Positions 1 through 60,786 of a DNA stretch of 60,786 nucleotides are shown one piece after another (the first letter of the stretch is position 1; every line of letters starts with the position of its first letter). The translations under genes were made by a program, and so were the position numbers. The stretch is from positions 1 to 60,786 of the forward strand of contig DASXKV010000042.1 in assembly GCA_036496605.1 (NCBI GenBank). The letters are read 5' to 3'. Under the pieces are notes generated by a model. It saw nothing but the letters and a program-made list of their open reading frames with translations, ran no database searches and was not told the DNA's origin. This DNA is from Gemmatimonadaceae bacterium. GTDB taxonomy: Bacteria; Gemmatimonadota; Gemmatimonadetes; Gemmatimonadales; Gemmatimonadaceae.

Positions 1-393
1 CTGGTCGGCGCCGGCGACGGTGCCGAGCGTCCAGCGTTCCTGCGCAACGCCGTCCGCGTTCGTGTTCGACGAGCCGGCAAAGACGCTTCCTCCACCAGCC
101 GTGACGTGGAAGTTGACTGCCTGGCCTTGAACCGGCGTCCCGTTTGCGTCGACCACGCGGACGACGAGCGCGGTTCCGAGCTCTTGCCCGACGACACCCG
201 ACTGCGCGTCGCCCGAGACGATGACGACCTTCGAGGGAGGGCCAGCTTGGTGAGGTCCAGTCGATGAGTCTTTGCTGCAGGCTGGCAACGCGAGGAGGAG
301 AGTTGCCAGCGCGATGCGGCCCAGGCGATACGCCAAGGTTGCCCAATGCTTGCCAGGCAAGGTGAAACGGTGCTGCGCATGTAGGTGCATCAT
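1..393 (-). CDS. Partial Ig-like-domain lipoprotein (N-terminal part)
   Basis: The minus-strand frame is open from the window edge to ATG codons at 393 and 390, giving 131 visible residues; the C-terminus lies beyond position 1. The N-terminus has a basic stretch, a hydrophobic segment and a lipobox-like LPAC, so it is probably an exported lipoprotein. The rest (SGDAQSGVVGQELGTALVV, then VDANGTPVQGQAVNF and ending near GVAQERWTLGTVAGADQ) matches the first beta-sandwich of bacterial Ig-like (Big_1-type) domains, which are usually repeated in surface proteins. The specific role is unknown. It could belong to the chromosome or to the island that starts just upstream of it. Confidence 0.75.
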   Translation of the reverse strand, partial: MMHLHAQHRFTLPGKHWATLAYRLGRIALATLLLALPACSKDSSTGPHQAGPPSKVVIVSGDAQSGVVGQELGTALVVRVVDANGTPVQGQAVNFHVTAGGGSVFAGSSNTNADGVAQERWTLGTVAGADQ

Positions 394-519
394 TTGGGAT
401 CCTGCTCAGCGACAGCGGCAGCGAGGTGCCTCCGCGAAAACCGGCGCGCTAGTGCAACCTCGATATCGCGGAGACTCTATTAAAACGGCCGTTTCCTGAA
501 GCCGCCAGGACCGTGCCGT

Positions 520-547
520 ATGGTGGGGGCAGTCCCTCCCCCACCAT
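520..547. terminator. Hairpin, possible terminator
   Basis: Perfect 10-bp inverted repeat (ATGGTGGGGG / CCCCCACCAT) with an 8-nt loop, 9 bases beyond the stop of the minus-strand operon that ends at 556. There is no T-tract on either side, so it may terminate weakly or be a processing hairpin. Confidence 0.45.
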
Positions 548-555
548 ATCGACCT

Positions 556-879
556 TCACATGAGCTGCGGCGGCTCGAGAATGCTCCCCTCTCCGCGCGA
601 CTCGATGTCGACCGCTCTCCAGAGTCGTGCGGAGACGCGCTCGATGTCCGCTTCGTTCACGGCGACGCCTTCACCGAGGCGCTGGCCTTGTGGCCCGCAC
701 GCGACGAAGAGACGTCGACCGCTCAGGTCGAGGTAGGGAGCTTCGATCACGGTGTTACGATATAACCCATCTGGGCCCGGCTCCGGCGTGGGCGGGGTGG
801 CGGCATTGGCGTGCGCGCCGCCATGGAGCTTGCTCGAGCGCGACGCAGCACCCCTCGGGAATTGAAGGACGCGCGTCAT
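556..879 (-). CDS. Hypothetical protein, third gene of island operon
   Basis: A 107-residue protein whose ATG overlaps the stop of the preceding gene (ATGA at 876-879), so translation is probably coupled. The N-terminal third is rich in Ala, Gly and Pro and looks disordered; the second half (LYRNTVIEAPYLDLSGRRLF and following) looks folded. No family is recognised and there is no signal peptide or membrane segment. It is the last gene of the 1915-to-556 transcription unit and is followed by a hairpin. Confidence 0.6.
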   Translation of the reverse strand: MTRVLQFPRGAASRSSKLHGGAHANAATPPTPEPGPDGLYRNTVIEAPYLDLSGRRLFVACGPQGQRLGEGVAVNEADIERVSARLWRAVDIESRGEGSILEPPQLM

Positions 880-1445
880 GGCCGCACCTCCTGCATGCCG
901 TACCGGTCCCGAAGGGTGATTAACCAGTGAAGCGCCTCCGCTTGCAGCGTGCGGTCACCCGTGGTATGGACGCGGAGCACGAGTCGCCCCTCCGCATTTC
1001 GTAGATCCAGCGTGAGTGCGTCGTCACCTGGGCAGAGGGCATAGAAGCCACTGACACCAGGCGCGATCGGTTCGCCATCGCGTTCGGGGGTCCCGTGCTC
1101 GTTCGTTCGGCACTCCCACCCAAGTGACGGGTCACTCTTGGGCCCTTGGCCACAACCGAGTAGCTCATTCGCATAGTCGCGGCGCTCCTTCTTGAGTGCC
1201 GCTCTTTGAAACCGATTGCGCTCGTCGATATCAGGGATCTGGCGCGCCCGCGCTTCGATCTCACTCAGCCGAATAAGGCACTCGGCGTTGACGCCATCCA
1301 ACGATTTCTGCACCTTGGCGTCCCGACTGCCACGCAGCTCATCCAGGAACTGACCATACTGCCTAACGGTAGATCGCGCCTGTTCGTCAGGAGGCAGAGT
1401 GATCGTCCGCACGGGCGCGGCGAGCAGTTGCTGGCGACGCGGCAT
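876..1445 (-). CDS. Hypothetical protein, second gene of island operon
   Basis: A 189-residue soluble protein. The N-terminal half is charged and probably helical or coiled-coil (about residues 20-90, rich in Arg, Glu and Asp). The C-terminal half contains GFYALCPGDDALTLDLRN and ends in a helical ALHWLITLRDRYGM segment. Its ATG overlaps the upstream stop by one base and its stop overlaps the next ATG, so the three genes form one translationally coupled operon under the XRE operator region. No known family is recognised. Confidence 0.65.
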   Translation of the reverse strand: MPRRQQLLAAPVRTITLPPDEQARSTVRQYGQFLDELRGSRDAKVQKSLDGVNAECLIRLSEIEARARQIPDIDERNRFQRAALKKERRDYANELLGCGQGPKSDPSLGWECRTNEHGTPERDGEPIAPGVSGFYALCPGDDALTLDLRNAEGRLVLRVHTTGDRTLQAEALHWLITLRDRYGMQEVRP

Positions 1446-1915
1446 TAGCTGGCCCTCCGCACGTCCTGCATGTTCTGGGACGTCTCGGCGAGCGCGCTCC
1501 TGCCTTGCTCCGTTACGGCGAAACGAAGCGCGCAGCGATCGCGGTAGTCGTTCTCGCGCAGCGCCTGACGATGGTCGATCTCGATGAGGTGCCGCTGTGC
1601 ACGGCGCGCTGTTTCAGCGTCGGCGACGTAAACACCGGCCGCGTAGAACATGCCCCACCACGGCTGGCCATCGCGGAAAATGACCGCTCCGTCGAAGGGC
1701 TGATAGAAAGGCGACTGATGGACTGCAGGCGGAATCGCCGCGACACAGATGCGCGCTTGGTCGAAGGCGAGCCGCTGCGCTCTCGCAGACGCGGCAGCCA
1801 TTTCGCGGCGCACGTGCTCGGGCTGTGGGCCGTCAGTCGAGATCGGAAATGCGTTGGGCGCGATCTCGTTGACGCGATCGGCGAGCTCGAGGTCTTGCTC
1901 AGTTGGATCGTGCAT
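1445..1915 (-). CDS. Hypothetical protein, first gene of island operon
   Basis: A 156-residue protein with a strong Shine-Dalgarno (GAGGAGGAG just before ATG 1915), which fixes the start. The middle (HQSPFYQPFDGAVIFRDGQP, WWGMFYAAGVYVADAE) is aromatic and beta-rich; the C-terminal third is helical and basic. It is divergent from the XRE regulator at 2106 and shares the operator region at 2042-2103, so that regulator probably controls it. No function can be assigned from sequence. Confidence 0.65.
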   Translation of the reverse strand: MHDPTEQDLELADRVNEIAPNAFPISTDGPQPEHVRREMAAASARAQRLAFDQARICVAAIPPAVHQSPFYQPFDGAVIFRDGQPWWGMFYAAGVYVADAETARRAQRHLIEIDHRQALRENDYRDRCALRFAVTEQGRSALAETSQNMQDVRRAS

Positions 1916-2041
1916 GGCTCCTCCTCGGTTGCGCCCGAGGCCGGGAGCGCACTACGTTGCGCGTGCAGGCCTTCGGGTCTGTGCGAGGGGCAGTCCGGAG
2001 ACTTTCCAGGGTAGCCGGCTGCCCCTTGGTCATATCTGCGT

Positions 2042-2103
2042 ATTGCCGAATCTAGGCAATACGTCGGCTATTGTCAAGATTCGGCAATTGCCTATATTCG
2101 GCA
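2042..2103. promoter_or_regulatory. Operator array between divergent operon and XRE regulator
   Basis: ATTGCCGAAT (2042-2051) is an exact inverted copy of ATTCGGCAAT (2079-2088). TAGGCAAT (2053-2060) is an exact inverted copy of ATTGCCTA (2087-2094). ATTCGGCA recurs directly at 2096-2103, three bases before the XRE start codon. The AT-rich spacing and position just upstream of both divergent starts fit a repressor-bound, autoregulated double promoter. Confidence 0.75.
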
Positions 2104-2105
2104 GT

Positions 2106-2321
2106 ATGCGACTTCGCGTTGCCGAGATCCTCGATGAGCGCGGAATTACCGCCTACGAATTGGCGCGGCGCTCTGGCGGCCGCATAAGCTTATCAGCCGC
2201 CTATCGCTTCGGCCGAAACGAGTGGAAGTGTTTGTCCGAGGCCGTGCTCGAGGCGCTGTGCGACGTCCTCGACGTGGATCCGGGTGAGTTGCTCGAACGC
2301 GAAAAGAGGAAGCGGCGGTGA
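2106..2321 (+). CDS. XRE-family (Cro/C1-like) DNA-binding regulator
   Basis: A 71-residue single-domain helix-turn-helix protein. The visible pattern is VAEILDERGITAYELARRSG, then a recognition-helix-like stretch (SLSAAYRF), then LSEAVLEALCDVLDVDPGEL, typical of short HTH_26/XRE regulators. The ATG at 2106 is preferred to longer upstream frames because the operator array ends at 2103 and homologous small regulators begin this way. It probably represses itself and the 1915-to-556 operon. Its stop overlaps the GTG of the next gene. Confidence 0.85.
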   Translation: MRLRVAEILDERGITAYELARRSGGRISLSAAYRFGRNEWKCLSEAVLEALCDVLDVDPGELLEREKRKRR

Positions 2322-2569
2322 CAACATGGATTCAGAGCGTGGCTTCGCTGGGCGTCCTTCCATGGTGGTGGGAGATTGTGCGTTCAGTCTTGCCCGGACT
2401 GTTCGCTCTCATCGGCGCGGCCGGCGGCGGCATTTTCGCTTTGCGACGTTACAAGGGTGAGCGGGCAATCGACCGACGTCTCGATTGGCATGAGCGGATC
2501 TGTCGCGCGCTTTATAAGCTGCGTTGGCATCTCGAGGTGTCGCTCAGCCTGGGACGCGCGAGCTCATGA
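2318..2569 (+). pseudogene. Truncated membrane protein remnant
   Basis: A GTG start overlapping the XRE stop gives 83 residues: one N-terminal transmembrane segment (about residues 15-42, PWWWEIVRSVLPGLFALIGA) followed by a basic, helical stretch (RRLDWHERICRALYKLRWHL). The reading frame ends inside an exact 48-bp copy of a helix-turn-helix coding segment (2550-2597) that also occurs at 4508-4555. The natural C-terminus therefore appears to have been replaced by recombination. It may still be made as a small membrane protein co-transcribed with the regulator. Confidence 0.55.
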
Positions 2570-2597
2570 CGCGCTGGGGCGTCGGCCGTGCGACCGT
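2550..2597. repeat. 48-bp exact repeat, copy 1
   Basis: Identical to 4508-4555. It carries the codons for LGTRELMTRWGVGRATVL, the helix-turn-helix of the gene at 4404, but here in a frame that diverges at once on both sides. It is best read as a fragment of a duplicated HTH gene fused to the truncated membrane-protein gene. Confidence 0.9.
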
Positions 2598-2757
2598 CCT
2601 AGCGCGCCGGTTCAGAGCCGATCTTGGTTGGCCACGACTTCCTGATCGGGTCCCTTCGGCCTACGCCGACCAACCGAATATCCCTGAGGTCAAGAGCCAA
2701 CTGCCGTCGGCACTCGCTGACGCTGGCGTGACGCGACAGCACGAGTAGTTTCGCGGC

Positions 2758-2916
2758 ATGTCGACGATCGAGATCGCGTTGGCGCTGGCGCCCGAGGAGT
2801 GGGCGCAGCGGCGTGTGGCTGCGTTGCGATTGACGGCGTCGGAGATCTCGCGCCGGCGCGCAGGTTCGCGTGTGATCGACGTAGTGACTTCCGACCAGGT
2901 ACTCAACGGTGAGTGA
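2758..2916 (+). CDS. Small hypothetical protein (52 aa)
   Basis: An ATG start at 2758 reads 52 codons to a TGA that overlaps the GTG of the next gene (GTGAGTGA). The product is amphipathic and Arg/Ala-rich (APEEWAQRRVAALRLTASE). The tight overlap with the following gene is the main reason to believe it. Function unknown. Confidence 0.5.
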   Translation: MSTIEIALALAPEEWAQRRVAALRLTASEISRRRAGSRVIDVVTSDQVLNGE

Positions 2917-3496
2917 TTTGCCAGCTTGGATCCAGGCCGGCGCTGCTGGCGTTCAGGCGGTCGCGGCGATCACGATTTACGTTGTCACTCGGCAATACGT
3001 GGCCCTTACTCGAGAGCTTGCCGGCGCTGCGAACGAGCAATTGAAACTGAATCGCCTTAGCCAGCTCGCCGAGGATAAGCAGCGTGCTGGCGCACTTCGC
3101 GGCCGGGCAGCGGGCATTGAAGCGCGCGTTAGCGACTTGCCGGAGCAGCCGGACGATACGGCATTCCGCACGCGCGCACTATGGACTGCCGATGAGATTG
3201 ATGGCCTTCAGACTGCAGCAGCTCAGGTTTTCGGATTGGCCGCTGATGCAGCAGGCAAAGCGGCCGTCGAACTGACATGGTTGCGAGACCAAATCCAAGC
3301 GATCAGGGACGTTCCGATCAACATGGGGTACGATTACCCTCGATCCTTCCCAAACGAAGAGTGGCGCACCCGCCGCGCAGCCGCCCTTACGAGCCTCCGT
3401 GAACTCATGCAGCACGCGCTGATCTCTGCCGATCTCGCAGACAGTCAGGGAAAGCAGCTATCAGCTGCGAGCGCATTGCCGGGCAGGAGCGGATGA
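2909..3496 (+). CDS. Hypothetical membrane-anchored coiled-coil protein
   Basis: GTG start overlapping the previous gene; 195 residues. An N-terminal hydrophobic segment (about residues 8-27, AGAAGVQAVAAITIYVVTRQ) would anchor it, followed by a long helical region with the look of a coiled coil (about 28-80). The C-terminal part has YPRSFPNEEWRTRRAAAL and a further helix. This topology of one N-terminal TM plus helical cytoplasmic domain is common in island-encoded proteins of unknown role. No enzyme motif is visible. Confidence 0.6.
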   Translation: MSDLPAWIQAGAAGVQAVAAITIYVVTRQYVALTRELAGAANEQLKLNRLSQLAEDKQRAGALRGRAAGIEARVSDLPEQPDDTAFRTRALWTADEIDGLQTAAAQVFGLAADAAGKAAVELTWLRDQIQAIRDVPINMGYDYPRSFPNEEWRTRRAAALTSLRELMQHALISADLADSQGKQLSAASALPGRSG

Positions 3497-3578
3497 AGGA
3501 TAGCCCTGGCGGATGTGGCGTCGTGTCGCGAACAAAACACCGATCGCCGGTATCGACCGCCGCGCTGTAGCTGAAACC

Positions 3579-3821
3579 ATGATCGAGGTTTGGTGGACGG
3601 ATGACGAGGGCCAGCGCTGGCGCGTGACCGACGTCGTCGCCGAGACGCGAGACGGCAAGCGTGTGCCCTGGCCGGTGCAGCTCGGCGACTCCTACGCGAA
3701 GTGGCGCGTGTTCACGCGAGATGATGGGAGCGCGCGCCGGGTCTATCGATTTCGCGACGAGCAGCACGGCGTGACCGGGCCAACGAGGCGGCGGCAGTTC
3801 CTGGCGAGCGAGCCGCAGTGA
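3579..3821 (+). CDS. Small hypothetical protein
   Basis: ATG 3579 gives 80 residues beginning MIEVWWTDDEGQRWRVTDVV, with an aromatic and charged beta-rich pattern and a basic tail (TRRRQFLASEPQ). An upstream in-frame extension to 3513 is less likely because it is Arg-rich and lacks a ribosome site. It resembles small phage or island proteins that read as single beta-domains, but no family is recognised. Confidence 0.5.
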   Translation: MIEVWWTDDEGQRWRVTDVVAETRDGKRVPWPVQLGDSYAKWRVFTRDDGSARRVYRFRDEQHGVTGPTRRRQFLASEPQ

Positions 3822-3910
3822 AGATGAGAGCGCTCTAATCTTGTACGCCTGGCGAAGCTATCCGCGGCGCCACATGTTTGGGGACCCACCTCATCGGAGT
3901 TCGCTGCAGT

Positions 3911-4417
3911 ATGCGTCGCCGTCTCGCTATCACGTTTCTGCTGCTGCTGGCCGCTTGCGTCCTTCCCCAATACTCGCCACCGGCGCCGGCCGCGCCGCGA
4001 ACCGGCACTACCGTCTCGGCGTCGTTCGGCAAGACGTGGGATTCGATGATCGATGTCTTCGCGGCCCGCAACATCCAGATCAAGACGATCGACCGGGCAT
4101 CTGGCCTCATCGTAGCAGAACGCCAACGGGTCAGCGACGCCAACCCCGATGCGCTCGCTGACTGCGGCACGATGTCAAATGGCGGCGCGCATCTCTATCC
4201 GACTAACGCCGTCTGGAATGTGCTCGTCCGCGGCGACAGTAGTTCAGCAACCGTGAAAGCAACAGTGCGCTTCGCGTGGATCAATTCCGCTGCGGTTTCC
4301 GCACTTCATGTATCCGAGACTGATGCGACAAAGGAATGCGAGTCGCGCGGCGTGTGGGAGAGCGCGCTCGAACAACGCGTGAAGGCAACAGCCGAGGCCA
4401 AAAGTGCTAGCCGATGA
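3911..4417 (+). CDS. Putative lipoprotein
   Basis: The start at 3911 (MRRRLAITFLLLLAAC) gives a classic type II signal peptide with lipobox LAAC and a mature Cys at about residue 16. The mature part (about 150 residues) contains SFGKTWDSMIDVFAARNIQI and SGLIVAERQRVS, a pattern seen in BamC-like or LptE-like small outer-membrane lipoproteins that combine a conditional helix with beta-strands. The assignment is only structural. The end overlaps the GTG of the HTH gene by 14 bases. Confidence 0.65.
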   Translation: MRRRLAITFLLLLAACVLPQYSPPAPAAPRTGTTVSASFGKTWDSMIDVFAARNIQIKTIDRASGLIVAERQRVSDANPDALADCGTMSNGGAHLYPTNAVWNVLVRGDSSSATVKATVRFAWINSAAVSALHVSETDATKECESRGVWESALEQRVKATAEAKSASR

Positions 4418-4682
4418 GCGAGTTCACGTTGGATACGGGAGCGCCCTCGCAGAACTCCGCGCCGCCGCATCGCAACACGAGAGCCAGCTCCAGGCCGCGA
4501 GCTGGCTTGGGACGCGCGAGCTCATGACGCGCTGGGGCGTCGGCCGTGCGACCGTGCTCAGAATCCCGCGCGAGCAGTTGCCGTACCTGGAGTTCGGCTC
4601 GTCGAAGATGCGTCGGTATGCGCCCGACGATGTCGCGCGCTTCGAGGCCGAGCAGAAGTGCCCGGCGCAGGAGAAGGATTAG
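4404..4682 (+). CDS. Excisionase/MerR-like helix-turn-helix protein
   Basis: A GTG start at 4404 gives 92 residues. About residues 34-80 form a winged HTH of the excisionase type: ELMTRWGVGRATVLRI (helix-turn-helix), then LPYLEFGSSKMRRYAPDDVA (wing and final helix). Such proteins bend DNA in excision or act as small regulators. The N-terminal 33 residues are low-complexity. A 48-bp part of this gene is duplicated exactly at 2550-2597. Confidence 0.7.
   Translation: MLADERVHVGYGSALAELRAAASQHESQLQAASWLGTRELMTRWGVGRATVLRIPREQLPYLEFGSSKMRRYAPDDVARFEAEQKCPAQEKD
4508..4555. repeat. 48-bp exact repeat, copy 2 (in HTH gene)
   Basis: Identical to 2550-2597. Here the repeat lies inside an intact HTH gene, so this is the likely source copy. 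Confidence 0.9.
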
Positions 4683-4770
4683 AGCGCTCTCATTTTCGCT
4701 CTCCCTCTCGCGCTGCTCCGGGTCGACAGCGTAGGTTCTCGCGACCGTCGACCCGGAGCTACTCGAGATC

Positions 4771-5541
4771 ATGCCTGATGCGCACGAGGAGTTTTACCGC
4801 AGACAGCGTCAGGAAGATGAGAAAGAGAATGCATTCGCTCGCGAGCTATTCATCCGTGGGGTCGCCTTCATCCTGGATCTTCCAGGCGGGGTAAGCGCGC
4901 TGCTCAGCCGAGCGTTCGGCGAAGCGTCCAGTTATCTGGCGACGAAGCAAACCGGCCAGCTGGCGAGCCGCGTAGAGGACGTCGAAAGTCGTCTCGCTCG
5001 TTATGATGGCGGGTCGACGACGAGAATTAGCGGTGCGCGGGTTCAGCTCCTCGAAGTGACTCTGAACGCTGCGCTCCAGAAAATCTGGGACGGGGTTGAC
5101 TCTGGTGAGGCAATGATAGCGCTGGGTCTCACTCCCGATGAGTATGGTGAGGCCGCGCACGAGCTCGAGGAACTCGGCCTCGTCTACGCGGATCCGAGCG
5201 CGACCCATGCGGCCGGCATTGTTCGCACGCGGATCCGCGAAGCCGCAGCGCTGCAAGTCGGTCCGACGCTACGACCGGATATCGACTGGGAGCGTGACGT
5301 TGCGAAGATCCTGATTTCAATCGTTCGCGATCGCACGGAGGGTTACCAGTTCGCGGTGCAGACCCTCGCTGAAAAGACTGAGATCCCGCCTCCAAGGCTC
5401 AGCCTTCTACTTGATGCGCTCGAAGCGTTAGGTCTGATCGAGGGAGGCGGGCCCGGGAGCTATGAGTTTGGCTCCTTCCATTTCGTTGACCTCACGATAC
5501 GCGGCCGCCGTGTCCTCCGCGGCGACGCCTCCGTCCTCTAG
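4771..5541 (+). CDS. Hypothetical protein with C-terminal winged-helix-like region
   Basis: ATG 4771 gives 256 residues. The N-terminus is acidic and charged (HEEFYRRQRQEDEKENAF), followed by an amphipathic stretch and a helical region (about 55-75). Two helical repeats resemble winged helices: about 110-150 (ALGLTPDEYGEAAHELEELG) and about 195-240 (LAEKTEIPPPRLSLLLDALE, then GLIEGGG). The two similar helix-loop-helix-wing segments suggest a DNA- or protein-binding role. No catalytic motif is seen. It faces the minus-strand pair at 5636-7229. Confidence 0.6.
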   Translation: MPDAHEEFYRRQRQEDEKENAFARELFIRGVAFILDLPGGVSALLSRAFGEASSYLATKQTGQLASRVEDVESRLARYDGGSTTRISGARVQLLEVTLNAALQKIWDGVDSGEAMIALGLTPDEYGEAAHELEELGLVYADPSATHAAGIVRTRIREAAALQVGPTLRPDIDWERDVAKILISIVRDRTEGYQFAVQTLAEKTEIPPPRLSLLLDALEALGLIEGGGPGSYEFGSFHFVDLTIRGRRVLRGDASVL

Positions 5542-5635
5542 CGGCGCGAGACCTGATGCGCAGATGAGACCCGCACAGTCGTTGGAGTTTTGGGCAAAAG
5601 CTGAGCATGTCCTCTGTGGGAGCTAACCCTCTCGA

Positions 5636-6004
5636 CTATTCGGCGCACTGACTTCTGATGGTCTCGGGCGCCGCCTGTCGCGCGTCGTCTCGAACAGCTA
5701 CGACGTTCGCGCGCATAGGCACGATCATCGATCGATACTGGCGCTCCTTGCGCGTTGTCTTCGGATTGTAGCGCGCGAGCCCCCGCTCTGTCCACGCATC
5801 GAACCGCGATCGGAACCACGCGACGCTCTTTCCGGACCGGAGACTTGCCTCACCCTCTGATAGGAATTCTCTATACTCACCACTCGCGTTCTCGATTTCG
5901 CGAAGCATGCGCTCGCGGGCGTCCGCCTCGGCGACGTATCCGTTGCGGCGAAGCATCGCAGCTTCGGCATGATGGTCGCGCAATACTTCCTCGAGAGTCT
6001 TCAT
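5636..6004 (-). CDS. Small helical island protein, paralogue of the gene at 13739
   Basis: A 122-residue protein, fully helical by pattern: EVLRDHHAEAAMLRRNGYVA, FLSEGEASLRSGKSVAWFRS, RFDAWTERGLARYN, then a basic tail. The order and spacing (xxVLxDxxxxAxxLKxxGxxxxAxxxE, then FxxExxxxLxSGxxxxxxRxRFxxWxExGxARYN, then a basic tail) match the product at 13739-14095. The GKSVAWFRSRFDAWTERGLARYN core could be a helix-turn-helix. Only 7 bases separate it from the upstream AlbA_2 gene stop, so the two are co-transcribed. Confidence 0.7.
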   Translation of the reverse strand: MKTLEEVLRDHHAEAAMLRRNGYVAEADARERMLREIENASGEYREFLSEGEASLRSGKSVAWFRSRFDAWTERGLARYNPKTTRKERQYRSMIVPMRANVVAVRDDARQAAPETIRSQCAE

Positions 6005-6011
6005 GGACCTG

Positions 6012-7229
6012 TCAACGCTGGGGTGCAGGGATGCGAGTGCCGTCGTCGTTGTACCACGGCGAGCGCGCGAAGCCCCACGCCTGCCACATCACGTGAAAGA
6101 GCGTCCGCGCCACTGCTGGCGCTTCATCCCAGCCTGAAAGGAGCATCGGTTCGATTGGGACTTCGCCGAGACTGCTCGTCTTTTGCCCTGCTCTTCGCCC
6201 TGAGACGAGCATGACGCCGCTGACTCCGTGCAACCGCAGGCTTACGACAAGTGGCGTAGTGAGCAAGTCCTCAGCCGCGAGCTGTTGAGCTTCATCTAAC
6301 GCATGGAGCACGTCGATCTCGACGCCGAGCCCAGACAGAGAGCGATTTCCTTGGCCATCGCTCTCTGTGTTGTCGATCTGAACGCATTCGATTCCGCTTT
6401 GACGAAGCAACATCGTCCATGCGTGAGCGCCGCCTTCAACGAAAGACCCGTACTCGGCCGCCAACCCATCAAGGCCGATACGAACATTGTTCGTCGTCCA
6501 TCGAAAGGCACTTACATTGTTCCATCGCTGCTGGATCGCTCGAGGGGAAAGATCCATACCGCCGATCGGCGGGAAGAGTGGAATAAGATGAAGTGCGATG
6601 AAGTCTGCGCCTGCGCTTCCCTCCGGTTTCGCTGTGCTTAGAATGTTCGCACGATTCTCTGCGTACTCTCGAATTGCTCCCACGCGTTGCGCGATAACTT
6701 CCCGGGCGCGATCGTAGGCGGTCTCGCTTCTCATCGCGACCTCTCGGATCTGCTGGGCGTTCATCGGATCGTTGGACACCGTCCCGCGCATGTAGAACCG
6801 AGGACGATGGCTCTTCATGGTGATCATGTGCGGAGCTCGCGGACTCGCCGGCACTCGTATCACGTAGAGATAAGTGCCGTCGCCAGTAGGAATCGCTCGG
6901 TGTTGAACGTTCAGTATCCGCTCGTCGACACTGTCGCGGAGCAGATTCGTTACAGTCAGCTCGATGCGATCAGGCTGGAGCGGCATACCGCGAAGGTCGA
7001 CGATTAGCCCGCGGTCTTCGCCCTCTCCCTCGACGGCGCCGTAGAGGATCGTCCCGCCCGAAGCATTTGCCATCGCGGTGACGTCCTGAAGGAGATCGAG
7101 CTTGCCAGAGTCGCTCACGTCGAGAACCTCCTTGTAGTCGAGCGTCCGATCCTCGCGCACTCGGCGTTCGATCATGTTCCGCGCGTGCTCAACCTTCAGT
7201 TCCGTGATGGGTACGGTGCGGATTGGCAT
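6012..7229 (-). CDS. AlbA_2 / Schlafen-like domain protein
   Basis: 405 residues. About residues 20-150 match the AlbA_2 (Schlafen AlbA_2, formerly AAA_4) fold: TLDYKEVLDVSDSGKLDLLQ, DVTAMANASGGTILYGAVEG, and later FYMRGTVSNDPMNAQQIREV. Family members bind nucleic acid or ATP and are frequent in mobile islands, sometimes in anti-phage loci. The C-terminal 200 residues are not recognised; they include WNNVSAFRWTTNNVRIGLDG and may form a separate sensor. The gene is preceded by a perfect 12-bp inverted repeat. A defence role is only a possibility. Confidence 0.75.
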   Translation of the reverse strand: MPIRTVPITELKVEHARNMIERRVREDRTLDYKEVLDVSDSGKLDLLQDVTAMANASGGTILYGAVEGEGEDRGLIVDLRGMPLQPDRIELTVTNLLRDSVDERILNVQHRAIPTGDGTYLYVIRVPASPRAPHMITMKSHRPRFYMRGTVSNDPMNAQQIREVAMRSETAYDRAREVIAQRVGAIREYAENRANILSTAKPEGSAGADFIALHLIPLFPPIGGMDLSPRAIQQRWNNVSAFRWTTNNVRIGLDGLAAEYGSFVEGGAHAWTMLLRQSGIECVQIDNTESDGQGNRSLSGLGVEIDVLHALDEAQQLAAEDLLTTPLVVSLRLHGVSGVMLVSGRRAGQKTSSLGEVPIEPMLLSGWDEAPAVARTLFHVMWQAWGFARSPWYNDDGTRIPAPQR

Positions 7230-7240
7230 TCGAGAAATTT

Positions 7241-7270
7241 ACCCACAGCGTTACTCCGAACGCTGTGGGT
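7241..7270. promoter_or_regulatory. Perfect 12-bp inverted repeat between divergent genes
   Basis: ACCCACAGCGTT (7241-7252), a 6-base spacer, then AACGCTGTGGGT (7259-7270). It begins 12 bases upstream of the AlbA_2 start at 7229 and lies 48 bases before the Cys-rich gene start at 7318. It is either an operator for a dimeric repressor or an RNA hairpin in the leader of one gene. Confidence 0.7.
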
Positions 7271-7491
7271 GAGTCGAGTGGATAAGCGAGTTCTCACCCG
7301 ACGAAGACGGCTGGAGAATGCCGTACAGCGAAGCTGCGATCACCAGTCGGCAGTGCACGGCAGCTCGAGAGGATGGTAACAACTGTCGCGCCTGGGCCTG
7401 CTGGGATGACCCTGAGCAGCGATTGTCAACACCGGAATAGAATTGCGCACTTTCACCGGGAAGAATTGCACACTTGGGGTCGGGGGCGAGC

Positions 7492-8104
7492 CTAGTTCGC
7501 TGTGACCTCCTGAGTGGCGTTCCGCCGTTTGAGAGCGGAGCGATCTGGTACATTGTGCCGGGGGTGAAGCGCCGACCGGAGCTCCGCATGTTGTCGCATC
7601 CGATAGCTGTTGCCGCGGATGTTGACGATGTGACAGTGATGTACGAGGCGATCGATCAGCGCCGCCGCCATCACCTCGTCCCCAAAGATCTCGCCCCATT
7701 CCTCGAAGCCCTTGTTCGACGTGAGTACCGTCGACGCGCGCTCGTAGCGCCGCGCGATCACCTGGAAGAAGAGCATCGCGCCGGTGCGCGTGATCGGCAG
7801 ATAGCCAATCTCGTCAACGATGAGCAGACTTGGAAAGCTCAGCGTCTTGAGCCGGTGGATGAGGTGCCCCGCGGTCTGCGCCTCCTCAAGCGACGCGATC
7901 AGATCGCCTAACGTGCCGTAGTAGACCCGCCGGCCGCTCTCCGCCGCCGCAATCGCGAGACTGATCGCGAGGTGCGTCTTGCCGACCCCGGGTGGTCCGA
8001 GAAAAACGACATTCTCCTTGCGCTCGATGAAGCCTAACGTGTGCAAGCTCTCGAGCTGCTCGCGTTTGACGCTCGGCTGAAAACTGAATAGCTCGTTAGG
8101 CCCC
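7492..8104 (-). pseudogene. istB: IstB ATPase of IS21, N-terminally truncated
   Basis: IstB is the AAA+ helper ATPase of IS21 transposition. Visible motifs are a Walker A (FLGPPGVGKTHLAISLAI), Walker B (LLIVDEIGYLP), and the family end NIRGNSYRMRQ. The homologous frame opens with NELFSFQPSVKREQLESL near 8104 but has no ordinary start codon there. The roughly 60-residue helical N-terminal domain of IstB is absent, so the fusion with the istA tail is a deletion junction. The TTG at 8046 is the first possible start but would remove still more. Confidence 0.85.
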
Positions 8105-8375
8105 GGCGCTCGACCGTAATGCCCGGGAGCGCCGAGAGCATCTCTGGCAGGAGCGGCCGGACGAGACTGCGCCGGGTCGTCCGCTCCACGGGTAGCACGA
8201 GCGGCTGGTATCCATGCGGGGCGAGCGGCTGCAGCGTCCCGCGCTCGTCCGCGTCAAAGCGCTCGCGCGGCACCGCGTTGAGCGTGCGGTGCACGCGCAC
8301 ATTCGCCACCTCGTCGAGCCACCGGCGTCGCTGCTCTTCACTCAACCGACCGGGCGATCGCCCGTCTCCGGGCAA
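8034..8375 (-). pseudogene. istA: IstA transposase fragment (C-terminal)
   Basis: Only the last ~90 codons of the DDE transposase remain (LSEEQRRRWLDEVANVRVHR, then TLNAVPRERFDADERGTLQP, LVLPVERT). The catalytic DDE core is lost. After VERRGL the frame runs into sequence that belongs to istB, which marks the deletion joint between the two genes. Confidence 0.8.
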
Positions 8376-8954
8376 TTACGGCGGTCGCTTTTCAGCACAA
8401 AGCCCTATCAACGCTTACTGCACCGCTGGTCGGCGCGAAGTCTCACCCGAGTGTGCAATTCTCGCCGGTGATTCCGTGCAATTTGAACCCGGTGCTAACA
8501 GCGATGCGTCGCGCACGCTGGCCGCGGCCATCGCGGGCCGCGCTTGGCGATCACAGAGCGGAAAAGCGAGAAGACGCGCGCGGTCGCTTGCAGCTGCTCG
8601 GCCTTCGACTTCCCGCATCGGCCTGGCAGCGGCGCCTGCACGTGGCCGCACGAGTCTCCCGCCGTGGTCGAATCAACCACAGCGGTAACTGCGGAAACCA
8701 CGGTGAAAACCACGGTCGTTATTGAGAGTGATGCTGAGGTCGCACGTGCTCGAGCAGCGCGACGCGAGCGGCTGCTCCGCTTCGTGCGTCAACCGGCCTC
8801 GGAAGTCATCTAAATAGTCAACATCTTCGCTGCGAAAACACCGTCGAAAACACCGTCGGCAAGCTGCAAAAACCTGCGCGAAAAGATGCGGGTGGCCCAT
8901 GAAGGAGCGGTGAGCGTCGCGAACCCCATGGGCTTCGATCCAGTCAACGGTCAG

Positions 8955-9305
8955 CTACCATCCGCAATTACGTGTTGGCGTCTGTGGTACTGCACCGAGG
9001 ACGACGTTGGGACTTAGGACGATCCCATCTGCGAACACACAGCCAATCGCGTATTCAGTTGCGCCTCCCAACTTCGCGTAGTCGAGGCACACGTTAATGG
9101 ACCAACTCTTCGGAACGACTAAACCGTCGGCAAAGTGATAGGGCCAGTCGACGTGACATAGCTTTTGGCCTTCTTCCAAAGAACCGAGCGAGCGCTTATT
9201 CGCCGCTTCGGTTTGGATCACGCTGACGGCAATTGAACCGAGCGCCCCTATCAACGCCGCAACAGCCACCCAGTACGCACTGTCGCGACCCCTTTCGTTT
9301 GGCAT
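8955..9305 (-). CDS. Putative membrane-anchored exported protein
   Basis: ATG 9305 gives 116 residues. The N-terminus (MPNERGRDSAYWVAVAALIG then ALGSIAVSVIQT) is a single transmembrane segment or uncleaved signal. The remaining ~80 residues contain three Cys in the domain (KLCHVDWPYHFADG, INVCLDY, AIGCVFADG) plus a C-terminal NCGW, so disulphide bonds outside the cytoplasm are plausible. A longer upstream start at 9398 is less likely because it adds an Arg-rich stretch. No family is recognised. Confidence 0.55.
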   Translation of the reverse strand: MPNERGRDSAYWVAVAALIGALGSIAVSVIQTEAANKRSLGSLEEGQKLCHVDWPYHFADGLVVPKSWSINVCLDYAKLGGATEYAIGCVFADGIVLSPNVVLGAVPQTPTRNCGW

Positions 9306-9460
9306 GGCTGTCCTCCTCCGAATTCGCTTCCAGCGCACGAGGGCGGCGACCGTTCCGAGCGCGCCGTGCTGGTATAGACCTGCGCGAAATGAGTGCATTA
9401 AACAAGGGCAGAACCGCTAGGTCGACAGTGCATGAGAATTTTCTTAATCTGTTGTCGCAC

Positions 9461-9694
9461 TCAAGGCGCCAGCGGCGCACGCGCCACCGGTGGCCCCATG
9501 CAGCGCGCCGTTACAGGGATTTTCTCCCTTTCTTCTTGGCCGCTGGGCCGCTGGCAGTCGGCGCACCAACCGCGATTCCGTAGAGCGAGTACTCCCAGGC
9601 ATCTCCGGTCGCCGGCGCGGCCTATCGAGCACGTGAGTGCGAATTGCGCGTCCTCGACGACGAAATGCCGGCGACGTCGTGTGAGGTGGCCCAT
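9461..9694 (-). CDS. Possible small Cys-containing protein
   Basis: ATG 9694 gives 77 residues with a CADC pair (RGWCADCQRP), another Cys further on (TARCMGPPVA) and basic ends. The spacing CxxC...C could bind a metal. There is no convincing ribosome site, and plus-strand frames overlap it, so this call is tentative. Confidence 0.3.
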   Translation of the reverse strand: MGHLTRRRRHFVVEDAQFALTCSIGRAGDRRCLGVLALRNRGWCADCQRPSGQEEREKIPVTARCMGPPVARAPLAP

Positions 9695-9815
9695 GGAGAA
9701 TAGGAGATCGCGCCAGGACCCTATGCGTTGGGCACGACAAGCCAACGAGCTAACTCACCGGTAGCGCGCTCAAGCAGATTATGCACAGCCTATGTGTGCA
9801 GGCTTCTGGCCGCGC

Positions 9816-9849
9816 GATAGGGCAGGCTTACTTGTGCCTAGGCCCTATC
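9816..9849. terminator. Hairpin over the end of the repressor gene
   Basis: GATAGGGC-AGGC ... GCCT-AG-GCCCTATC forms an 8+4 bp stem that spans the stop codon (9828-9830) of the minus-strand repressor gene. It is likely a terminator or mRNA 3-prime end structure. Confidence 0.5.
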
Positions 9850-10517
9850 AGCCGAATGGTTGCAGCTGGGGAATAGGACCGCGTTTTCAAGAAGCGCCGC
9901 ACATGCGTCGCGAGTTCACGGCTCTGGGCAGGACTAAATCCGCTCAGCATTGCCTGGTGGATCAGACTCTTCTCCGCGATGAATTCGCGCTGGTCTTGAG
10001 CCGTCAGGAGCTCCAGCACTCGCTCGCCACGGCGCTCATTGAGCTTTCGCGCTATGCGCTCCTCCCACCAGTAGCGGACGAAGTCACTCAGCAATTCTGA
10101 GGACTCCGGGATTAGAGAGACGGCGAGTTCCTCGTCGCCCGATTCTGCCGTGCGCTCGATCTCATCAAGCACGTGACGTCGTAGGGCATCTGATAGCGCG
10201 GCTTGCGGGCGATCAGCCGAATGGTTCTCCGGACCGCCGCCGGTGAGCAGCCAATTGATGCTCAGACCCGCGCGAGCGAGTTGCAAGAGGGCCGGCGATG
10301 TTGGGGTGCTCGGATTCTTCGCGAACCAAGTCGATACGGTCGCCTTGCCCACGCCGAGTTGTTCAGCGAGGTGTTGTTGCGACTTGTAACGGGGATTCGC
10401 GCCCCTCAGGCACCACTCGCGCAGACGTTCGCGGATGGCCCTCGCCTCCTTCACCGGCAGCGACTTGATGCCTCCCTTGAGCTGCGTGCTCGAGGGCGTC
10501 CTCCGCGTTCGTGTCAT
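9828..10517 (-). CDS. CI-like phage/island repressor
   Basis: 229 residues. About residues 47-69 form a helix-turn-helix (QQHLAEQLGVGKATVSTWFA), followed by LALLQLARAGLSINWLLTGG-type sequence, characteristic of lambdoid-like repressors and their relatives. The C-terminal ~120 residues are helical; no S24/LexA Ser-Lys peptidase motif is visible, so SOS-type self-cleavage is not expected. It is divergent from the excisionase-like gene at 10629. The pair forms the usual lysogeny or maintenance switch of an integrated element. Confidence 0.75.
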   Translation of the reverse strand: MTRTRRTPSSTQLKGGIKSLPVKEARAIRERLREWCLRGANPRYKSQQHLAEQLGVGKATVSTWFAKNPSTPTSPALLQLARAGLSINWLLTGGGPENHSADRPQAALSDALRRHVLDEIERTAESGDEELAVSLIPESSELLSDFVRYWWEERIARKLNERRGERVLELLTAQDQREFIAEKSLIHQAMLSGFSPAQSRELATHVRRFLKTRSYSPAATIRLIGPRHK

Positions 10518-10528
10518 TGGTTCGGTTA

Positions 10529-10564
10529 ATTAGTCAGTCAGGTTTAGTGATCTGTCCGACTAAT
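10529..10564. promoter_or_regulatory. Operator region between repressor and excisionase
   Basis: ATTAGTC (10529-10535) is inverted exactly at GACTAAT (10558-10564), with 22 bases between. The interval 10518-10628 is far more AT-rich than its surroundings and must hold both divergent promoters. The dyad is a likely binding site for the repressor at 9828. Confidence 0.6.
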
Positions 10565-10628
10565 CTACATTTTGTCTTTCTTTCTACAAGCGTAGCTTTG
10601 CTCCGTTCGATCTTCACACGGAGGAGAT

Positions 10629-10823
10629 ATGGCAGACGAGAGAGTGTCGATCATGCGCGCGGCCGCCGCGCTGCGCCGGTCCTACAACCAGACCCTTCGT
10701 CTCGTGCTCGTAGGCGAGTTGCGGGGCGAGCAGGACGATCGGGGCCGCTGGTGGATCGACGCCGACGATCTCGCTCGTTATCTCCGCGAGCACTCGCGGC
10801 CCCAGGCCGCTGCTGTGGCCTAA
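10629..10823 (+). CDS. Excisionase/HTH_17-like small DNA-binding protein
   Basis: A GGAGGA Shine-Dalgarno 5 bases before ATG 10629 fixes the start; 64 residues. SIMRAAAALRRSYNQTLRLV is the HTH and GELRGEQDDRGRWWIDADDL the wing plus final helix, as in MerR/Xis-type proteins. It is the first gene of the plus-strand unit that ends in the integrase. It likely bends DNA for excision or regulates that operon. Confidence 0.75.
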   Translation: MADERVSIMRAAAALRRSYNQTLRLVLVGELRGEQDDRGRWWIDADDLARYLREHSRPQAAAVA

Positions 10824-10825
10824 CG

Positions 10826-10856
10826 GAAACGCCATCTCGGGCGGAGATGGCGTTTC
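10826..10856. terminator. Strong 13-bp hairpin after the excisionase gene
   Basis: GAAACGCCATCTC / GAGATGGCGTTTC with a 5-base loop, directly after the stop codon at 10821-10823. No U-tract follows on the plus strand, so it may be a partial terminator or attenuator that sets lower expression of the downstream replication genes. Confidence 0.65.
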
Positions 10857-10915
10857 GCCATTCACAATTTGGTCGGCGTGCTCTGTCGAGGGCGAGCGCC
10901 GAAGGAGCAAAGATC

Positions 10916-11509
10916 GTGCGGAATACTACCAGCAAGGCTTTACGCTCGCAAGCGAAGCCTCACAGCGCCACGCCACTTTGGCCTCAGCACTCGAATCCGA
11001 AGTGTCCTTTCACAGAACTCTATCGGCGCCAGAGCGGACCAGCCTCTGAAGCTCTACGCTGGCCCGATCACACGGACCCGTTATGCACCTTCAGCGAGTT
11101 ATTTCGTACCACGCGCCGACATCCCCCCAACCAGCGCCGCAGCTCGGTTCGCACGCTGCGCGAACTGCTCACCGAATCGCCTGTAGTCTCGAAGAAGCGT
11201 CGGCGCCGATCGCTGCGGTTGACGGTCGGCGATCTCCTCGGGCCCGATGCATTTCCCCTAACGACGACGGGAGCATCGAGTGAGGCGACGACGCCCAGCG
11301 CGGACGGAGCCGCTGCACTGCACGTGCGCGGTTCGGCCAGTGGCCCACGAGCAGCACGGAAAGCCGCAGAATCGAGCGGCGGATCATACGAATCCCCGTT
11401 GCCCGCACTCCGAACTCAGACGGACCACTCGAGAGAGCGAGCGCAAGAAGAAGACGCGGAATCTCCGGCTCACGTTCGAGGAACTGTTTTGAAGCAAGCG
11501 AGAAGTTGA
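10916..11509 (+). CDS. Hypothetical protein with repeated HTxPxC-type modules
   Basis: GTG 10916 has an excellent ribosome site (AAGGAG, 9 bases upstream), giving 197 residues. Two modules are visible: HSNPKCPFTELYRRQ (about residue 25) and HTDPLCTFSELFRTT (about 52), then RTLRELLTES and RRSLRLTVGDLLG. After about residue 112 the sequence becomes low-complexity, and a third module appears in another frame (see 11280-11492). The stop codon overlaps the ATG of the replication gene (TGATG), which supports real use of this frame to the end. No known family. Confidence 0.5.
   Translation: MRNTTSKALRSQAKPHSATPLWPQHSNPKCPFTELYRRQSGPASEALRWPDHTDPLCTFSELFRTTRRHPPNQRRSSVRTLRELLTESPVVSKKRRRRSLRLTVGDLLGPDAFPLTTTGASSEATTPSADGAAALHVRGSASGPRAARKAAESSGGSYESPLPALRTQTDHSRERAQEEDAESPAHVRGTVLKQARS
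11280..11492 (+). CDS. Overlapping frame encoding a third HTxPxC module
   Basis: GTG 11280 follows GGGAG by 8 bases and encodes 70 residues ending ADHTNPRCPHSELRRTTRE and KTRNLRLTFEELF. These closely match the modules and the LRLTxxxLL element of the 10916 protein but lie in a different frame. Either the upstream gene has suffered a frameshift, or this is a separate short gene made by module duplication. The presence of a good ribosome site slightly favours the second. Confidence 0.45.
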   Translation: MRRRRPARTEPLHCTCAVRPVAHEQHGKPQNRAADHTNPRCPHSELRRTTRESERKKKTRNLRLTFEELF

Positions 11510-12402
11510 TGGGCGAGACGCTCAAGCCCTCGTACCGCTCTACTTTCGAGTCGCTCGCGGATGACGCGGATTTCCAGGAGCTCACGCCACTCGCCCAAGC
11601 GGTCTTCTGGTCGCTGAAACTGAAGCTTGGCCAGTATGGCATCGCCGTGTTCTACAAAGAGGCGTTGCCGGCCATGCATCGCCGCGCGACTGACCAGCAG
11701 ATCCAACAGGCGCTGCGCGAACTGGAAGCGCCCAAGCTGGGGCGTTCGCATGGTTGGATCCGAACCGAGCGAAACGTCGTGTGGATCGTGAACGGGCTCA
11801 AGTTCGAACCATCGTTCACGATTACTAATCCGAATCATCGAACCGGCGTTGTGCGATTCGTCCGCAACCTGCCCAGGCTACCCATCGTGGAAGCGTTCAT
11901 CACGCATTACGAACTTGACGCTACACCGGCGGGGGAATCTCCTTCACCGTCCCCTCCCCCAACCCATCCCCTATCCTATTCCCCATCCCATGGGGAATCA
12001 CAAGAGAAGACGAAGACGGAGACAAGCCCAGACAACACAAGTCCATCTTCTTCTCCCGCGCGCGTGACGCCGCTGCACGGTCGGCTCGCCAGCGAGAACG
12101 ACCGCGCGGCGCTCGACCTGCTACTCAGCGCTGTCTCGAATCCCAACACGTGGGTTGCCGACCTTGCGGCGTCCCTCGACGGCATGCCAGGCCACCGGCA
12201 CGTCACGCCGATCGAGCTCGGAATCGCGCTGCGCGCCTACGCCAAAAATGGCGCCCTCAAGAATCCGAATTCCGCGCAATTCGACGGGTATCTCCGTCGC
12301 GCGAAGTCGAGTGAGCCAGATCGCGCGAAGACGCAGAACGGCGCCGTGCCCAGATCGACGGCCGCAGTCCCGTCTGCATACGGAAAACTTCTCGGCGGCT
12401 GA
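11509..12402 (+). CDS. Putative replication initiator-like protein
   Basis: ATG 11509 gives 297 residues. The first 110 residues (TPLAQAVFWSLKLKLGQYGI, RATDQQIQQALRELEAPKLG, WIRTERNVVWIVNGLKFEP) have the winged-helix pattern of phage replication proteins of the DnaD/O-protein kind. A Ser/Pro-rich linker (about 145-185) follows, then a C-terminal helical domain. It lies directly upstream of the DnaC-like loader, the usual order for initiator and helicase loader in temperate phages and islands. Confidence 0.65.
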   Translation: MGETLKPSYRSTFESLADDADFQELTPLAQAVFWSLKLKLGQYGIAVFYKEALPAMHRRATDQQIQQALRELEAPKLGRSHGWIRTERNVVWIVNGLKFEPSFTITNPNHRTGVVRFVRNLPRLPIVEAFITHYELDATPAGESPSPSPPPTHPLSYSPSHGESQEKTKTETSPDNTSPSSSPARVTPLHGRLASENDRAALDLLLSAVSNPNTWVADLAASLDGMPGHRHVTPIELGIALRAYAKNGALKNPNSAQFDGYLRRAKSSEPDRAKTQNGAVPRSTAAVPSAYGKLLGG

Positions 12403-12406
12403 ACGA

Positions 12407-13183
12407 ATGTCACTCTCTAAGCTCGATACTCACATCGCATCGCGGCCTGCCGTTTGTCCGAACTGCCGAGGTGCATCGGTCGAACTGCAATTCCATCGCG
12501 AGTGGCGTTTCATCCCGATGCGCTGTGCGAGCTGCGTGTCGGAAGAGGAGGCTCGGACTGAACGCGAACGGCACGAACAACTTTGCCGCGAACGGCTGGC
12601 CGCACTGGTGGTCCCGTCGCTTTACGGGACGGTAACGTTTGAAAACTTTGAGATCCATGGCGACGCCGAATCCAGAGCTGCGCTCGCTCGTGCTCTGGAA
12701 TACGCAAAAGCTTACGTGGTGTCGTGGCCTAACGCCCCAGTGATCAGCGTGTTCTCGGGTGCGTGTGGAACGGGGAAGGGCCACCTGGTCTGGTCGATCG
12801 CGAAAAGGCTTGCCGGTGAACGCGCCGTGCTGAGTCGCGTCGTCGTCCTTTCGGACGTTATTCGCGATCTCCGTGAGGCGTGGGGCACACACGAGAGTGG
12901 CCCCAGTGAGGCACAGCGCCTCGCGAAATACCGCTCGCCCGAATTCCTCACCGTCGACGAAGTATCTCGGCACGCCTTCTTTGGTCAGCCGCAACAGCAT
13001 CTCTATGATCTGATCGCATGGCGCGAGGAACGGCAGAAGCCGACGATCCTAACGACAAACGATCGAGGAGAGGAGCTCGTGGCTCTGCTCGGACCGGCGA
13101 TCTCGAGCCGAGCGGCCGGCTGGCGTGGATTTATCGATTTCGGCGGTGCAGACTATCGCGTTTCCTACGGGCTCCGCCGATGA
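12407..13183 (+). CDS. DnaC-like AAA+ helicase loader with zinc ribbon
   Basis: ATG 12407 gives 258 residues. An N-terminal zinc ribbon has C17-x2-C20 and C40-x2-C43. Walker A GACGTGKGH is at 118-126 with K124; Walker B FLTVDEV is at 180-186; sensor 1 ILTTND is near 214-219. This is the DnaC/DnaI type that loads the replicative helicase. The His after the Walker A Lys-Gly, in place of the usual Thr/Ser, is unusual. It starts 4 bases after the initiator-like gene and overlaps the next gene by 4 bases. Confidence 0.8.
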   Translation: MSLSKLDTHIASRPAVCPNCRGASVELQFHREWRFIPMRCASCVSEEEARTERERHEQLCRERLAALVVPSLYGTVTFENFEIHGDAESRAALARALEYAKAYVVSWPNAPVISVFSGACGTGKGHLVWSIAKRLAGERAVLSRVVVLSDVIRDLREAWGTHESGPSEAQRLAKYRSPEFLTVDEVSRHAFFGQPQQHLYDLIAWREERQKPTILTTNDRGEELVALLGPAISSRAAGWRGFIDFGGADYRVSYGLRR

Positions 13184-13380
13184 TGCGCCGCTGGTTACCC
13201 CGTCGTCCGAGCCCCACGTTCAAGGATCTTGGCGCGATCCTCGGCGAGCCGATCGACGCGCCCGACAGAAGGGCCGCAGAGCGGCTTGCGATCTTCCGCT
13301 ACGGCCGTCCCATAATGGTCGAGATGCTCGCGCGCACTGGCGCGCAGACGGCGACCGAATCAGGGGAGCCGCGGCGCTGA
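13180..13380 (+). CDS. Small hypothetical protein in replication-integrase operon
   Basis: ATG 13180 overlaps the DnaC-like stop (ATGA) and the gene ends overlapping the next start by one base; 66 residues. Basic N-terminus (MMRRWLPRRPSPTFKDLG) followed by a helical region with RAAERLAIFRYGRPIMVEML. The tight coupling to both neighbours is the main evidence that it is real. Function unknown. Confidence 0.6.
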   Translation: MMRRWLPRRPSPTFKDLGAILGEPIDAPDRRAAERLAIFRYGRPIMVEMLARTGAQTATESGEPRR

Positions 13381-13742
13381 TGGCCTCACTCGCACAACTT
13401 CCGCTCCGATGGCGTGAGCGAGCTGCCGCGCTCGATCGCTACGCGCCTGGCGCCGGTGTCGCGCTTCGCGAAGCGGCCGTGGAACTCGAGTCGGCCTTGC
13501 AGACCGTCGAGGAGGTCCGTAGCGCGAGGGTTGAACGGGCCGAAGAATTCGTACTATCTCAACTCGCAGATCCGACGAGAAGGCACACAACTTCTGAGCT
13601 GCGCACGGCTGCACGCGGTCGCCGGATCTCGAACGCGGCACTCGCGCGCGCGCTGAAAGTGCTTGGTGCACAGTCCACAATTCGATTCGACTTGGAAGCG
13701 CGCGGCGCCAAGCACTGGCATCTCGCGCGGAGTGGCGAATGA
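13380..13742 (+). CDS. Hypothetical helical protein in replication-integrase operon
   Basis: 120 residues, start overlapping the previous stop and stop overlapping the next start. About residues 20-60 form a long amphipathic helix (ALREAAVELESALQTVEEVR). The second half (TTSELRTAARGRRISNAALA, RALKVLGA) has the shape of a winged helix. It could be a regulator or accessory DNA-binding factor for the integrase operon. No family is recognised. Confidence 0.65.
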   Translation: MASLAQLPLRWRERAAALDRYAPGAGVALREAAVELESALQTVEEVRSARVERAEEFVLSQLADPTRRHTTSELRTAARGRRISNAALARALKVLGAQSTIRFDLEARGAKHWHLARSGE

Positions 13743-14095
13743 CGACACTCACGCTCGAGCAGGTCCTTGCCGACGCGCGCGAACACGCGAGCACGTTGAA
13801 AATCACTGGGAACTCGGGTCAGGCGGCGTATCTCGAGCAGCTTCTCGATTGCGTCGCCAGCCTCACTGAGGACGTGCGGATGTTCGTCGGCGAATCGGAT
13901 GCGGCGCTCGCGTCGGGCCTGGCCGAGAGGACGCTGCGGCGACGCTTCAACGAGTGGCTCGAGACGGGGCACGCGCGCTACAATGTGCGCAATGAGCGCG
14001 AGTACCGGCTCGATATTGTGCGGAGAAAGCCGGGTCGTGAACGCGCGATCCGCGCACGCGTGCGCCGTCGCCTAGGCCGGAGTGCGGTGACATGA
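13739..14095 (+). CDS. Small helical protein, paralogue of the gene at 5636
   Basis: 118 residues starting MTTLTLEQVLADAREHASTL, followed by GNSGQAAYLEQLLDCVASLT, FVGESDAALASGLAERTLRR, RFNEWLETGHARYNVRNERE and a very basic C-terminus. The domain order, spacing and the RF-x2-W-x-E-x-G-x-ARYN core match the product at 5636-6004. The basic tail and helix pairs suggest DNA binding. It overlaps the integrase start by 4 bases (ATGA), so a role in integration or its control is plausible. Confidence 0.75.
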   Translation: MTTLTLEQVLADAREHASTLKITGNSGQAAYLEQLLDCVASLTEDVRMFVGESDAALASGLAERTLRRRFNEWLETGHARYNVRNEREYRLDIVRRKPGRERAIRARVRRRLGRSAVT

Positions 14096-15627
14096 GCCCG
14101 AACCGGAAAGAGCTCGAGCGATTCGGCCGCCGCGGCCGCAAGGATTACGTGCGCGTCGTGCGCGAGCCGGTTCGTCGCGTCTCGCATGTGCGCGTGCTCT
14201 GGAAGGATGCGACCGGCCGGAAGGTTGAGTCGTTCCCTGATAACCGCGCGGGCATTGCCGACGCGAAGCTATTCGCCGAAACGCTTCACGAGGAGCTGCG
14301 CGCCGGCCCGTGGCAAGCCGCGCCAGCAGCGGCCGCTGAGCGACCACGCCTAACGAATCGCCAAATTCGCGAAAAGTACGAGGATGCGCACGCCGCAGAC
14401 TGGCGGTCGAAAACGCTCGTCGGATTCCGGCGACAGTGGTCGAAGTACGAGCTCTTCGCCGATCGCGACGCACCGGCCGACGCCACAACGCGCGAGTTGC
14501 TCGACCAGTTCAAAGCGCAGCTCGTCGCGCGCGGCCATTCGGTGAATCAGGTGCGGCATATCTTGCACGCGGTCATCCATGTATTTCGTTGGGCTGTCGA
14601 TCGCGATCTGATCGAGCCAACGAAAGTCACGAATTACGTCGTGAAGTTCGGCCGCGATGCGCAGCGCCAGCGCGCGGTCATGACGGAATTCAGCGCGGGC
14701 GAGCGAGAACGGATCCTCGCCCAGCTGTCGCCGCGCGAGAACCGGTTATGGCGACCGCACGTTGCGAATACACTCGTCGGCTACTGCGGCGTTCGGATCA
14801 ATGCCGCCCTCCACCTGACATGGCCTGACGTCGATTTCGCGGGCGAGCAGATCCGCTGGCGCGCGGAGACCGACAAAATGGGGAAGGAGCGCTGGCAGCC
14901 TATGCCGACGCCCGTGAAAGAGGCGCTCTGGATCGCGTATGGCTGGCGGTGCGCCGAGGAGTACACGGGACCGTTTGTGCTCTTTGGCGTCCAGCGCCGC
15001 ACGCGCGGTCACGCGCTCAAGCGGCGGGACACGCATCATGCGGTCGCCAGGACGACGCTGGAGGGCGTGACGGTGCGGGAGAAGCCCTGGACCTACTCCG
15101 CGTATGTCGCGGCCCTCCACGCGGCCGAGCGGCGCGCCGGGATCGATCCGGTGAAGTGGCGCGGTGCCCACGGATTCCGCCGCGGTATCGCCGGCGACCT
15201 GTTCGCGCGGACCGGTTCAGAGAAGACCGCAGCAGAGTGGTTAGGCGACAAGGATGTGCAGATCGTCCGCGATCACTACTTGCTCACGCGCAAAGAGGAG
15301 ATGCGCAAGCTCGCGGCGCTCGTGAGCGCGCCGGCGCCGAGCCCCGAAACAACCCGAAAGGGCGAAGCTCAAACGCTACCGAATGCAAACACCCTCGCTG
15401 TGGACGAGGGCGGAGCAGGGTTAACCCCTGAATCGACCACCTTAACAGAGAGCCAGCGGTCGGGATTGAACCGACGACCGCTCGATTACGAATCGAGTGC
15501 TCTACCACTGAGCTACGCTGGCGTTAGCAACTGCTCAATGCCCTGGCGCGGACTCGAACCGCGACGCCTTGCGGCACCACCCCCTCAAGATGGCGTGTCT
15601 ACCAATTTCACCACCAGGGCGCATTGA
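14092..15627 (+). CDS. int: Tyrosine integrase, frame running into tRNA genes
   Basis: 511 codons. SAM-like core-binding domain about residues 85-180; catalytic domain about 200-410. Visible catalytic residues: Arg in GVRINAALHLTW, Lys in TDKMGKERW, HxxR in HGFRRGIAGDL and the Tyr in RDHYLLTRKEE; the usual second His of GH is replaced (WLGDKD). After about residue 450 the frame is antisense to tRNA-Thr and tRNA-Leu (QRSGLNRRPLDYES and following). This tail is typical of integrases whose att site lies in a tRNA, so the last ~60 codons may not be original. It is the last gene of a six-gene overlapping operon. Confidence 0.9.
   Translation: MSPNRKELERFGRRGRKDYVRVVREPVRRVSHVRVLWKDATGRKVESFPDNRAGIADAKLFAETLHEELRAGPWQAAPAAAAERPRLTNRQIREKYEDAHAADWRSKTLVGFRRQWSKYELFADRDAPADATTRELLDQFKAQLVARGHSVNQVRHILHAVIHVFRWAVDRDLIEPTKVTNYVVKFGRDAQRQRAVMTEFSAGERERILAQLSPRENRLWRPHVANTLVGYCGVRINAALHLTWPDVDFAGEQIRWRAETDKMGKERWQPMPTPVKEALWIAYGWRCAEEYTGPFVLFGVQRRTRGHALKRRDTHHAVARTTLEGVTVREKPWTYSAYVAALHAAERRAGIDPVKWRGAHGFRRGIAGDLFARTGSEKTAAEWLGDKDVQIVRDHYLLTRKEEMRKLAALVSAPAPSPETTRKGEAQTLPNANTLAVDEGGAGLTPESTTLTESQRSGLNRRPLDYESSALPLSYAGVSNCSMPWRGLEPRRLAAPPPQDGVSTNFTTRAH
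15451..15522 (-). tRNA. tRNA-Thr (CGT)
   Basis: Acceptor GCCAGCG/CGCTGGC, D-arm with AGCTCAGTGGTAGAGC, anticodon stem CTCGA/TCGAG with loop TTCGTAA (anticodon CGT), T-loop TTCAATC, discriminator U. The 3-prime end abuts the island and is overlapped by the integrase reading frame. Confidence 0.97.
15539..15620 (-). tRNA. tRNA-Leu (GAG)
   Basis: Acceptor GCCCTGG/CCAGGGC, discriminator A, anticodon stem CCATC/GGTGG with loop TTGAGGG (anticodon GAG), and a long variable arm (TGCCGCAAGGCG), as expected of a class II tRNA. Confidence 0.96.
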
Positions 15628-15650
15628 ACATCTTCTAAACATCTATGCTA

Positions 15651-15725
15651 CGGAGCCGACGGGGCTCGAACCCGCGACCTCTCGAGTGACAGTCGAGTGC
15701 TCTAACCAAGCTGAGCTACGGCTCC
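15651..15725 (-). tRNA. tRNA-Asp (GTC)
   Basis: Acceptor GGAGCCG/CGGCTCC, anticodon loop CTGTCAC in stem CTCGA/TCGAG (anticodon GTC), T-loop TTCGAGC, discriminator G. Confidence 0.97.
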
Positions 15726-15794
15726 TTGCTCGCTTGCGCTCGCAGGAGCGCTTACCAGCCTAACGATTCCTTATTCCCCATCCATTCCCCTAAA

Positions 15795-15866
15795 TAGCCC
15801 GTACGGGAATCGAACCCGTCTTTGCACCGTGAAAGGGTGCCGTCCTAGCCGATAGACGAACGGGCC
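15795..15866 (-). tRNA. tRNA-Glu (TTC)
   Basis: Acceptor GGCCCGT/ACGGGCT (G-U first pair), anticodon stem GCACC/GGTGC with loop CTTTCAC (anticodon TTC), T-loop TTCGATT, discriminator A. Confidence 0.97.
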
Positions 15867-15885
15867 CTGACGGGCCGCAGTGAAA

Positions 15886-15958
15886 TAGCGGTAACGGGAT
15901 TCGAACCCGTGTTTGAGCCTTGAGAGGGCTCCGTCCTAGTCCCCTAGACGATACCGCC
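15886..15958 (-). tRNA. tRNA-Glu (CTC)
   Basis: Acceptor GGCGGTA/TACCGCT, anticodon stem GAGCC/GGCTC with loop CTCTCAA (anticodon CTC), T-loop TTCGAAT. It is the second Glu isoacceptor, adjacent to tRNA-Glu(TTC). Confidence 0.97.
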
Positions 15959-15962
15959 AGAT

Positions 15963-15983
15963 GCAACCGCCGGAGGCGGTTGC
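15963..15983. other. Hairpin in tRNA operon spacer
   Basis: GCAACCGCC GGA GGCGGTTGC, a perfect 9-bp stem with a 3-base loop between tRNA-Glu(CTC) and tRNA-Trp. It lies inside the presumed polycistronic transcript and may be a processing signal. The phrase GCTCGCTTGCGCTCGC recurs in the nearby spacers (about 15,729 and 15,998). Confidence 0.6.
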
Positions 15984-16071
15984 CTCTGGCAGTAGTTGCT
16001 CGCTTGCGCTCGCAACAAGCCTATATGGTGTCGCGCGCGCTTCGCTTGCGCTCCTCCCGCTTATCAAACAG

Positions 16072-16106
16072 CCCTAACCCCTACCACCCTAAACCCTAGA
16101 CCCTCG
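16072..16106. repeat. Heptad repeat (CCCTAAA-type), locus 1
   Basis: Five degenerate 7-base units (CCTAACC, CCTACCA, CCCTAAA, CCCTAGA, CCCTCGT) just upstream of tRNA-Trp in + coordinates. Part of a window-wide class of heptad repeats. Confidence 0.6.
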
Positions 16107-16110
16107 TTGA

Positions 16111-16183
16111 CAGGCCGGGAGGGACTTGAACCCCCAACCGCTGGTTTTGGAGACCAGTGCTCTACCAATTGAGCTACCGACCT
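16111..16183 (-). tRNA. tRNA-Trp (CCA)
   Basis: Acceptor AGGTCGG against CCGGCCT with a wobble pair, anticodon stem CTGGT/ACCAG with loop CTCCAAA (anticodon CCA), T-loop TTCAAGT, discriminator G. Confidence 0.96.
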
Positions 16184-16186
16184 AAG

Positions 16187-16261
16187 GGTGACTGAGGGGA
16201 CTTGAACCCCCAACCCCCGGAGCCACAGTCCGGTGCTCTAACCGGTTGAGCTACAGTCACC
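16187..16261 (-). tRNA. tRNA-His (GTG)
   Basis: Extra 5-prime G (position -1) paired with discriminator C, acceptor GTGACTG/CAGTCAC, anticodon stem CCGGA/TCCGG with loop CTGTGGC (anticodon GTG). It is the first tRNA of the cluster in transcription order. Confidence 0.97.
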
Positions 16262-16337
16262 ATGGCTGCCATTTGCGGCAGTACAGAGACCTGGAATTTT
16301 AAGTCCGTCGGAACACCTAATCAACCCAAGTCCTTAT

Positions 16338-16362
16338 CCACCAAACACCAATCACCAACCAC
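16338..16362. repeat. Heptad repeat (ACCAACC-type), locus 2
   Basis: Units ACCAAAC, ACCAATC and ACCAACC in register immediately downstream of efp (its stop is at 16364). Confidence 0.6.
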
Positions 16363-16363
16363 T

Positions 16364-16927
16364 CTACTTCGCTCGCTCCTGATACTCACCCGTCGACGGA
16401 TTCACGCGAACCCTGTCACCCGTACCGATGAATTCGGGCACCTGGATCGTAACGCCATTCTCGAGCTTCGCCGGCTTTGTCGAAGACGTCTTCGTCGCTG
16501 TCTTCATGACCGGCGCCGTATCGACGATCTCGAGCGTCAGGGAATTCGGCATGCGGATGCCGACCGGCCGACCGTTGTAGTACTCCGCCTGGATCTTCAT
16601 CCCCGGCTGCATCCACGGCGCGTTTTCGCCGAGCGTCTCCTCGTCCATCTCGAGCTGGTCGTAGTTCTCGGTGTTCATGAAGTGATACGTGCCCGCCGCG
16701 TCATACATGTACTCGAGCTCGTGGGTTTCCATCGACGCCGGCTCGATCGAGTCGGCGGCCCGAAAACGATGCTCGAACGACGAGCCGTTTCGCAGGTTCT
16801 TGAGCTTCGCCTGCACCATCGCGCGCAGATTCCCGGGCGTGTGGTGCCGGAACTCGACCACGCGAACCGGATCGCCCTCGAAGACGATCACCATGCCGCG
16901 TCGGATTTGGGTTGCCGGAATTGCCAT
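16364..16927 (-). CDS. efp: Elongation factor P, Asn-type loop
   Basis: 187 residues, full length. EF-P binds between the P and E sites and rescues ribosomes stalled at polyproline. The KOW-like domain I (1-65), OB domain II and C-terminal OB domain III (with TGDRVRVNPSTGEY, the family signature) are all present. In the tip loop the usual modifiable Lys (PGKGQA) is replaced: the loop here is P31-G32-N33-L34-R35-A36, so Lys34 corresponds to Asn. Asn at this place is known in some EF-P lineages that need no lysine modification. No modification enzyme is in this window. Confidence 0.96.
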   Translation of the reverse strand: MAIPATQIRRGMVIVFEGDPVRVVEFRHHTPGNLRAMVQAKLKNLRNGSSFEHRFRAADSIEPASMETHELEYMYDAAGTYHFMNTENYDQLEMDEETLGENAPWMQPGMKIQAEYYNGRPVGIRMPNSLTLEIVDTAPVMKTATKTSSTKPAKLENGVTIQVPEFIGTGDRVRVNPSTGEYQERAK

Positions 16928-17043
16928 ACGGATGAACTCGATCTGAATAGTTTGCGACTGCCGAGAGCAGCCTTAAAAGCTAGACACGTGCTGGCTTACG
17001 GACCAGTGGCGTTGTCATGCTGAGGGAGCAACAGATGCGAGAT

Positions 17044-17220
17044 CGCTCGCGGCTCGAGCTCAATCTCGCAACTCGTTGCTGCCTTCTCGCGGCTCGGAGC
17101 TGGGCTCGCCGATGGTGGGTGAGAGGCGTGCGTGCCACATCGAAAAAGCCGGAGCTCATTACTCACCTCTCGCTTCTCGAGCTCGGCCTCGACGCGACTC
17201 GTGCCGAAATTCCGCGAAGA
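17044..17220 (+). repeat. Interspersed ~175-bp repeat, copy A
   Basis: Occupies most of the efp-tesA interval (16928-17245), which holds no gene. It aligns by eye at about 90% with the reverse complement of 56021-56196 over its whole length and with 59188-59292 over its second half (shared: GATGGTGGGTGAGAGG, GTGCCACATCGAAAA, GCCTCGACGCGACTCGT). Confidence 0.9.
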
Positions 17221-17245
17221 ATCCATATAAGGGCTTCGCTCAGGA

Positions 17246-17998
17246 TTACGGTTTGGCTCTCAGCACCGGCTCCAGACTCCTCCACACATTGTCAGCCACG
17301 ATGTGCTCGCCGCGCTGATTGGGATGCATCCCGTCAGCTTGATTGAGACTGCGGTCGCCCGCTACGCCTTGCAGCAAGAACGGCACGAGCGTCGCGCCCG
17401 TTTCGCGTGCGACCTCACCGAACAGCGTGTGAAACGCCGTCGTGTATTCCTGACCCATGTTCGGCGGCGCCTCCATCTGCACGAGCATCACGTGCGCTGC
17501 CGGACGCGCCGTTCGAATTCTCGAAAGAACCTCCTCGAGGTTCTGCCGCACCGCCGCGATCGGCGTCCCGCGCAATCCATCATTTGCTCCGCTCTCGACG
17601 AGTACCACATCGAAGTTGCCGCGAAGCAGCCAGTCGAGCCGGCGAAGCAGCCCCGCCGTCGTCTCGCCGCTCACACCGGCGTTCACCACATCAAACGGCA
17701 GGTGCGCTGCTTCGATCTTCTCCTGAATCAGCTGCGGATACGCGCTGTCCGGGTTCAAGCCGAGTCCCGCGGTGAGACTGGTGCCTATGAATAGAACCGT
17801 GCGCGCACCAGCGGTCGGTGCAACACTCGACGCCGTGGCGCGTACGGAGTCCGTGCGTGCCGAGGTGCTAGCTTTCGCTACCGTATCGGCAAGCGCGGCG
17901 CTGTCATCGCCCTTGGCGCCTTTGCAGCTCGACGCGAGTGCTATCGCGAGGACGACCAGTGGTGTCGTCCAACGGCCTACCAGCTTCGTCATTCTCAT
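17246..17998 (-). CDS. tesA: SGNH hydrolase, TesA-type arylesterase/lysophospholipase
   Basis: 250 residues. N-terminal signal with likely lipoprotein cleavage (ALASSC), then a low-complexity Ser/Ala linker, so it is probably an anchored exported enzyme. SGNH blocks are visible: GTSLTAGLG (Ser), VNAGVSGETT (Gly), GANDGLRG (Asn) and DGMHPNQRG (Asp/His). It hydrolyses acyl esters or thioesters. It is divergent from ybbA, the arrangement seen in Escherichia coli. Its first ATG (17998) overlaps the ybbA ATG; an internal ATG at 17992 is an alternative start. Confidence 0.9.
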   Translation of the reverse strand: MRMTKLVGRWTTPLVVLAIALASSCKGAKGDDSAALADTVAKASTSARTDSVRATASSVAPTAGARTVLFIGTSLTAGLGLNPDSAYPQLIQEKIEAAHLPFDVVNAGVSGETTAGLLRRLDWLLRGNFDVVLVESGANDGLRGTPIAAVRQNLEEVLSRIRTARPAAHVMLVQMEAPPNMGQEYTTAFHTLFGEVARETGATLVPFLLQGVAGDRSLNQADGMHPNQRGEHIVADNVWRSLEPVLRAKP

Positions 17999-18680
17999 GC
18001 TCGTTGCTCGTCACCTCACAAAACAATATCGCAGCGGCGAGCATGAGCTCACCGTTCTGCGCGATGTGAACTTCAGCCTGCCGCAGGGCGCCTTCGTGGC
18101 AATCGTCGGTCCGTCCGGCAGTGGAAAGACGACCCTACTCGGGCTGCTCGCCGGATTGGATACCCCAACGAGCGGCACCGTGCTCCTCGACGACGACGAT
18201 TTCTCGGCGATGGACGAGGACGCGCGCGCCCGGCTGCGTGGGGAGAAAGTTGGTTTCGTCTTCCAGAGCTTTCAATTGATCCAGACGCTGACCGCGCTCG
18301 AGAACGTGCAGGTGCCCCTCGAGCTCCGCGGCGACGCGGGCGCTGACGTCCGCGCCCGCGAGCTGCTCCGACGCGTCGGACTCGGCGATCGGCTGCACCA
18401 TTTCCCCACGCAGCTTTCCGGCGGTGAGCAGCAGCGCGTCGCGATCGCGCGGGCGTTCTCCAACGCGCCACGCATTCTGTTCGCCGACGAACCGACGGGG
18501 AATCTGGATAGCGACACCGGTGGCCGAATCGTCGAATTGCTCGAAGCGCTCAACCGTGAATCGAACTCGACGGTCGTGCTCGTGACGCACGACGCCGCGC
18601 TCGCGGGCCGCGCGCAACGGATCATCCGACTCAGCGACGGCCGCGTGGTATCTGACAGCGCAGCGGAGCAGGCCGCATGA
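17997..18680 (+). CDS. ybbA: ABC transporter ATP-binding protein, YbbA/LolD type
   Basis: ATG 17997 gives 227 residues; the longer upstream frame is antisense to tesA and is rejected. Walker A GPSGSGKT 38-45, Q-loop Q90, signature LSGGEQQ 140-146, Walker B ILFADEP 160-166, H-loop H198. This is the MacB/LolD family that powers FtsX-type permeases. The next gene overlaps by 4 bases (ATGA), so the two subunits are made together. The substrate is unknown; LolD-like members move lipoproteins or hydrophobic molecules from the inner membrane. Confidence 0.95.
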   Translation: MLVARHLTKQYRSGEHELTVLRDVNFSLPQGAFVAIVGPSGSGKTTLLGLLAGLDTPTSGTVLLDDDDFSAMDEDARARLRGEKVGFVFQSFQLIQTLTALENVQVPLELRGDAGADVRARELLRRVGLGDRLHHFPTQLSGGEQQRVAIARAFSNAPRILFADEPTGNLDSDTGGRIVELLEALNRESNSTVVLVTHDAALAGRAQRIIRLSDGRVVSDSAAEQAA

Positions 18681-21280
18681 GCGAGGGGAGCGAGGGCGCG
18701 GCGCGAGCGACTCCAAACCGCTGGTCCCGGCTCATCGGCCTCGCCTGGCGCGAAAGCCGGACGGCGCGGCGGCGGTTGTTGCTCTACATGTCGTCCATCT
18801 CGTTAGGTGTGGCGGCGCTCGTCGCGATCGATTCCTTCGCCGCGAACGTCACCGACTCCGTTCGCGACCAGTCGAGGGCGCTCCTCGGCGGAGATGCTTC
18901 GCTCACGTCCGGTGATCGCTACACGCCGAAGCTGCTCCACATCCTCGACTCCCTCAAAGCGCTGGGAATCGCCGAAGCGCAGTCGACGAACTTCGCGTCG
19001 ATGGCGCTGGTGCCGCGCTCGGGTGGAACGCGCCTCGTGCAGGTCCGCGCGGTGAGTGAGGGCTATCCATTCTACGGCAACATCACGAGCGATCCCGACT
19101 CGGCCTGGCCTGCGCTGCAGCGTGGACCGAACGTCGTCGTCGATCCGGCGCTCCTCGTCTCACTCGACGCGCGCATCGGCGACACGGTCACGTTAGGTAT
19201 GGAGCGCTTCGTCATCACGGGAACGCTCAAGAGCGTGCCCGGTGAAGTCGGCATCAGCGCGACAATCGGGCCGCGCGTCTACATCCCCGAGCGGTATCTC
19301 GAGAAGACGCGACTGCTCGTGTTTGGCAGCCGAGCGGATTACGAGACGCTTTTCCGATTGCCTAACGGCGGCGACCAGACGAAGTTCGCGGCGAGCCTTC
19401 GCAAAGCGATCGGCGGTGAACGCGCGCGCGTGCGCACGGTGAAGGACACCGAGATCAACCTCACGCAGGCCATCGATCAGCTCCGCGACTTTCTCGGTGT
19501 TGTCGGACTCGTCGCGCTCTTGCTTGGAGGCATCGGTGTGGCGAGCGGCGTACACGCCTTCGTGATGCGCAAGATCGACACGGTCGCCGTACTGCGCTGC
19601 CTTGGCGCAACCAGTTGGCAGGTCCTCGCGATTTACGTCGTGCAGGCCGCCGTGATGGGCCTGCTCGGTGCGGCGCTCGGCGGTGTGCTTGGCATTGGTT
19701 TCCAATTGCTCCTGCCGCTCGGCTTGCAGGATTTCCTTCCAGTCGATGTGTCGGTGCACCTGGCACCGGCGTCGATCGGGCTGGGTCTCATCGTTGGCGT
19801 ATGGGTCGCGCTGGTTTTTTCGCTGCGACCGCTCGTCGCGTTGCGACGCATCTCGCCATTGCAAGCTCTTCGGCGCGAGGCAGACGCAACCGTGTTGCGG
19901 CTGCGGGGACTCGACCCTCTTCGAGCACTCGTCTCGCTGGCGATCGTTGCGAGCGTCGTCTTGCTCGCGCTCTCGCGGGCCGGCAACGTGCGCCGCGGGA
20001 TTGGTTTCAGCGTCGCCATCTTCCTCGCGGTCGGCGCGTTGTTCGGAACCGCGGTGCTGTTCTCCAGCCTCGCGCGACGGATGGTGCGGCCGCGCTGGCC
20101 CTTCGTGCTGCGCCAGGGCATCGCAAGCTTGTACCGACCGGGGAACCAGACGCGCGCCGTGGTCCTGTCGTTGGGTTTTGGTGTCTTCCTGATGAGCACT
20201 CTCTATCAGGTTCATCACAGCTTGCTCAAGACGCTCGACGTGAAGCTGACCCAGGCGCGCGCGAATCTCGTCTTCTTCGACGTGCAGCAGGATCAGGAGA
20301 CGGGCATTGATTCGATAATCCAGGCGAATGGGTTCGGCGTCGTGCAGCAGGTGCCGCTGGTGACGATGCGTGTCGCCGCGATCAATGGGCGCACCTCGGC
20401 GCAGCTCATGGGCGATACCGTTGCGACGGCGAGCGGCCGACGCGAGCGCCGGTCGGTCTGGCCGCTCCGTCGCGAATATCGCTCGACCTACCGCGACGAG
20501 CCCACACCCTCGGAACGGATCGTCGAAGGCAAGTGGTTCACCCCAACGACCGACTCGACGACGCTTCCGGAGGTCTCGATCGAGGTCGGCGTCGCCCGCG
20601 AGCTGCGGTTGCACATCGGCGACACGATCACGTGGAATGTGCAGGGCGTGCAAGTGCCGACTCGCGTAACGAGCTTCCGCGAAGTGAACTGGGCGCGGTT
20701 CGAGCCGAACTTCTTCGCGGTCTTTCAATCGCGCGCGCTCCGGAACGCGCCGCGGCAGTTCGTGATCCTCTCGCAGGTTCCGGGGGCCACGGCCGTCGCC
20801 CGCGTCCAGCGAGGCGTCGTACGCGCCTACCCCAACGTCTCGAGCATCGATCTCACGCTGGTCCAGCGGACCGTGATGGACGTGCTCGGCAAGGTGACGA
20901 TGGCGATCCGGTTCATGGCGCTGGTGAGCCTCGCGTTAGGCATCCCGGTGCTCTTCAGCGCCGTCGCCGCAACGCGTCGCGAGCGACTCCGCGAGGGCGT
21001 TCTTCTCAAGACCCTCGGCGCCACTCGCCGGCAGATTGGTCGGATCATGCTCGCCGAATACGCGGTGCTGGGTGCGCTCGGGAGCCTCGCGGGCGTCGCG
21101 CTGTCATTCGGAGGATCATGGGCGCTCACGCACTGGATCTTCCACGTCGCGTTCGCGCCGTCGGTGATTCCGGTGCTGCTGGTGGCGCTCGCGATGGTGC
21201 TGCTCGCCGTCACGATCGGTCTGGCGACCGGTCGCGAGGTGTTCAGGCAGACGCCGATGGTGGCGCTGCGCGAAGCCTAA
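18677..21280 (+). CDS. ybbP: ABC permease, YbbP type
   Basis: 867 residues with the two-FtsX-block topology of YbbP. A first TM near 35-55 is followed by a periplasmic MacB_PCD-like domain and a TM block around 265-400 (QLRDFLGVVGLVALLLGGIG, LRCLGATSWQVLAIYVVQAA). Further TMs near 415-470 precede a second periplasmic domain, and a last TM block lies at about 745-860 (VLLKTLGATRRQIGRIMLAE). Each block carries the RRxxLxxLxALGA-like coupling helix that docks on the ATPase. It is the partner of ybbA. Confidence 0.93.
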   Translation: MSEGSEGAARATPNRWSRLIGLAWRESRTARRRLLLYMSSISLGVAALVAIDSFAANVTDSVRDQSRALLGGDASLTSGDRYTPKLLHILDSLKALGIAEAQSTNFASMALVPRSGGTRLVQVRAVSEGYPFYGNITSDPDSAWPALQRGPNVVVDPALLVSLDARIGDTVTLGMERFVITGTLKSVPGEVGISATIGPRVYIPERYLEKTRLLVFGSRADYETLFRLPNGGDQTKFAASLRKAIGGERARVRTVKDTEINLTQAIDQLRDFLGVVGLVALLLGGIGVASGVHAFVMRKIDTVAVLRCLGATSWQVLAIYVVQAAVMGLLGAALGGVLGIGFQLLLPLGLQDFLPVDVSVHLAPASIGLGLIVGVWVALVFSLRPLVALRRISPLQALRREADATVLRLRGLDPLRALVSLAIVASVVLLALSRAGNVRRGIGFSVAIFLAVGALFGTAVLFSSLARRMVRPRWPFVLRQGIASLYRPGNQTRAVVLSLGFGVFLMSTLYQVHHSLLKTLDVKLTQARANLVFFDVQQDQETGIDSIIQANGFGVVQQVPLVTMRVAAINGRTSAQLMGDTVATASGRRERRSVWPLRREYRSTYRDEPTPSERIVEGKWFTPTTDSTTLPEVSIEVGVARELRLHIGDTITWNVQGVQVPTRVTSFREVNWARFEPNFFAVFQSRALRNAPRQFVILSQVPGATAVARVQRGVVRAYPNVSSIDLTLVQRTVMDVLGKVTMAIRFMALVSLALGIPVLFSAVAATRRERLREGVLLKTLGATRRQIGRIMLAEYAVLGALGSLAGVALSFGGSWALTHWIFHVAFAPSVIPVLLVALAMVLLAVTIGLATGREVFRQTPMVALREA

Positions 21281-21283
21281 CGA

Positions 21284-21421
21284 TCAAGGCTGGAAGGAAA
21301 AGCCGGACGGCGCGCTCGGAAACGACGACGTCGTCTCTGACATGCGCGCCGCGCAGGACAGAAAGAGGCCGGTCGTGAACGCGAGGAAGGCGCGCTGCCA
21401 GAACTTCGAGTCGAACTTCAT
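21284..21421 (-). CDS. Possible small lipoprotein (45 aa)
   Basis: ATG 21421 gives MKFDSKFWQRAFLAFTTGLF then LSCAARMSE and a Ser/Pro-rich tail. A basic start, hydrophobic segment and LFLSC lipobox-like site suggest a small lipoprotein, convergent with ybbP. No clear ribosome site is seen, so it is tentative. Confidence 0.4.
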   Translation of the reverse strand: MKFDSKFWQRAFLAFTTGLFLSCAARMSETTSSFPSAPSGFSFQP

Positions 21422-21554
21422 TGTAAGCGGCGAACTGGGGGCGGGAGCGGTGGACCGGACACGAAGATGCCGGGCGGCCGGCGCGTGTGGGAGTGCGCAC
21501 GGCGAGGACGATCGAACCCCGGTCGGCGAAACCTACTGGCGGGACCACACCCTG

Positions 21555-21929
21555 TCAGCCGCCGGATAGCCACCGCTGGATGGCATTCAGCAGGAGCGAC
21601 TCGTCGACGATGGGCTTCGTGATGTAATCGTTGAAGCCCGCGTCGAGAAAGCGTTCGCGGTCTCCTGCCATCGCGTGCGCCGTGAGCGCGATGATCGGGA
21701 GATGGCGCATCCGTCCATCACGGCGAATCTCGGCGAGGATCTCGTTCCCATCCATTCCGGGCAGCGAGATGTCGAGCAGCACGAGATCGGGGAGAGCGCG
21801 GGCGAGGCCATCGAGTGCTTGGGGCCCATTGTCATACTCGACTATCTTGTACCGATCGCCGAGGATGGCAGTGAGCAGGAGTCGGTTGTCAGCGTTGTCT
21901 TCGACGACGGCGATGGTAGGCTTGGACAT
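21555..21929 (-). CDS. Single-domain response regulator (CheY-like)
   Basis: 124 residues, only a receiver domain. The phosphoacceptor is D53 (LVLLDISLPGMDG), the acidic pair is E10/D11, the switch Thr is T83 (ALTAHAM) and the conserved Lys K105 (YITKPI). Without an output domain it must act through protein contact, as in phosphorelays or motility control. No histidine kinase is adjacent; the neighbours downstream are Ser/Thr kinases. Confidence 0.93.
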   Translation of the reverse strand: MSKPTIAVVEDNADNRLLLTAILGDRYKIVEYDNGPQALDGLARALPDLVLLDISLPGMDGNEILAEIRRDGRMRHLPIIALTAHAMAGDRERFLDAGFNDYITKPIVDESLLLNAIQRWLSGG

Positions 21930-21987
21930 TCGGTGAGCGGTGAGTCGACATCAAGCAATTCCCGCTGCACCGTCGCGAGCGAGTGAA

Positions 21988-22048
21988 ATTGGTGGTTGGG
22001 AAGTCCGATTCACCAACAACCAATAACGAACAACCAACAACCAATCAC
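21988..22048. repeat. Heptad repeats with inverted arms, locus 3
   Basis: A purine arm (TTGGTGG TTGGGAA) followed by pyrimidine-strand heptads CACCAAC, AACCAAT, AACGAAC, AACCAAC, AACCAAT. It fills the interval between the kinase stop (22060) and the response regulator. Confidence 0.65.
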
Positions 22049-22059
22049 GCCTAACAAGT

Positions 22060-23802
22060 CTACTGCTGGCGCGGTCGAAAGCGATTCGGCAGGCCGACCA
22101 GATTCTCGCAGCGAATTCCAGGAGCGAGCGTAGAGTCGGCGCGTTTACGATAACAGGTTGCGACGAGATCGCGTATGCCAGCGCCAAGCTCTCGTTGCAG
22201 TATCGCGGTATGCTCCGGGTCTGGATCGAGGTCCCGCACGATGGGTAGCTCGCTCGCCGCCTTGGCGAATTCCTGCCGCGCTCCGCGCGCGTCCCCATTC
22301 TCGAATCGCTCCTTCATGCGCGCGATGTGCGCGCGAATTTCAGCGGCCGCCGCGCCGGCGCCTATTCCCCTCCGTTCTCCGGCGCGCTGAGCGCGCTCGA
22401 TGTCGGGCTGGATTTGCGTGAGCATCGAATCCATGCGCGACAGCTCGGCGAGTGGAATTTTGTCGACCATGCGTCTCACCGAATCGGCGAGCTTCTGCTC
22501 GAACGTGGCCGGTGCGGAAGGGTGTGTCATGTGCAGCGGAGCCGAGACCGAGGGCGTTGACATGACCGGCGTGCGCGACATCGAGTCGGCATGCACGACC
22601 GACGGAGGAGTTGGCGGCGTAGCGACACTGGCAACGGCAGTCGTGTCAGTCAAGCTCGTGGAGCTCGATGCCGAGTCGCGAGATGTCATGACGGCAGCAT
22701 CCGGATGACGCGCGTACACCTGTGCGACAACGGCGACGGCGACGAGACACGCCGCCGCAATCGCCCACGGAAGCGCACGACGGCGCGCCACTGAATCGTC
22801 GACTCGAGGAGAAGCTGACCGCTTCACGTTAGGCGTCTCGGGCGCCACGGCGACGGGCCGAGACACGCCTGCTGTCGTCGCGACTGCCGTCGCCGCGGCT
22901 GCCGTCGCCGGTTGCCCGGCCTCGGCGACCCGCAGCACTTCACGCCCAAAGTCGGCAACGCTGTCGTAGCGATCTGCAGCCTCGGGCGCGATGGCGCGGT
23001 CGAGGGCCTGTTGCAGGCCCGCCGGCCACGCGACGTCCGGCCGCACCTCGGCGAGCGTATTCGGCCGCGACGTCAATCGCCTGACGAGCGTCTCTTTCGA
23101 CGTGAGCTTCGGGTACGGCAGCTCGCCGGTGAGCATGTTGAACAGCAAGAGACCGAGCGAGTACACGTCGGTTCGATGATCGAGCTTCTCCCCGGCGAGC
23201 TGTTCGGGACTCATGTACTCCGGCGTGCCCAGCGATACGCCGGCCGTAGTCACAGTCTGCGAGCCGGTGCCGTCGCGTTGAATCGTCTTCGCGATCCCGA
23301 AGTCGACGACCTTCACCCAGTCGCTACCGTCGAGATGGCGCGCGATCATGACGTTCTCGGGCTTGAGATCGCGATGCACGATTCCGAGATGGTGCGCGGC
23401 ATAGAGCGCGTCGGCGATCTGCTTCGTGATCTGCGCGGCCCGAACCGGCGGGAGCGCCCCCGTGCTCGCCACGACGCGGTCGAGCGTTTCACCGTCGATG
23501 TACTCCATCGCGAGATACAGCGTTCCGTCCGCCATCTCGCCGAAGTCGTAGACCTGAGCAACGTTCGGATGGTTGATCTTGCACGCGTTGGCCGCTTCGC
23601 GGTTGAAGCGCGAGATCGCGTCGGCGGTGGTCGCGAGCGCGGGATTGATCACCTTCACCGCACTCTTCCGTCCCATACGCACGTGCTCGGCGAGATACAC
23701 GCGTCCCATCCCGCCCTCGCCGATCACCGAGAGAATCTGATAGCGATCGGCGATCAGCTGGCCGATGAGTGGATCGTTTGACGCTTCCGGAGTCTCTCTC
23801 AT
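22060..23802 (-). CDS. Membrane Ser/Thr protein kinase, PknB-like
   Basis: ATG 23802 gives 580 residues; GTG 23817 would add five. N-terminal Hanks kinase: glycine loop GEGGMGRV 28-35, Lys50, HRDLKPEN 143-150, DFG 167-169, APE-equivalent PEYMSPEQ. Then a Pro/Ala/Thr linker, one TM (ALPWAIAAACLVAVAVVAQV, about 348-367), a Ser/Thr-rich linker and an extracytoplasmic helical domain of ~130 residues with a Cys pair near the end (ATCYRK, GIRCENL). It is closely similar to the next gene in kinase domain, linker and end, so they arose by duplication. Confidence 0.94.
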   Translation of the reverse strand: MRETPEASNDPLIGQLIADRYQILSVIGEGGMGRVYLAEHVRMGRKSAVKVINPALATTADAISRFNREAANACKINHPNVAQVYDFGEMADGTLYLAMEYIDGETLDRVVASTGALPPVRAAQITKQIADALYAAHHLGIVHRDLKPENVMIARHLDGSDWVKVVDFGIAKTIQRDGTGSQTVTTAGVSLGTPEYMSPEQLAGEKLDHRTDVYSLGLLLFNMLTGELPYPKLTSKETLVRRLTSRPNTLAEVRPDVAWPAGLQQALDRAIAPEAADRYDSVADFGREVLRVAEAGQPATAAAATAVATTAGVSRPVAVAPETPNVKRSASPRVDDSVARRRALPWAIAAACLVAVAVVAQVYARHPDAAVMTSRDSASSSTSLTDTTAVASVATPPTPPSVVHADSMSRTPVMSTPSVSAPLHMTHPSAPATFEQKLADSVRRMVDKIPLAELSRMDSMLTQIQPDIERAQRAGERRGIGAGAAAAEIRAHIARMKERFENGDARGARQEFAKAASELPIVRDLDPDPEHTAILQRELGAGIRDLVATCYRKRADSTLAPGIRCENLVGLPNRFRPRQQ

Positions 23803-23880
23803 TGGCGTGTGGTACACTGTCGTGTCGCCAGTGTGTCCACAAGCGGCAAGCCGAAAATGAAGGCTACTCGCAGCTGAACC

Positions 23881-25677
23881 CTACCAGGCGAACAACGTCC
23901 CGCAGTCCACCTGCGCGGCGAATGGGTTGAGCGTGTCCACGTGCGCGGATTGGCAGGCTTGCATCGCGTCGCGTTGAGCAATACTGAGCATCAAGTTGAT
24001 GCGCTGGTCGAGCGATCGGTCGCCAAGCGCCAGCCCGCGGCCTTCCTCCGTGGCGTCGCGATACGCGGCGCGCGCGTGCGCCACGTCTCCGCGCGAGGCG
24101 TATCGACGGACGAGTGCAAGATGGCCTTGCACCTCCTCCAGGCGCATCTGACGCAGCACGTCTGGCGCGACGCCTTCGTCGGCCAGACGAGGAGCGCCCG
24201 AATCACCATTGGCGCGCAGCCACGGATGGCGAAGGAGCGATCGCGACGTCAGCGAATCGCTTCGCGTAGGTGGTAGTGCGGTGGATTGCGTCGCGGTTGG
24301 TTGAGCTGTCTGGGCGACGGTCGTGGTCGTGCCCGCAGGTGCCGGCGATATGTTGGGCTTGTCGGCGTTAGGTTGAGGCGCTGAGCTTTGCGTCGTGTTC
24401 AGCACGCCGGTCGACGGTGCTCCCGTCGAGGAATCCGTCGCTTCCCCCTGTGGAATGATGGAGGCCTGCTGGAGTGAGTCGATCGGCGGCACCGTTGCGA
24501 TAGCAGCTGGCTTGGGGCGAGCTCCCGGCGGTTGAATGCCGAGTCGCTGCTCGATCTGGCGCAGGTACACGAAGCCAGTTCCGATCGCCGCGACGAGGAT
24601 CAACCACGCGAAGATTGGCCAGATTGGCTGACGCTTCGGCTCGGCGCGCACCGTCGGCGCGGGCTGCTCCTGAACGCTCACGGGCGTCGGCGTCGCGACT
24701 GCTGGGCGCTGGACGAGCACGGGCGTCCGCTCAGCCGCGCGGACCACGTCCGCGGCGAAATCGAGCACGCGGCCGTAGCGCTCCGAGGCATCGGGAGCGA
24801 GCGCACGATCGAGCGCCGTCTGCAAGCCCGGCGGCCACGGACTGTTCGGACGGACCTCGGCGAGCGGCGATGGATTGCTCGTCAGGCGCTTAACGAGCGT
24901 CTCCTTCGACGTCACCTTCGGGAACGGCAGCTGCCCCGTGAGCATGTTGAACAGCACGAGCGCGAGCGAGTAGATGTCGGTGCGATGATCGAGCTTTTCA
25001 CCGGCAAATTGCTCTGGGCTCATGTATTCGGGCGTGCCCATCGAGACGCCGACGGTCGTCACGTTCTGGCCCATCTCGGGCTCCATCGTCTTCGCGATGC
25101 CGAAGTCGACGACTTTCACCCAGTCGGTGCCGTCGTGCTTGCGCCCGATCATGATGTTCTCGGGCTTGAGATCGCGGTGGACGATGCCGAGTTGGTGCGC
25201 GGCGGCGAGAGCGTCGGCGACCTGCATCGTGATGCCCGCGGCACGAGGCGCGGGAATTGGGCCGAGCCGCTCGATCGTCGTCGCCAGCGCTTCGCCCTCG
25301 ATGTACTCCATCGCGAGGTAGAGCACGCCCGTGCTCTCGCCGAAGTCGTAGATCTGCGCGACGTTCGGATGATTGATCCGGCTCGCGTTCGCTGCCTCAC
25401 GATTGAAGCGACTGATCGCCTCGGCGGAGTTGGCGTGCGAAGGGTTGATGACCTTGACCGCGCTCTTTCTGCCTAACGCGACATGCTCGGCCACATACAC
25501 GCGCCCCATGCCGCCGACGCCGAGCAACTCCTGGATCAAATACCGGTCGGCGATCGTTTTCCCGATGAGCGGATCATCGGTAGCCTTCAGCTGCAGCGCA
25601 CTGCCGTCGTTAGGGCAGTGGCGCTGCTCGACACCGAATTGCGTACCACACTGAAGACAGACGCGGAACGTGGACAC
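23881..25677 (-). CDS. Membrane Ser/Thr protein kinase with N-terminal zinc ribbon
   Basis: GTG 25677 gives 598 residues; the in-frame upstream extension is heptad-repeat DNA and is rejected. Residues 7-24 (CLQCGTQF, RHCPNDG) resemble a short zinc ribbon absent from the 22060 paralogue. The kinase domain follows (LGVGGMGRV, HRDLKPEN, DFG, PEYMSPEQ), then a TM (PIWPIFAWLILVAAIGTGFV) and a Thr/Pro-rich linker. The outer helical domain ends with Cys (MQACQSAH, QVDCGTLF). The two kinases are separated by 78 bases and probably sense related signals. Confidence 0.93.
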   Translation of the reverse strand: MSTFRVCLQCGTQFGVEQRHCPNDGSALQLKATDDPLIGKTIADRYLIQELLGVGGMGRVYVAEHVALGRKSAVKVINPSHANSAEAISRFNREAANASRINHPNVAQIYDFGESTGVLYLAMEYIEGEALATTIERLGPIPAPRAAGITMQVADALAAAHQLGIVHRDLKPENIMIGRKHDGTDWVKVVDFGIAKTMEPEMGQNVTTVGVSMGTPEYMSPEQFAGEKLDHRTDIYSLALVLFNMLTGQLPFPKVTSKETLVKRLTSNPSPLAEVRPNSPWPPGLQTALDRALAPDASERYGRVLDFAADVVRAAERTPVLVQRPAVATPTPVSVQEQPAPTVRAEPKRQPIWPIFAWLILVAAIGTGFVYLRQIEQRLGIQPPGARPKPAAIATVPPIDSLQQASIIPQGEATDSSTGAPSTGVLNTTQSSAPQPNADKPNISPAPAGTTTTVAQTAQPTATQSTALPPTRSDSLTSRSLLRHPWLRANGDSGAPRLADEGVAPDVLRQMRLEEVQGHLALVRRYASRGDVAHARAAYRDATEEGRGLALGDRSLDQRINLMLSIAQRDAMQACQSAHVDTLNPFAAQVDCGTLFAW

Positions 25678-25680
25678 GAA

Positions 25681-25888
25681 GGAGGGTAGAGGGCGGTGGG
25701 CAGAGAGCAGAGAGCAGAGCGTGGAGGCAGAGTGCGGAGGGCGGTTGGCAGAGGGTAGAGGGTGGAGTGCGTTGGGCAGAGGGTAGAGGGTGGAGGTGGT
25801 GAGATGCCCAACTCTCAACCCACGACCCTCTGCCCTCTGCTCGTCAACCCACAACCCTCTGCCCTCTGCCCACAACCCTCTGCCTTCT
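25681..25888. repeat. Heptad repeats with inverted arms, locus 4
   Basis: Some 17 purine-rich heptads (GCAGAGG, GTAGAGG, GTGGAGG, GCGGTTG) to about 25804, then pyrimidine heptads (CCCTCTG, CCCACAA) that can pair with them. It lies between the kinase start (25677) and the stop of the beta-propeller gene (25922), and creates a spurious open frame upstream of the kinase. Confidence 0.75.
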
Positions 25889-25921
25889 ATGACGCTTCGG
25901 ACGATGTTGAGTTACCAGGCG

Positions 25922-28900
25922 CTATTCCGCTCTGATTCGGTCGATATTACGCCCGGCGAGGGCGCGATTCAGAGCCTCCACGTCAGTGCTGATCACGTGC
26001 TCCAGCTGCTTGAGCTCGACGTCGAGTTGCGCCGAGAGCTCGCGGAACACGGTGTACGATGCCGCCGTTGGGCGTGCGTCCCCCGTGCTGACACTTCGCC
26101 CTAGTGCGCCGATCCGATTATTCAGCTTGATCGGGAAGTTCAGGGGATCCTGCCCGCTCCGATTGCGCACCTGATAGAGGTTCTGCTCGACGGCACTGAG
26201 CTTTTGGGTCACGTCGTTCGCCGCGGCGACGATGTCCGGCGACTCCGCGTGAGCGAGGCGGTCAGCGATTGCGCTCTTGAGACGCCGGATCCGCAGCACT
26301 GCTTCGTCAGCCGCGGAAAGCTTGTCACGAAGCTGCGTCGCGAGGGCGAACTGTTCGCGCAGATCGGCGATGGTGACGCCTTTGAGCCGAGGGTCCATCC
26401 GCACGACCAGTGGCTGGGACTGCGTCTGGCCCGCCGCGGTGACGCGCACTCGGTATTGGCCTGGCACTGCGAGCGGACCCAGTTCGGCACTGGCGCCCCA
26501 CATGATGAGACATGGGAATGTCGTCGCGCCCGGATAGCGGAGATCCCACACGAAGCGATTGAGCCCGGCGCGTCCGCTCGGACGTGCCGCGCCGGCGCCT
26601 CCGCGTCGACCGCCACGCGCGGTCTCGCAGCCGGTGGGATTGAGGATCGTGTCGCTCCGAGTCGCGGTTTCGGCGGCGCGCTGCGCGCTGTCGCGCGGCA
26701 CTTCGGTGCGCCCAGTCGCGGAGTCGGGGCGTGCGGCGCCACCGCCATCGAACTTGCGCACGATCTTGCCAGATGCGTCGAGAATCTCGATGTGGACGGA
26801 GTCCGCCTGCTTCGCGAGCGCGTACTGGATCACGGCTTCATCGACGTCGCGCGTCGCGACGCGTGGCTTCATGACCTTGAGGGGCGAACCGGCGAAAGTT
26901 GGACCCAACTCGCGAATCGGCGCGATGTCGTCGAGCACGTACAGCGAGCGTCCATGAGTTGCAATCACGACGTCGTTCTCTTGGACGAGAAGATCCGAAA
27001 CCTGTACGTCAGGCAAATTCAGCGAGAGCGACTGCCAGCTATCACCGTCGTTCCATGAGACGTACGCACCGTGCTCCGTTCCCGCGTAGAGCAGGCCTCG
27101 GCGCTTCGGGTCCTCGCGCACAGCGTGCACGTAATCGTCGGCGCGAATACCGGTAACGATCTTCGTCCAGGTTTTGCCGTAGTCGTGCGTGCGATAGATG
27201 TACGGCGCGCGGTCGTCGCTCTGATAGTTCTTCGCTGCGAGATAGGCGGCTCCTGGCTCGTTAGGCGACGCGTCGATCAGACTGATGCGGGCGAACTTCG
27301 GCAGACCGGCCGGTGTGACGTTCGTCCAGCTCTTGCCTCCGTCGCGCGTGACGTACGCGAGGCCGTCGTCACTGCCCGTCCAGATCAGGTTCACGTCGCG
27401 TGGAGATGGAGCAATCGTGAAAATTGTGCCGTAAATTTCGGGGCCGTTCATATCGTGGGTGATCGGCCCACCCGATTCGCCTAACGTCGACGGATCGGCG
27501 CGCGTGAGATCGGGACTGATGCGCTGCCATGTCTGGCCCTGATCGATCGTGCGCCAGAGGTGCTGCGACGACGTGTAGAGCATCGTCGGATCTTTAGGCG
27601 AGAAAACGATCGGGTACGTCCACTGCCACCGTTCCGGCAACACGCTCGACGGCTCGCCGGAGAAAAAGCGCGGATAGACCTGCACGTCGCGGATCTGACC
27701 ATTGCTGCGATCGTAGCGCGTGAGAAGCGCGCCCTGGCTTCCGGCATAGATGATGTTCGGGTTTTTCGGGTCGGGCGCGATGTAGCCCGACTCGCCGCCG
27801 CCGACGTCGTACATCCAGTCGCCGAGCGTTCTCGTGCGCGCGCCGCGCAAATTGGACCAGTCGTTGGACGGGAGACACAGCGTCGAATTGTCCTGCTGTG
27901 CGCCGCAGACGTGATACGGAAAATCGGTGGTGACCGCGACGTGATAGAGCTGCGCCGTTGGGAAATCTTCTTCTGTCCACGTGCGGCCGGCGTTCACCGA
28001 GATCGTGCCGCCGCCGTCGTTGGCCTCGATCATGCGCTGATTGTCGTTAGGCGCGATCCAGAGATCGTGGTTGTCACCGTGCGGCACGTTGACCGTACTA
28101 TCAAAGCGCGCGCCGCCGTCGTCCGATCGAAAGAAGCTCACGTTCAGGACGTACACACGGTTCTTGAGCTTGGTATCAGCCACGATGTGTGTGTAATAAA
28201 ACGCCCGCTGGCGCAGCTTTCGTTCGTTGTTCACAAGGCTCCACGTAGCTCCCGCATCCTCCGAACGAAATACGCCGCCGTTCTCCGCCTCGACGATCGC
28301 GAACACGCGCGTGGGATCGACTGGTGAGACGGACACGCCAATCTTCCCGATCACTCCCTTGGGAAGACCGGGATTGCGCGTGATCTCGGTCCAGGTCTCG
28401 CCCGCGTCGGTTGACTTGAATAGACCGCTCCCCGGGCCGCCGCTCGACATCGACCACGGCGTGCGGTACGCCTCCCAGAGCGCGGCGTAGAGCACGTTCG
28501 GGTTGCTCGGATCGATCGCGACATCGATGGCGGCGGTCTTGTCGTCGCGATAGAGAACCTTTCGCCACGTCTTGCCGCCGTCCGTCGACTTGAAGACGCC
28601 GCGCTCGGCATTGCGGCCGTAGGGATGTCCAAACGCCGCGACGTAGACGATGTCGGCATTGCGCGGATCGACGCGGATCTTCGCGATGGCCTGCGTCTCC
28701 GCGAGACCGACGTGAGCCCACGTCTTCCCGCCGTCCGCGCTGCGGTACACGCCGTCACCCTGCATGATGTTCCCGCGGAACTCCGTCTCACCCATGCCGA
28801 TGTAGACGACGTCCGGGTTCGACTCCGCGACCGCGACGGCGCCAACTGAGCTCGACTGAATCTGACCGTCGGTGACGGGACGCCAGCTGACGCCGCCGTC

Positions 28901-29119
28901 CGTGGTCTTCCAGAGCCCTCCGCCAGTTGCACCGAAGTAGTACTCGAGAGGTCGGCTCGCGCTTCCGGCGACGGTAATCGAGCGCCCGCCGCGGTTCGGA
29001 CCGATCGTGCGCCACTCCATGCCGCGAAAGAGCGTCGAGTCGACGCGAGTCTGGGCCAGGGCAGGCGCTGCGACGCCGAGCAGTGTCGCCCCGACGGAAA
29101 GAAAATTCTTGAGCTGCAT
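25922..29119 (-). CDS. Secreted VPS10/BNR-type beta-propeller protein
   Basis: ATG 29119 (MQLKNFLSVGATLLGVAAPA, cleaved after ALA) gives 1,065 residues; the longer frame to 29281 lacks a signal peptide. Many Asp-box/BNR repeats are visible (STDGGKTWRKV, RSADGGKTWAHV, RTIDQGQTWQRI, THDYGKTWTKI), giving two beta-propellers as in the sortilin VPS10 fold, and a C-terminal helical domain after about residue 790 with Ig-like beta strands. These proteins are often annotated as glycosyl hydrolases but no catalytic residues can be named. It is divergent from the MetX-like gene at 29290. Confidence 0.9.
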   Translation of the reverse strand: MQLKNFLSVGATLLGVAAPALAQTRVDSTLFRGMEWRTIGPNRGGRSITVAGSASRPLEYYFGATGGGLWKTTDGGVSWRPVTDGQIQSSSVGAVAVAESNPDVVYIGMGETEFRGNIMQGDGVYRSADGGKTWAHVGLAETQAIAKIRVDPRNADIVYVAAFGHPYGRNAERGVFKSTDGGKTWRKVLYRDDKTAAIDVAIDPSNPNVLYAALWEAYRTPWSMSSGGPGSGLFKSTDAGETWTEITRNPGLPKGVIGKIGVSVSPVDPTRVFAIVEAENGGVFRSEDAGATWSLVNNERKLRQRAFYYTHIVADTKLKNRVYVLNVSFFRSDDGGARFDSTVNVPHGDNHDLWIAPNDNQRMIEANDGGGTISVNAGRTWTEEDFPTAQLYHVAVTTDFPYHVCGAQQDNSTLCLPSNDWSNLRGARTRTLGDWMYDVGGGESGYIAPDPKNPNIIYAGSQGALLTRYDRSNGQIRDVQVYPRFFSGEPSSVLPERWQWTYPIVFSPKDPTMLYTSSQHLWRTIDQGQTWQRISPDLTRADPSTLGESGGPITHDMNGPEIYGTIFTIAPSPRDVNLIWTGSDDGLAYVTRDGGKSWTNVTPAGLPKFARISLIDASPNEPGAAYLAAKNYQSDDRAPYIYRTHDYGKTWTKIVTGIRADDYVHAVREDPKRRGLLYAGTEHGAYVSWNDGDSWQSLSLNLPDVQVSDLLVQENDVVIATHGRSLYVLDDIAPIRELGPTFAGSPLKVMKPRVATRDVDEAVIQYALAKQADSVHIEILDASGKIVRKFDGGGAARPDSATGRTEVPRDSAQRAAETATRSDTILNPTGCETARGGRRGGAGAARPSGRAGLNRFVWDLRYPGATTFPCLIMWGASAELGPLAVPGQYRVRVTAAGQTQSQPLVVRMDPRLKGVTIADLREQFALATQLRDKLSAADEAVLRIRRLKSAIADRLAHAESPDIVAAANDVTQKLSAVEQNLYQVRNRSGQDPLNFPIKLNNRIGALGRSVSTGDARPTAASYTVFRELSAQLDVELKQLEHVISTDVEALNRALAGRNIDRIRAE

Positions 29120-29289
29120 GGTCCCTTTTTGCGGCTGGGGTGCGTGAATGACGGGCGACGGGATTGTATGTCTCGCCTGGACGTGATGCAATCGGGCCAA
29201 CCACCGCGCTGAAAGGGGTGTCCAACTGCCTGATCGCGGTATAACGTCCGCGCGCAGTCGGCCTGTCTGGAACAATCCCACGGTTCGAT

Positions 29290-30366
29290 ATGAAACTGCA
29301 AATCCTCTTTGCGATCGGTGTTATCTGCGCCCTGGGTCACCCGCTGGCCGCGCAATCTGCTCGCGCGGGTGCGAACTTCACCCTCCGCGATTTCCATTTC
29401 GCCGACGGCGAATCACTGGCCGAGTTACGCATTCACTACATCGCGCTCGGCACACCGCAGCGCGACACGAAGGGAACGGTCCGCAATGCCGTGCTCATTC
29501 TCCACGGCACGACCGGATCGGGCAGCGGGTTCATGTCGCGAAACTTCGCCGGTGAGCTGTTCGGACCCGGCCAGCTGCTCGACACGTCGCGGTACTTCAT
29601 CGTCCTTCCCGACGGCATCGGTCACGGCGGCTCGAGCAAGCCGAGCGATGGCATGCACGCGCACTTTCCGCGTTACACCTACGACGACATGGTGGACGCA
29701 CAGCACCGATTGCTCGTCGAAGGTTTGAAGATCGATCATCTTCGCCTCGTGATGGGCACGTCGATGGGATGCATGCACGCGTGGGTGTGGGGAGAACGGT
29801 ACCCCGCGTTCGTCGACGGCCTCGTGCCGCTGGCGTGCGCGCCGACGCAGATCGCGGGGCGGAATCGGATGATGCGCAAGATGATTCTCGACGCCATCCG
29901 CACGGATCCGGACTGGCGCGGCGGCGACTACACATCGCCACCGACGCGTGGCCTGCGCACCGCGCTCGCGATGCTGTTCATCATGACATCGAGTCCGATG
30001 CAGCAGCAGAAGACGGCGCCGACGCGCGACGCGGCGGATGCGTTCATAACAAAGTATGTGGACGACAGGCTGCGAACGACCGACGCGAACGACATGCTCT
30101 ACGCCTTTGATGCTTCACGCGACTACGATCCATCGTCCAGGCTCGAGACGATTCGCGCGTCGGTGTTGGCGATCAACTCTGCCGACGACGTCGTCAACCC
30201 GCCGGAGCTTGGCCTCATGGAAAAACTGATGCCGCGCGTGGCACACGGACGGTACATACTCATCCCGACCAGCGACCAGACGCGCGGTCATGGCACGCAC
30301 TCGTTGCCGGCCGTCTGGAAGAACTATCTCGCCGAGTTCCAGCAACAACTCAACCCTAACGATTGA
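29290..30366 (+). CDS. Exported MetX-like alpha/beta hydrolase
   Basis: 358 residues with a signal peptide (cleavage after PLAAQ). The MetX/homoserine O-acetyltransferase fold is seen: NAVLILHGTTGSGSG (oxyanion region), nucleophile elbow MGTSMGCMH with Ser158, a late Asp (INSADDVVNPPE) and His (GTHSLPAVW). Cytosolic MetX has no signal peptide, so this is a secreted relative with unknown acyl substrate. The next gene starts 1 base after its stop. Confidence 0.88.
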   Translation: MKLQILFAIGVICALGHPLAAQSARAGANFTLRDFHFADGESLAELRIHYIALGTPQRDTKGTVRNAVLILHGTTGSGSGFMSRNFAGELFGPGQLLDTSRYFIVLPDGIGHGGSSKPSDGMHAHFPRYTYDDMVDAQHRLLVEGLKIDHLRLVMGTSMGCMHAWVWGERYPAFVDGLVPLACAPTQIAGRNRMMRKMILDAIRTDPDWRGGDYTSPPTRGLRTALAMLFIMTSSPMQQQKTAPTRDAADAFITKYVDDRLRTTDANDMLYAFDASRDYDPSSRLETIRASVLAINSADDVVNPPELGLMEKLMPRVAHGRYILIPTSDQTRGHGTHSLPAVWKNYLAEFQQQLNPND

Positions 30367-30367
30367 C

Positions 30368-31303
30368 ATGCAAGATATGATGCGGCCGTTGCTGGTGGTC
30401 TCGTTATGCAGTTCGATATTCGGCATCCCGGCCGCGGCGCAATGCGTCGAACTGCCGCTGCCGACGAGCGCCAGCACGCGCGGCTTGGCGATGGGGAACG
30501 CGAATCTCGCTGGCCGCGACGACGACGTGATCTTCTACGGACCCGCGCAACTCGCCGTGGCTCGCGGTACGAGCGTGGCGGCGGAGCGCTATCTGGACGG
30601 CCTGGCCAGCGGCACGGCCGCGACGACATCGCGCCTGGCGAGCGGCGGCATCGGCGTGGGCGCGGAGATCGTCGAAGGCAAGAATTCCGACGCCTGCGTC
30701 CAGCAGTTCACGCCGAACGGATTTGCCGCGCGCACGATCTCGCGCAGCGAGGCCGTCGTCGGCGCGGCACAGACCTACAAGCGCGTCCATTTCGGCCTCG
30801 CGGCGAAGTACGCAACCGAGGACGCGGAGGATCAGCGGTTGTCGCGCTTTCTCATCGATGCCGGCGTCTCGCACGATTTCACGTTAGGCGATTTCGTGCC
30901 GCTGACGGCAGTGTTCTCCTTCCAGAGCATCGGCGGCAACCCAACCGATGCGGCCGCGCTCGGCGTTCCCCGCAGCGCTTCGATCGGCCTGGCGTCGGGC
31001 GGACCGCTCGGCGCGTTCGATCTCGCGCTGATGGCCCAGGCCGGCGTCGAGCACAGTGGCGCGGGAAATGTCGGCATCAAGAATCGCCCGTTGCTGCGCG
31101 GCGGAGTGGAGCTTGGCTACACCTGGCTCGACGGCTACAGCATCGCCCTTCGCGCCGGCGAACGGACCGCCTCCGATTTCGAGCTGTCCCGACACACAAC
31201 CATCGGCGCGGGCCTCGTCCTCGACCGCTTTGCGTTCGACTACGCGCTCGAGCAGCTCGCGGGCTCACACGTCGCCAACCGCTTCGGCATTCGCCTGCGC
31301 TGA
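30368..31303 (+). CDS. Putative outer-membrane beta-barrel protein
   Basis: 311 residues with a signal peptide (GIPAAAQ). Alternating hydrophobic/polar strands ending in aromatic or basic residues (RVHFGLAAKYA, GYSIALRAGERT, TIGAGLVLDRFAFDYAL, FGIRLR) point to an outer-membrane barrel resembling PorV/UPF0164 proteins. It is in one unit with the MetX-like gene before and the hydrolase after (18 bases). Confidence 0.75.
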   Translation: MQDMMRPLLVVSLCSSIFGIPAAAQCVELPLPTSASTRGLAMGNANLAGRDDDVIFYGPAQLAVARGTSVAAERYLDGLASGTAATTSRLASGGIGVGAEIVEGKNSDACVQQFTPNGFAARTISRSEAVVGAAQTYKRVHFGLAAKYATEDAEDQRLSRFLIDAGVSHDFTLGDFVPLTAVFSFQSIGGNPTDAAALGVPRSASIGLASGGPLGAFDLALMAQAGVEHSGAGNVGIKNRPLLRGGVELGYTWLDGYSIALRAGERTASDFELSRHTTIGAGLVLDRFAFDYALEQLAGSHVANRFGIRLR

Positions 31304-31321
31304 ATTTTCGACGCCCCTCTC

Positions 31322-33241
31322 ATGAGAAACCTCTCAACTCTCGTCCTCTCGTCGCTGGTGGCAGGAGCGTGCGCCCAGCCACTCAAGCTCACGCCCGACG
31401 ACTCGAAGGTGGTGCTCGCGCACCAGCTGCTCGACGCGCCGAACCCGGCCGACAAGGGCCCCTACCCAGTCAAGACTCTTTATTACGGTAGCGGCACGGA
31501 CAAGCAGCGCCGGTATTACCGCGATTCCGTCGCCATCAAGACGAAATCAGTCGATGCTTCACCTTTCGTGTCCATGACGCCGGACCAGGCGGCGGATCGC
31601 AAGAAGTACTGGGGATTCGACGACAAGAAGTTCCCGATCAATGGGCGCGTGTGGTACCCGGCGGTGGGAGCCGGACCCTTCCCGCTCGTGCTCATCGTCC
31701 ACGGGAACCACAACATGAAGGACTACTCGGATCCCGGCTACGAGTACCTCGGGGAGCATCTCGCATCGCGCGGCTTCATTCTCGCCTCGCTCGATGAGAA
31801 TTTTTTGAACGGCGCGCTACGCAATGAAAATGATGGTCGAGCGTGGATGATGCTCAAGCACCTCGAGGCCTGGCGCGGCTTCAACGACAGTCTCGCCAGC
31901 CCGCTGCGCGGGAAGGTCGACATGCATAACATCGCCATCATGGGTCACTCCCGCGGCGGCGAGGCGGTGGGCCATGCGGCCGCGTTCAATCGGTTGTCCC
32001 GCTATCCGGACGACGCGAAGGTCAAGTTCAATTTCAATTTCGACATCAAATCCGTCGTCGCTATCGCGCCGGTCGACGCGCAGTACAAGCCCGCGGGACA
32101 GTTCACGCCCGTCGAGAACGTGAATTACCTCGTGATTCACGGATCGCACGACGGCGACGTGTCCGCGTTTACAGGGCTGCGCCAATGGCAGCGCGTGAAG
32201 TTCACCGACGGCAAGCCCTGGTTCAAATCGGCGTGGTACGTGTACCGCGCCAACCACGGCCAGTGGAATACCGTGTGGGGGAGTACCGACGCCGGACCGC
32301 GCAGCGCGAAGTTCCTCGACTTGCGCGGGCTCATTTCACCGGAGCAACAACGGCAGTTCGGGAAAGTCGTGATTGGCGCTTTTCTCGAGGCGACGTTGCA
32401 CAATCGCCGCGAGTATCTGCCGCTTTTCCGCGACCACCGGGTCGCCGGCGGCTGGCTCCCGAAAACGATGTACATCACCCGATTCCAGGAAAGCGGGTAC
32501 AAGACGCTCGCGAATTACGAGGAGGACGTCGACGTCACCACGGGCAGCGTCGCTGGCGTGAGCCTAACGGGAGACAGCCTGTCGACGTGGAAGGAAGACG
32601 CACTCAACCTGCGCTGGCAGAACACGCCGATGAACGACAACGCCGTGTGGCTCGGCTGGAATCGGCACATTGCGGGCGACGATACGACGAAGCTCGGCAA
32701 GCCGGCCAGCTACACGATTGCGATGACCGATTCGCTCAGCCGCGCGCTCCACATCGACGCCCAGTCATCGGTCTACCTTTCGGTCGCGCCGACCGACGCG
32801 AAGCCGGGCCCTCGTCAGGCAGCGCGCGATTCGACGAAAAAGGAAACATCCAAGCCACGTCCCAGACGGTCCGACGACAAGGACAAGAAGGAAGGCAAAG
32901 ACACGACGACGATCGATTTCACCGTCGAGCTGGTGGACGCGAACAATGTCACGGCGCGCTTGCCGCTCACGCGGTTTGGTGTCCCGCGTCGTCCGCTCGA
33001 GACGCACGTGCTCCGTCGGGCCGATCGGGAGCAGAGCCAGTTCGCGAACACCTACGAGCTGGTGCTCCAGACGTATGTGATGCCGCTATCAGACTTCGTC
33101 GCCGCGTCGCCGCAGTTTGCGCCCGACAAGCTGAAGGCGATACGCCTGGTCTTCGATCGCGCCGTCGCGGGCACGATCATCCTCGACGACGTCGGCGTCT
33201 CGGCGATCGATCCGGCGTTCCTCGCTCAGGCGCGGCCGTGA
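31322..33241 (+). CDS. Secreted alpha/beta hydrolase (GHSRGG type)
   Basis: 639 residues; signal peptide or lipoprotein signal (LVAGACAQP). Nucleophile elbow IMGHSRGGEA with Ser210, oxyanion motif VLIVHGNHN at 123-131, and an Asp/His end (IHGSHDGDVSAF; RANHGQWN). This resembles chlorophyllase/PET-hydrolase-like dienelactone-family enzymes. A C-terminal beta domain of ~180 residues carries a Lys/Asp-rich insert (KKETSKPRPRRSDDKDKKEG). It probably hydrolyses an ester or amide outside the cytoplasm. Substrate unknown. Confidence 0.85.
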   Translation: MRNLSTLVLSSLVAGACAQPLKLTPDDSKVVLAHQLLDAPNPADKGPYPVKTLYYGSGTDKQRRYYRDSVAIKTKSVDASPFVSMTPDQAADRKKYWGFDDKKFPINGRVWYPAVGAGPFPLVLIVHGNHNMKDYSDPGYEYLGEHLASRGFILASLDENFLNGALRNENDGRAWMMLKHLEAWRGFNDSLASPLRGKVDMHNIAIMGHSRGGEAVGHAAAFNRLSRYPDDAKVKFNFNFDIKSVVAIAPVDAQYKPAGQFTPVENVNYLVIHGSHDGDVSAFTGLRQWQRVKFTDGKPWFKSAWYVYRANHGQWNTVWGSTDAGPRSAKFLDLRGLISPEQQRQFGKVVIGAFLEATLHNRREYLPLFRDHRVAGGWLPKTMYITRFQESGYKTLANYEEDVDVTTGSVAGVSLTGDSLSTWKEDALNLRWQNTPMNDNAVWLGWNRHIAGDDTTKLGKPASYTIAMTDSLSRALHIDAQSSVYLSVAPTDAKPGPRQAARDSTKKETSKPRPRRSDDKDKKEGKDTTTIDFTVELVDANNVTARLPLTRFGVPRRPLETHVLRRADREQSQFANTYELVLQTYVMPLSDFVAASPQFAPDKLKAIRLVFDRAVAGTIILDDVGVSAIDPAFLAQARP

Positions 33242-33317
33242 CCGGTTGTCATGGTAGATCTGCCGCGGCTTCGCGCTCGCGCCCGGGCTCCGCGCATTGC
33301 AAACATCAACAGCTTTG

Positions 33318-33442
33318 AAACACGGACAAAGCCGGACAAGGCCGGACACGGCCGGACTAAAGAGCGAAAAACGATTCTCTTAAGAGAAGCTGCGCTTTTT
33401 CGTCCGCGCCTTGTCCGGCTTTCTCCGGCCTTGTCCGTGTTT
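33318..33442. repeat. Long inverted repeat with tandem CCGGACAAGG units
   Basis: AAACACGGAC (33318-33327) is inverted at 33433-33442. Between them GCCGGACAAG-type units repeat, and the centre has the perfect palindrome TTCTCTTAAGAGAA (33374-33387). It lies in the gap after the hydrolase gene and can fold as a long hairpin, so it may also act as a terminator. Confidence 0.75.
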
Positions 33443-33497
33443 AAACCGTAGATGGCTGTCGCCCCGAGGAATCCAGCCACGGTCTGAGAGAGACATG

Positions 33498-33830
33498 TCA
33501 GAGCCTGTCTGCCGCCGCAACGATACGGGCTGCATAGCTCGATGCGGATTCGTCGGCGAAGCGACCCGGCACGACGAGGCGTCGATCGTCAGGCTGCGAC
33601 GATTCCGGAGTATTCACGAAGCTGTCTTCGCCAAGTTGAGCGATTCGTGCCTCGAACGTCTCCACCGCATTGACGATGAGCATCACGTCTTCATCCGATT
33701 CGTCGCCAGTGAGATCGATGCGCCGCTCATGCAGGCGTGACTCGAGCTCGTCGCGCGTCTGACGCCGCTCTTCGGCCCGGTGAGGATTCCGCTCTTCGTC
33801 CGCCGGATCATTCCATCGTGACGTGGTCAT
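33498..33830 (-). CDS. Small charged hypothetical protein
   Basis: 110 residues, very acidic and basic in alternating blocks, with DELESRLHERRIDLTGDESD and ENAVETFEARIAQLG-type helices, and an end rich in Ala/Ser. No signal or membrane segment. It is convergent with the hydrolase and divergent from the 33963 gene. No family is recognised. Confidence 0.55.
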   Translation of the reverse strand: MTTSRWNDPADEERNPHRAEERRQTRDELESRLHERRIDLTGDESDEDVMLIVNAVETFEARIAQLGEDSFVNTPESSQPDDRRLVVPGRFADESASSYAARIVAAADRL

Positions 33831-33962
33831 GTGACGCTCCTGGCGCGTCGTCGGGTTCGCCCTCTGGTCGGACTACCGAAACAGCATCATCGTATCTGGC
33901 ACGGGCCGTGCCGCTTACGTAGTGTAGTCGAGCCGAACTCTGGCCGCGCGCTCAACGATCGC

Positions 33963-35729
33963 ATGCTCCTTTCGCTCCTCGTTGCCGGCTTCTCTGCGCT
34001 CGCGCAAGGCGGACCGATTCAGACCGTCGCGGCCGCTCGGCGCGACGAAAGCGTGCGCCGTCCAGTGCCCGCGCCAGCGGACTCCCTGCGCGCGCTGCGC
34101 TCGGCGCGTAAGGCACAGCAGATCTTCGAGTTCGTCCGAAGAACGTATCTGCCGCGCGAGGCAGGCGTCGGCTCGCATCACTGCGACGTTCGCATCGGTC
34201 GCTGGTGCGTGTGGAACGACGAGTCCAACGATCGCAATCCCCCTCCAGAGAATCCGCGTATCAGGGAGGCTCGCGACAAGCTCCTCGCCACGCTCGACTC
34301 CGTCGGAACACAATTCCCCGGCGACGAGTGGGTCGCTGCACAGCGCGTACGCTATTTCATCGAAGCGAAGCGATTCGCCGACGCCGCACGCGTCGCCGAC
34401 CGTTGCACGGAAAGTGGGTCCCCGTATCGATGCAGGACTTTCGCCGCACTGGCGTACCACGATTCCGGCGCTGTCGTCGCCGCGGATTCGGCATTCAATG
34501 GTGCCCTCGCTGCGATGCCGGATTCTCTGCGATGCCGGTGGACGGACATCTCCGTGCTGCTCGACGACGACATTGGCGACCGATACGACCACGCGGATTG
34601 TGCGGGACGACAACAGATCGCCACGCTCTTCTGGCGCCTAACGACTCCCCTCTACCTCCGCGACCACGACTTTCGCAGCGAGTTCCTCGCACGCGTGACG
34701 CGCGGAGACATGCTGCGCGACTCGCGTACGGCGATGGGATCCTCCGACGAATCCGCCTTTCGCGAGACAGCGCTCCGTTACGGATACGACACGTGGTTTG
34801 TGCGTGACGACCCGCCACCAGGTTCGATGGGCGAGATTCCGATCGCCGGATATCGCGAGGGAGGATCCGGGTACAACTTCGTCCCGGACGTCGAGGTCTT
34901 TAAGTCGCCGGCCGATCTGCACGCCGAGGACTGGGATCTGAGGCAACGGACTGCGCGCACGCTTTATGGCCCGGCGTATGCTCGTCACTTCGAATCGTTC
35001 ACGCCGCAGATAGCCGTTTTTCGCCGAGGCGACTCGGCGCTGGTCGTCGCCGCATACGAGCTACCCGATGATACGTTGCTCGCGCGGCATGGCCTCGAGG
35101 TGGGACTTTTCGCTCTTGCCATCGAGGCCGACACGCTCGGTGCGCCGCACGGCACCATCCTGGGCGATGGCAACCGAAAGGGCGTGCTGGAAACCTCGGC
35201 CCCGTGGTTGCCGCTCATAGCGAGCGTCGAGCTGCTCGATGTCAACGCAAGGAACGCTGCTCGCGCGCGCCTCGCCGTGCGGCCGCCCTCGAGCGTCGGG
35301 CGCCTCGGCATCTCCGACCTCCTCATGTTCGCCGCGCACAACGGCGATTCGTTGCCACATCGGCTCGATGACGCCCTTCCCGTCGCACTGCATGGCGAGC
35401 AGGTGAGTCGAGATCAGCCGCTGGGCCTCTTTTGGGAGACCTACGGCGTTCGTCCGAATGGCGAGTCTATGCTCGTCTCGATCGGCATCGACCGCATTCA
35501 GGATGGCTGGATGCGACGCGCCGCCCAACGATTGCACCTCGCTGCGCCGTTCTCGCCGATGAAGCTCCAGTGGACCGAGATTCCCAGCCGTGCCGATGGC
35601 GTTGCGGCGCGCGCCGTGAGCCTCGACCTGTCGAGGCTCGATCCGGGGCGCTACGAGGTCACGCTGAGCGTGAGCTCGGCGGAAGGCTTACCCATCGTCT
35701 CGAAGCGCGAATTCACCCTGCTGCGTTAG
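33963..35729 (+). CDS. Secreted GWxTD-domain-like protein
   Basis: ATG 33963 (MLLSLLVAGFSALAQGGPIQ) gives 588 residues with a signal peptide; a longer upstream frame has none. A TPR-like helical region (about 30-190) is followed by GRQQIATLFWRLTTPLYLRD, which matches the entry of the GWxTD domain (FWxLxDPT...). A C-terminal beta-rich part (LSLDLSRLDPGRYEVTLSVS) has the Ig-like strands seen in that family. GWxTD proteins are large exported proteins of unknown role in Acidobacteriota and Gemmatimonadota. Confidence 0.7.
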   Translation: MLLSLLVAGFSALAQGGPIQTVAAARRDESVRRPVPAPADSLRALRSARKAQQIFEFVRRTYLPREAGVGSHHCDVRIGRWCVWNDESNDRNPPPENPRIREARDKLLATLDSVGTQFPGDEWVAAQRVRYFIEAKRFADAARVADRCTESGSPYRCRTFAALAYHDSGAVVAADSAFNGALAAMPDSLRCRWTDISVLLDDDIGDRYDHADCAGRQQIATLFWRLTTPLYLRDHDFRSEFLARVTRGDMLRDSRTAMGSSDESAFRETALRYGYDTWFVRDDPPPGSMGEIPIAGYREGGSGYNFVPDVEVFKSPADLHAEDWDLRQRTARTLYGPAYARHFESFTPQIAVFRRGDSALVVAAYELPDDTLLARHGLEVGLFALAIEADTLGAPHGTILGDGNRKGVLETSAPWLPLIASVELLDVNARNAARARLAVRPPSSVGRLGISDLLMFAAHNGDSLPHRLDDALPVALHGEQVSRDQPLGLFWETYGVRPNGESMLVSIGIDRIQDGWMRRAAQRLHLAAPFSPMKLQWTEIPSRADGVAARAVSLDLSRLDPGRYEVTLSVSSAEGLPIVSKREFTLLR

Positions 35730-35737
35730 CGCAGTCG

Positions 35738-36646
35738 TTAGGGCAGGTCAGCGGCGCCGGTGCGTGGATCGAATGTGCTGCCTGCTGGTAGCACGTGCAT
35801 CTGAATATCCGCAGCGCCGAGAATGGGAGCAGACGCCGACGTCACCACGGCGTGGCGCGCGTCGTAGACGATCGCGGCGCTTTCCCCAATGATGCTCCAC
35901 GGCTTGCCCGGCTCGACGACGAGCGCCGTCGATTCGTCGATGCCGATGGCCAGAAGCGACGGATGCTCGAGCACGACGCTGATCAGTCGATTGTGACGCT
36001 TGCGCCGCAGGAAATGCTGGTCGATGATGGCGCCACTCACGAGCCCGAGGCCGTTCGTCACGACGACGTCCTCGCGTGCAATGGTGATGAAGCTTTGCGT
36101 CGTGTCGCGCCGGGCGCCGCCAGGCGCTCGCTCGTCGCCCGTCAGCATCGGCGTCGACATCACGGCCGCTCCCGCCGATGTCCCTCCGACGACAGCGCCC
36201 GCCGCATAACGAGCCCGGATTGCCGCGGCGGCTGGAGTGCCATCGAGCACCGCCATGATGCGTACCTGATCCCCGCCGGGAAACCAGATTCCCGTCGCGC
36301 TATCGAGCGCCCGAACGGTCTCCTCTCGCATCGCGTCCGCTCGCGTGAGGTTCATGCTCCACGCCCTCACACCGTGCTTTTGGAATTCGTCGACGCTTTC
36401 GAGACCGGTTTCCGGGAGCGACGACGCCATCGGCAGCACGACGACGCGGGCCCGACCAGTCCCTCCGGCGAGCGCGATGAACTTCTGTGTGATGGCTTCA
36501 CCGCGCGGTCCTCCACCGACGATGACGAGACTCCCTCGCGGCGCATTCGTGGTGGATTCCGCGACGGGGTGATCGAGTCGCGTCGTCGATGTCGAGGCGC
36601 AGCCGAGGCTGAAACCGAGGATACCGAGGAGGATGCTGCGTCGCAT
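35738..36646 (-). CDS. Cyanophycinase-like S51 peptidase (lipoprotein)
   Basis: ATG 36646 gives 302 residues; a longer frame is heptad-repeat DNA. Signal with lipobox FSLGC (about residue 16). The core reads RGSLVIVGGGPRGEAITQKF, then GIWFPGGDQ, nucleophile GGTSAGAAVM and HFLRRKRHNRLISVVLEHPS, all typical of cyanophycinase (beta-aspartyl-arginine peptidase). It sits outside the cytoplasm as a lipoprotein, which suits use of extracellular dipeptide polymer. It faces the GWxTD-like gene tail to tail (9 bases apart). Confidence 0.88.
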   Translation of the reverse strand: MRRSILLGILGFSLGCASTSTTRLDHPVAESTTNAPRGSLVIVGGGPRGEAITQKFIALAGGTGRARVVVLPMASSLPETGLESVDEFQKHGVRAWSMNLTRADAMREETVRALDSATGIWFPGGDQVRIMAVLDGTPAAAAIRARYAAGAVVGGTSAGAAVMSTPMLTGDERAPGGARRDTTQSFITIAREDVVVTNGLGLVSGAIIDQHFLRRKRHNRLISVVLEHPSLLAIGIDESTALVVEPGKPWSIIGESAAIVYDARHAVVTSASAPILGAADIQMHVLPAGSTFDPRTGAADLP

Positions 36647-36830
36647 TGGTGGCTGGTGATTGGTAGCTGGTGGCTGGTCGCTGGTGATTGGTAGCTGGTG
36701 ATTCGGATGGCCGGCGAGAGAAGGTCGCCGGCCTTCATTATTCACCAACCACCAGCGACCAGCCACCAACCACCCGACTCACTGACCACCAACCCCACCA
36801 ACCACCAACCAGTCACCAATCAAACCTTAT
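36645..36830. repeat. Heptad repeats with inverted arms, locus 5
   Basis: Left arm: TGGTGAT, TGGTAGC, TGGTGGC, TGGTCGC in register; right arm: ACCAACC, ACCAGCG, ACCAGCC. They flank a short spacer with a GGCCGGCGA hairpin. It lies upstream of the cyanophycinase start, so promoters of both divergent genes must lie in or near it. Confidence 0.75.
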
Positions 36831-36915
36831 TGTCGTTCGCTCTTGAGGGCGTCACGCATTCGCGTCACATTTGCCTCGCCTTGGGCAGCCGTCCTCTCGA
36901 CCCTGTGGTGCGCAC

Positions 36916-39216
36916 ATGCATTTCCTCACTCGCACTCTCGTCGGCGTCGTTCTGTCGAGCGCCATGGTCGTGCCGTCGCCTGCTCGAAGCCAGAGCCCGA
37001 CGAGCCGCAAGGATTCGATCTTTACCGCCGAAGATGGTCTCGATGTCGTCAGCTATACGGTGCTCGACCTAACGAGAGACGGTCGTTGGGTCGCTTCCGT
37101 AGCGGCGTCACGGCGAGACGGCTTGGGCGTCGACTACCGGCGCGATGGCGATCCGACATACGTCCGTCCGGGCGCGGGACGAGTCTGGGTGATCGATACC
37201 AAGTCCGGTGCGACACGCGCGCTCTTTCCCGAAAAGCGCATCGTGCACGTTGCACGCTGGTCGCCGGATGATGCGCGGCTTGCGATGTTGGTGTTCGATT
37301 CGAAAAGCGCAGCGTTTCAGCCGATCATCTGGGAGCGGGAGAGCGGCCGCCTAACGACCATCGCCGTGCCCGCCGGAACGTACGTCGCCGAGAACAGCGA
37401 GCTGCGATGGACCGCGGATGGCAAGCGACTCGTCTACGCGCTACACACGTTCGCGTGGCGCAAAGCCGCGCAGGATTCGTTCGCCGTCATGACGGCGGGT
37501 CCCGTGTTCGTGCAATCGAGCGAAGACCCATTTCTGACCTGGGATGCGCTTCGCCGCCGGGCCAATCTGCGCAGCGTCGTCGCCTACGACCTCGCCACGG
37601 CGAAGACGGTCCAGCTGTTGCCCGAGACCATGGTCGCGAGCTGGGACGTGAGCGACGATGGATCGACGATCGCCTACACGCAAGACATTACGAAGAAGAC
37701 GGATTACGACGTCATCTTCGGGACCGAGAACAAGCTCATGGCGCGCGGCATCGCCTGTCAGGCCGCCGACGACACGTGCTCGCATCCGCGCGTGTTGCTG
37801 CCGACGCTCAAGAGCACGAACATCGTCTGGTCCGAGGATGGAGCGCATTACGCGTACTCGAAAGAGGGACGCGTCTACGTTGCGGCGATCGGCGACACGG
37901 CCTCGCGCCAGGTCGCCGGACCCCCGGCCGATGCGCACCGCGACACGCCGCAGGACACGTCGCGCGAAGCCCGTGAACGGCGCGACCGCGAACGCTTTCG
38001 CGTGGTGCGCTACAGCCCCGCGAACGACGCACTGCTCGTCGCAAACTCACAAGGCTACTGGGTCCTCGAGTTGCCGAGCGCGAACAAGCAGCTCGTCGTC
38101 GAGAGCTCGGACTCGGCGTCGAGCACCCTGCCCCGCGCCTCGGTCGCCGCCTGGAGCAACGACGGGAAGAAGATCTATTTCACCGTGGCGTCACGCACGA
38201 AGTGGGAGCGCGGTGTCGTCCGCTTCGACCGCTCGACGGGAAATAAGCAAACGCTCGTCAGCGACGGCCGCTCCTATTCCGGCATCCGGCTGTCGAAGGA
38301 TGGACGCGTCGCGACGCTGACGGTTGCAGAGGGCAATCGCCCGCCCACGCCGTTCGTCACGGACGCAGACTTCTCATCGATTCGTCCCCTCGTTAACGCC
38401 AATCCGCAGCTGAGCGGGAAGCGATTCGGACCGACGGGCCTCGTGAGCTACCTCGACGCCGACGGTCATCCGAAGTACGCCGTCGTGTACTATCCCGTCG
38501 GCTACGAGCGCGGAAAGGCGTATCCAACGATCTTCATCGTCTACGAGGATTTCTTCGACGACACCTTCGATCCGGTTGCGAACGTTCTCACGACGAATGG
38601 ATACGTCGTGGTGAAGCCGTCAGTCGATTTCGACATCGGCTATCCCGGCGAGGCCTGGATCAAGGGCGTCAGTGCCGCTGCCAACAAGCTGATCGACATG
38701 GGCGTCGCGGATTCGGCGCGACTCGGCGTGCAGGGTACGAGCTACGGCGGCTACGCCACGAATCTTCTCGTCACTCAGACCAATCGCTTCAAAGCAGCGA
38801 TCAATATCTCCGGCAAGGTCGACGTCATCAGCTTCTATACCGATAGCCCGCGCCTGGGGGTGCGCAATGTTCACGCTGCCGAGAAGAGCCAGGATCGACT
38901 CGGGGCCACGCTCTGGCAGCAGCCGCAGAAGTACGTGCAGCAGTCCGCGATCATGTTCGCCGATCGGATCCAGACACCGCTCATGCTCATCACGGGCGCG
39001 CAGGACTCCAACGTCCCGGCCGACAACACGCGCGAGATGTATTACGCGTTGCGACGGCTCGGGAAGGAAGTTGTCTGGATCAATTACATGAACGGCGGCC
39101 ACGGCGGCGGAAACGCAACAGCGGAAGATGTGCTCGACATGCAACGACGCATGCTTGCGTGGTATGACGCGAAGTTGAAGCGACCACCGTCGAAGGTTGC
39201 GTCGGCGTCACCGTAA
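36916..39216 (+). CDS. Exported S9 prolyl-oligopeptidase-family peptidase
   Basis: ATG 36916 gives 766 residues with a signal peptide (MHFLTRTLVGVVLSSAMVVP). N-terminal beta-propeller to about residue 470 (repeated WSPDDARLA / WTADGKRLVY / WSEDGAHYAY strands), then an alpha/beta hydrolase domain. Catalytic Ser609 in GTSYGGYATN, Asp in GAQDSNVPADN, His in GGHGGGN. Members cut short peptides after Pro or at the N-terminus. Confidence 0.93.
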   Translation: MHFLTRTLVGVVLSSAMVVPSPARSQSPTSRKDSIFTAEDGLDVVSYTVLDLTRDGRWVASVAASRRDGLGVDYRRDGDPTYVRPGAGRVWVIDTKSGATRALFPEKRIVHVARWSPDDARLAMLVFDSKSAAFQPIIWERESGRLTTIAVPAGTYVAENSELRWTADGKRLVYALHTFAWRKAAQDSFAVMTAGPVFVQSSEDPFLTWDALRRRANLRSVVAYDLATAKTVQLLPETMVASWDVSDDGSTIAYTQDITKKTDYDVIFGTENKLMARGIACQAADDTCSHPRVLLPTLKSTNIVWSEDGAHYAYSKEGRVYVAAIGDTASRQVAGPPADAHRDTPQDTSREARERRDRERFRVVRYSPANDALLVANSQGYWVLELPSANKQLVVESSDSASSTLPRASVAAWSNDGKKIYFTVASRTKWERGVVRFDRSTGNKQTLVSDGRSYSGIRLSKDGRVATLTVAEGNRPPTPFVTDADFSSIRPLVNANPQLSGKRFGPTGLVSYLDADGHPKYAVVYYPVGYERGKAYPTIFIVYEDFFDDTFDPVANVLTTNGYVVVKPSVDFDIGYPGEAWIKGVSAAANKLIDMGVADSARLGVQGTSYGGYATNLLVTQTNRFKAAINISGKVDVISFYTDSPRLGVRNVHAAEKSQDRLGATLWQQPQKYVQQSAIMFADRIQTPLMLITGAQDSNVPADNTREMYYALRRLGKEVVWINYMNGGHGGGNATAEDVLDMQRRMLAWYDAKLKRPPSKVASASP

Positions 39217-39289
39217 TCCTTCATTCACTCGACGCTCGCGGCGGGCCCACCCTTGCCTCGCGCGATGCGGCGCCACTAGGTTCGATACA

Positions 39290-39802
39290 TTGACGCCCCA
39301 TTCAATCAATCCCGAGAGTCCCGACGACACCATCCGCGCGATGAATGCGGTTCGGAGCGTTGTTCGGGCACTGCGCCTCAACACGCGCAGCATCGAAGGC
39401 AAGCTCGGCATCAGTCTCGCGCAATTGTTCGTTTTGCAGCAATTGTCCGACAGGCCGGCGGACTCCCTCAATGAGCTCGCTGAGCGCACCGCGACCCACC
39501 AGAGCTCGGTGTCGGTCGTCGTGCGACGATTGGTCGAGCGCGGACTCGTCACGCGTGTCGCGTCCTCCGCAGATCGACGGCGCGTGAATATCGCGCTCAC
39601 TCCCGACGGCGAACGCATGCTTCGTGGCGCGCCGCCGACGGTGCAGAACGATCTCATGCACGGAATGTCGCGCATGCAGCCGGAAAAGCGCGCCATTCTC
39701 GCCGAATTGCTGGAGACGTGGGTGCTGGCCAGCGGCATCGATCTGGCCGCCCCACCAATGATGTTCGAGGACGAGCCGGCCGCTCGCATCGCGAGTGGCT
39801 GA
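39290..39802 (+). CDS. MarR-family regulator
   Basis: TTG 39290 gives 170 residues; ATG 39341 is the alternative. TTG is preferred because DTIRAMNAVRSVVRALR aligns with the first helix of the MarR at 42843. Winged helix: QLFVLQQLSDRPADSLNELA, RTATHQSSVSVVVRRLVERG, and wing RVASSADRRRVNIALT. MarR dimers bind ligand and release a nearby promoter. Its stop overlaps the CLC gene start by 8 bases, so it is co-transcribed with the antiporter and probably controls it. Confidence 0.85.
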   Translation: MTPHSINPESPDDTIRAMNAVRSVVRALRLNTRSIEGKLGISLAQLFVLQQLSDRPADSLNELAERTATHQSSVSVVVRRLVERGLVTRVASSADRRRVNIALTPDGERMLRGAPPTVQNDLMHGMSRMQPEKRAILAELLETWVLASGIDLAAPPMMFEDEPAARIASG

Positions 39803-41702
39803 CGAATCACCAACTCCCCTCAACGCCGCCAGCGGGTTACCGGTCGCGCCATCTCTGGCGCCGGCGCTGGCGACGGTCGAGGCGCCGCCCGAATACTCCC
39901 CTGTCGATCGACGAGTCGTCGTAATCTCGGGTATTGCCGTACTGGTCGGCGTCGGTGCCGCGCTCCTTGCCATCGTCCTGACGCGGCTGATCGGCCTCAT
40001 CACGAACGTCGCCTATTACGGCCGCGTCTCGACCGCCTTCTCGCCGCCGAGCATCGTTAGGCTCGGCGCCTTGTCGATCCTCGTTCCGCTTGTCGGGGCG
40101 TTCATCGTCGGCATCATGGCGCGCTACGGCGCGGCGGCCATTCGCGGACATGGGATTCCAGAAGTCATGGAGCGCGTGCTGTACGCGCGCAGCCGCATCG
40201 CGCTGCGCATCATGTTCCTCAAGCCGCTCTCGGCGGCGATCGCGATCGGAACCGGCGGCCCTTTCGGCGCGGAGGGACCGATCATCGCGACCGGCGGCGC
40301 GTTAGGCTCGATCATTGGACAGTACATCCGCATGACGGCCGACGAGCGCAAAACGCTCCTTGCCGCCGGTGCGGCGGCTGGCATGGCGGCGACCTTCGGC
40401 AGCCCGGTCTCCGCCGTGCTGCTCGCGGTCGAGCTGCTGCTCTTCGAGTACCGGCCGCGGTCGGTCATTCCCGTTGCGCTGGCGTCTGCTGCCGCGAGTG
40501 GGGTGCGGGCCGCATTCGTTGGCTCCGCACCGGTGTTCTCGGTGCCCGGCCTCGCGCAGCCGAATCTCGAGGCGCTCCTCGCGTACACGGTCATCGGCGC
40601 GCTCGTCGGCGTCGCGTCGGTGGGGGTAACGCGATTCGTCTACTGGATCGAGGACCTGTACGAGGAGCTGCCGATCCATTGGATGTGGTGGCCGCTCGTC
40701 GGCGCGGTGTTCGTCGGCGTCATCGGCTATTTCGAGCCCCGAACGCTCGGCGTTGGGTACACGAACATCGACAACATTCTGTCGGGAGACATCGTCGGCC
40801 GCGCGCTCATCATACTCGTCATTCTGAAGTTCCTCTCGTGGGCGATTTATCTCGGCAGCGGTACGTCCGGAGGTACGCTCGCGCCGTTGTTCACGATCGG
40901 CGGAGGGATCGGAGCGGCGTTGGGCGCGTTAGGCGTAGCGATCAGCCCATCGATCGGGATCGACGCGAACGTTGCGTCTCTCGTCGGCATGGCGGCGATC
41001 TTCGCCGGCGCATCGCACGCGCTTCTCGCGTCGGTGGTCTTCGCGTTCGAGACCACGCGTCAGCCGTTAAGCCTCTTGCCGCTCCTCGCCGGTTGCAGTG
41101 CAGCATACCTCGTTTCGTTATTGATGATGCGCAGCTCGATCATGACGGAGAAGCTCGCGCGGCGTGGTGCGCGTATCCGCACCGAGTACGCCGCCGACTA
41201 CTTGAGTCAGGTGCTCGTGCGGGATGGCTCGTCGCGCGACGTCATATCGCTTCGGTCGTCCGATCGACTCAGTCAGGTGCGCGAGTGGCTCGCGGCTGGT
41301 GGCGCTGGCGCCTCGCATCAAGGATTCCCCGTGATCGACGACAAGGGCGAGCTGTGTGGCGTGATCACTCGTCGCGACCTGCTGAGCAACGCGCACAACG
41401 ACTCGGACACGATCGGCTCCCTCGTGACGCGTGGCGCCGTAGTGGTGTACGACGATAACACGCTCCGCGAGGCGGCCGATCACATGGTGCGCGCTGGCGT
41501 CGGCAGACTGCCAGTGGTTTCGCGCGAGGCGCCGCGTATCGTCGTCGGCATCGTCTCCAGAAGCGACCTTCTGTCTGCTCACGAAGACCGGCTCGATGCC
41601 GCGCATGTTACTGAAGAAAGCCTTCCCCTCTCCGCACCCTGGTCGCGAGACGGGAAGCCGAAGACGCGCCGCAAGAAGCGCACACCACAGGGTGGCGACT
41701 AA
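39795..41702 (+). CDS. CLC-type chloride/proton exchanger with CBS pair
   Basis: 635 residues, about 10-12 membrane helices in the first 440. CLC motifs: RGHGIPEVM (GSGIP-like Cl- site, Ser replaced by His), GGPFGAEGPI with the gating Glu, and GSGTSGGTLAPLF. The residue at the proton glutamate place (LLLFEYRPR) is Glu, so exchange rather than channel activity is predicted. The C-terminal part has two CBS domains (about 465-610; GFPVIDDKGELCGVITRRDL, RLPVVSREAPRIVVGIVSRS). GTG start overlapping the MarR gene. Confidence 0.93.
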   Translation: MADESPTPLNAASGLPVAPSLAPALATVEAPPEYSPVDRRVVVISGIAVLVGVGAALLAIVLTRLIGLITNVAYYGRVSTAFSPPSIVRLGALSILVPLVGAFIVGIMARYGAAAIRGHGIPEVMERVLYARSRIALRIMFLKPLSAAIAIGTGGPFGAEGPIIATGGALGSIIGQYIRMTADERKTLLAAGAAAGMAATFGSPVSAVLLAVELLLFEYRPRSVIPVALASAAASGVRAAFVGSAPVFSVPGLAQPNLEALLAYTVIGALVGVASVGVTRFVYWIEDLYEELPIHWMWWPLVGAVFVGVIGYFEPRTLGVGYTNIDNILSGDIVGRALIILVILKFLSWAIYLGSGTSGGTLAPLFTIGGGIGAALGALGVAISPSIGIDANVASLVGMAAIFAGASHALLASVVFAFETTRQPLSLLPLLAGCSAAYLVSLLMMRSSIMTEKLARRGARIRTEYAADYLSQVLVRDGSSRDVISLRSSDRLSQVREWLAAGGAGASHQGFPVIDDKGELCGVITRRDLLSNAHNDSDTIGSLVTRGAVVVYDDNTLREAADHMVRAGVGRLPVVSREAPRIVVGIVSRSDLLSAHEDRLDAAHVTEESLPLSAPWSRDGKPKTRRKKRTPQGGD

Positions 41703-41720
41703 CCGGGTGTCACTCTCGTT

Positions 41721-42803
41721 ATGCTCGAGATCCTGAATCTCGAGAGCCTCGAGGCGCGCGCCCGCGAGTGCCTCGATCCGATGCTGTTCGACTACATCGC
41801 CGGCGGCTCTGGCGACGAATGGACGCTGCGTGAAAACCGTGACGCCTGGTCGCGGCTCCAACTCCTCCCGCGCATGCTGCGGGGCGTCGGCCAACGCGAT
41901 CAGCGCACGACCGTGCTCGGCACGACGGTATCGTTCCCGGTGCTGGTGCCACCGATGGGCTTTCACGGCTTGTGTCACACGGACGCCGAGCTCGCGACAG
42001 CGCGCGCCACGGCCGCCGCCGGCACAATCTTCGTCGCGAGCACCGTGTCCAATCGAAGCCTCGAGGCGATCGCGCAGGCGGGCGGCGGTCCGCGCTGGTT
42101 CCAGCTCTACGTCTATCGTGACAAGGTGATCACGCGCGGACTCGTCGAGCGCGCGGCGGCCGCGGGCTACTCCGCCCTCTGCCTAACTGTCGACACGCCC
42201 CTCGCCGGACAGCGCGAGCGCGACCGCCGCAATCGCCTGCGCATGCCCGCTCACCTTGGGCTCGAGAACTTTCCCGCGGCGCACGCTGAGCGCAACAAGA
42301 CGGGCGGCGAAGGCGAGTCGGCACTTGCGCGCTACATCGCGGATATGTGGGACGCAAACCTGACGTGGAAGGACGTCGATTGGCTGCGTTCGATCTCTCC
42401 ATTGCCCGTGATCATCAAAGGGATTCTCGCCGCGAAGGACGCGTCGCTCGCCGTGGAGCACGGCGCCGCTGCCGTCATCGTGTCGAATCACGGCGGCCGC
42501 CAGCTCGACGGTGTACCGGCGCCCATTACGGTGCTTCCGGACATCGTCGATGCGGTCGCGGGGCGGATCGAGATATTGCTGGACGGCGGCGTGCGGCGCG
42601 GAACCGATGTGCTCAAGGCGATCGCACTGGGCGCGCGGGCGGTGCTCGTCGGACGTCCGGTGCTCTGGGGACTCACGCTCGACGGCGAGGCCGGCGTTCT
42701 CGCGGTGCTGGAGCATCTGCGGGGCGAGATCGATCTCGCGATGGCGCTTGCAGGCTGTCGGACGCTCGACGACATCGAGGCTGCACTCGTCGTTTCCGAG
42801 TGA
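41721..42803 (+). CDS. FMN-dependent alpha-hydroxy-acid oxidase/dehydrogenase
   Basis: 360 residues, a complete TIM-barrel of the lactate/glycolate oxidase family. Visible: FDYIAGGSGDEWTLRENRDA (N-terminal signature), LTVDTPLAGQRERDRRN and the catalytic-His motif VSNHGGRQLDGVPAP, followed by the phosphate site LDGGVRRGTDVLKAIALGAR. It oxidises L-lactate or a similar 2-hydroxyacid. No membrane segment is seen. It lies between the CLC gene (18 bases) and a MarR regulator. Confidence 0.93.
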   Translation: MLEILNLESLEARARECLDPMLFDYIAGGSGDEWTLRENRDAWSRLQLLPRMLRGVGQRDQRTTVLGTTVSFPVLVPPMGFHGLCHTDAELATARATAAAGTIFVASTVSNRSLEAIAQAGGGPRWFQLYVYRDKVITRGLVERAAAAGYSALCLTVDTPLAGQRERDRRNRLRMPAHLGLENFPAAHAERNKTGGEGESALARYIADMWDANLTWKDVDWLRSISPLPVIIKGILAAKDASLAVEHGAAAVIVSNHGGRQLDGVPAPITVLPDIVDAVAGRIEILLDGGVRRGTDVLKAIALGARAVLVGRPVLWGLTLDGEAGVLAVLEHLRGEIDLAMALAGCRTLDDIEAALVVSE

Positions 42804-42842
42804 ACAGCGCCTGACCGCGAACACGATCTCTCGGAGCGGCAC

Positions 42843-43382
42843 ATGGCGAACCGGCATTCGAACAAACATCGAAGCAACGTGGTCGACGTCGTCGACGGAC
42901 TACGACGTATCGTCCATGCGCTGCATCACTCGCATCGTCTCGCGGAACAGCGATGGGAGCTGAGCGCGGCACAGCTCCTCGTGCTCCAGCGCCTCGCCGA
43001 GGCACCCACGCTCTCGGTGAACGAGCTCGCCGATCGCACGTTCACGCATCAGAGCACCGTGTCGGTCGTCGTCGCGCGGCTCGTGGACCGTGGCCTCGTT
43101 AGGCGCAGCCGCGCCGACGACGACGCCCGGCGCGCCGAGCTCGCGCTCACATCCTCCGGTCGCGCGCTCTTGCGGCGCGCCATGTCCTCCGCCCAGGCGC
43201 AGCTCTTCGACGCGCTCGACGCCATGCCGCCCGAGCGCCTGCGCCTGATCGCCGACGGCGTCCAGGGCGTTGTCGACGCGCTCGGCGTGGCGACCGAGCC
43301 GGCGGGAATGTTCTTCGAGGACGACGTCGCCGAGGACGCAGGCAACGGGTCGGTCGCAGCCAAGCGACGTCACGCGCGCTGA
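42843..43382 (+). CDS. MarR-family regulator (second)
   Basis: 179 residues, similar throughout to the MarR at 39290 (LSAAQLLVLQRLAEAPTLSV, RTFTHQSTVSVVVARLVDRG, ALTSSGRALLRRA). The two flank the CLC and hydroxy-acid oxidase genes and share the C-terminal FFED/MFED motif followed by a polar tail. It may be the regulator of the oxidase. Its ATG is 39 bases after the oxidase stop. Confidence 0.85.
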   Translation: MANRHSNKHRSNVVDVVDGLRRIVHALHHSHRLAEQRWELSAAQLLVLQRLAEAPTLSVNELADRTFTHQSTVSVVVARLVDRGLVRRSRADDDARRAELALTSSGRALLRRAMSSAQAQLFDALDAMPPERLRLIADGVQGVVDALGVATEPAGMFFEDDVAEDAGNGSVAAKRRHAR

Positions 43383-43421
43383 GCCTAAGGAAAAATTCGT
43401 CGCGGAATTGCGAGACGGAGG

Positions 43422-43643
43422 TCGCTGAAACCGCTGACACTGCGCTGAAATCGCTGACCGGTTCCGTGTGCGGAGGCAGCTCCGCGCAGTAAGTGTCAGC
43501 TTGAGAAGGCGACGAAGGATCTACCGTGCTCGCTCAGTAGCTTGCTTCTAACACGAGTCAGTAGATCCTTCGCTGCGCTCAGGATGACAAGTCTGCTGAG
43601 GAGCGACTCAGTGGTCTCAGCGCAGTGTCAGCGGTTTCAGCGA
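43422..43643. repeat. Nested inverted repeat, 27-bp perfect outer arms
   Basis: The outer arm 43422-43448 (TCGCTGAAACCGCTGACACT...) is exactly inverted at 43617-43643. Inside, GAAGGATCTAC (43514-43524) is inverted at 43561-43571 with a second imperfect arm. It occupies the gap between the MarR (ends 43382) and the RND pump (stop at 43658), which are convergent, so it probably ends both transcripts. Confidence 0.85.
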
Positions 43644-43657
43644 ACACTCGTACGGGC

Positions 43658-46600
43658 TCAGTCTCCAGGATTCTCGACCGGGACCGGATGGTGTGCGACA
43701 ACACGACGCCCGAACTTCGAGAACACCCATACGCGCCACTCGTCGAGGATCTCGTAAATCGTCGGAATCACGACGAGCGTCAGGACCGTGGACGTGATGA
43801 CGCCGCCGATGACCGCGCGGCCGAGCGGCGCGCGGAAGTCGGCGCCCTCGCCGAGCCCCAGCGCGACGGGAACCATGCCCGCGATGAGCGCGAGCGTCGT
43901 CATCAGAATCGGCCGCAGCCGGATGCGCCCCGCCTCGATCAGCGCTTCGCGTCGGTCAACGCCGCGATCCTTGTATGCCCACTTCGCGAAGTCGATGAGC
44001 AAAATTGCATTCTTCGCGACGATACCCATCAGGAGAATCACACCGATGAGGCTCATCAGATTCAGCGTGTCTCTCGTGATGATGAGCGCCAACACGACGC
44101 CGATCAGCGAGAGCGGCAGCGAGATCAGAATCGCCAGCGGATCGAGGAAAGACCCGAACTGAATGACGAGAATCAGGTACATGAGCATCACCGCGACGCC
44201 CAGCGCCGCGAAGATACTGCCGAACACCTGACTCTGGCTCTCGGCCTGACCGCCAGCCGAAACGCGATAACCAGCGGGCAGCTGCAGCCGACCGACCTTC
44301 TTCATCACCTCCGACGAGACGTTTCCGAAGGACGCGCCCTCGACGTTCGCCCCGATCGTGATCACACGCTGTCGCTGATAATGATCGATCTGCGCCGGGC
44401 CGAAGCTCGGCGTGATCGTCGCCACCTGGCCGAGCGGCACGACCGGTGGACTGGCCGACGCGGCGTTCGCGCCGGCTGCGGCAGCCGTGGCGGCCGTTGG
44501 CGTCACGACAACCGGCAACCGGCCAAGATCGTCAGCGTTCTCGCGCGATTCGGGCATCAGGCGCACGTGCACGTACCGGGAGATCCCCTGTGGATCGATC
44601 CACGTGCCCGCATCCACACCGGCGAACGCGAAGCGTAGCGACTGCGCGAGCTGGCTCAGGTTCACGCCTAACGTGCCGGCGAGCCCGCGATTGACGCGCA
44701 CGTTCAGCTCCGGCTTCTGGCCACGCGTCGACAACCCAACGTCGACCGCGCCCTTGGTGTTGCGAACGATCGTTCCGATCTGGTCGGCCAGTTGCTCGAG
44801 CGTGGTCGGATCGGGGCCCTGCAGCTGAAGTTGCAGCTGTTTCTGCGCGCCCCCGAAGCCCGAGGCGAACGTGTACGCGGTCGCGCCGCCTAACAAGCGA
44901 AGGCGATTCCGCATCACCTGCCCCAGCGCATCCTGACTCAACGAGCGATCGCTTTTGGGCCTGAGACGAACATAAACGCTCGCGTTGTCGACTTGGCCGG
45001 AGCCGCTGCTGCTGCCCACGGTCGTATAGGTGTAGAGCACCTCCGAGCGCGCGCGAAACATGCGCGCGACCTCCTCAGCCTTGAGCGCCGTGTAATCGAG
45101 GCTGGAGCCCGGCGGGGTCTCGATCGCGATGTTCAGCTCACTCTGATCGCTCACCGGCACGAATGCGAAGCCACCGGCGACGACTTGCAGTGCAATGGCC
45201 AGAACGAACGATACGACCGCCAGCACCACCATCGTCCAACGGTGATCCAACGACCACGCAATGAGGCTCTTGTAGCGATCGGCCTGGTGATCGAACCACA
45301 CGTTGAACCGGGCGAGCGTGCGCGCAATTGGGTTGCGCCGTTCGTGTGCCTCCAGCTGCGGATCGGGCCAATAGGCTGAAAGCATCGGGTCGAGCGAAAA
45401 GGACACAAAAAGCGAAACCAAAACCGCGCACGCGATCGTGAGCGCAAAGGGCTTGAACCACTGGCCGGCGATGCCCGGCATGAAGCCAACTGGTGCGAAC
45501 ACGGCGACGATCGAGAATGTCGTTGCCGCCACGGCAAGGCCGATCTCGTCGGTTCCCTCGTGAGCGGCGGTCATGTGATCGCTTCCCATCTCGACGTGCC
45601 TAACGATGTTCTCGCGGACGACGATCGCGTCGTCGATCAGGATGCCGATCGCCAGCGACAGGCCGAGCAGCGACATCGTGTTGAGCGTGAAGCCGAAGAG
45701 CAGCAGCGGCACGAACGAGGTCAGCACCGAGACCGGCAGTGCCAATCCCGTGATCACCGTCGAGCGCCAGGAGTTGAGGAAAAGGAACACGACGAGGACG
45801 GTCAGGAGCGCACCCTCGACCAACGCCTCCTCGACGTTCCGCACCGAGTGGCGCACCCGGTCGCCCGCGTCACGCACGATCTCGAGCCGCGTGCCGGCCG
45901 GCAGTGTCTTCTGGATCTGGTCGATGCGTGCCCTCACCAGATCCGCGACGGCGGTCGTGCTGTTCTCGCGCGACTTCACGATGTCGAGACCGATCGCCTG
46001 ACGACCGTTGAACAGCGCCGCCGACGTCGGTTGCGCCGCGCCCGCTTCGACATTCGCAACCTGGCCAAGCGTGATGAGGTTGCCGCCGCGTTGCGCCACG
46101 ACGAGCTGGTTGAACTCCTCCGGATGGTCGAATCGGCCCTCGAGCCGAATCGAACGTTGCTCGAGCGCCGTGTTCACTTGCCCGACCGGCGCGGCGAGAT
46201 TCTGCGCGCGCACGGCGTTCACGACCTGATCGATGCCGACGCCGAAGGCAGCGAGATCCGTTGGCCGCACATTGACGTTGAGCTGCGCACTGTCGCCGCC
46301 GACGACGTTCACCTGCGCCACACCGGCGATCGCCCGGAGGTCGCCCGCGATGCCGGGATCGGCAAGCGCGGTGAGCTGCGGAGGGGATAGCACTGACGAA
46401 GTCAGTGCGAGCGAAACAATAGGTAGCTGATTCGGATCGAACCGTTGGATGATCGGTTCGAGAATTTCCGCCGGCAGCTGCGATCGCACCGCGGAGATAG
46501 CATCACGAATGTCCTGGGTCGCTTCGTCGACCGGTTTACTATATACGAATTGCACGATGATCTGCGCGAATCCGTCCGTCGATGTCGAGTTGATCTTATC

Positions 46601-46831
46601 GATGCCGCTGATTCCGGAGATCTTATCCTCGAGGCGCGTGACCACTTCGCGCTCGACGACATCGGGCGAAGCGCCCGGGTACGCGATCGCGACGAACACG
46701 ATCGGTGCATCGATGTCGGGAAACTCGTCCGTGTCCAAACGTGCTAATGATGCCAAACCAAACACGACGAGCGCGATCATCACCACCACGGTGATGATCG
46801 GTCGCTTGATTGCAAAGTCTGATATGAACAT
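43658..46831 (-). CDS. RND efflux transporter (HAE-1/AcrB-like), orphan
   Basis: 1,057 residues, the full length of AcrB relatives: TM1 from residue 9, two porter domains, twelve TMs. Proton relay visible as [12 protein letters not shown] in TM4 and a second [17 protein letters not shown] in TM10. It would export hydrophobic compounds using the proton gradient as a trimer. No membrane fusion protein or outer-membrane channel is next to it in this window: its neighbours are an OmpX-like gene (divergent) and a MarR gene. An adaptor must be encoded elsewhere. Confidence 0.93.
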
Positions 46832-47000
46832 GATGTCGCGTTACGGGTTTCGTCGTCGGTTCGTCAGTTTGCAGGTAATACGTCCTACCTTAACTCCCGT
46901 TACGCGTCGCCCCCTTCCCTCCCGCGACGCTGACAATGGGCCGTGCCCCACGGTTGGGACGGCACATCGTGTTCCTCCCCACCACCAACGAGAAATCAAC

Positions 47001-47543
47001 ATGAAATACGGCAGACTCGGTATGATCGCACTGGCCGCGCTGACCTTTGGCGCAATGCCGGCGCAAGCGCAGTTCCCTCACATGGGCGTCTCGGCAGGCG
47101 TCAGCTTCCCCAAGGGCGATTACGGCAACGCCGCCGACATGGGCTATAACGGTGGCCTCCTCCTTGGCTTCAGCGCGCCGATGATCCCGGTGGGCTTCCG
47201 CCTCGATGGGTCGATCACCCACTTCCCCGGGAAGGATTACAACGCGGGCGGCACCACGATCAACGCGTCGAGCAACATCTGGATGACGACCGCGAACGTG
47301 ACGTTCGACCTGCCAGTTCCCTCGCCGATCAAGCCCTACGCGATCGCCGGTCTCGGCTACTACGGCGCGATCACGACCGTGAATGGCGTCCCCGGCAGCT
47401 CGAGCACGACGAAGCTCGGCTATAACGCCGGTGTCGGCGTCAACCTGCTTGGGCACTTCTTCGCCGAAGCGCGCTATCACCACATGAACACCGATGGCAC
47501 GGCGACGACCTTCGTCCCGCTGACGTTCGGAATCATGTTCTAA
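47001..47543 (+). CDS. OmpX-like outer-membrane beta-barrel
   Basis: ATG 47001 gives 180 residues with a signal peptide (FGAMPAQAQ). Eight amphipathic strands and a final aromatic residue (LTFGIMF) fit a small 8-strand barrel like OmpX/OprG (porin-family beta-barrel). The longer frame from 46449 is antisense to the RND gene and is rejected. It is divergent from the RND pump (170 bases between). Confidence 0.85.
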   Translation: MKYGRLGMIALAALTFGAMPAQAQFPHMGVSAGVSFPKGDYGNAADMGYNGGLLLGFSAPMIPVGFRLDGSITHFPGKDYNAGGTTINASSNIWMTTANVTFDLPVPSPIKPYAIAGLGYYGAITTVNGVPGSSSTTKLGYNAGVGVNLLGHFFAEARYHHMNTDGTATTFVPLTFGIMF

Positions 47544-47550
47544 GCTGACT

Positions 47551-47629
47551 GTCATCCTGAGCGAAGCGAAGGATCTGCTTTCCAAATTGTGAAAGCAGAT
47601 CCTTCGTCGCTTCGCTCCTCAAGGATGAC
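47551..47629. terminator. Bidirectional terminator-like inverted repeat
   Basis: GTCATCCTGAGCGAAGCGAA (47551) with GGATCTGCTTT faces AAAGCAGATCCTTCGTCGCT...GGATGAC (47592-47629): an imperfect stem of about 30 bp with a 10-base loop. It lies between convergent genes ending at 47543 and 47635. The GAAGGATCT core also forms the inner arms of the element at 43422-43643, so it is a repeated intergenic unit. Confidence 0.85.
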
Positions 47630-47634
47630 AATCC

Positions 47635-49260
47635 TCATTCCATCACCGAGTGGTCCGCGCCCGCTCCCTTGGTCTGCCGGATCAGGAGCAGCAGCGGTAT
47701 CAGCGCCAGAATCAATAGCGCGCTCAGCATATAGATGCGTGAATAGGCAATCACGCTTGCCTGCGCCATCACCTGCGCATCGAGCAACGTCAGCGCTTCG
47801 CGACGCGCTGCCCACATATCCGCGCCGCGCGCCATCATCCCCTGCGTCAACGCGTACAAGCGACCGAGGCTCACCGGGTCGGTTCTCGTGATGTGCTCGG
47901 CCAGCGTCGCGTGCACTTGCGTCGTGTAGCGCGCGAGCAGCGTCGCGATCACAGCGATTCCAAAAGAGCCACCCAGCTGACGAAAGAAATTGTACAAGCC
48001 AGTTCCCTGCGGCAGCTCTTGGGGAGAGAGCTCCGCCAGCGTGATGGTCGTCAACGGAACGAACATGAGTCCGAGGCCGACGCCGCGTAGAATGAGCGGC
48101 CAGAAGAAGTCGCCGCCGCCGCTGAGCCCCGTCACGCGCGAGAGCTGCCAGGCAGCCGTCGCGAAAATCAGCGCGCCCGCCGTGATGAGCAAGCGTGGAT
48201 CGAAGCGGTTCGACAATCGGCCAACCACGAACATCGAGAGCGCCGTCGCGATGGCGCCCGGCAGCATCACGATCCCCGTCTGTTCTGCCGTCATATGCAG
48301 GTTGCTCTGCAGGAAGACGGGCAGCGTGAACGACATCGCGTACAGTCCCAAGCCCATGACGACGCCGAGCAGTGTGCCGACCGACATCTGTCGGTGGCGA
48401 AGCACGCGAAAGTCGATCACCGGATGCTCCGTCGTCAGCTCGCGCCAGAGGAGCACCCCGAGGCCGACGACGCCAGTCACGGTGAGTCCGAGAATGAACG
48501 AGGAATCGAACCAATCGTCGCGCTGTCCGTGCTCCAACACGTACTGGATCGCGCCAACGCTCACGGCCAGCAACGCGATGCCGATGTAATCGATCGTCGG
48601 TGGCTTCTGTTGATGGATCGAGTCGTGGACGTACGTTGCGATCATCACGCCGGCGAGAATGCCGACCGGCAGATTGATGTAGAAGATCCAGGGCCAGCCG
48701 TAGTTGTCGGTGATCCAGCCGCCGAGCGTCGGACCGATCGTCGGCCCGACCATGACGCCGAGGCCGAAGAGCGCCATCGCCATTCCGGCTTCTTCGCGCG
48801 GGAACGCCTCGAACAGCACGGCCTGCGACACCGTCATGAGCGCGCCGCCACCCACACCCTGTACGATGCGCCAGAAGATCAACGTCCCCAACGAGTGCGA
48901 CGCTCCGCAGAAAAAGCTCGCCAGGGTAAAGAGCACGATCGATCCCACGAAGTACCGTTTGCGGCCGAACATCGACCCCAGCCAACCGGTGAGCGGAATG
49001 ACGATCACGCTGGCGAGGATGTACCCGGTGGACACCCAGGCGATCTCGTCGAGACTCGCGCCGAGATTGCCCATCATGTCGGGCAGGGCGACGTTGACGA
49101 TCGAGCTGTCGATGACCTGCATCAACGCCGCGAGAACGACAGCGAACGCGATGAGATATTTGTGCGGCGCGCCGCGATCGGGTGCTGCTGCAGGAACAAC
49201 GCGGAGTGCAGGAACTTCAACCGTCGCGTGAGCGACGGTTTCGCGAACCGGATCAGCCAA
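47635..49260 (-). CDS. EmrB/QacA-type MFS drug exporter (DHA2)
   Basis: 541 residues with 14 predicted TMs. Motif D1-like AALMQVIDSSIVNVALPDMM with the membrane Asp, motif A GWLGSMFGRKRYF, motif C GLGVMVGPTIGPTLGGWI. The family exports hydrophobic drugs by proton antiport, often with an EmrA partner, which is not here. Its ATG at 49260 overlaps the GbsR/MarR gene end by 8 bases, so both are in one unit controlled from 49829-49844. Confidence 0.93.
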   Translation of the reverse strand: MADPVRETVAHATVEVPALRVVPAAAPDRGAPHKYLIAFAVVLAALMQVIDSSIVNVALPDMMGNLGASLDEIAWVSTGYILASVIVIPLTGWLGSMFGRKRYFVGSIVLFTLASFFCGASHSLGTLIFWRIVQGVGGGALMTVSQAVLFEAFPREEAGMAMALFGLGVMVGPTIGPTLGGWITDNYGWPWIFYINLPVGILAGVMIATYVHDSIHQQKPPTIDYIGIALLAVSVGAIQYVLEHGQRDDWFDSSFILGLTVTGVVGLGVLLWRELTTEHPVIDFRVLRHRQMSVGTLLGVVMGLGLYAMSFTLPVFLQSNLHMTAEQTGIVMLPGAIATALSMFVVGRLSNRFDPRLLITAGALIFATAAWQLSRVTGLSGGGDFFWPLILRGVGLGLMFVPLTTITLAELSPQELPQGTGLYNFFRQLGGSFGIAVIATLLARYTTQVHATLAEHITRTDPVSLGRLYALTQGMMARGADMWAARREALTLLDAQVMAQASVIAYSRIYMLSALLILALIPLLLLIRQTKGAGADHSVME

Positions 49261-49804
49261 GGCGCTCTCTCGCAGTCTGTCGCTTCGCGACCGCCTTTGG
49301 CGTGAGACCGCGCTCCTGGCGCGAACCGCCGCGGCGCTCGCGCGATGATGCGGCTTCCCGTTCGCGCTCGCTCCATTCGCGAAGCGCGTCGTCTACCCGG
49401 GCAAGAACGAAGGCGTTGACGTCGTCGATGTAGGCGAAGCGATCACGCACAAGACGAGGCAGCTCCTGATCGGCAGTCTGCATCTCGCGCGCGATCCGGT
49501 GGAGCGCCGCCCAGCGGCTGAGTCGAAAGCGGATGATCTGGGCGAAGAAGTCGGGAGTGAGACTATAGTAGTCGCGGCGGTCGCCAGGCTTGCCGATGCG
49601 CTCGGCGACGCCGCGCTCGACGAGTCGTCGCGCCTCGGTGCTGACGCTGGCTTTGCTGACGGCGAGCTGGTCGGCGAGATCGTCGAGCGATTGCGGCTCG
49701 CTATGAAGAGTGAGAGCGCCGAAGAGTCGTCCGGCGATACGGGAGAGGCCGTCGCTCTCGGCGGCGAGTCCCATACGCTCGACGAAGGATTCGGAATCGG
49801 TCAT
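49253..49804 (-). CDS. GbsR/MarR-type regulator of the MFS pump
   Basis: ATG 49804 gives 183 residues; an upstream extension would cross the operator. Helix-turn-helix: SLDDLADQLAVSKASVSTEA and RRLVERGVAERIGKPGDRRD-YYSLTPDFF, the GbsR sub-family pattern. Long helical C-terminus with Arg/Glu repeats. A palindrome 25 bases before the start is the likely operator, so the gene represses itself and the pump. Confidence 0.87.
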   Translation of the reverse strand: MTDSESFVERMGLAAESDGLSRIAGRLFGALTLHSEPQSLDDLADQLAVSKASVSTEARRLVERGVAERIGKPGDRRDYYSLTPDFFAQIIRFRLSRWAALHRIAREMQTADQELPRLVRDRFAYIDDVNAFVLARVDDALREWSEREREAASSRERRGGSRQERGLTPKAVAKRQTARERLG

Positions 49805-49828
49805 GGGTGGGCTGGAAGTATTTGTACG

Positions 49829-49844
49829 TTCAGTATAAACTGAA
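49829..49844. promoter_or_regulatory. Palindromic operator of the regulator-pump operon
   Basis: TTCAGT-ATAA-ACTGAA, perfect 6-bp arms with a 4-base AT spacer, 25 bases upstream of the regulator ATG. Size and placement fit a MarR/GbsR dimer site overlapping the promoter. Confidence 0.75.
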
Positions 49845-49985
49845 TGCAAGGAAAAAACGAGTGATCCCAATCACTTGCTTGCAGCGGTTCCAACCGCTAT
49901 TGCGTATTCTGCACAGCGGACCATGCGATGTTGCAGCCGCGCCACATGCTGCCCCGCACCTGCGCCCGGTATACCTTTGCCATAT

Positions 49986-50375
49986 ATGACCGACGCGATC
50001 CGCCCCGCTCTCGAACCCGGAGAATGGAAGGTTCGCCGATCAGGCCCCATCTCGCTCGATGTCGTCGACCGAATCGATTACATCGTCATCGAGGGGCCTA
50101 ACGGCGAGACCGTCAAAGTCACGGGAACCGACGAGATCTTCGCGCTCATCAGCCTCGCGAACGACGCGCTGCCGCCTGATGATCCGCGAAAGATCACGCA
50201 CGGGTGGCTCGCACGCATCGAGACGATTCGCGACTTGATTCGCGACCTGGCCGACTCCGGCGACGAGCAGCTCGCGCCGCTCCGTCGTGAGCTCGCGACG
50301 GGATGGGAACAGATGGCCCAAGTGCTGTCGGCCATCCTGCCGCCGGTCTACGACAATCCGTCTGACGACACGTAG
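49986..50375 (+). CDS. Hypothetical protein
   Basis: ATG 49986 gives 129 residues, soluble and acidic. The first half is beta-rich (GEWKVRRSGPISLDVVDRID, YIVIEGPNGETVKVTG), the second helical (HGWLARIETIRDLIRDLADS). It lies opposite the GbsR-pump operon and may share regulation from the 49829 site. Its stop codon lies at the first heptad of a repeat array. No family is recognised. Confidence 0.6.
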   Translation: MTDAIRPALEPGEWKVRRSGPISLDVVDRIDYIVIEGPNGETVKVTGTDEIFALISLANDALPPDDPRKITHGWLARIETIRDLIRDLADSGDEQLAPLRRELATGWEQMAQVLSAILPPVYDNPSDDT

Positions 50376-50440
50376 AGGGTAAAGGGTAGAGGGTAGAGGG
50401 TAGAGGGTAGAGGGTTTGTGAATACCCTCAACTCTCTGCC
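50374..50440. repeat. Heptad repeats with inverted arms, locus 6
   Basis: AGAGGGT-type heptads, six units, followed by a pyrimidine stretch (ACCCTCAACTCTCTGCCC). It begins at the stop codon of the 49986 gene and ends 9 bases before the stop of the ADOP permease. Confidence 0.75.
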
Positions 50441-50448
50441 CAAAGCAC

Positions 50449-52869
50449 TCATGTGTCGCGCAAGGCAATCACCGGATCGACTCGCGTCGCGCGCCGTGCC
50501 GGCAGATACGACGCCAGGAGTGCCACCGCGCCGAGCAACACCGCGATGCCGAGAAAGGTGAGCGGGTCCGAGGGCGTGACCCCGAACAGCAGCGTTCGCA
50601 TCAATCGCGTGAGGGCGAACGCACCCGCAAGCCCGACGACAATCCCGATCAGCGTCAGCCTTGTCCCCTGGCGCACGACCATGACCAGCACGTCGGTCGC
50701 GCGCGCGCCGAGCGCCATCCGCACGCCGAACTCGCGCGTGCGCTGGATGACGCCGTACGACATCACTCCGTAAATACCGACGGACGCGAGCACGAGTCCG
50801 ACGAGCCCGAACAATCCAAACAGCATCGTGCTCAAGCGGCTCGCGCCTAACGACGTACTCACCAGCTCGTCCATCGTCTCGAGACGCCCCACCGGCTGAT
50901 CCCGATCGATCGAGTGCACCGTCTCCCGCAGCGAGGTCGCGAGCGCCGACGGGTCGCCCGCAGTGCGAACGACGAGGGTCATCCCCTCGTAGGCGAACTG
51001 GGGAAGCGGCCGGTAGATCTCCATGAACGGCTGCTTGTCCACCCCTTCGTGATGCACATCCCCAGCGACGCCAACGATCTGCACGTGCTCTTGCCGATCC
51101 CATTGGTAATCGATGAACTTCCCCACTGCGCTCTCGTTAGGCCAGATCGTTCGCGCCAGGGTCTCGCTCACCACGGCGACGTCGGGCATCCCCATCCAAT
51201 CGGCGGCGGTGAGAGGACGGCCCGCCTTGATCGGAATGCCCATCGCCTGGAAATAGCCCGGCGTCACGGCGCGCATGTCGCCGACCGGCTCGGCCCCCTT
51301 GGGCGGTTTCGGCCGTCCCGGCACACTGAAATCGCTCGCCGAGCGTTCGCCCGTGAGCGGCAGGAAGCTGATCGCTCCGACGGCCCGCACCCCTGGCAGC
51401 GCGGCAATTCGCGACTCGAGCTCCCGAAAGAATTCCACCTGCGCGGTGTCACTGCGGTACTTTCGCGTTGGGATCGAGACCTTGGCCACCAGCGCATGGC
51501 TCGGTTCGAAGCCTAACGGCACGTGACGCAGCGCCGCGAATGACCGAATCATCAAACCCGCACCGGCGAGCAGCACGATCGCCAGAGACACTTCGGCGAC
51601 GACGAGCGCGGCTCGCAGTCGAGCCGTTCCCCGTGTCGATCCGGCGCCACTTCGTCCACCCTCCTTCAAGCTGCCGTGCAATGCGCCGCGCGAGAGATTG
51701 AGCGCCGGAACGATCCCGAAGGCAAGCCCGGTGGCGAGCGCGATCGCGAACGTGAACGCGAGCACAGGCCCGTCGATGCCCACGTCGGTGATCGCCTGCG
51801 CCGGGAACGAAGCCGGGATCAGCGCCACGATTGCTCGCGTCCCCAGCGCCGCGAGCCCCAGGCCGAGCAGCGATGCGACGAGCGACAGCAACACACTCTC
51901 CGTCAGTAGCTGCCTCACGAGGCGCGTCCTCGTTGCGCCAAGCGACGCACGAATTGCGATCTCCTTCTGCCGTGCACTCGCACGCGCAAGCATCAGGTTT
52001 GCCACGTTCGCGCAGGCGATCACGAGGAGAAAGCCGACGGCGCCGAGCAGGACGAGAAGGCCCGTGCGTACGTCGCCGGTGAGATTCTCGCGCAAAGGCT
52101 GCGCATTGGCCGTCCAGTTCGCGTCGAACTGTGGAAACTCCGCCGCGCGCCGCTGAGCAACGAGGCGCATCTCCGCATCGGCGCGCTCGACCGATACGCC
52201 GGCCTTGAGGCGAGCGATGACCTTGAGGTAACGACCCGACCAGCTGCGATCCTGTGTGCGGAAGCGGATCGGTACCCAGAGTTGCACGGGAGTGAAATAG
52301 CGAAAGCCGTTAGGCAGCACGCCGACGATGGTGTACTGCACGCCGCCGAGGCTGAAGGGCTCGCCAATCACGCTGGCCCGCGCGCCAAACCGCTCCCGCC
52401 ACAGCTCATGGCTGATGACGGCCACTCGCGGCGCTCTCGGATCGTCTTCGGCGACCGTGAACGCCCGACCAAGCTCGGGTTTCACGCCGAGAATCGAGAA
52501 CACCTCGGCGGAGATATGACGCACGTCGAGCGACATCGGCTCCTGGTCGCCACCCGTGATCGATCCGGGGGTGTCGACCCATGCCGCCATGGCGTCGAAG
52601 GAATGCGTCGCGTCACGCCAGGCGAGAAAATTCGCCGGCGAGATCGAGTTGTGAAGCTGCTTGCTGCTGAAATTGTGCTCCCAGAGGAGGACCAACCGCT
52701 GTGGATCGCGATACGGCAGCTCGCGTAACAGGACCGTGTTCACGACCGAGAACATCGCGGTGTTGGCGCCGACGCCCAACGCGATCGCGAGCACGGCCGC
52801 GATCGTGAAGGCCGGGCTCCGCGAAAGCGCGCGGAGCGCATAGCGAAGGTCCTGATAGAGGAGGTCCAT
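50449..52869 (-). CDS. ADOP-type ABC permease (FtsX/MacB family), 806 aa
   Basis: 806 residues. First half: N-terminal TM (ALSRSPAFTIAAVLAIALGV), MacB_PCD periplasmic domain (GVKPELGRAF, GVLPNGF), three TMs with the ALGATRTRLVRQLLTESVLL coupling region (about 330-420). Second half repeats the layout (AGAGLMIRSFAALRHVPLGF, then a periplasmic domain and three TMs with MALGARATDVLVMVVRQG). Acidobacterial duplicated orphan permeases of this kind usually lack their own ATPase nearby, as here. No ABC ATPase is encoded in the cluster. Confidence 0.92.
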   Translation of the reverse strand: MDLLYQDLRYALRALSRSPAFTIAAVLAIALGVGANTAMFSVVNTVLLRELPYRDPQRLVLLWEHNFSSKQLHNSISPANFLAWRDATHSFDAMAAWVDTPGSITGGDQEPMSLDVRHISAEVFSILGVKPELGRAFTVAEDDPRAPRVAVISHELWRERFGARASVIGEPFSLGGVQYTIVGVLPNGFRYFTPVQLWVPIRFRTQDRSWSGRYLKVIARLKAGVSVERADAEMRLVAQRRAAEFPQFDANWTANAQPLRENLTGDVRTGLLVLLGAVGFLLVIACANVANLMLARASARQKEIAIRASLGATRTRLVRQLLTESVLLSLVASLLGLGLAALGTRAIVALIPASFPAQAITDVGIDGPVLAFTFAIALATGLAFGIVPALNLSRGALHGSLKEGGRSGAGSTRGTARLRAALVVAEVSLAIVLLAGAGLMIRSFAALRHVPLGFEPSHALVAKVSIPTRKYRSDTAQVEFFRELESRIAALPGVRAVGAISFLPLTGERSASDFSVPGRPKPPKGAEPVGDMRAVTPGYFQAMGIPIKAGRPLTAADWMGMPDVAVVSETLARTIWPNESAVGKFIDYQWDRQEHVQIVGVAGDVHHEGVDKQPFMEIYRPLPQFAYEGMTLVVRTAGDPSALATSLRETVHSIDRDQPVGRLETMDELVSTSLGASRLSTMLFGLFGLVGLVLASVGIYGVMSYGVIQRTREFGVRMALGARATDVLVMVVRQGTRLTLIGIVVGLAGAFALTRLMRTLLFGVTPSDPLTFLGIAVLLGAVALLASYLPARRATRVDPVIALRDT

Positions 52870-52938
52870 ACTCGCGCTCGCAAAGGTTGTGCTGAAATAT
52901 CAGCAGCAGACGCCGAAAGACAAGCCCTGATGGTGTTC

Positions 52939-55608
52939 TCACTCGGCGCGGAGCGCGCACATCGGGTCGACGCGCGTCGCGCGCGCCGCGGGCAGATAGC
53001 TGGCGAGCACCGCCGCCAGCGCCAGCAGCATCGCAACTCCAGCGAACGTGAGCGGGTCGGTCGGCGTCACACCGAACAACAGCGACGCCATGAATCGCGT
53101 CAGCAACACGCTCGCGACGAAACCAGCCGCGATGCCCGCGCCCCCGAGCGCCAGTCCGCGACGCACGACCATTCGTCTCACCTGGCCAGGCGCCGCGCCT
53201 AACGCTATACGGATGCCGAGCTCGCGCGTGCGCTGCGTCACGATGTACGACAACACCCCGAACACCCCAAGCACCGCGATCACGAGCGCGATGCCGGCGA
53301 ACACGCCCAGGAGCGCGGTCGACCAACGCGCCGGCGCGATGGCGGTCGATAATACTGTTTCCATCGTCTGCATGTCGCGCACCGGGAGCGTTGCGTCGAT
53401 CTCCCGAACGGCCGCGCGCACGGCCGATGCGACCGCAATCGGATCCTGCTGCGTTCGCACGACGAAGGAGAACCGATTCCACCACGGCATCACCGTCGTG
53501 GGAATGTAGACCGTAGGCAGAGGGCTGTTCCCGAGTCCCGCGTCGCGCGTGTCCGACACCACACCGACAATCGAGGCGCGCTGAAAGAGGCGATTGTCGG
53601 GCGCGCCGAGGTAGATTGGCTTGCCTAACGGCTCCTCATCGCGATAATACTTTCGGACGAGCGCGGCGTTCACGACGACCGCCGGCGCGTCTTTGCTGTC
53701 CGTCGACTGAAGCAGACGACCGCGCTCGAGCACGATCCCGATCGTCGAGAAGTACTCTGGCGTCACCACGCGATAGGCCTCGCCCGTTGGATTCACGCCC
53801 GCCGGCAATGGGCGATCGATCCGGTTCAACCACGCGCCGATCCCGCGGCCCGTGACTGGCAACTGACTCACGAGAGCGGCGGCGCGCACACCCGGCAACG
53901 CCTCGATTCGCGCGAGCGCCCGCGGAAAGAAGGTGGGGTTCGGCTGCGAGAGGCGAATGCTGAAGGTCAGCAGTCCTTCGCGCCTAACGCCGGGATCCAC
54001 TCGCTGGAGCAACGCGAAGCTGCGGAGAAGCAGTCCGGCGCCGGCCAGCAACACCATCGCCAGCGCCACTTCGGCCACGACGAGCACGCTCCGCGTCCAC
54101 TGGTGGCTGGAGCTCCCACGCGATCCGTCGCGGAGCACCTCGCTGGACGAGCCCCGAGACAGTTGCAACGCCGGCACGACGCCAAACAAGAATCCCGCGA
54201 CCATCGATACGACGAACGCAAACGCGAGCACCCTGCCGTCGAGCGCGATTTCACTCGCGCGCGGCAAGTTGCTCGTTACGGGAGCGGCGAGCAGCAGTTC
54301 CAGGAACAATTTTCCGATCGAGACGCCGAGCGCTCCACCGATGAGCGCGAGCAAGAGACTCTCCGTCAACAGCTGGCGCGCGACGCGCCCCTGCCCCGCG
54401 CCGAGCGCCTGCCGCACGGCAATCTCGCGGCGGCGGATCGCTGCGCGCGCAAGAAGCAGATTGCCCAGGTTCACACAGGTGATGAGGAGAACAAAACCGA
54501 CCGCGCCCATCAGAACGAGGAGACTCGTTCGCGAGCTACCGACGAGTGTCTCCTGCAAGGGCTGGACGGCGATCTTGAGGTTGGTGTCGAAGACGGGCCA
54601 ATCGCGACGTAGCCGCGCGGCGACGGTCTCCATCTCGACACGTGCCTCCTCGAGCGTCGCACCATCCGCAAGGCGACCAACCGCTTGAATGAAATACTGA
54701 TCGCGGTTCGCGCGAAAGCCGGCATCGAAGTGCGCGGGGACGAAGAATGCCGACGGTTCCCCCATGAATGAAAAGTCCGGCGGCATCACGCCGACGATCG
54801 TCCGCGGCGTCCCGTCCACGGCGATGCTCTTCCCGAGAACGGTTCGATCCTCGCCGAAGAGATCGCGCCACGTAGCGTAGCTCAACACGATTACCGGCGG
54901 CGACGCCGGATCTTCGTCCGCCTCACTGAGGAGGCGCCCAAAGAGCGGGGGCACGCCTAACACCTGCAGCATACCACCAATGCTCTGCGTGCCGTCGAGC
55001 AGCTGCGGCTCGCCGTGTACGATCAGAGTCCCGGACCGATCGGCAAAGCCGGCGATGCGCATCGTTCGTGAGCTGCGTTGCCAGTCGAACAGATTGGCGG
55101 GCGAGGTCACCGACACCGCGCCTGGCGCGCTCGACGACTGCTCGCCGACAGCGACGAGCCGCGACGGGTCACGAAACGCGAGCGGGCGGAGCAACACGCC
55201 GTCCACGACGCTGAAGATCGCGGTATTCGCGCCGATGCCTAACGCGAGCGTCAGTGCGGCAACGATGGTGAATCCCGGACTGCGACGCAGCGAGCGCGCG
55301 CCGTAGCGAACGTCCTGGAGCAGCGACTCGAACATGCCCTGGCCCGTCGATCGAGCGCCGGGAGAGAGAGATCGGCTCACTCGTTCGGCTCGCCGCTCGC
55401 GGAGCGCGAGTCGCGTGAGGCCGGGCAGCTCGGAAACGAGCGCGCCGATTGCACCCAGGCGGCCGGCTCGCTGGCGAGCCTCGGCTTCCAGCTCGGCAAA
55501 GACAGCGATCATCTGATGCGCGAACTTCCGGTGGAAGTCCGCGGGCAGAAGCATCGCGAGAATCGCCCGATACGCGCGGAGTACGCCCGTCAGTCGGTAG
55601 TCGGTCAT
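52939..55608 (-). CDS. ADOP-type ABC permease with PadR-linked N-terminus, 889 aa
   Basis: 889 residues. An extra N-terminal helical segment (about 1-85; [20 protein letters not shown]) is the extension typical of ADOP proteins encoded next to PadR. Then the usual duplicated FtsX layout: [20 protein letters not shown], MacB_PCD domain, [20 protein letters not shown], second domain, [24 protein letters not shown] overlap with padR at 55605. It is 69 bases from the 50449 permease; the pair is similar throughout and arose by duplication. Confidence 0.93.
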
Positions 55609-55985
55609 GCGCGTGCCCCCTTGGCGCTGGCGCCTAACGGCGGCAGGAGCCGCTTGGCGCGGGCCATTGCCGCGAGTTGCTCGAGTCTCCGAGCCTCGGC
55701 GCGTGCGACATCGCGGCCGAGCCTCGTCAGGCGATAATACCGCCGCCGCGGGTCAGTCGGCGCGCCGGCGGGACGCGTCGTGCGCTCCTCGATCCACCCG
55801 CTCTCGAGCAGCCGTTTCACCGCGGCGTACAGCGTACTCGCGGTCAGACGTAGGCCGCCGTCCGTTCGCGAGGCGACGTCCTGGATGATCGCGTAGCCGT
55901 GCAGATCGTCGTCGACGAGGGATAACAGGATGTGAAAGACCTGTGTCGAGAGCGGAGCGGGGAGTCGAGAGTCGGTATCGCTCAT
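55605..55985 (-). CDS. PadR-family transcriptional regulator
   Basis: 126 residues. PadR winged helix: [79 protein letters not shown]. PadR proteins usually repress the transporter genes they precede. Its stop overlaps the start of the permease gene by 4 bases, so both are translated together. A palindrome at 56300-56322 is a candidate operator but is separated from the gene by repeat copy B. Confidence 0.93.
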
Positions 55986-56020
55986 GGTGTCGTCAGGAGT
56001 CGTGAACTAGTGGACGGTGT

Positions 56021-56196
56021 TCTTCGCGGAATGTCGGGACGAGTCGCGTCGAGGGCGAGCTCCAGAAGCGAGACGTGAGTAATGAGCTCCGGCCTTTTCG
56101 ATGTGGCACTCAGGCCTCTCACCCACCATCAGCGAGCCCAGCTCCGAGCCACGAGAAGGCAGCAACGAGCTGCGAGATCGAGCTCGAGCCGCGAGC
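56021..56196 (-). repeat. Interspersed ~175-bp repeat, copy B
   Basis: On the minus strand it aligns with copy A (17044-17220) over the full length at about 90% by eye. It lies in the 550-base gap before the ankyrin gene, close to the padR start. Apart from the repeat and the palindrome at 56300, this gap shows no further gene. Confidence 0.9.
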
Positions 56197-56299
56197 CATC
56201 TCGAATCTCAAGCTCACGCCCTTTCCCGAAATTCCGCGATGATCCCAGTGTTGTCATAGTGCCCCGGAGCGACCCCGCTCCTGCTATCGACATGTCGCT

Positions 56300-56322
56300 G
56301 ATATACCGTCGCACGGTATATC
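56300..56322. promoter_or_regulatory. Palindrome, candidate PadR operator
   Basis: GATATACCG-TCGCA-CGGTATATC: perfect 9-bp arms and a 5-base centre. The AT-rich arms and dyad are like PadR-family sites. It lies 315 bases upstream of padR and 214 bases before the ankyrin gene. Confidence 0.55.
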
Positions 56323-56535
56323 GCGCCATGCTATAGCGCCGTCAAGAGCCATGTGACAAGTCGGACGCTGGTGGACATTGCCAGGACGCCATAGAATTCT
56401 CTGACGGCCGTAAGGGCGGCCGACGGTCCGCGTAAAGGGTCCAACCCACCCGACGACGTGCGTCGACAATTCGAGACCCTGACTTCCAAGCCCGAGTGAC
56501 GCGGACGCCGGGCGCCACATGGAAGGAAGGCGTCT

Positions 56536-57891
56536 ATGACCAGCCCAGAGCAGCCCCACTCACTGCCCGAGCGCCCCTCGCTCGAGTACCTGCGCAAGGT
56601 CGCCAAGAAGCGGCTGCGCGACCTCCGACACACTGATCCGCACGCCAAGCTCGCAACGGCACTCCTCGCCGTCGCGCGTGACTACGGATTCTCCAGCTGG
56701 CGGGCCCTCAAAGCCGAGATCGCGAAGCGGGAGAAGGATCGATTCGCTGTCTTCTTCGATGCATGCGCCGAGGGCGACGTCGAGCGCATGCGCCAGCTCA
56801 TCGCGGAAGATCCATCACTCGTTCGAGTAGCAAACACTAATGAGCCGCACGGCGGATGGACCGCGCTCCACTCGGCGGCCCGTCGTGGCCACCTCGACGC
56901 GGTGCTCCTGTTGCTCGAACATGGCGCGGATCCGAATGCACGCGAGGCCGGCGACAACACGTACCCACTCCATTGGGCCGCTGCGGCCAGACATATCGAG
57001 ACCGTGCGCGCTCTCCTCGACGCCGGCGGTGACGTCCACGGTCTCGGTGACCTGCACCAGCTCGACGTCATCGGCTGGGCCACGTACTTCCATCCCGAGC
57101 AGGAGGATGAGCGGCCGGACGTCGTCCCCCTGCTGCTGGAGCGTGGCGCGCACCATCACATCTTCTCGGCAATGTCGATTGGCGATCCCGATCTCATTCG
57201 CGCACTCGTCGAGGAGCATCCCGATGCGCTCGACAGACGCATGTCGCGTTTCGAGCACGGCCTCACGCCACTGCATTTTGCGATGAGCCGAAAGCGCTAC
57301 GACCTGCTCGATCTCCTGATCGAGCTCGGAGCCGACCTCGAGGCCGAAGACGACGGCGGACAGACCGCGCTCGCCGTGGCGATGCTGCGCGGCGATCAGG
57401 AAGCGATGCGCCGCCTCCACGCTGCCGGAGCCAAGCAACCACCGACGATCTCGACGCCATCGTTCACACAGGGAATGAGCAAACTCTCAGGCTCGATCAC
57501 CAGGATCGTCCCGATGATCACCGTGCCAGACGTCGCGACGGCGCTCGACTGGTACACGTCGATCGGGTTCACGGAGGTGGCGCGCTATGGGGATAGTGGC
57601 GTCGCCAATTTCGGGCTTCTGTCCTTCGGGGGCGCGCAGCTCATGCTCAACATGCACGGCAAAGTTGGCCGGCACGACGCGGGCCTGTGGTTCTACACCG
57701 ACCGGATTGATGAGCTTTATCAATTACTCAAGTCGCGCCAGCTCGAGGCGGCTCGCGCCTCGCTCGCCGGCGACGCATCGGTTCACCAGAGTATCGAGTT
57801 CGTCGAGGACATCTACGACCCCTTCTATGGAGGACGGCAGTTCAGCATCCTCGACCTGAACGGTTACGAACTGCTCTTCTATCAGGAGTAG
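56536..57891 (+). CDS. Ankyrin-repeat protein fused to a VOC (glyoxalase) domain
   Basis: 451 residues with a strong ribosome site (GGAAGGAAGG). A short helical head (1-70) is followed by about six ankyrin repeats (about 70-300; GGWTALHSAARRGHLDAVLL, YPLHWAAAARHIETVRALLD, GLTPLHFAMSRKRYDLLDLL). After a linker, a VOC domain covers about 328-451 (PMITVPDVATALDWYTSIGF ... GGRQFSILDLNGYELLFYQE). Related single-domain VOC proteins bind small molecules or detoxify. In this fusion the ankyrins would bring it to a partner protein. Substrate not predictable. Confidence 0.85.
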   Translation: MTSPEQPHSLPERPSLEYLRKVAKKRLRDLRHTDPHAKLATALLAVARDYGFSSWRALKAEIAKREKDRFAVFFDACAEGDVERMRQLIAEDPSLVRVANTNEPHGGWTALHSAARRGHLDAVLLLLEHGADPNAREAGDNTYPLHWAAAARHIETVRALLDAGGDVHGLGDLHQLDVIGWATYFHPEQEDERPDVVPLLLERGAHHHIFSAMSIGDPDLIRALVEEHPDALDRRMSRFEHGLTPLHFAMSRKRYDLLDLLIELGADLEAEDDGGQTALAVAMLRGDQEAMRRLHAAGAKQPPTISTPSFTQGMSKLSGSITRIVPMITVPDVATALDWYTSIGFTEVARYGDSGVANFGLLSFGGAQLMLNMHGKVGRHDAGLWFYTDRIDELYQLLKSRQLEAARASLAGDASVHQSIEFVEDIYDPFYGGRQFSILDLNGYELLFYQE

Positions 57892-57923
57892 CCTGACACC
57901 AACCAGGCGCGGTGTACGTTCAT

Positions 57924-58175
57924 ATGACTATGCCCGAAGCAGACGACAATAGGCCCGAGCCACCTGATTGGCTCAGCCCAGACTACGCGTCCCTCGACGA
58001 GGCGAAGCCGGCGGTCGACACCGCGACCGACCCGCCACCACCTCGGCATTTCGTGGCGCCGCGACCAGAAACTGGTTCGGAGGTTCAATACAGCCTTGCC
58101 CGCCTCGCGAGAGAATTCCTCGACGCGGTCGACGGCCTGGCGGACCGGATTGCCGCAGGGCTTGGACTTCGATAG
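57924..58175 (+). CDS. Small hypothetical protein
   Basis: ATG 57924 gives 83 residues (GTG 57912 would add four). Pro/Asp-rich N-terminal half (EADDNRPEPPDWLSPDYASL) and a C-terminal helix (LAREFLDAVDGLADRIAAGL). It starts 33 bases after the ankyrin-VOC gene, probably in the same transcript, and is followed by a terminator hairpin. Confidence 0.5.
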   Translation: MTMPEADDNRPEPPDWLSPDYASLDEAKPAVDTATDPPPPRHFVAPRPETGSEVQYSLARLAREFLDAVDGLADRIAAGLGLR

Positions 58176-58208
58176 CGTTGGAGGGTGCAGCCGTTAGGCA
58201 ATGCAACC

Positions 58209-58242
58209 AGCCCCGCCAGGCGTAAGCGCGCCGGGCGGGGCT
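58209..58242. terminator. Terminator hairpin
   Basis: AGCCCCGCC/GGCGGGGCT, 9-bp GC stem with a 16-base loop, 34 bases after the 58175 stop and 49 bases before the C2H2 gene stop, so it can serve both convergent genes. Confidence 0.7.
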
Positions 58243-58290
58243 GCTGTCATACGTTCACGCGAACGGACAGACCGCTCGCTCGGTCGCGTC

Positions 58291-58461
58291 TCAGCTCGGA
58301 CTACGCGACCCACCGGAGGATGAACCACTCGAGAAGCTCGAGCTCGATTGCCCGCTCTGCGCCTGATTCGTGTGTTTCTCGCGATTGTGCTTGTCGAGAT
58401 CCTCACGCGAGTCGAGATGCGCGCCGCAGACCTTGCAGTCGAATTCGTGCGAATGTGCCAT
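58291..58461 (-). CDS. Small C2H2-type zinc-finger protein
   Basis: ATG 58461 gives 56 residues. The motif CKVCGAHLDSREDLDKHNREKH is a textbook C-x2-C-x12-H-x4-H finger (residues 9-30), followed by a Ser/Gly-rich tail. Bacterial C2H2 proteins of this size are known but rarely studied. They probably bind nucleic acid or a partner. The longer frame to 58728 lacks homology and is rejected. Confidence 0.8.
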   Translation of the reverse strand: MAHSHEFDCKVCGAHLDSREDLDKHNREKHTNQAQSGQSSSSFSSGSSSGGSRSPS

Positions 58462-58555
58462 GAGAAGCTCCTGTTCGGTGTGCAGTGGGAGCATTCTGCA
58501 TGAATTGGTCTCGCGCGTGGTCCGTGTCCCAAATTTTCGTGACCAGGCTCGACCG

Positions 58556-58792
58556 TCACGCGTTCCAGCTGAGCGCGAATAAGACGTCGTCGGCCAGCGC
58601 TCGCCACTCGGAGGGGTAGTTCCGCACTCGTCGCACCACACCGTCACTCTCGAACACCAACGAGGGCGACGTGCGACGATCGAAAACCGTCGGCGGAAGC
58701 TCATAAACGCGCCACGGCAAGCCTTCAATCACGAGCTCGCGCGCGCCTCGCTGCGCAACGCGGATGAGCGCGGAGGCGTCGTTGTCTGGCAT
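58556..58792 (-). CDS. Small hypothetical protein
   Basis: ATG 58792 gives 78 residues (a TTG at 58801 is less likely). WRVYELPPTVFDRRTSPSLV followed by FESDGVVRRVRNYPSEWRAL and a final helix (ADDVLFALSW) is a compact pattern, and the product seems to be a single folded domain. The gene follows the zinc-finger gene in the same direction (95 bases upstream). Function unknown. Confidence 0.6.
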   Translation of the reverse strand: MPDNDASALIRVAQRGARELVIEGLPWRVYELPPTVFDRRTSPSLVFESDGVVRRVRNYPSEWRALADDVLFALSWNA

Positions 58793-58859
58793 GAGCAACA
58801 ACTTGCCCTGCCAAGTCGCAAGTGGAAGTGTCCGGCATCACCTCGGGGTCATAACAAGA

Positions 58860-58881
58860 GAGCCCGCCAGAAGGCGGGCTC
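58860..58881. terminator. Hairpin (GAGCCCGCC-AGAA-GGCGGGCTC)
   Basis: Perfect 9-bp GC stem with a 4-base loop; on the minus strand it is followed by TCTCTTGTTAT, so it may terminate leftward transcription. Next to it (58890-58920) CGGCC-GAG-GGTAG / CTACC-GGCCG is a second small inverted repeat. Confidence 0.6.
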
Positions 58882-58921
58882 CCTTGCTGCGGCCGAGGGT
58901 AGGGTTCGAACTACCGGCCGA

Positions 58922-59077
58922 ATGAAAACCCGTTACCGCCGCAAAATCGAACGCCCCACTCAGCGGATCGGCAGCGGCATCGCGAGTGGTGAGCGGCCTC
59001 AGATGCGGTTGTTCTCCGAGACACGGGAGCTCGTTGCGTTCCTCGGCGCGTTGACCGATACGGTGGTGTCCCGCTAA
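58922..59077 (+). CDS. Possible small basic protein (51 aa)
   Basis: ATG 58922 gives MKTRYRRKIERPTQRIGSGI and ends VAFLGALTDTVVSR. It has a basic start and a hydrophobic end. No ribosome site is obvious and it lies beside repeat copy C, so it is tentative. Confidence 0.25.
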   Translation: MKTRYRRKIERPTQRIGSGIASGERPQMRLFSETRELVAFLGALTDTVVSR

Positions 59078-59090
59078 GTCTGCGTGGAGC

Positions 59091-59292
59091 GCGAGCTCGA
59101 GGCTCGAAAAGTCAGTGGTGAGATCCGGCCTACTCCGTGAGGCGTTGCGGGCCTCTCACCCACGACGTCGAGCCCAGCTGCGAGCAGATGGTGGGTGAGA
59201 GGCCGGAGTGCCACATCGAAAAGGCCCGATCTCATAACTCACCTCTCGCTTCTGGAGCTCGGCCTCGACGCGACTCGTCCCGACATTTCCCG
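59091..59292 (+). repeat. Interspersed repeat, copy C with an inverted second arm
   Basis: 59188-59292 aligns with the second half of copies A and B. Left of it, 59091-59163 is a diverged inverted copy; GGCCTCTCACCCAC (59150-59163) is exactly inverted at 59191-59204. It fills the gap before the amidase gene, so C is a larger palindromic version of the unit. Confidence 0.85.
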
Positions 59293-59356
59293 ATGAACCA
59301 ATTTTGGCATGGTGGCCAGCATCCCTTGCCATGAAGATTTCTCTCACGAAAATCAC

Positions 59357-60786
59357 TTAGAAGCCCGGCGGCCGCTCGCTTGCGACGTTGAGCGATTGCT
59401 CGAGCGCGAGTCCCGCGCGCGCAATGGTTCCTTCGGCGAACAACTGCCCGATCAGAGTCACTCCGTGCGGCACTCGCCGCGGAGGTGAGAACTTTGGTAA
59501 CGGATGCGCTGGGTCGGGCGCCCAATCGCTTCGCGCTTCGGCCACCTGGACGAAACCCGTCCGCAGCGTCAGCGACGGATGACCCGTGTTGTTCGAGATG
59601 ACGAGCATCTCGTCTCGGAGCGACGGTACGAGCAGGAGATCCACCTGCGACATCACGCGCGCCATCTCGCCGGCCACTTTGCGACGCAGGCGATCGGCCT
59701 GCACGAAATCGACGGCCGAGAGATAGCGCGCCTCGCGGAAGAGGTTGGGCCACGCGTCGGGAACCTGCACCTTGAGCTGATCCGCCTGACCACTCAGCGT
59801 CAGTTCCTCGAAAGCCGCTGCTGCTTCGGCGAAGAGGATTACGTTGAGCGAATCGTAAGGCCAGTCGGCGAGCGTGATCGGCGTCGGCTCCATACCCAGC
59901 TTTCGCATAGCCTCGAGCGTCGCGCGGTCGACGTCCGTCGCCGGCGCTTCTTTCATCCAGCTCTCGATGTACCCGACGCGCAGTTTTTTTATCGGCGCAC
60001 TGGCATCGAAGTCGAGTCGTGACGGCACGCTCGCAACGTCTCCCGCGTCCGGACCGCTGATGGCGTGCAGCACGAGCATCGTGTCTTCCACGCTGCGCGT
60101 CATTGGCCCGAGCTTGTCGAGCGACCAGCAGAGCGTCATCGCGCCGGTTCGTGGCACGCGGCCGTACGTCGGACGCAATCCGGTGACGCCGCAGCGCATG
60201 CTGGGGCTCACGATGCTTCCGCCGGTCTCGCTGCCTATCGAGAAAGCGACGAGCCCCGCAGCGGTCGCCGCGCCTGGACCAGCGCTCGACCCTGACGCAC
60301 CCTCCTCGAGCAGCCACGGGTTCATCGTCTGGCCGCCGAACCAGATGTCGTTGAGCGCGAGCGCGCCCATGCTCAACTTCGCGATGAGTACCGCGCCCGC
60401 GGCCTTGAGCCGCGCCACGACCGCCGAGTCGGCGTTAGGCACGCGATGCTGGAACGGCTCGGCGCCGTAGGTCGTCGCGATGCCCGCCGTGTCGAGCAGG
60501 TCCTTCACGCCGTACGGAATCCCGTGGAGTGGACCGCGATACTTCCCGGCCGCGATTTCGGTGTCGGCTTGCTTGGCCTGCGCGAGTGCGGCGTCGCGCG
60601 TGAGAGTAATGATGCATCGCAGCTTGCTGTCGTAGCGCTGGATGCGATCGAGGTAGATCTGCGTTAGGCGAGTGGAGGTGAGCTTGCGCGTCTCGAGCCA
60701 GCGCGAGAGCTGCGTGACCGGAGCGTAGGCGATATCGGCGTCGTTCGTTGGCAGCGGGCCAGGATCGATGGCGCTGCGAACGAAGC
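59357..60786 (-). CDS. Amidase-signature enzyme (partial, N-terminus beyond window)
   Basis: 476 codons are visible; the frame stays open to the window edge. The Ser-Ser-Lys triad is seen: Lys in GIPYGVKDLLD, the glycine/serine-rich loop EGASGSSAGPGAATAAG and nucleophile region GSETGGSIVSPSMRCG. The family hydrolyses amides (amidase, GatA and relatives). It is probably not GatA: the C-terminal region (VAEARSDWAPDPAHPLPKFS) is unlike it and no gatB/gatC is near. The first part (LTSTRLTQIYLDRIQRYD) is helical. Stop at 59357 follows repeat copy C. Confidence 0.9.
   Translation of the reverse strand, partial: FVRSAIDPGPLPTNDADIAYAPVTQLSRWLETRKLTSTRLTQIYLDRIQRYDSKLRCIITLTRDAALAQAKQADTEIAAGKYRGPLHGIPYGVKDLLDTAGIATTYGAEPFQHRVPNADSAVVARLKAAGAVLIAKLSMGALALNDIWFGGQTMNPWLLEEGASGSSAGPGAATAAGLVAFSIGSETGGSIVSPSMRCGVTGLRPTYGRVPRTGAMTLCWSLDKLGPMTRSVEDTMLVLHAISGPDAGDVASVPSRLDFDASAPIKKLRVGYIESWMKEAPATDVDRATLEAMRKLGMEPTPITLADWPYDSLNVILFAEAAAAFEELTLSGQADQLKVQVPDAWPNLFREARYLSAVDFVQADRLRRKVAGEMARVMSQVDLLLVPSLRDEMLVISNNTGHPSLTLRTGFVQVAEARSDWAPDPAHPLPKFSPPRRVPHGVTLIGQLFAEGTIARAGLALEQSLNVASERPPGF

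Follow-up and report, generated by a model that had tools for sequence, protein, structure and literature searches.

A three-site operator array and a retained, putatively structured leader at a divergent XRE switch in an apparent integrative element of a Gemmatimonadaceae bacterium

Background

Is the cluster of short repeats that separates a small XRE-type regulator gene from a divergent operon of three unrecognised genes a genuine operator array, and to what kind of system does such a switch belong? The question arises from contig DASXKV010000042.1 (assembly GCA_036496605.1) of a Gemmatimonadaceae bacterium, of which the whole stretch of 60,786 nucleotides, hereafter the window, was analysed. 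A sequence-only reading had proposed that a divergent XRE switch is governed here by an array of three operators, made of copies of TTCGGCA/TGCCGAA and ATTGCC in the 60 bases before the XRE start, and had suggested that the regulator and the three genes form a self-contained, previously undescribed module, antitoxin-like or defence-like. Divergent XRE switches with arrayed operators are common, so the array alone would be ordinary. It is less ordinary that, in one genome, two switches with differing repressors and putative operators stand before the same leader and a related first gene; the same leader behind differing repressors is what an exchange of repressor cassettes would leave. If the leader is a functional RNA, it would offer an entry to post-transcriptional control in elements whose operon proteins match nothing in the searched collections.

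Operator array and divergent promoters

A 19-bp dyad (ATTGCC-N7-GGCAAT) occurs in triplicate within 2042-2105, with 0, 1 and 1 mismatches, in a 65-base control stretch shared by the XRE gene and the op1-op2-op3 operon (Table 1). The copies had been described as both inverted and direct because TGCCGAAT is read on the plus strand in O1 and on the minus strand in O2 and O3. Centre-to-centre distances are 28 bp (O1-O2) and 17 bp (O2-O3), and O2 and O3 share 2 bp. The repeats therefore lie where they had been reported, as three in-register dyads; of the extent first given (2042-2103) the position stands and the right end does not, the array continuing 2 bases beyond 2103.

Table 1. Coordinates of the features of the switch and of its surroundings in the window
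Feature	Position	Strand	Remarks
Operator O1 ATTGCCGAATCTAGGCAAT	2042..2060	none	Perfect dyad; overlies the -10 of the operon promoter
Operator O2 ATTGTCAAGATTCGGCAAT	2070..2088	none	1 mismatch; overlies both -35 hexamers
Operator O3 ATTGCCTATATTCGGCAGT	2087..2105	none	1 mismatch; overlies the XRE -10; last base abuts the XRE ATG
Operon promoter (consensus)	2049..2077	-	-35 TTGACA (2077..2072), 17 nt, -10 TAGATT (2054..2049); 10/12 consensus
XRE promoter (consensus)	2071..2098	+	-35 TTGTCA, 16 nt, -10 TATATT; 10/12 consensus
XRE regulator	2106..2321	+	71 aa, Cro/C1-type HTH; Pfam HTH_26 44.8 bits (cut-off 22), residues 6-67
83-aa ORF	2318..2569	+	Start overlaps the XRE stop (GTGA); 3' end in a 51-bp repeat common to 4505-4555
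Leader hairpin P1 (predicted)	1987..2025	-	GGGGCAGCCGG / CCGG-A-CTGCCCC; 11 bp and a bulged A
Leader hairpin P2-P3 (predicted)	1933..1979	-	Lies in the core (1928-1983, 56 nt), which is unchanged on C57
Shine-Dalgarno-like GAGGAGG of op1	1920..1926	-	Predicted mostly paired in the full leader
op1	1445..1915	-	156 aa, no known family; 44-45% identical relative on C57, same genome
op2	876..1445	-	189 aa; orphan; TAATG overlap between its start and the op1 stop
op3	556..879	-	107 aa; orphan within the scope searched; ATGA overlap between its start and the op2 stop
Long hairpin 3' of op3	519..548	-	Without T tract; possible operon end
CI-like repressor	9828..10517	-	Second regulator in the element, 7.5 kb from the XRE switch; Phage_CI_repr 39.3 bits (cut-off 22)
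DnaC-like helicase loader	12455..13183	+	phrog_50, E 5.9e-31
Tyrosine integrase	14092..15510 (ORF to 15627)	+	Runs into tRNA-Thr; 36.4 bits (cut-off 27.1)
tRNA-Thr(CGT)	15450..15522	-	Presumed attachment gene

The dyad pattern was picked post hoc, once the sites had been seen, and with this pattern about 0.075 sites with at most one mismatch are expected per 60.8 kb (40 simulated windows) against three here in 64 bp. The whole 5.97-Mb genome contains a single perfect site; among the matches listed, at least 15 places depart from the pattern by no more than one base, O1-O3 being three of them. At up to two mismatches, the pattern is found at 180 places against 79 for the same pattern read backward. 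Two blind tests were also made, in which every perfect 6+6 dyad was a candidate and two further near copies were required. When overlaps were allowed there was no excess (1 of 330 window dyads qualified, against 47 dyads in 60 simulated windows). When the copies had to lie at least 15 bases apart, 300 simulated windows yielded 15 dyads (GC-rich in the five printed examples) and the window yielded this locus alone, so that the blind chance is about 0.05 per window, anywhere in it. The chance that such an array falls exactly on a divergent promoter pair is far less than this. A scan of 380-2400 for sigma-70-like consensus promoters, which was blind to the dyads, returned three promoters against 0.4 expected, and two of them stand back-to-back at the array with their -35 hexamers overlapping one another. 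The three-site operator array is real, and the divergent XRE switch that had been proposed is borne out by three dyads on a divergent promoter pair directly before the XRE start at 2106. The layout is that of the lambda type, with a repressor gene divergent from an operon and related operators over both promoters, the promoters being recognised by consensus only.

From the position of its -10 hexamer, we infer that the XRE transcript begins at or beside the ATG at 2106, that is, as a leaderless mRNA. An XRE homologue from another genus (genome G009, locus L006; 48% identity) has a similar spacing from -10 to ATG, CTATACTCGGCAGC-ATG against CTATATTCGGCAGT-ATG here, which was absent at the second homologue locus read (L007). 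The palindromes upstream of the gene at L006 differ from the window dyads, and a dyad within three mismatches was found directly upstream of the XRE homologue at none of the seven fetched homologue loci. At L006 we observed a perfect 11-bp palindrome (1775-1798, TATAGTGTGAG/CTCACACTATA), which is a possible operator of that homologue.

The XRE regulator and the divergent operon

The regulator consists of the HTH domain only, without a C-terminal peptidase or dimerisation domain. Its relatives were found in 18 of 79 genomes, its own included, and op1 was not found in the other 17; none was found in viral contigs, and the best match among solved structures has an E value of 0.085. The overlaps between the XRE gene and the 83-aa ORF and between the successive op genes make both sides of the array look like coupled operons. 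No terminator was called by the scan at the hairpin that follows op3. Behind XRE, the end of the 83-aa ORF is formed by one copy of a 51-bp direct repeat (2547-2597 and 4505-4555, 98%); the 4505-4555 copy lies within a weak HTH_17/excisionase-like gene and the 2547-2597 copy is a fragment, which suggests a past rearrangement.

The three operon proteins match no family of Pfam, PHROGs or PADLOC. No Pfam family was obtained for op1 up to E 10, nor any PADLOC model for XRE, op1, op2 or op3 up to E 1, and NCBIfam gave chance-level matches only (op1 E 0.044, op3 E 0.073). The best match of an op1 profile to solved structures has an E value of 0.65 and the predicted structures are poor (mean pLDDT 51.4 for op1 and 46.4 for op2). 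No recognisable HTH protein or Cro-like antagonist was seen among op1-3, op1 having no Pfam family and a structure model that is unusable. The array thus faces three divergent genes without family, as had been noticed.

Relatives were searched within different scopes: op1 in 79 genomes, as a profile in 395 genomes of the phylum and in the genome contig collection, and in viral contigs, phages and plasmids; op2 in the 395 phylum genomes, viral contigs, phages and plasmids; and op3 in viral contigs and its own genome. Within these scopes the sole credible relative is op1', in the same genome. The two proteins are 0.44 identical, whereas the same number of random substitutions leaves 0.23 (maximum 0.32 in 300 trials), so op1 looks like a real protein gene. 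Several candidates were rejected. The op1 profile gave 45 pattern matches in the genome contig collection with no relative among them and, in the 395 genomes, its own genome and six weak matches (E 7e-4 to 0.009), all within ORFs 284-717 aa long and taken as chance; op2 gave, in the same genomes, its own and one match carrying four internal stops. The viral candidates L012 (op2) and L013 (op1) were also taken as chance, one being a short match in a 139-aa ORF and the other lying in an ORF that we read as capsid-like. There was no candidate for op3 in viral contigs, and tblastn of op1 and op2 against phages and plasmids gave no match. Within the collections searched, the op1-3 proteins are indeed previously undescribed.

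An apparent integrative element

The switch appears to be part of an integrative, phage-like element, whose tyrosine integrase gene runs into tRNA-Thr(CGT) and which also encodes a DnaC-like helicase loader and a CI-like repressor (Table 1). The 3' 38 nt of this tRNA recur at 97% and in the same sense on another contig of the genome (C27:33534-33571). Elsewhere in the window no further copy of this 38-nt end was found, and the linkage of C27 to the present contig is therefore inferred. Read most simply, the element has tRNA-Thr as its insertion site and includes positions 1-15450; its near end would then fall in the window and its far end on C27. In a look for empty sites in relatives, the protein beside the C27 copy was matched in 25 of 60 genomes; tRNA-Thr was present at none of the 13 loci scanned (12 from relatives), and a DNA comparison of 15 loci matched the own genome only. 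The only hint of a structural gene is a weak terminase-model match at 2909-3496 (E 0.0047, 39 residues); no other phage structural or packaging gene was found among the ORFs tested, on contigs that do not span the whole element. We do not call the element an established prophage, since the contigs are unjoined, the relatives show no visible empty site and the terminase match is weak.

Several other features of these regions may be recorded. The tRNA-Thr gene stands at one end of a run of seven minus-strand tRNA genes (15450-16260: Thr, Leu, Asp, Glu, Glu, Trp, His), and the element lies at this Thr end. The minus strand also carries a 405-aa Schlafen/AlbA_2 domain protein (6012-7229; 44.7 bits, cut-off 25.3) and an ORF (7492-8046) with a PADLOC match to DrmD (E 2.2e-43), which we take to be an IS21-type IstB ATPase. 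On C27, a hairpin beside the tRNA-end copy resembles by eye an old tRNA terminator, three ORFs beside this copy had no match in PHROGs, and an open frame at the contig end (L063, 7281-8000) has no family match and contains a GDGVNDDS stretch that, to our eye, recalls pectate-lyase-like phage tail spikes. The tblastx matches between C27 and other contigs were taken as composition noise.

A second switch in the same genome

The one relative that op1 proved to have, op1' (C57:44001-44396, on a further contig of the genome, C57), also faces an XRE gene, XRE', which is followed by a tyrosine integrase gene (PHROGs E 4e-17; Pfam integrase model 16.3, below the cut-off of 27.1). Op1 is thus found twice, each time opposite an XRE gene, and the XRE genes and putative operators differ; homologues that never stood beside an XRE gene would have spoken against the link, and the one relative found does stand beside one. 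XRE and XRE' share 29% identity over 63 aa (pairwise E 6e-5). XRE' is best matched by Pfam HTH_3 (62.8 bits) and also exceeds the cut-off of HTH_26 (43.4 bits), and the two regulators are therefore distant relatives, not unrelated. Between XRE' and op1' lie two dyads of another type, TGTA-N10-TACA, a pattern picked after both had been seen on C57; it occurs exactly twice in 20 kb of this contig, both times at this place (expected 0.00), and not once in the window. No sigma-70-like promoter before the C57 copy passes the consensus scan. Behind op1', a 97-aa protein with two CxxC pairs (L003, 1993-2283) is weakly like DUF7562 (21.6 bits, cut-off 27) and by eye quite unlike op2.

These data bear on two other explanations of the locus. 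One is that XRE and op1-3 form a plain autoregulated cargo module (a 'moron'), in which the CI-like gene at 9828-10517 would run lysogeny and op1-3 would serve, for example, in host interaction or exclusion. The presence of two repressors within one element speaks for it, and with the CI-like gene 7.5 kb away the XRE switch may not be the main lysogeny switch; op1-3 also occupy the left contig end, 12 kb away from the integrase and beside an Ig-like, lipoprotein-like gene (1-393, minus strand, cut by the contig end; Big_1 35.1 bits, cut-off 34.9). On C57, however, the same leader and the op1 relative adjoin an integrase gene with the XRE gene between, which is the usual place of an immunity region, and we regard the cargo module as unlikely.

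The other explanation is the toxin-antitoxin or defence module that had been suggested at first, with XRE as antitoxin or regulator and op1-3 as effectors. XRE antitoxins exist, the genes are small, coupled and without known family, and the best NCBIfam model of XRE' is a Y4mF/HipB-type antitoxin, albeit below its cut-off (37.9 of 71.65). Yet the family searches described above link op1-3 to no PADLOC or Pfam family and to NCBIfam at chance level only, no toxin of a known family adjoins XRE, and the XRE gene is divergent from the operon instead of being co-transcribed with it, as type II toxin-antitoxin genes usually are. The surroundings, with an integrase, a CI-like repressor and a helicase loader, are those of an integrative element. 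We therefore abandon the notion of a self-contained antitoxin- or defence-like module as very improbable.

The operon leader

From the predicted operon start at about 2042 to the op1 ATG at 1915, transcription would produce a leader of 127 nt with two predicted hairpin regions, P1 and P2-P3. Positions 1917-1996 align with the C57 copy over 81 positions at 93% identity, well above the 44% of the two proteins. P1 differs in sequence between the copies, with three compensatory double changes that keep all pairing, and both P1 copies have in common the bulged A and a CAGCC/GGACTG core. Its predicted pair probability is 0.98-1.0 in both. Complements as good as P1 arise in 5 and 29 of 20000 shuffles for the two copies, and the fit drops to 9 and 8 of 11 when the upstream arms are swapped between them. 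A covariation shuffle gave 56/500 and has no discriminating power at two sequences; one more covarying pair, at the leader base, was dropped, as it depends on the placement of one gap. The op1 ribosome-binding site is predicted to be mostly paired in both copies via different partners, which is weak evidence in such GC-rich sequence.

This leader was looked for in several collections. Rfam 15 had no match in 1-9000 of the window up to E 1. Leader DNA (E up to 0.01) was found in 37 of 395 phylum genomes, the own genome with two long copies and the other 36 with stretches of 19-42 nt. An RNA model, R1, matched the own and seven other genomes of the 395; its best match outside the own genome (L065) was rejected, being antisense inside an 840-aa ORF that we read as RpoB. 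Across nine sequence sources, R1 gave the two known copies, weak ones and matches at chance level. The exact leader core was not found in the viral contig and genome contig collections, and phage and plasmid DNA had short chance matches only.

Three explanations of the leader were considered. A short recent exchange between two resident elements would have left a recombination linker, whose folding is a by-product of high GC content; we hold this to be a serious possibility, though short of probable. The identity is sharply bounded, both copies lie in one genome, the full-length leader was not found in the other 394 of the 395 phylum genomes, and the 86-nt leader part folds alone just 2.1 standard deviations below its shuffles (z -2.1; 6 of 200 shuffles as good). 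Such an exchange leaves unexplained, however, that P1 has diverged on both arms and still pairs perfectly in both copies, and that the ribosome-binding site is kept despite the other sequence, of about 100 nt, which on C57 separates the leader from the MHDPTEQDL start common to op1 and op1'. Alternatively, P1 might be a DNA site, that is, a further operator, as an inverted repeat near a promoter that differs between copies with differing XRE proteins could suggest; since each copy already has its own type of promoter-region dyad and P1 matches neither, the bulged A and the core are common to both copies, and in the window the predicted transcription start precedes P1, we find this quite improbable.

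The third explanation is that the leader represents an undescribed class of cis-acting RNA which governs early operons across a group of integrative elements, P1 drifting and the P2-P3 core being invariant. It would have been kept while repressor and operators were exchanged, and a single RNA-level control, such as a shared ligand, an antitermination factor or op1 itself, would serve heteroimmune elements within one cell. We offer this reading tentatively and would rate it as somewhat unlikely. With two copies to judge from, the leader may act in antitermination, in translation control or not at all. It is the novel part of the locus.

Leader and op1 are kept in the two switches and the XRE gene and putative operators are other, and the repressor/operator part therefore behaves as an exchangeable immunity cassette, which suggests swapped repressor/operator modules around a retained, putatively structured leader RNA. 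Exchange of the repressor/operator cassette is known for lambda and its relatives, according to the available text of PMC8630535.

Proposed mechanism

Taken as a whole, the locus is best explained, and we think fairly probably, as the repressor/operator switch of an integrative, phage-like element with a structured operon leader and an exchangeable immunity cassette. The 71-aa XRE protein would act as a Cro/CI-type repressor and bind the three dyads between its own gene and op1-op2-op3. Occupation of O1 and O2, over the operon promoter, would keep op1-3 off while repressor is present, and occupation of O2 and O3, over the XRE promoter, would make the repressor self-limiting; as for lambda cI, the transcript of its gene probably begins with the start codon. 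On loss of the repressor, the operon would be transcribed through the 127-nt leader, with P1 first, then P2-P3 and finally the ribosome-binding site. The leader may provide a second layer of control, most likely on op1 translation. The repression part of this mechanism is proposed from the arrangement itself and from tested switches arranged likewise, and the leader-control part from two sequences.

Comparison with known systems

The leader may be likened, by description and not by sequence, to the put antiterminator RNA of phage HK022, which forms a pair of hairpins directly after an early phage promoter; two hairpins are likewise predicted after the promoter here, whereas the ribosome-binding site lies inside the present leader. 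For the switch, the obvious parallel is the lambda cI/cro right operator, where three related operators lie over two divergent promoters, the repressor gene is leaderless and the repressor limits itself via the third operator. The window has in common with it the three operators over two divergent promoters, an apparently leaderless repressor gene and a predicted self-limitation through the third operator. It differs from lambda in that XRE has only 71 aa and lacks a peptidase or dimerisation domain, in that O2 and O3 overlap by 2 bp, and in that no Cro was recognised.

The lambda right operator is summarised in PMC4488713, the available text of which also describes the immB regions of the telomere phages N15, PY54 and phiKO2, with a repressor gene, a divergent operon and one to three operators between them; PY54 has leaderless mRNAs and one operator. 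The likeness to the window is again one of layout and not of sequence, and a structured operon leader, as proposed here, is not among the features described for these regions in that text (PMC4488713).

The PaaR2/YdaS-YdaT immunity region of the cryptic prophage CP-933P from E. coli O157:H7 offers a tested case in which palindromes span two divergent promoters and the repressor is leaderless (available text of PMC8630535). In that system toxin-antitoxin genes share a transcript with the repressor and the Cro-like YdaS is encoded in the operon opposite, whereas the opposite operon of the window has no recognisable HTH protein or toxin. Alike, as far as that source describes it, are the small HTH repressor, its leaderless mRNA (here predicted), the divergent operon, the several palindromes over both promoters, the short intergenic region and the presence of a three-gene operon in an immunity region (PMC8630535). 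The switch itself belongs to a known kind; the retained leader sets the whole apart.

Follow-up and report, generated by a model that had tools for sequence, protein, structure and literature searches.

Comparison with lambda-type early operons and overlapping genes

The closest described gene arrangement is the lambda-type early operon, with the genes cI, cro, cII, O and P. Overprinted overlapping genes provide a second point of reference: in the account of PMC4683798, overprinting makes an unrelated new protein. The window analyzed here, the whole stretch of 60,786 nucleotides, is one contig of a Gemmatimonadaceae genome of 5.97 Mb in 70 contigs. From 9828 to about 15600 it carries an integrated element, which is small and prophage-like. 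The order of its genes is a CI-like repressor, a small helix-turn-helix (HTH) protein, two open reading frames that we call A and B, an initiator-like gene (rep), a DnaC-like loader, small ORFs, and an integrase beside tRNAs:

9828..10517, minus strand: CI-like repressor, divergent (Pfam Phage_CI_repr, 8.1e-10; PHROG repressor, 1.3e-9)
10629..10823, plus strand: small protein at the place of cro/AlpA, HTH-like (HTH_17 at E 0.016, which misses the curated cut-off)
10916..11509, plus strand: ORF A, GTG start, 197 codons, open frame with TGA at 11507-11509
10976..11038, plus strand: module 1, frame A (LWPQHSNPKCPFTELYRRQSG)
11057..11119, plus strand: module 2, frame A (RWPDHTDPLCTFSELFRTTRR)
11213..11239 (approximate), plus strand: tail motif LRLTVGDLL, frame A (LRLTFEELF corresponds to it in B)
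11280..11492, plus strand: ORF B, starting with GTG, 70 aa, lying within the 3' part of A in another frame
11373..11435, plus strand: module 3, frame B (RAADHTNPRCPHSELRRTTRE)
11509..12402, plus strand: rep, initiator-like gene, conserved N-terminal part (from homologues)
12410..13183 (start approximate), plus strand: DnaC-like helicase loader (phrog_50, 2.3e-31)
14092..15627, plus strand: tyrosine integrase (Pfam Phage_integrase, 7.6e-9; phrog_1, 4.5e-25)

The element shares with the lambda-type operon the divergent CI-like repressor, the small HTH protein, the initiator-like gene and the DnaC-like loader, and A and B occupy the position of cII. It differs in that A and B match no CII and no other PHROG or Pfam family. 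Compared with the overprinted genes of PMC4683798, the likeness is that two proteins would come from one stretch in different frames; the difference is that the nested B is a paralogue of the upstream part of A, and it is the run-on tail of A that would be new.

The integrase frame crosses tRNA-Thr and tRNA-Leu in antisense, at the border of an array of seven tRNAs (15450-16260), and this border is probably the attachment region. No att repeats were found around the element beyond the similarity of the tRNAs to each other, and its left edge was not located. No head or tail genes were recognized in the element, and a scan for consensus promoters and terminators between 10400 and 12450 found nothing. 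The rep gene of the element has no significant PHROG match, and its homologues occur in five other genera of the family and on one viral contig; the same-family genome G082 carries one. The viral contig (L031, 41 kb) encodes the closest relative of rep at 3989-5059, with 58% identity, downstream of a different gene whose stop overlaps the rep start (GTGA).

Three copies of a His-Pro-Cys module lie in two overlapping frames

The frame that starts at 10916 holds HSNPKCPFTELYRR from 10988 and HTDPLCTFSELFRTT from 11069, while the frame that starts at 11280 holds HTNPRCPHSELRRTT from 11385. These peptides had been quoted in a preliminary description made from the letters alone, and we found each of them in the frame assigned to it. 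Together they define the module H[ST][ND]PxC[PT][FH][ST]EL. In A, both modules extend to WP[QD]H, a point that the preliminary description missed.

We wrote a degenerate DNA pattern, encoding H[ST][ND]PxCx[FHYL][ST]EL, from the three copies themselves. With up to three mismatches, it matches the window three times, against a chance expectation of 0.14 and with none of 100 shuffles reaching three matches. As the pattern derives from these copies, their matching is by construction, and its absence elsewhere is the informative part: a search of the order (287 further genomes) and of the rest of a 394-genome class sample gave no match, and a stricter version had none in IMG/VR. The module, called unfamiliar in the preliminary description, matches no family in Pfam, NCBIfam or the informative PHROGs.

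ORF B is a diverged paralogue of part of ORF A

The two proteins share more than the module. In both, the module is followed by a basic linker and then by LRLTVGDLL in A or LRLTFEELF in B, the latter running up to the TGA at 11490-11492. The copy in A had previously been overlooked. The score of the alignment of the post-module parts was reached by only 2 of 5000 shuffles, and the complete A and B proteins gave a Smith-Waterman score of 74, while the best of 5000 shuffles scored 64. This similarity is specific to the two frames, since all other same-strand frame pairings scored at most 29. A comparison of one half of A with the other likewise exceeded 5000 shuffles.

At the DNA level, the modules are only about 55% identical (24-25 of 45 bases), and blastn did not align the A region significantly with the B region (E above 1). 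Pairs of modules share 7 to 10 of their 15 residues, and 4 to 7 of these shared residues are encoded by different codons. Because A already holds the counterpart of LRLTFEELF, the sequence comparison indicates that B is a diverged paralogue of module 2 plus the tail motif of A, not a fresh tandem copy. Of the scenario first suggested, in which a module was duplicated in tandem and the frame then changed, the duplicated module is supported and a recent event is not. With so many bases and codons changed, the alternative then offered, a fresh pseudogene, is unlikely. The lack of DNA-level similarity, together with the many synonymous differences at conserved residues, suggests protein constraint on both frames, and the sequences fit a model in which A and B are old paralogues kept at the protein level in two frames. 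Over the stretch where they overlap, the module of frame B is conserved relative to A.

Starts, open frames and coupling to rep

The GTG codons at 10916 and 11280 are preceded by Shine-Dalgarno sequences with anti-Shine-Dalgarno duplex energies of -8.0 and -6.6, respectively, against a background 5% point of -6.4. Both are therefore stronger than about 95% of random positions, in agreement with the good ribosome sites first described. Upstream of 11280, plus-strand codon usage weakly favors frame A, and past 11283 it weakly favors frame B, with one minus-strand frame over B scoring about equally. The sequence supports a putative dual-frame gene, as first proposed: both of the overlapping frames are long, and both begin plausibly.

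Frame A has no stop before 11507, so a ribosome starting at 10916 would read across B unless the frame shifts. Given the amino acids of B, frame A stays open over its 75-codon tail in about 10% of resampled sequences; given the tail of A, chance alone would keep frame B open 89% of the time. In this GC-rich DNA, these rates are uninformative for B and lend slight support to the tail of A. The tail peptide over B includes AAESSGGSYESPLPALR, and the frame B peptide at the module includes HTNPR. After 11283, the tail is similar to nothing and has a neutral composition, and it may have come about through the loss of a stop.

The stop of A overlaps the ATG of rep in the sequence TGATG (11507-11511), which bears out the overlap noted initially, and B ends 16 bases before the rep start. 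In four of the six rep homologues examined (L023, L024, L027 and L031), the rep start likewise overlaps the stop of an upstream ORF. This shared arrangement supports that the end of A at the rep start is real.

The search for relatives

Searches for relatives of A or B found none by tblastn of phages (E up to 10) or of plasmids, none in Pfam, NCBIfam or among informative PHROG families, none in the PDB (searched with residues 1-121 of A only), and none in IMG/VR with peptide seeds. In 179 genomes of the family, tblastn returned only noise besides the A/B locus itself. The regions upstream of the rep homologues hold other genes and no modules. An orthologue carrying every module in a single frame, which the preliminary description had proposed as a sign of a simple frameshift, did not turn up in the order, the class, IMG/VR, phages or plasmids, and neither did an A/B orthologue of any other kind.

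One profile match to the module stood out: HMRPACPHSELWRCTR, on a Gemmatimonadaceae prophage contig (L049, 7614-8480; also IMGVR_UViG_3300005531_000214), with an E of 4.8e-4 per genome over 179 genomes, and it may be due to chance. It resembles our locus in the module match and in lying on a contig with a related integrase that is listed in IMG/VR. It differs in having a single module within an otherwise unrelated ORF of 288 aa, which has a coding-like base pattern. The other weak profile hits inspected in the family and class searches were mostly short or interrupted chance frames, and the remaining hits of the wider class search were at noise level. The L049 contig also encodes a D5-like primase/helicase at 100-1632 (Pfam D5_N, 6.7e-35).

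Possible function of the A and B products

The predicted isoelectric points are 11.5 for residues 1-121 of A and 11.3 for B, so both are strongly basic. Single-sequence structure models gave no confident fold and were too poor for structure searching. The products are small, basic and probably disordered, although the lack of a confident single-sequence fold speaks only weakly for disorder when taken by itself. Both chains combine a basic character with short conserved motifs. From this composition and from the position of the genes, our best guess is that the modules dock to a partner or supply ligands for zinc in an early-operon accessory or regulatory protein. Each module has one invariant His and one invariant Cys, which are too few for a zinc site unless two modules pair.

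Two more specific candidates were rejected. A and B match no regulator family, so we do not regard them as CII-like or as another known phage regulator. Sliding-clamp-binding motifs usually carry a glutamine; it is absent from FSELF, and this reading was dropped.

Models for the arrangement of A and B

We hold with moderate confidence that A and B are separately initiated, diverged paralogous genes of a lambda-like early operon, in which B is nested and the products would be accessory adaptors. The paralogy, the frame-specific protein similarity, the Shine-Dalgarno sites and the operon context are what the sequence contributes to this model. From there, we infer that both frames would be translated, that their overlap would be functional, and the whole of the biochemical role. 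In this model, both genes belong to the early operon of a lambda-like integrated element, oriented divergently to its repressor, and each protein has the module and then a basic linker that ends with LRLT-x-x-[DE]-L-[LF]. A would run out of frame across B until its stop, coupled to rep, while B would be started within A from a GTG of its own. Both proteins would most likely be accessory adaptors in the switch to replication of the element, with the H-x4-C / FSELF modules docking to a partner or binding zinc and the basic linkers contacting nucleic acid. More tentatively, A might have been extended out of frame across its sister gene B, so that it is now coupled to rep, and the His-Pro-Cys module might be a new docking or zinc module.

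Three other explanations were considered. The first draws on a TAA of frame B at 11259-11261, which separates LRLTVGDLL from the Shine-Dalgarno sequence of B; the succession of TAA, Shine-Dalgarno and GTG resembles an ordinary gene junction. A and B could be tandem paralogues of which A once ended just before B and recently lost that end, its tail over B being a meaningless run-on. The neutral composition of that tail after 11283 and its resemblance to nothing agree with this; however, 75 open codons would arise by chance only about one time in ten, and the tail ends exactly on the rep start, coupled as in four of six homologues that have other genes upstream. On balance, we consider a run-on unlikely. 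In the second, A and B are fragments of a single gene: their frames are one step apart with modules on either side, as would be seen if a single ancestral three-module gene had been split by a one-base change in length, by mutation or assembly error, somewhere from about 11262 to 11385. No orthologue was found that would argue against splitting, yet B possesses a start codon of its own, preceded by a good Shine-Dalgarno sequence, and the complete LRLTVGDLL of A before the junction parallels the end of B, which fits two genes better. We regard such a split, too, as improbable. The +1 offset and the modules on both sides of the junction would equally allow programmed frameshifting to make an A-B fusion, a three-module protein. 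Here, inspection of the sequence after 11262 revealed no recognizable shift site, and the independent start of B with its Shine-Dalgarno sequence again argues against the idea, to which we give very little credence.

If both frames are translated, as in the preferred model of separately initiated paralogues, the locus would be a compact case of overlapping-gene birth with related ORFs, and the small module that it would define, which belongs to no known family, would come from phages of a phylum that has received little study. Should just one of the frames be in use, A and B would be an ordinary pair of phage orphan genes. We see in A and B a small phage curiosity that is restricted to its lineage and whose motif has no earlier description.

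Other features of the window

Two further features were noted. On the minus strand, a gene with a Schlafen/AlbA_2 domain (Pfam, 2.2e-11) lies beside an IstB-like IS21 ATPase that is without its N-terminal part (6012-7229 and 7492-8046). Finally, a 54-nt direct repeat at 2547-2600 and 4505-4558, with 96% identity and a spacing of 1958 bases, may encode a repeated helix-turn-helix stretch.
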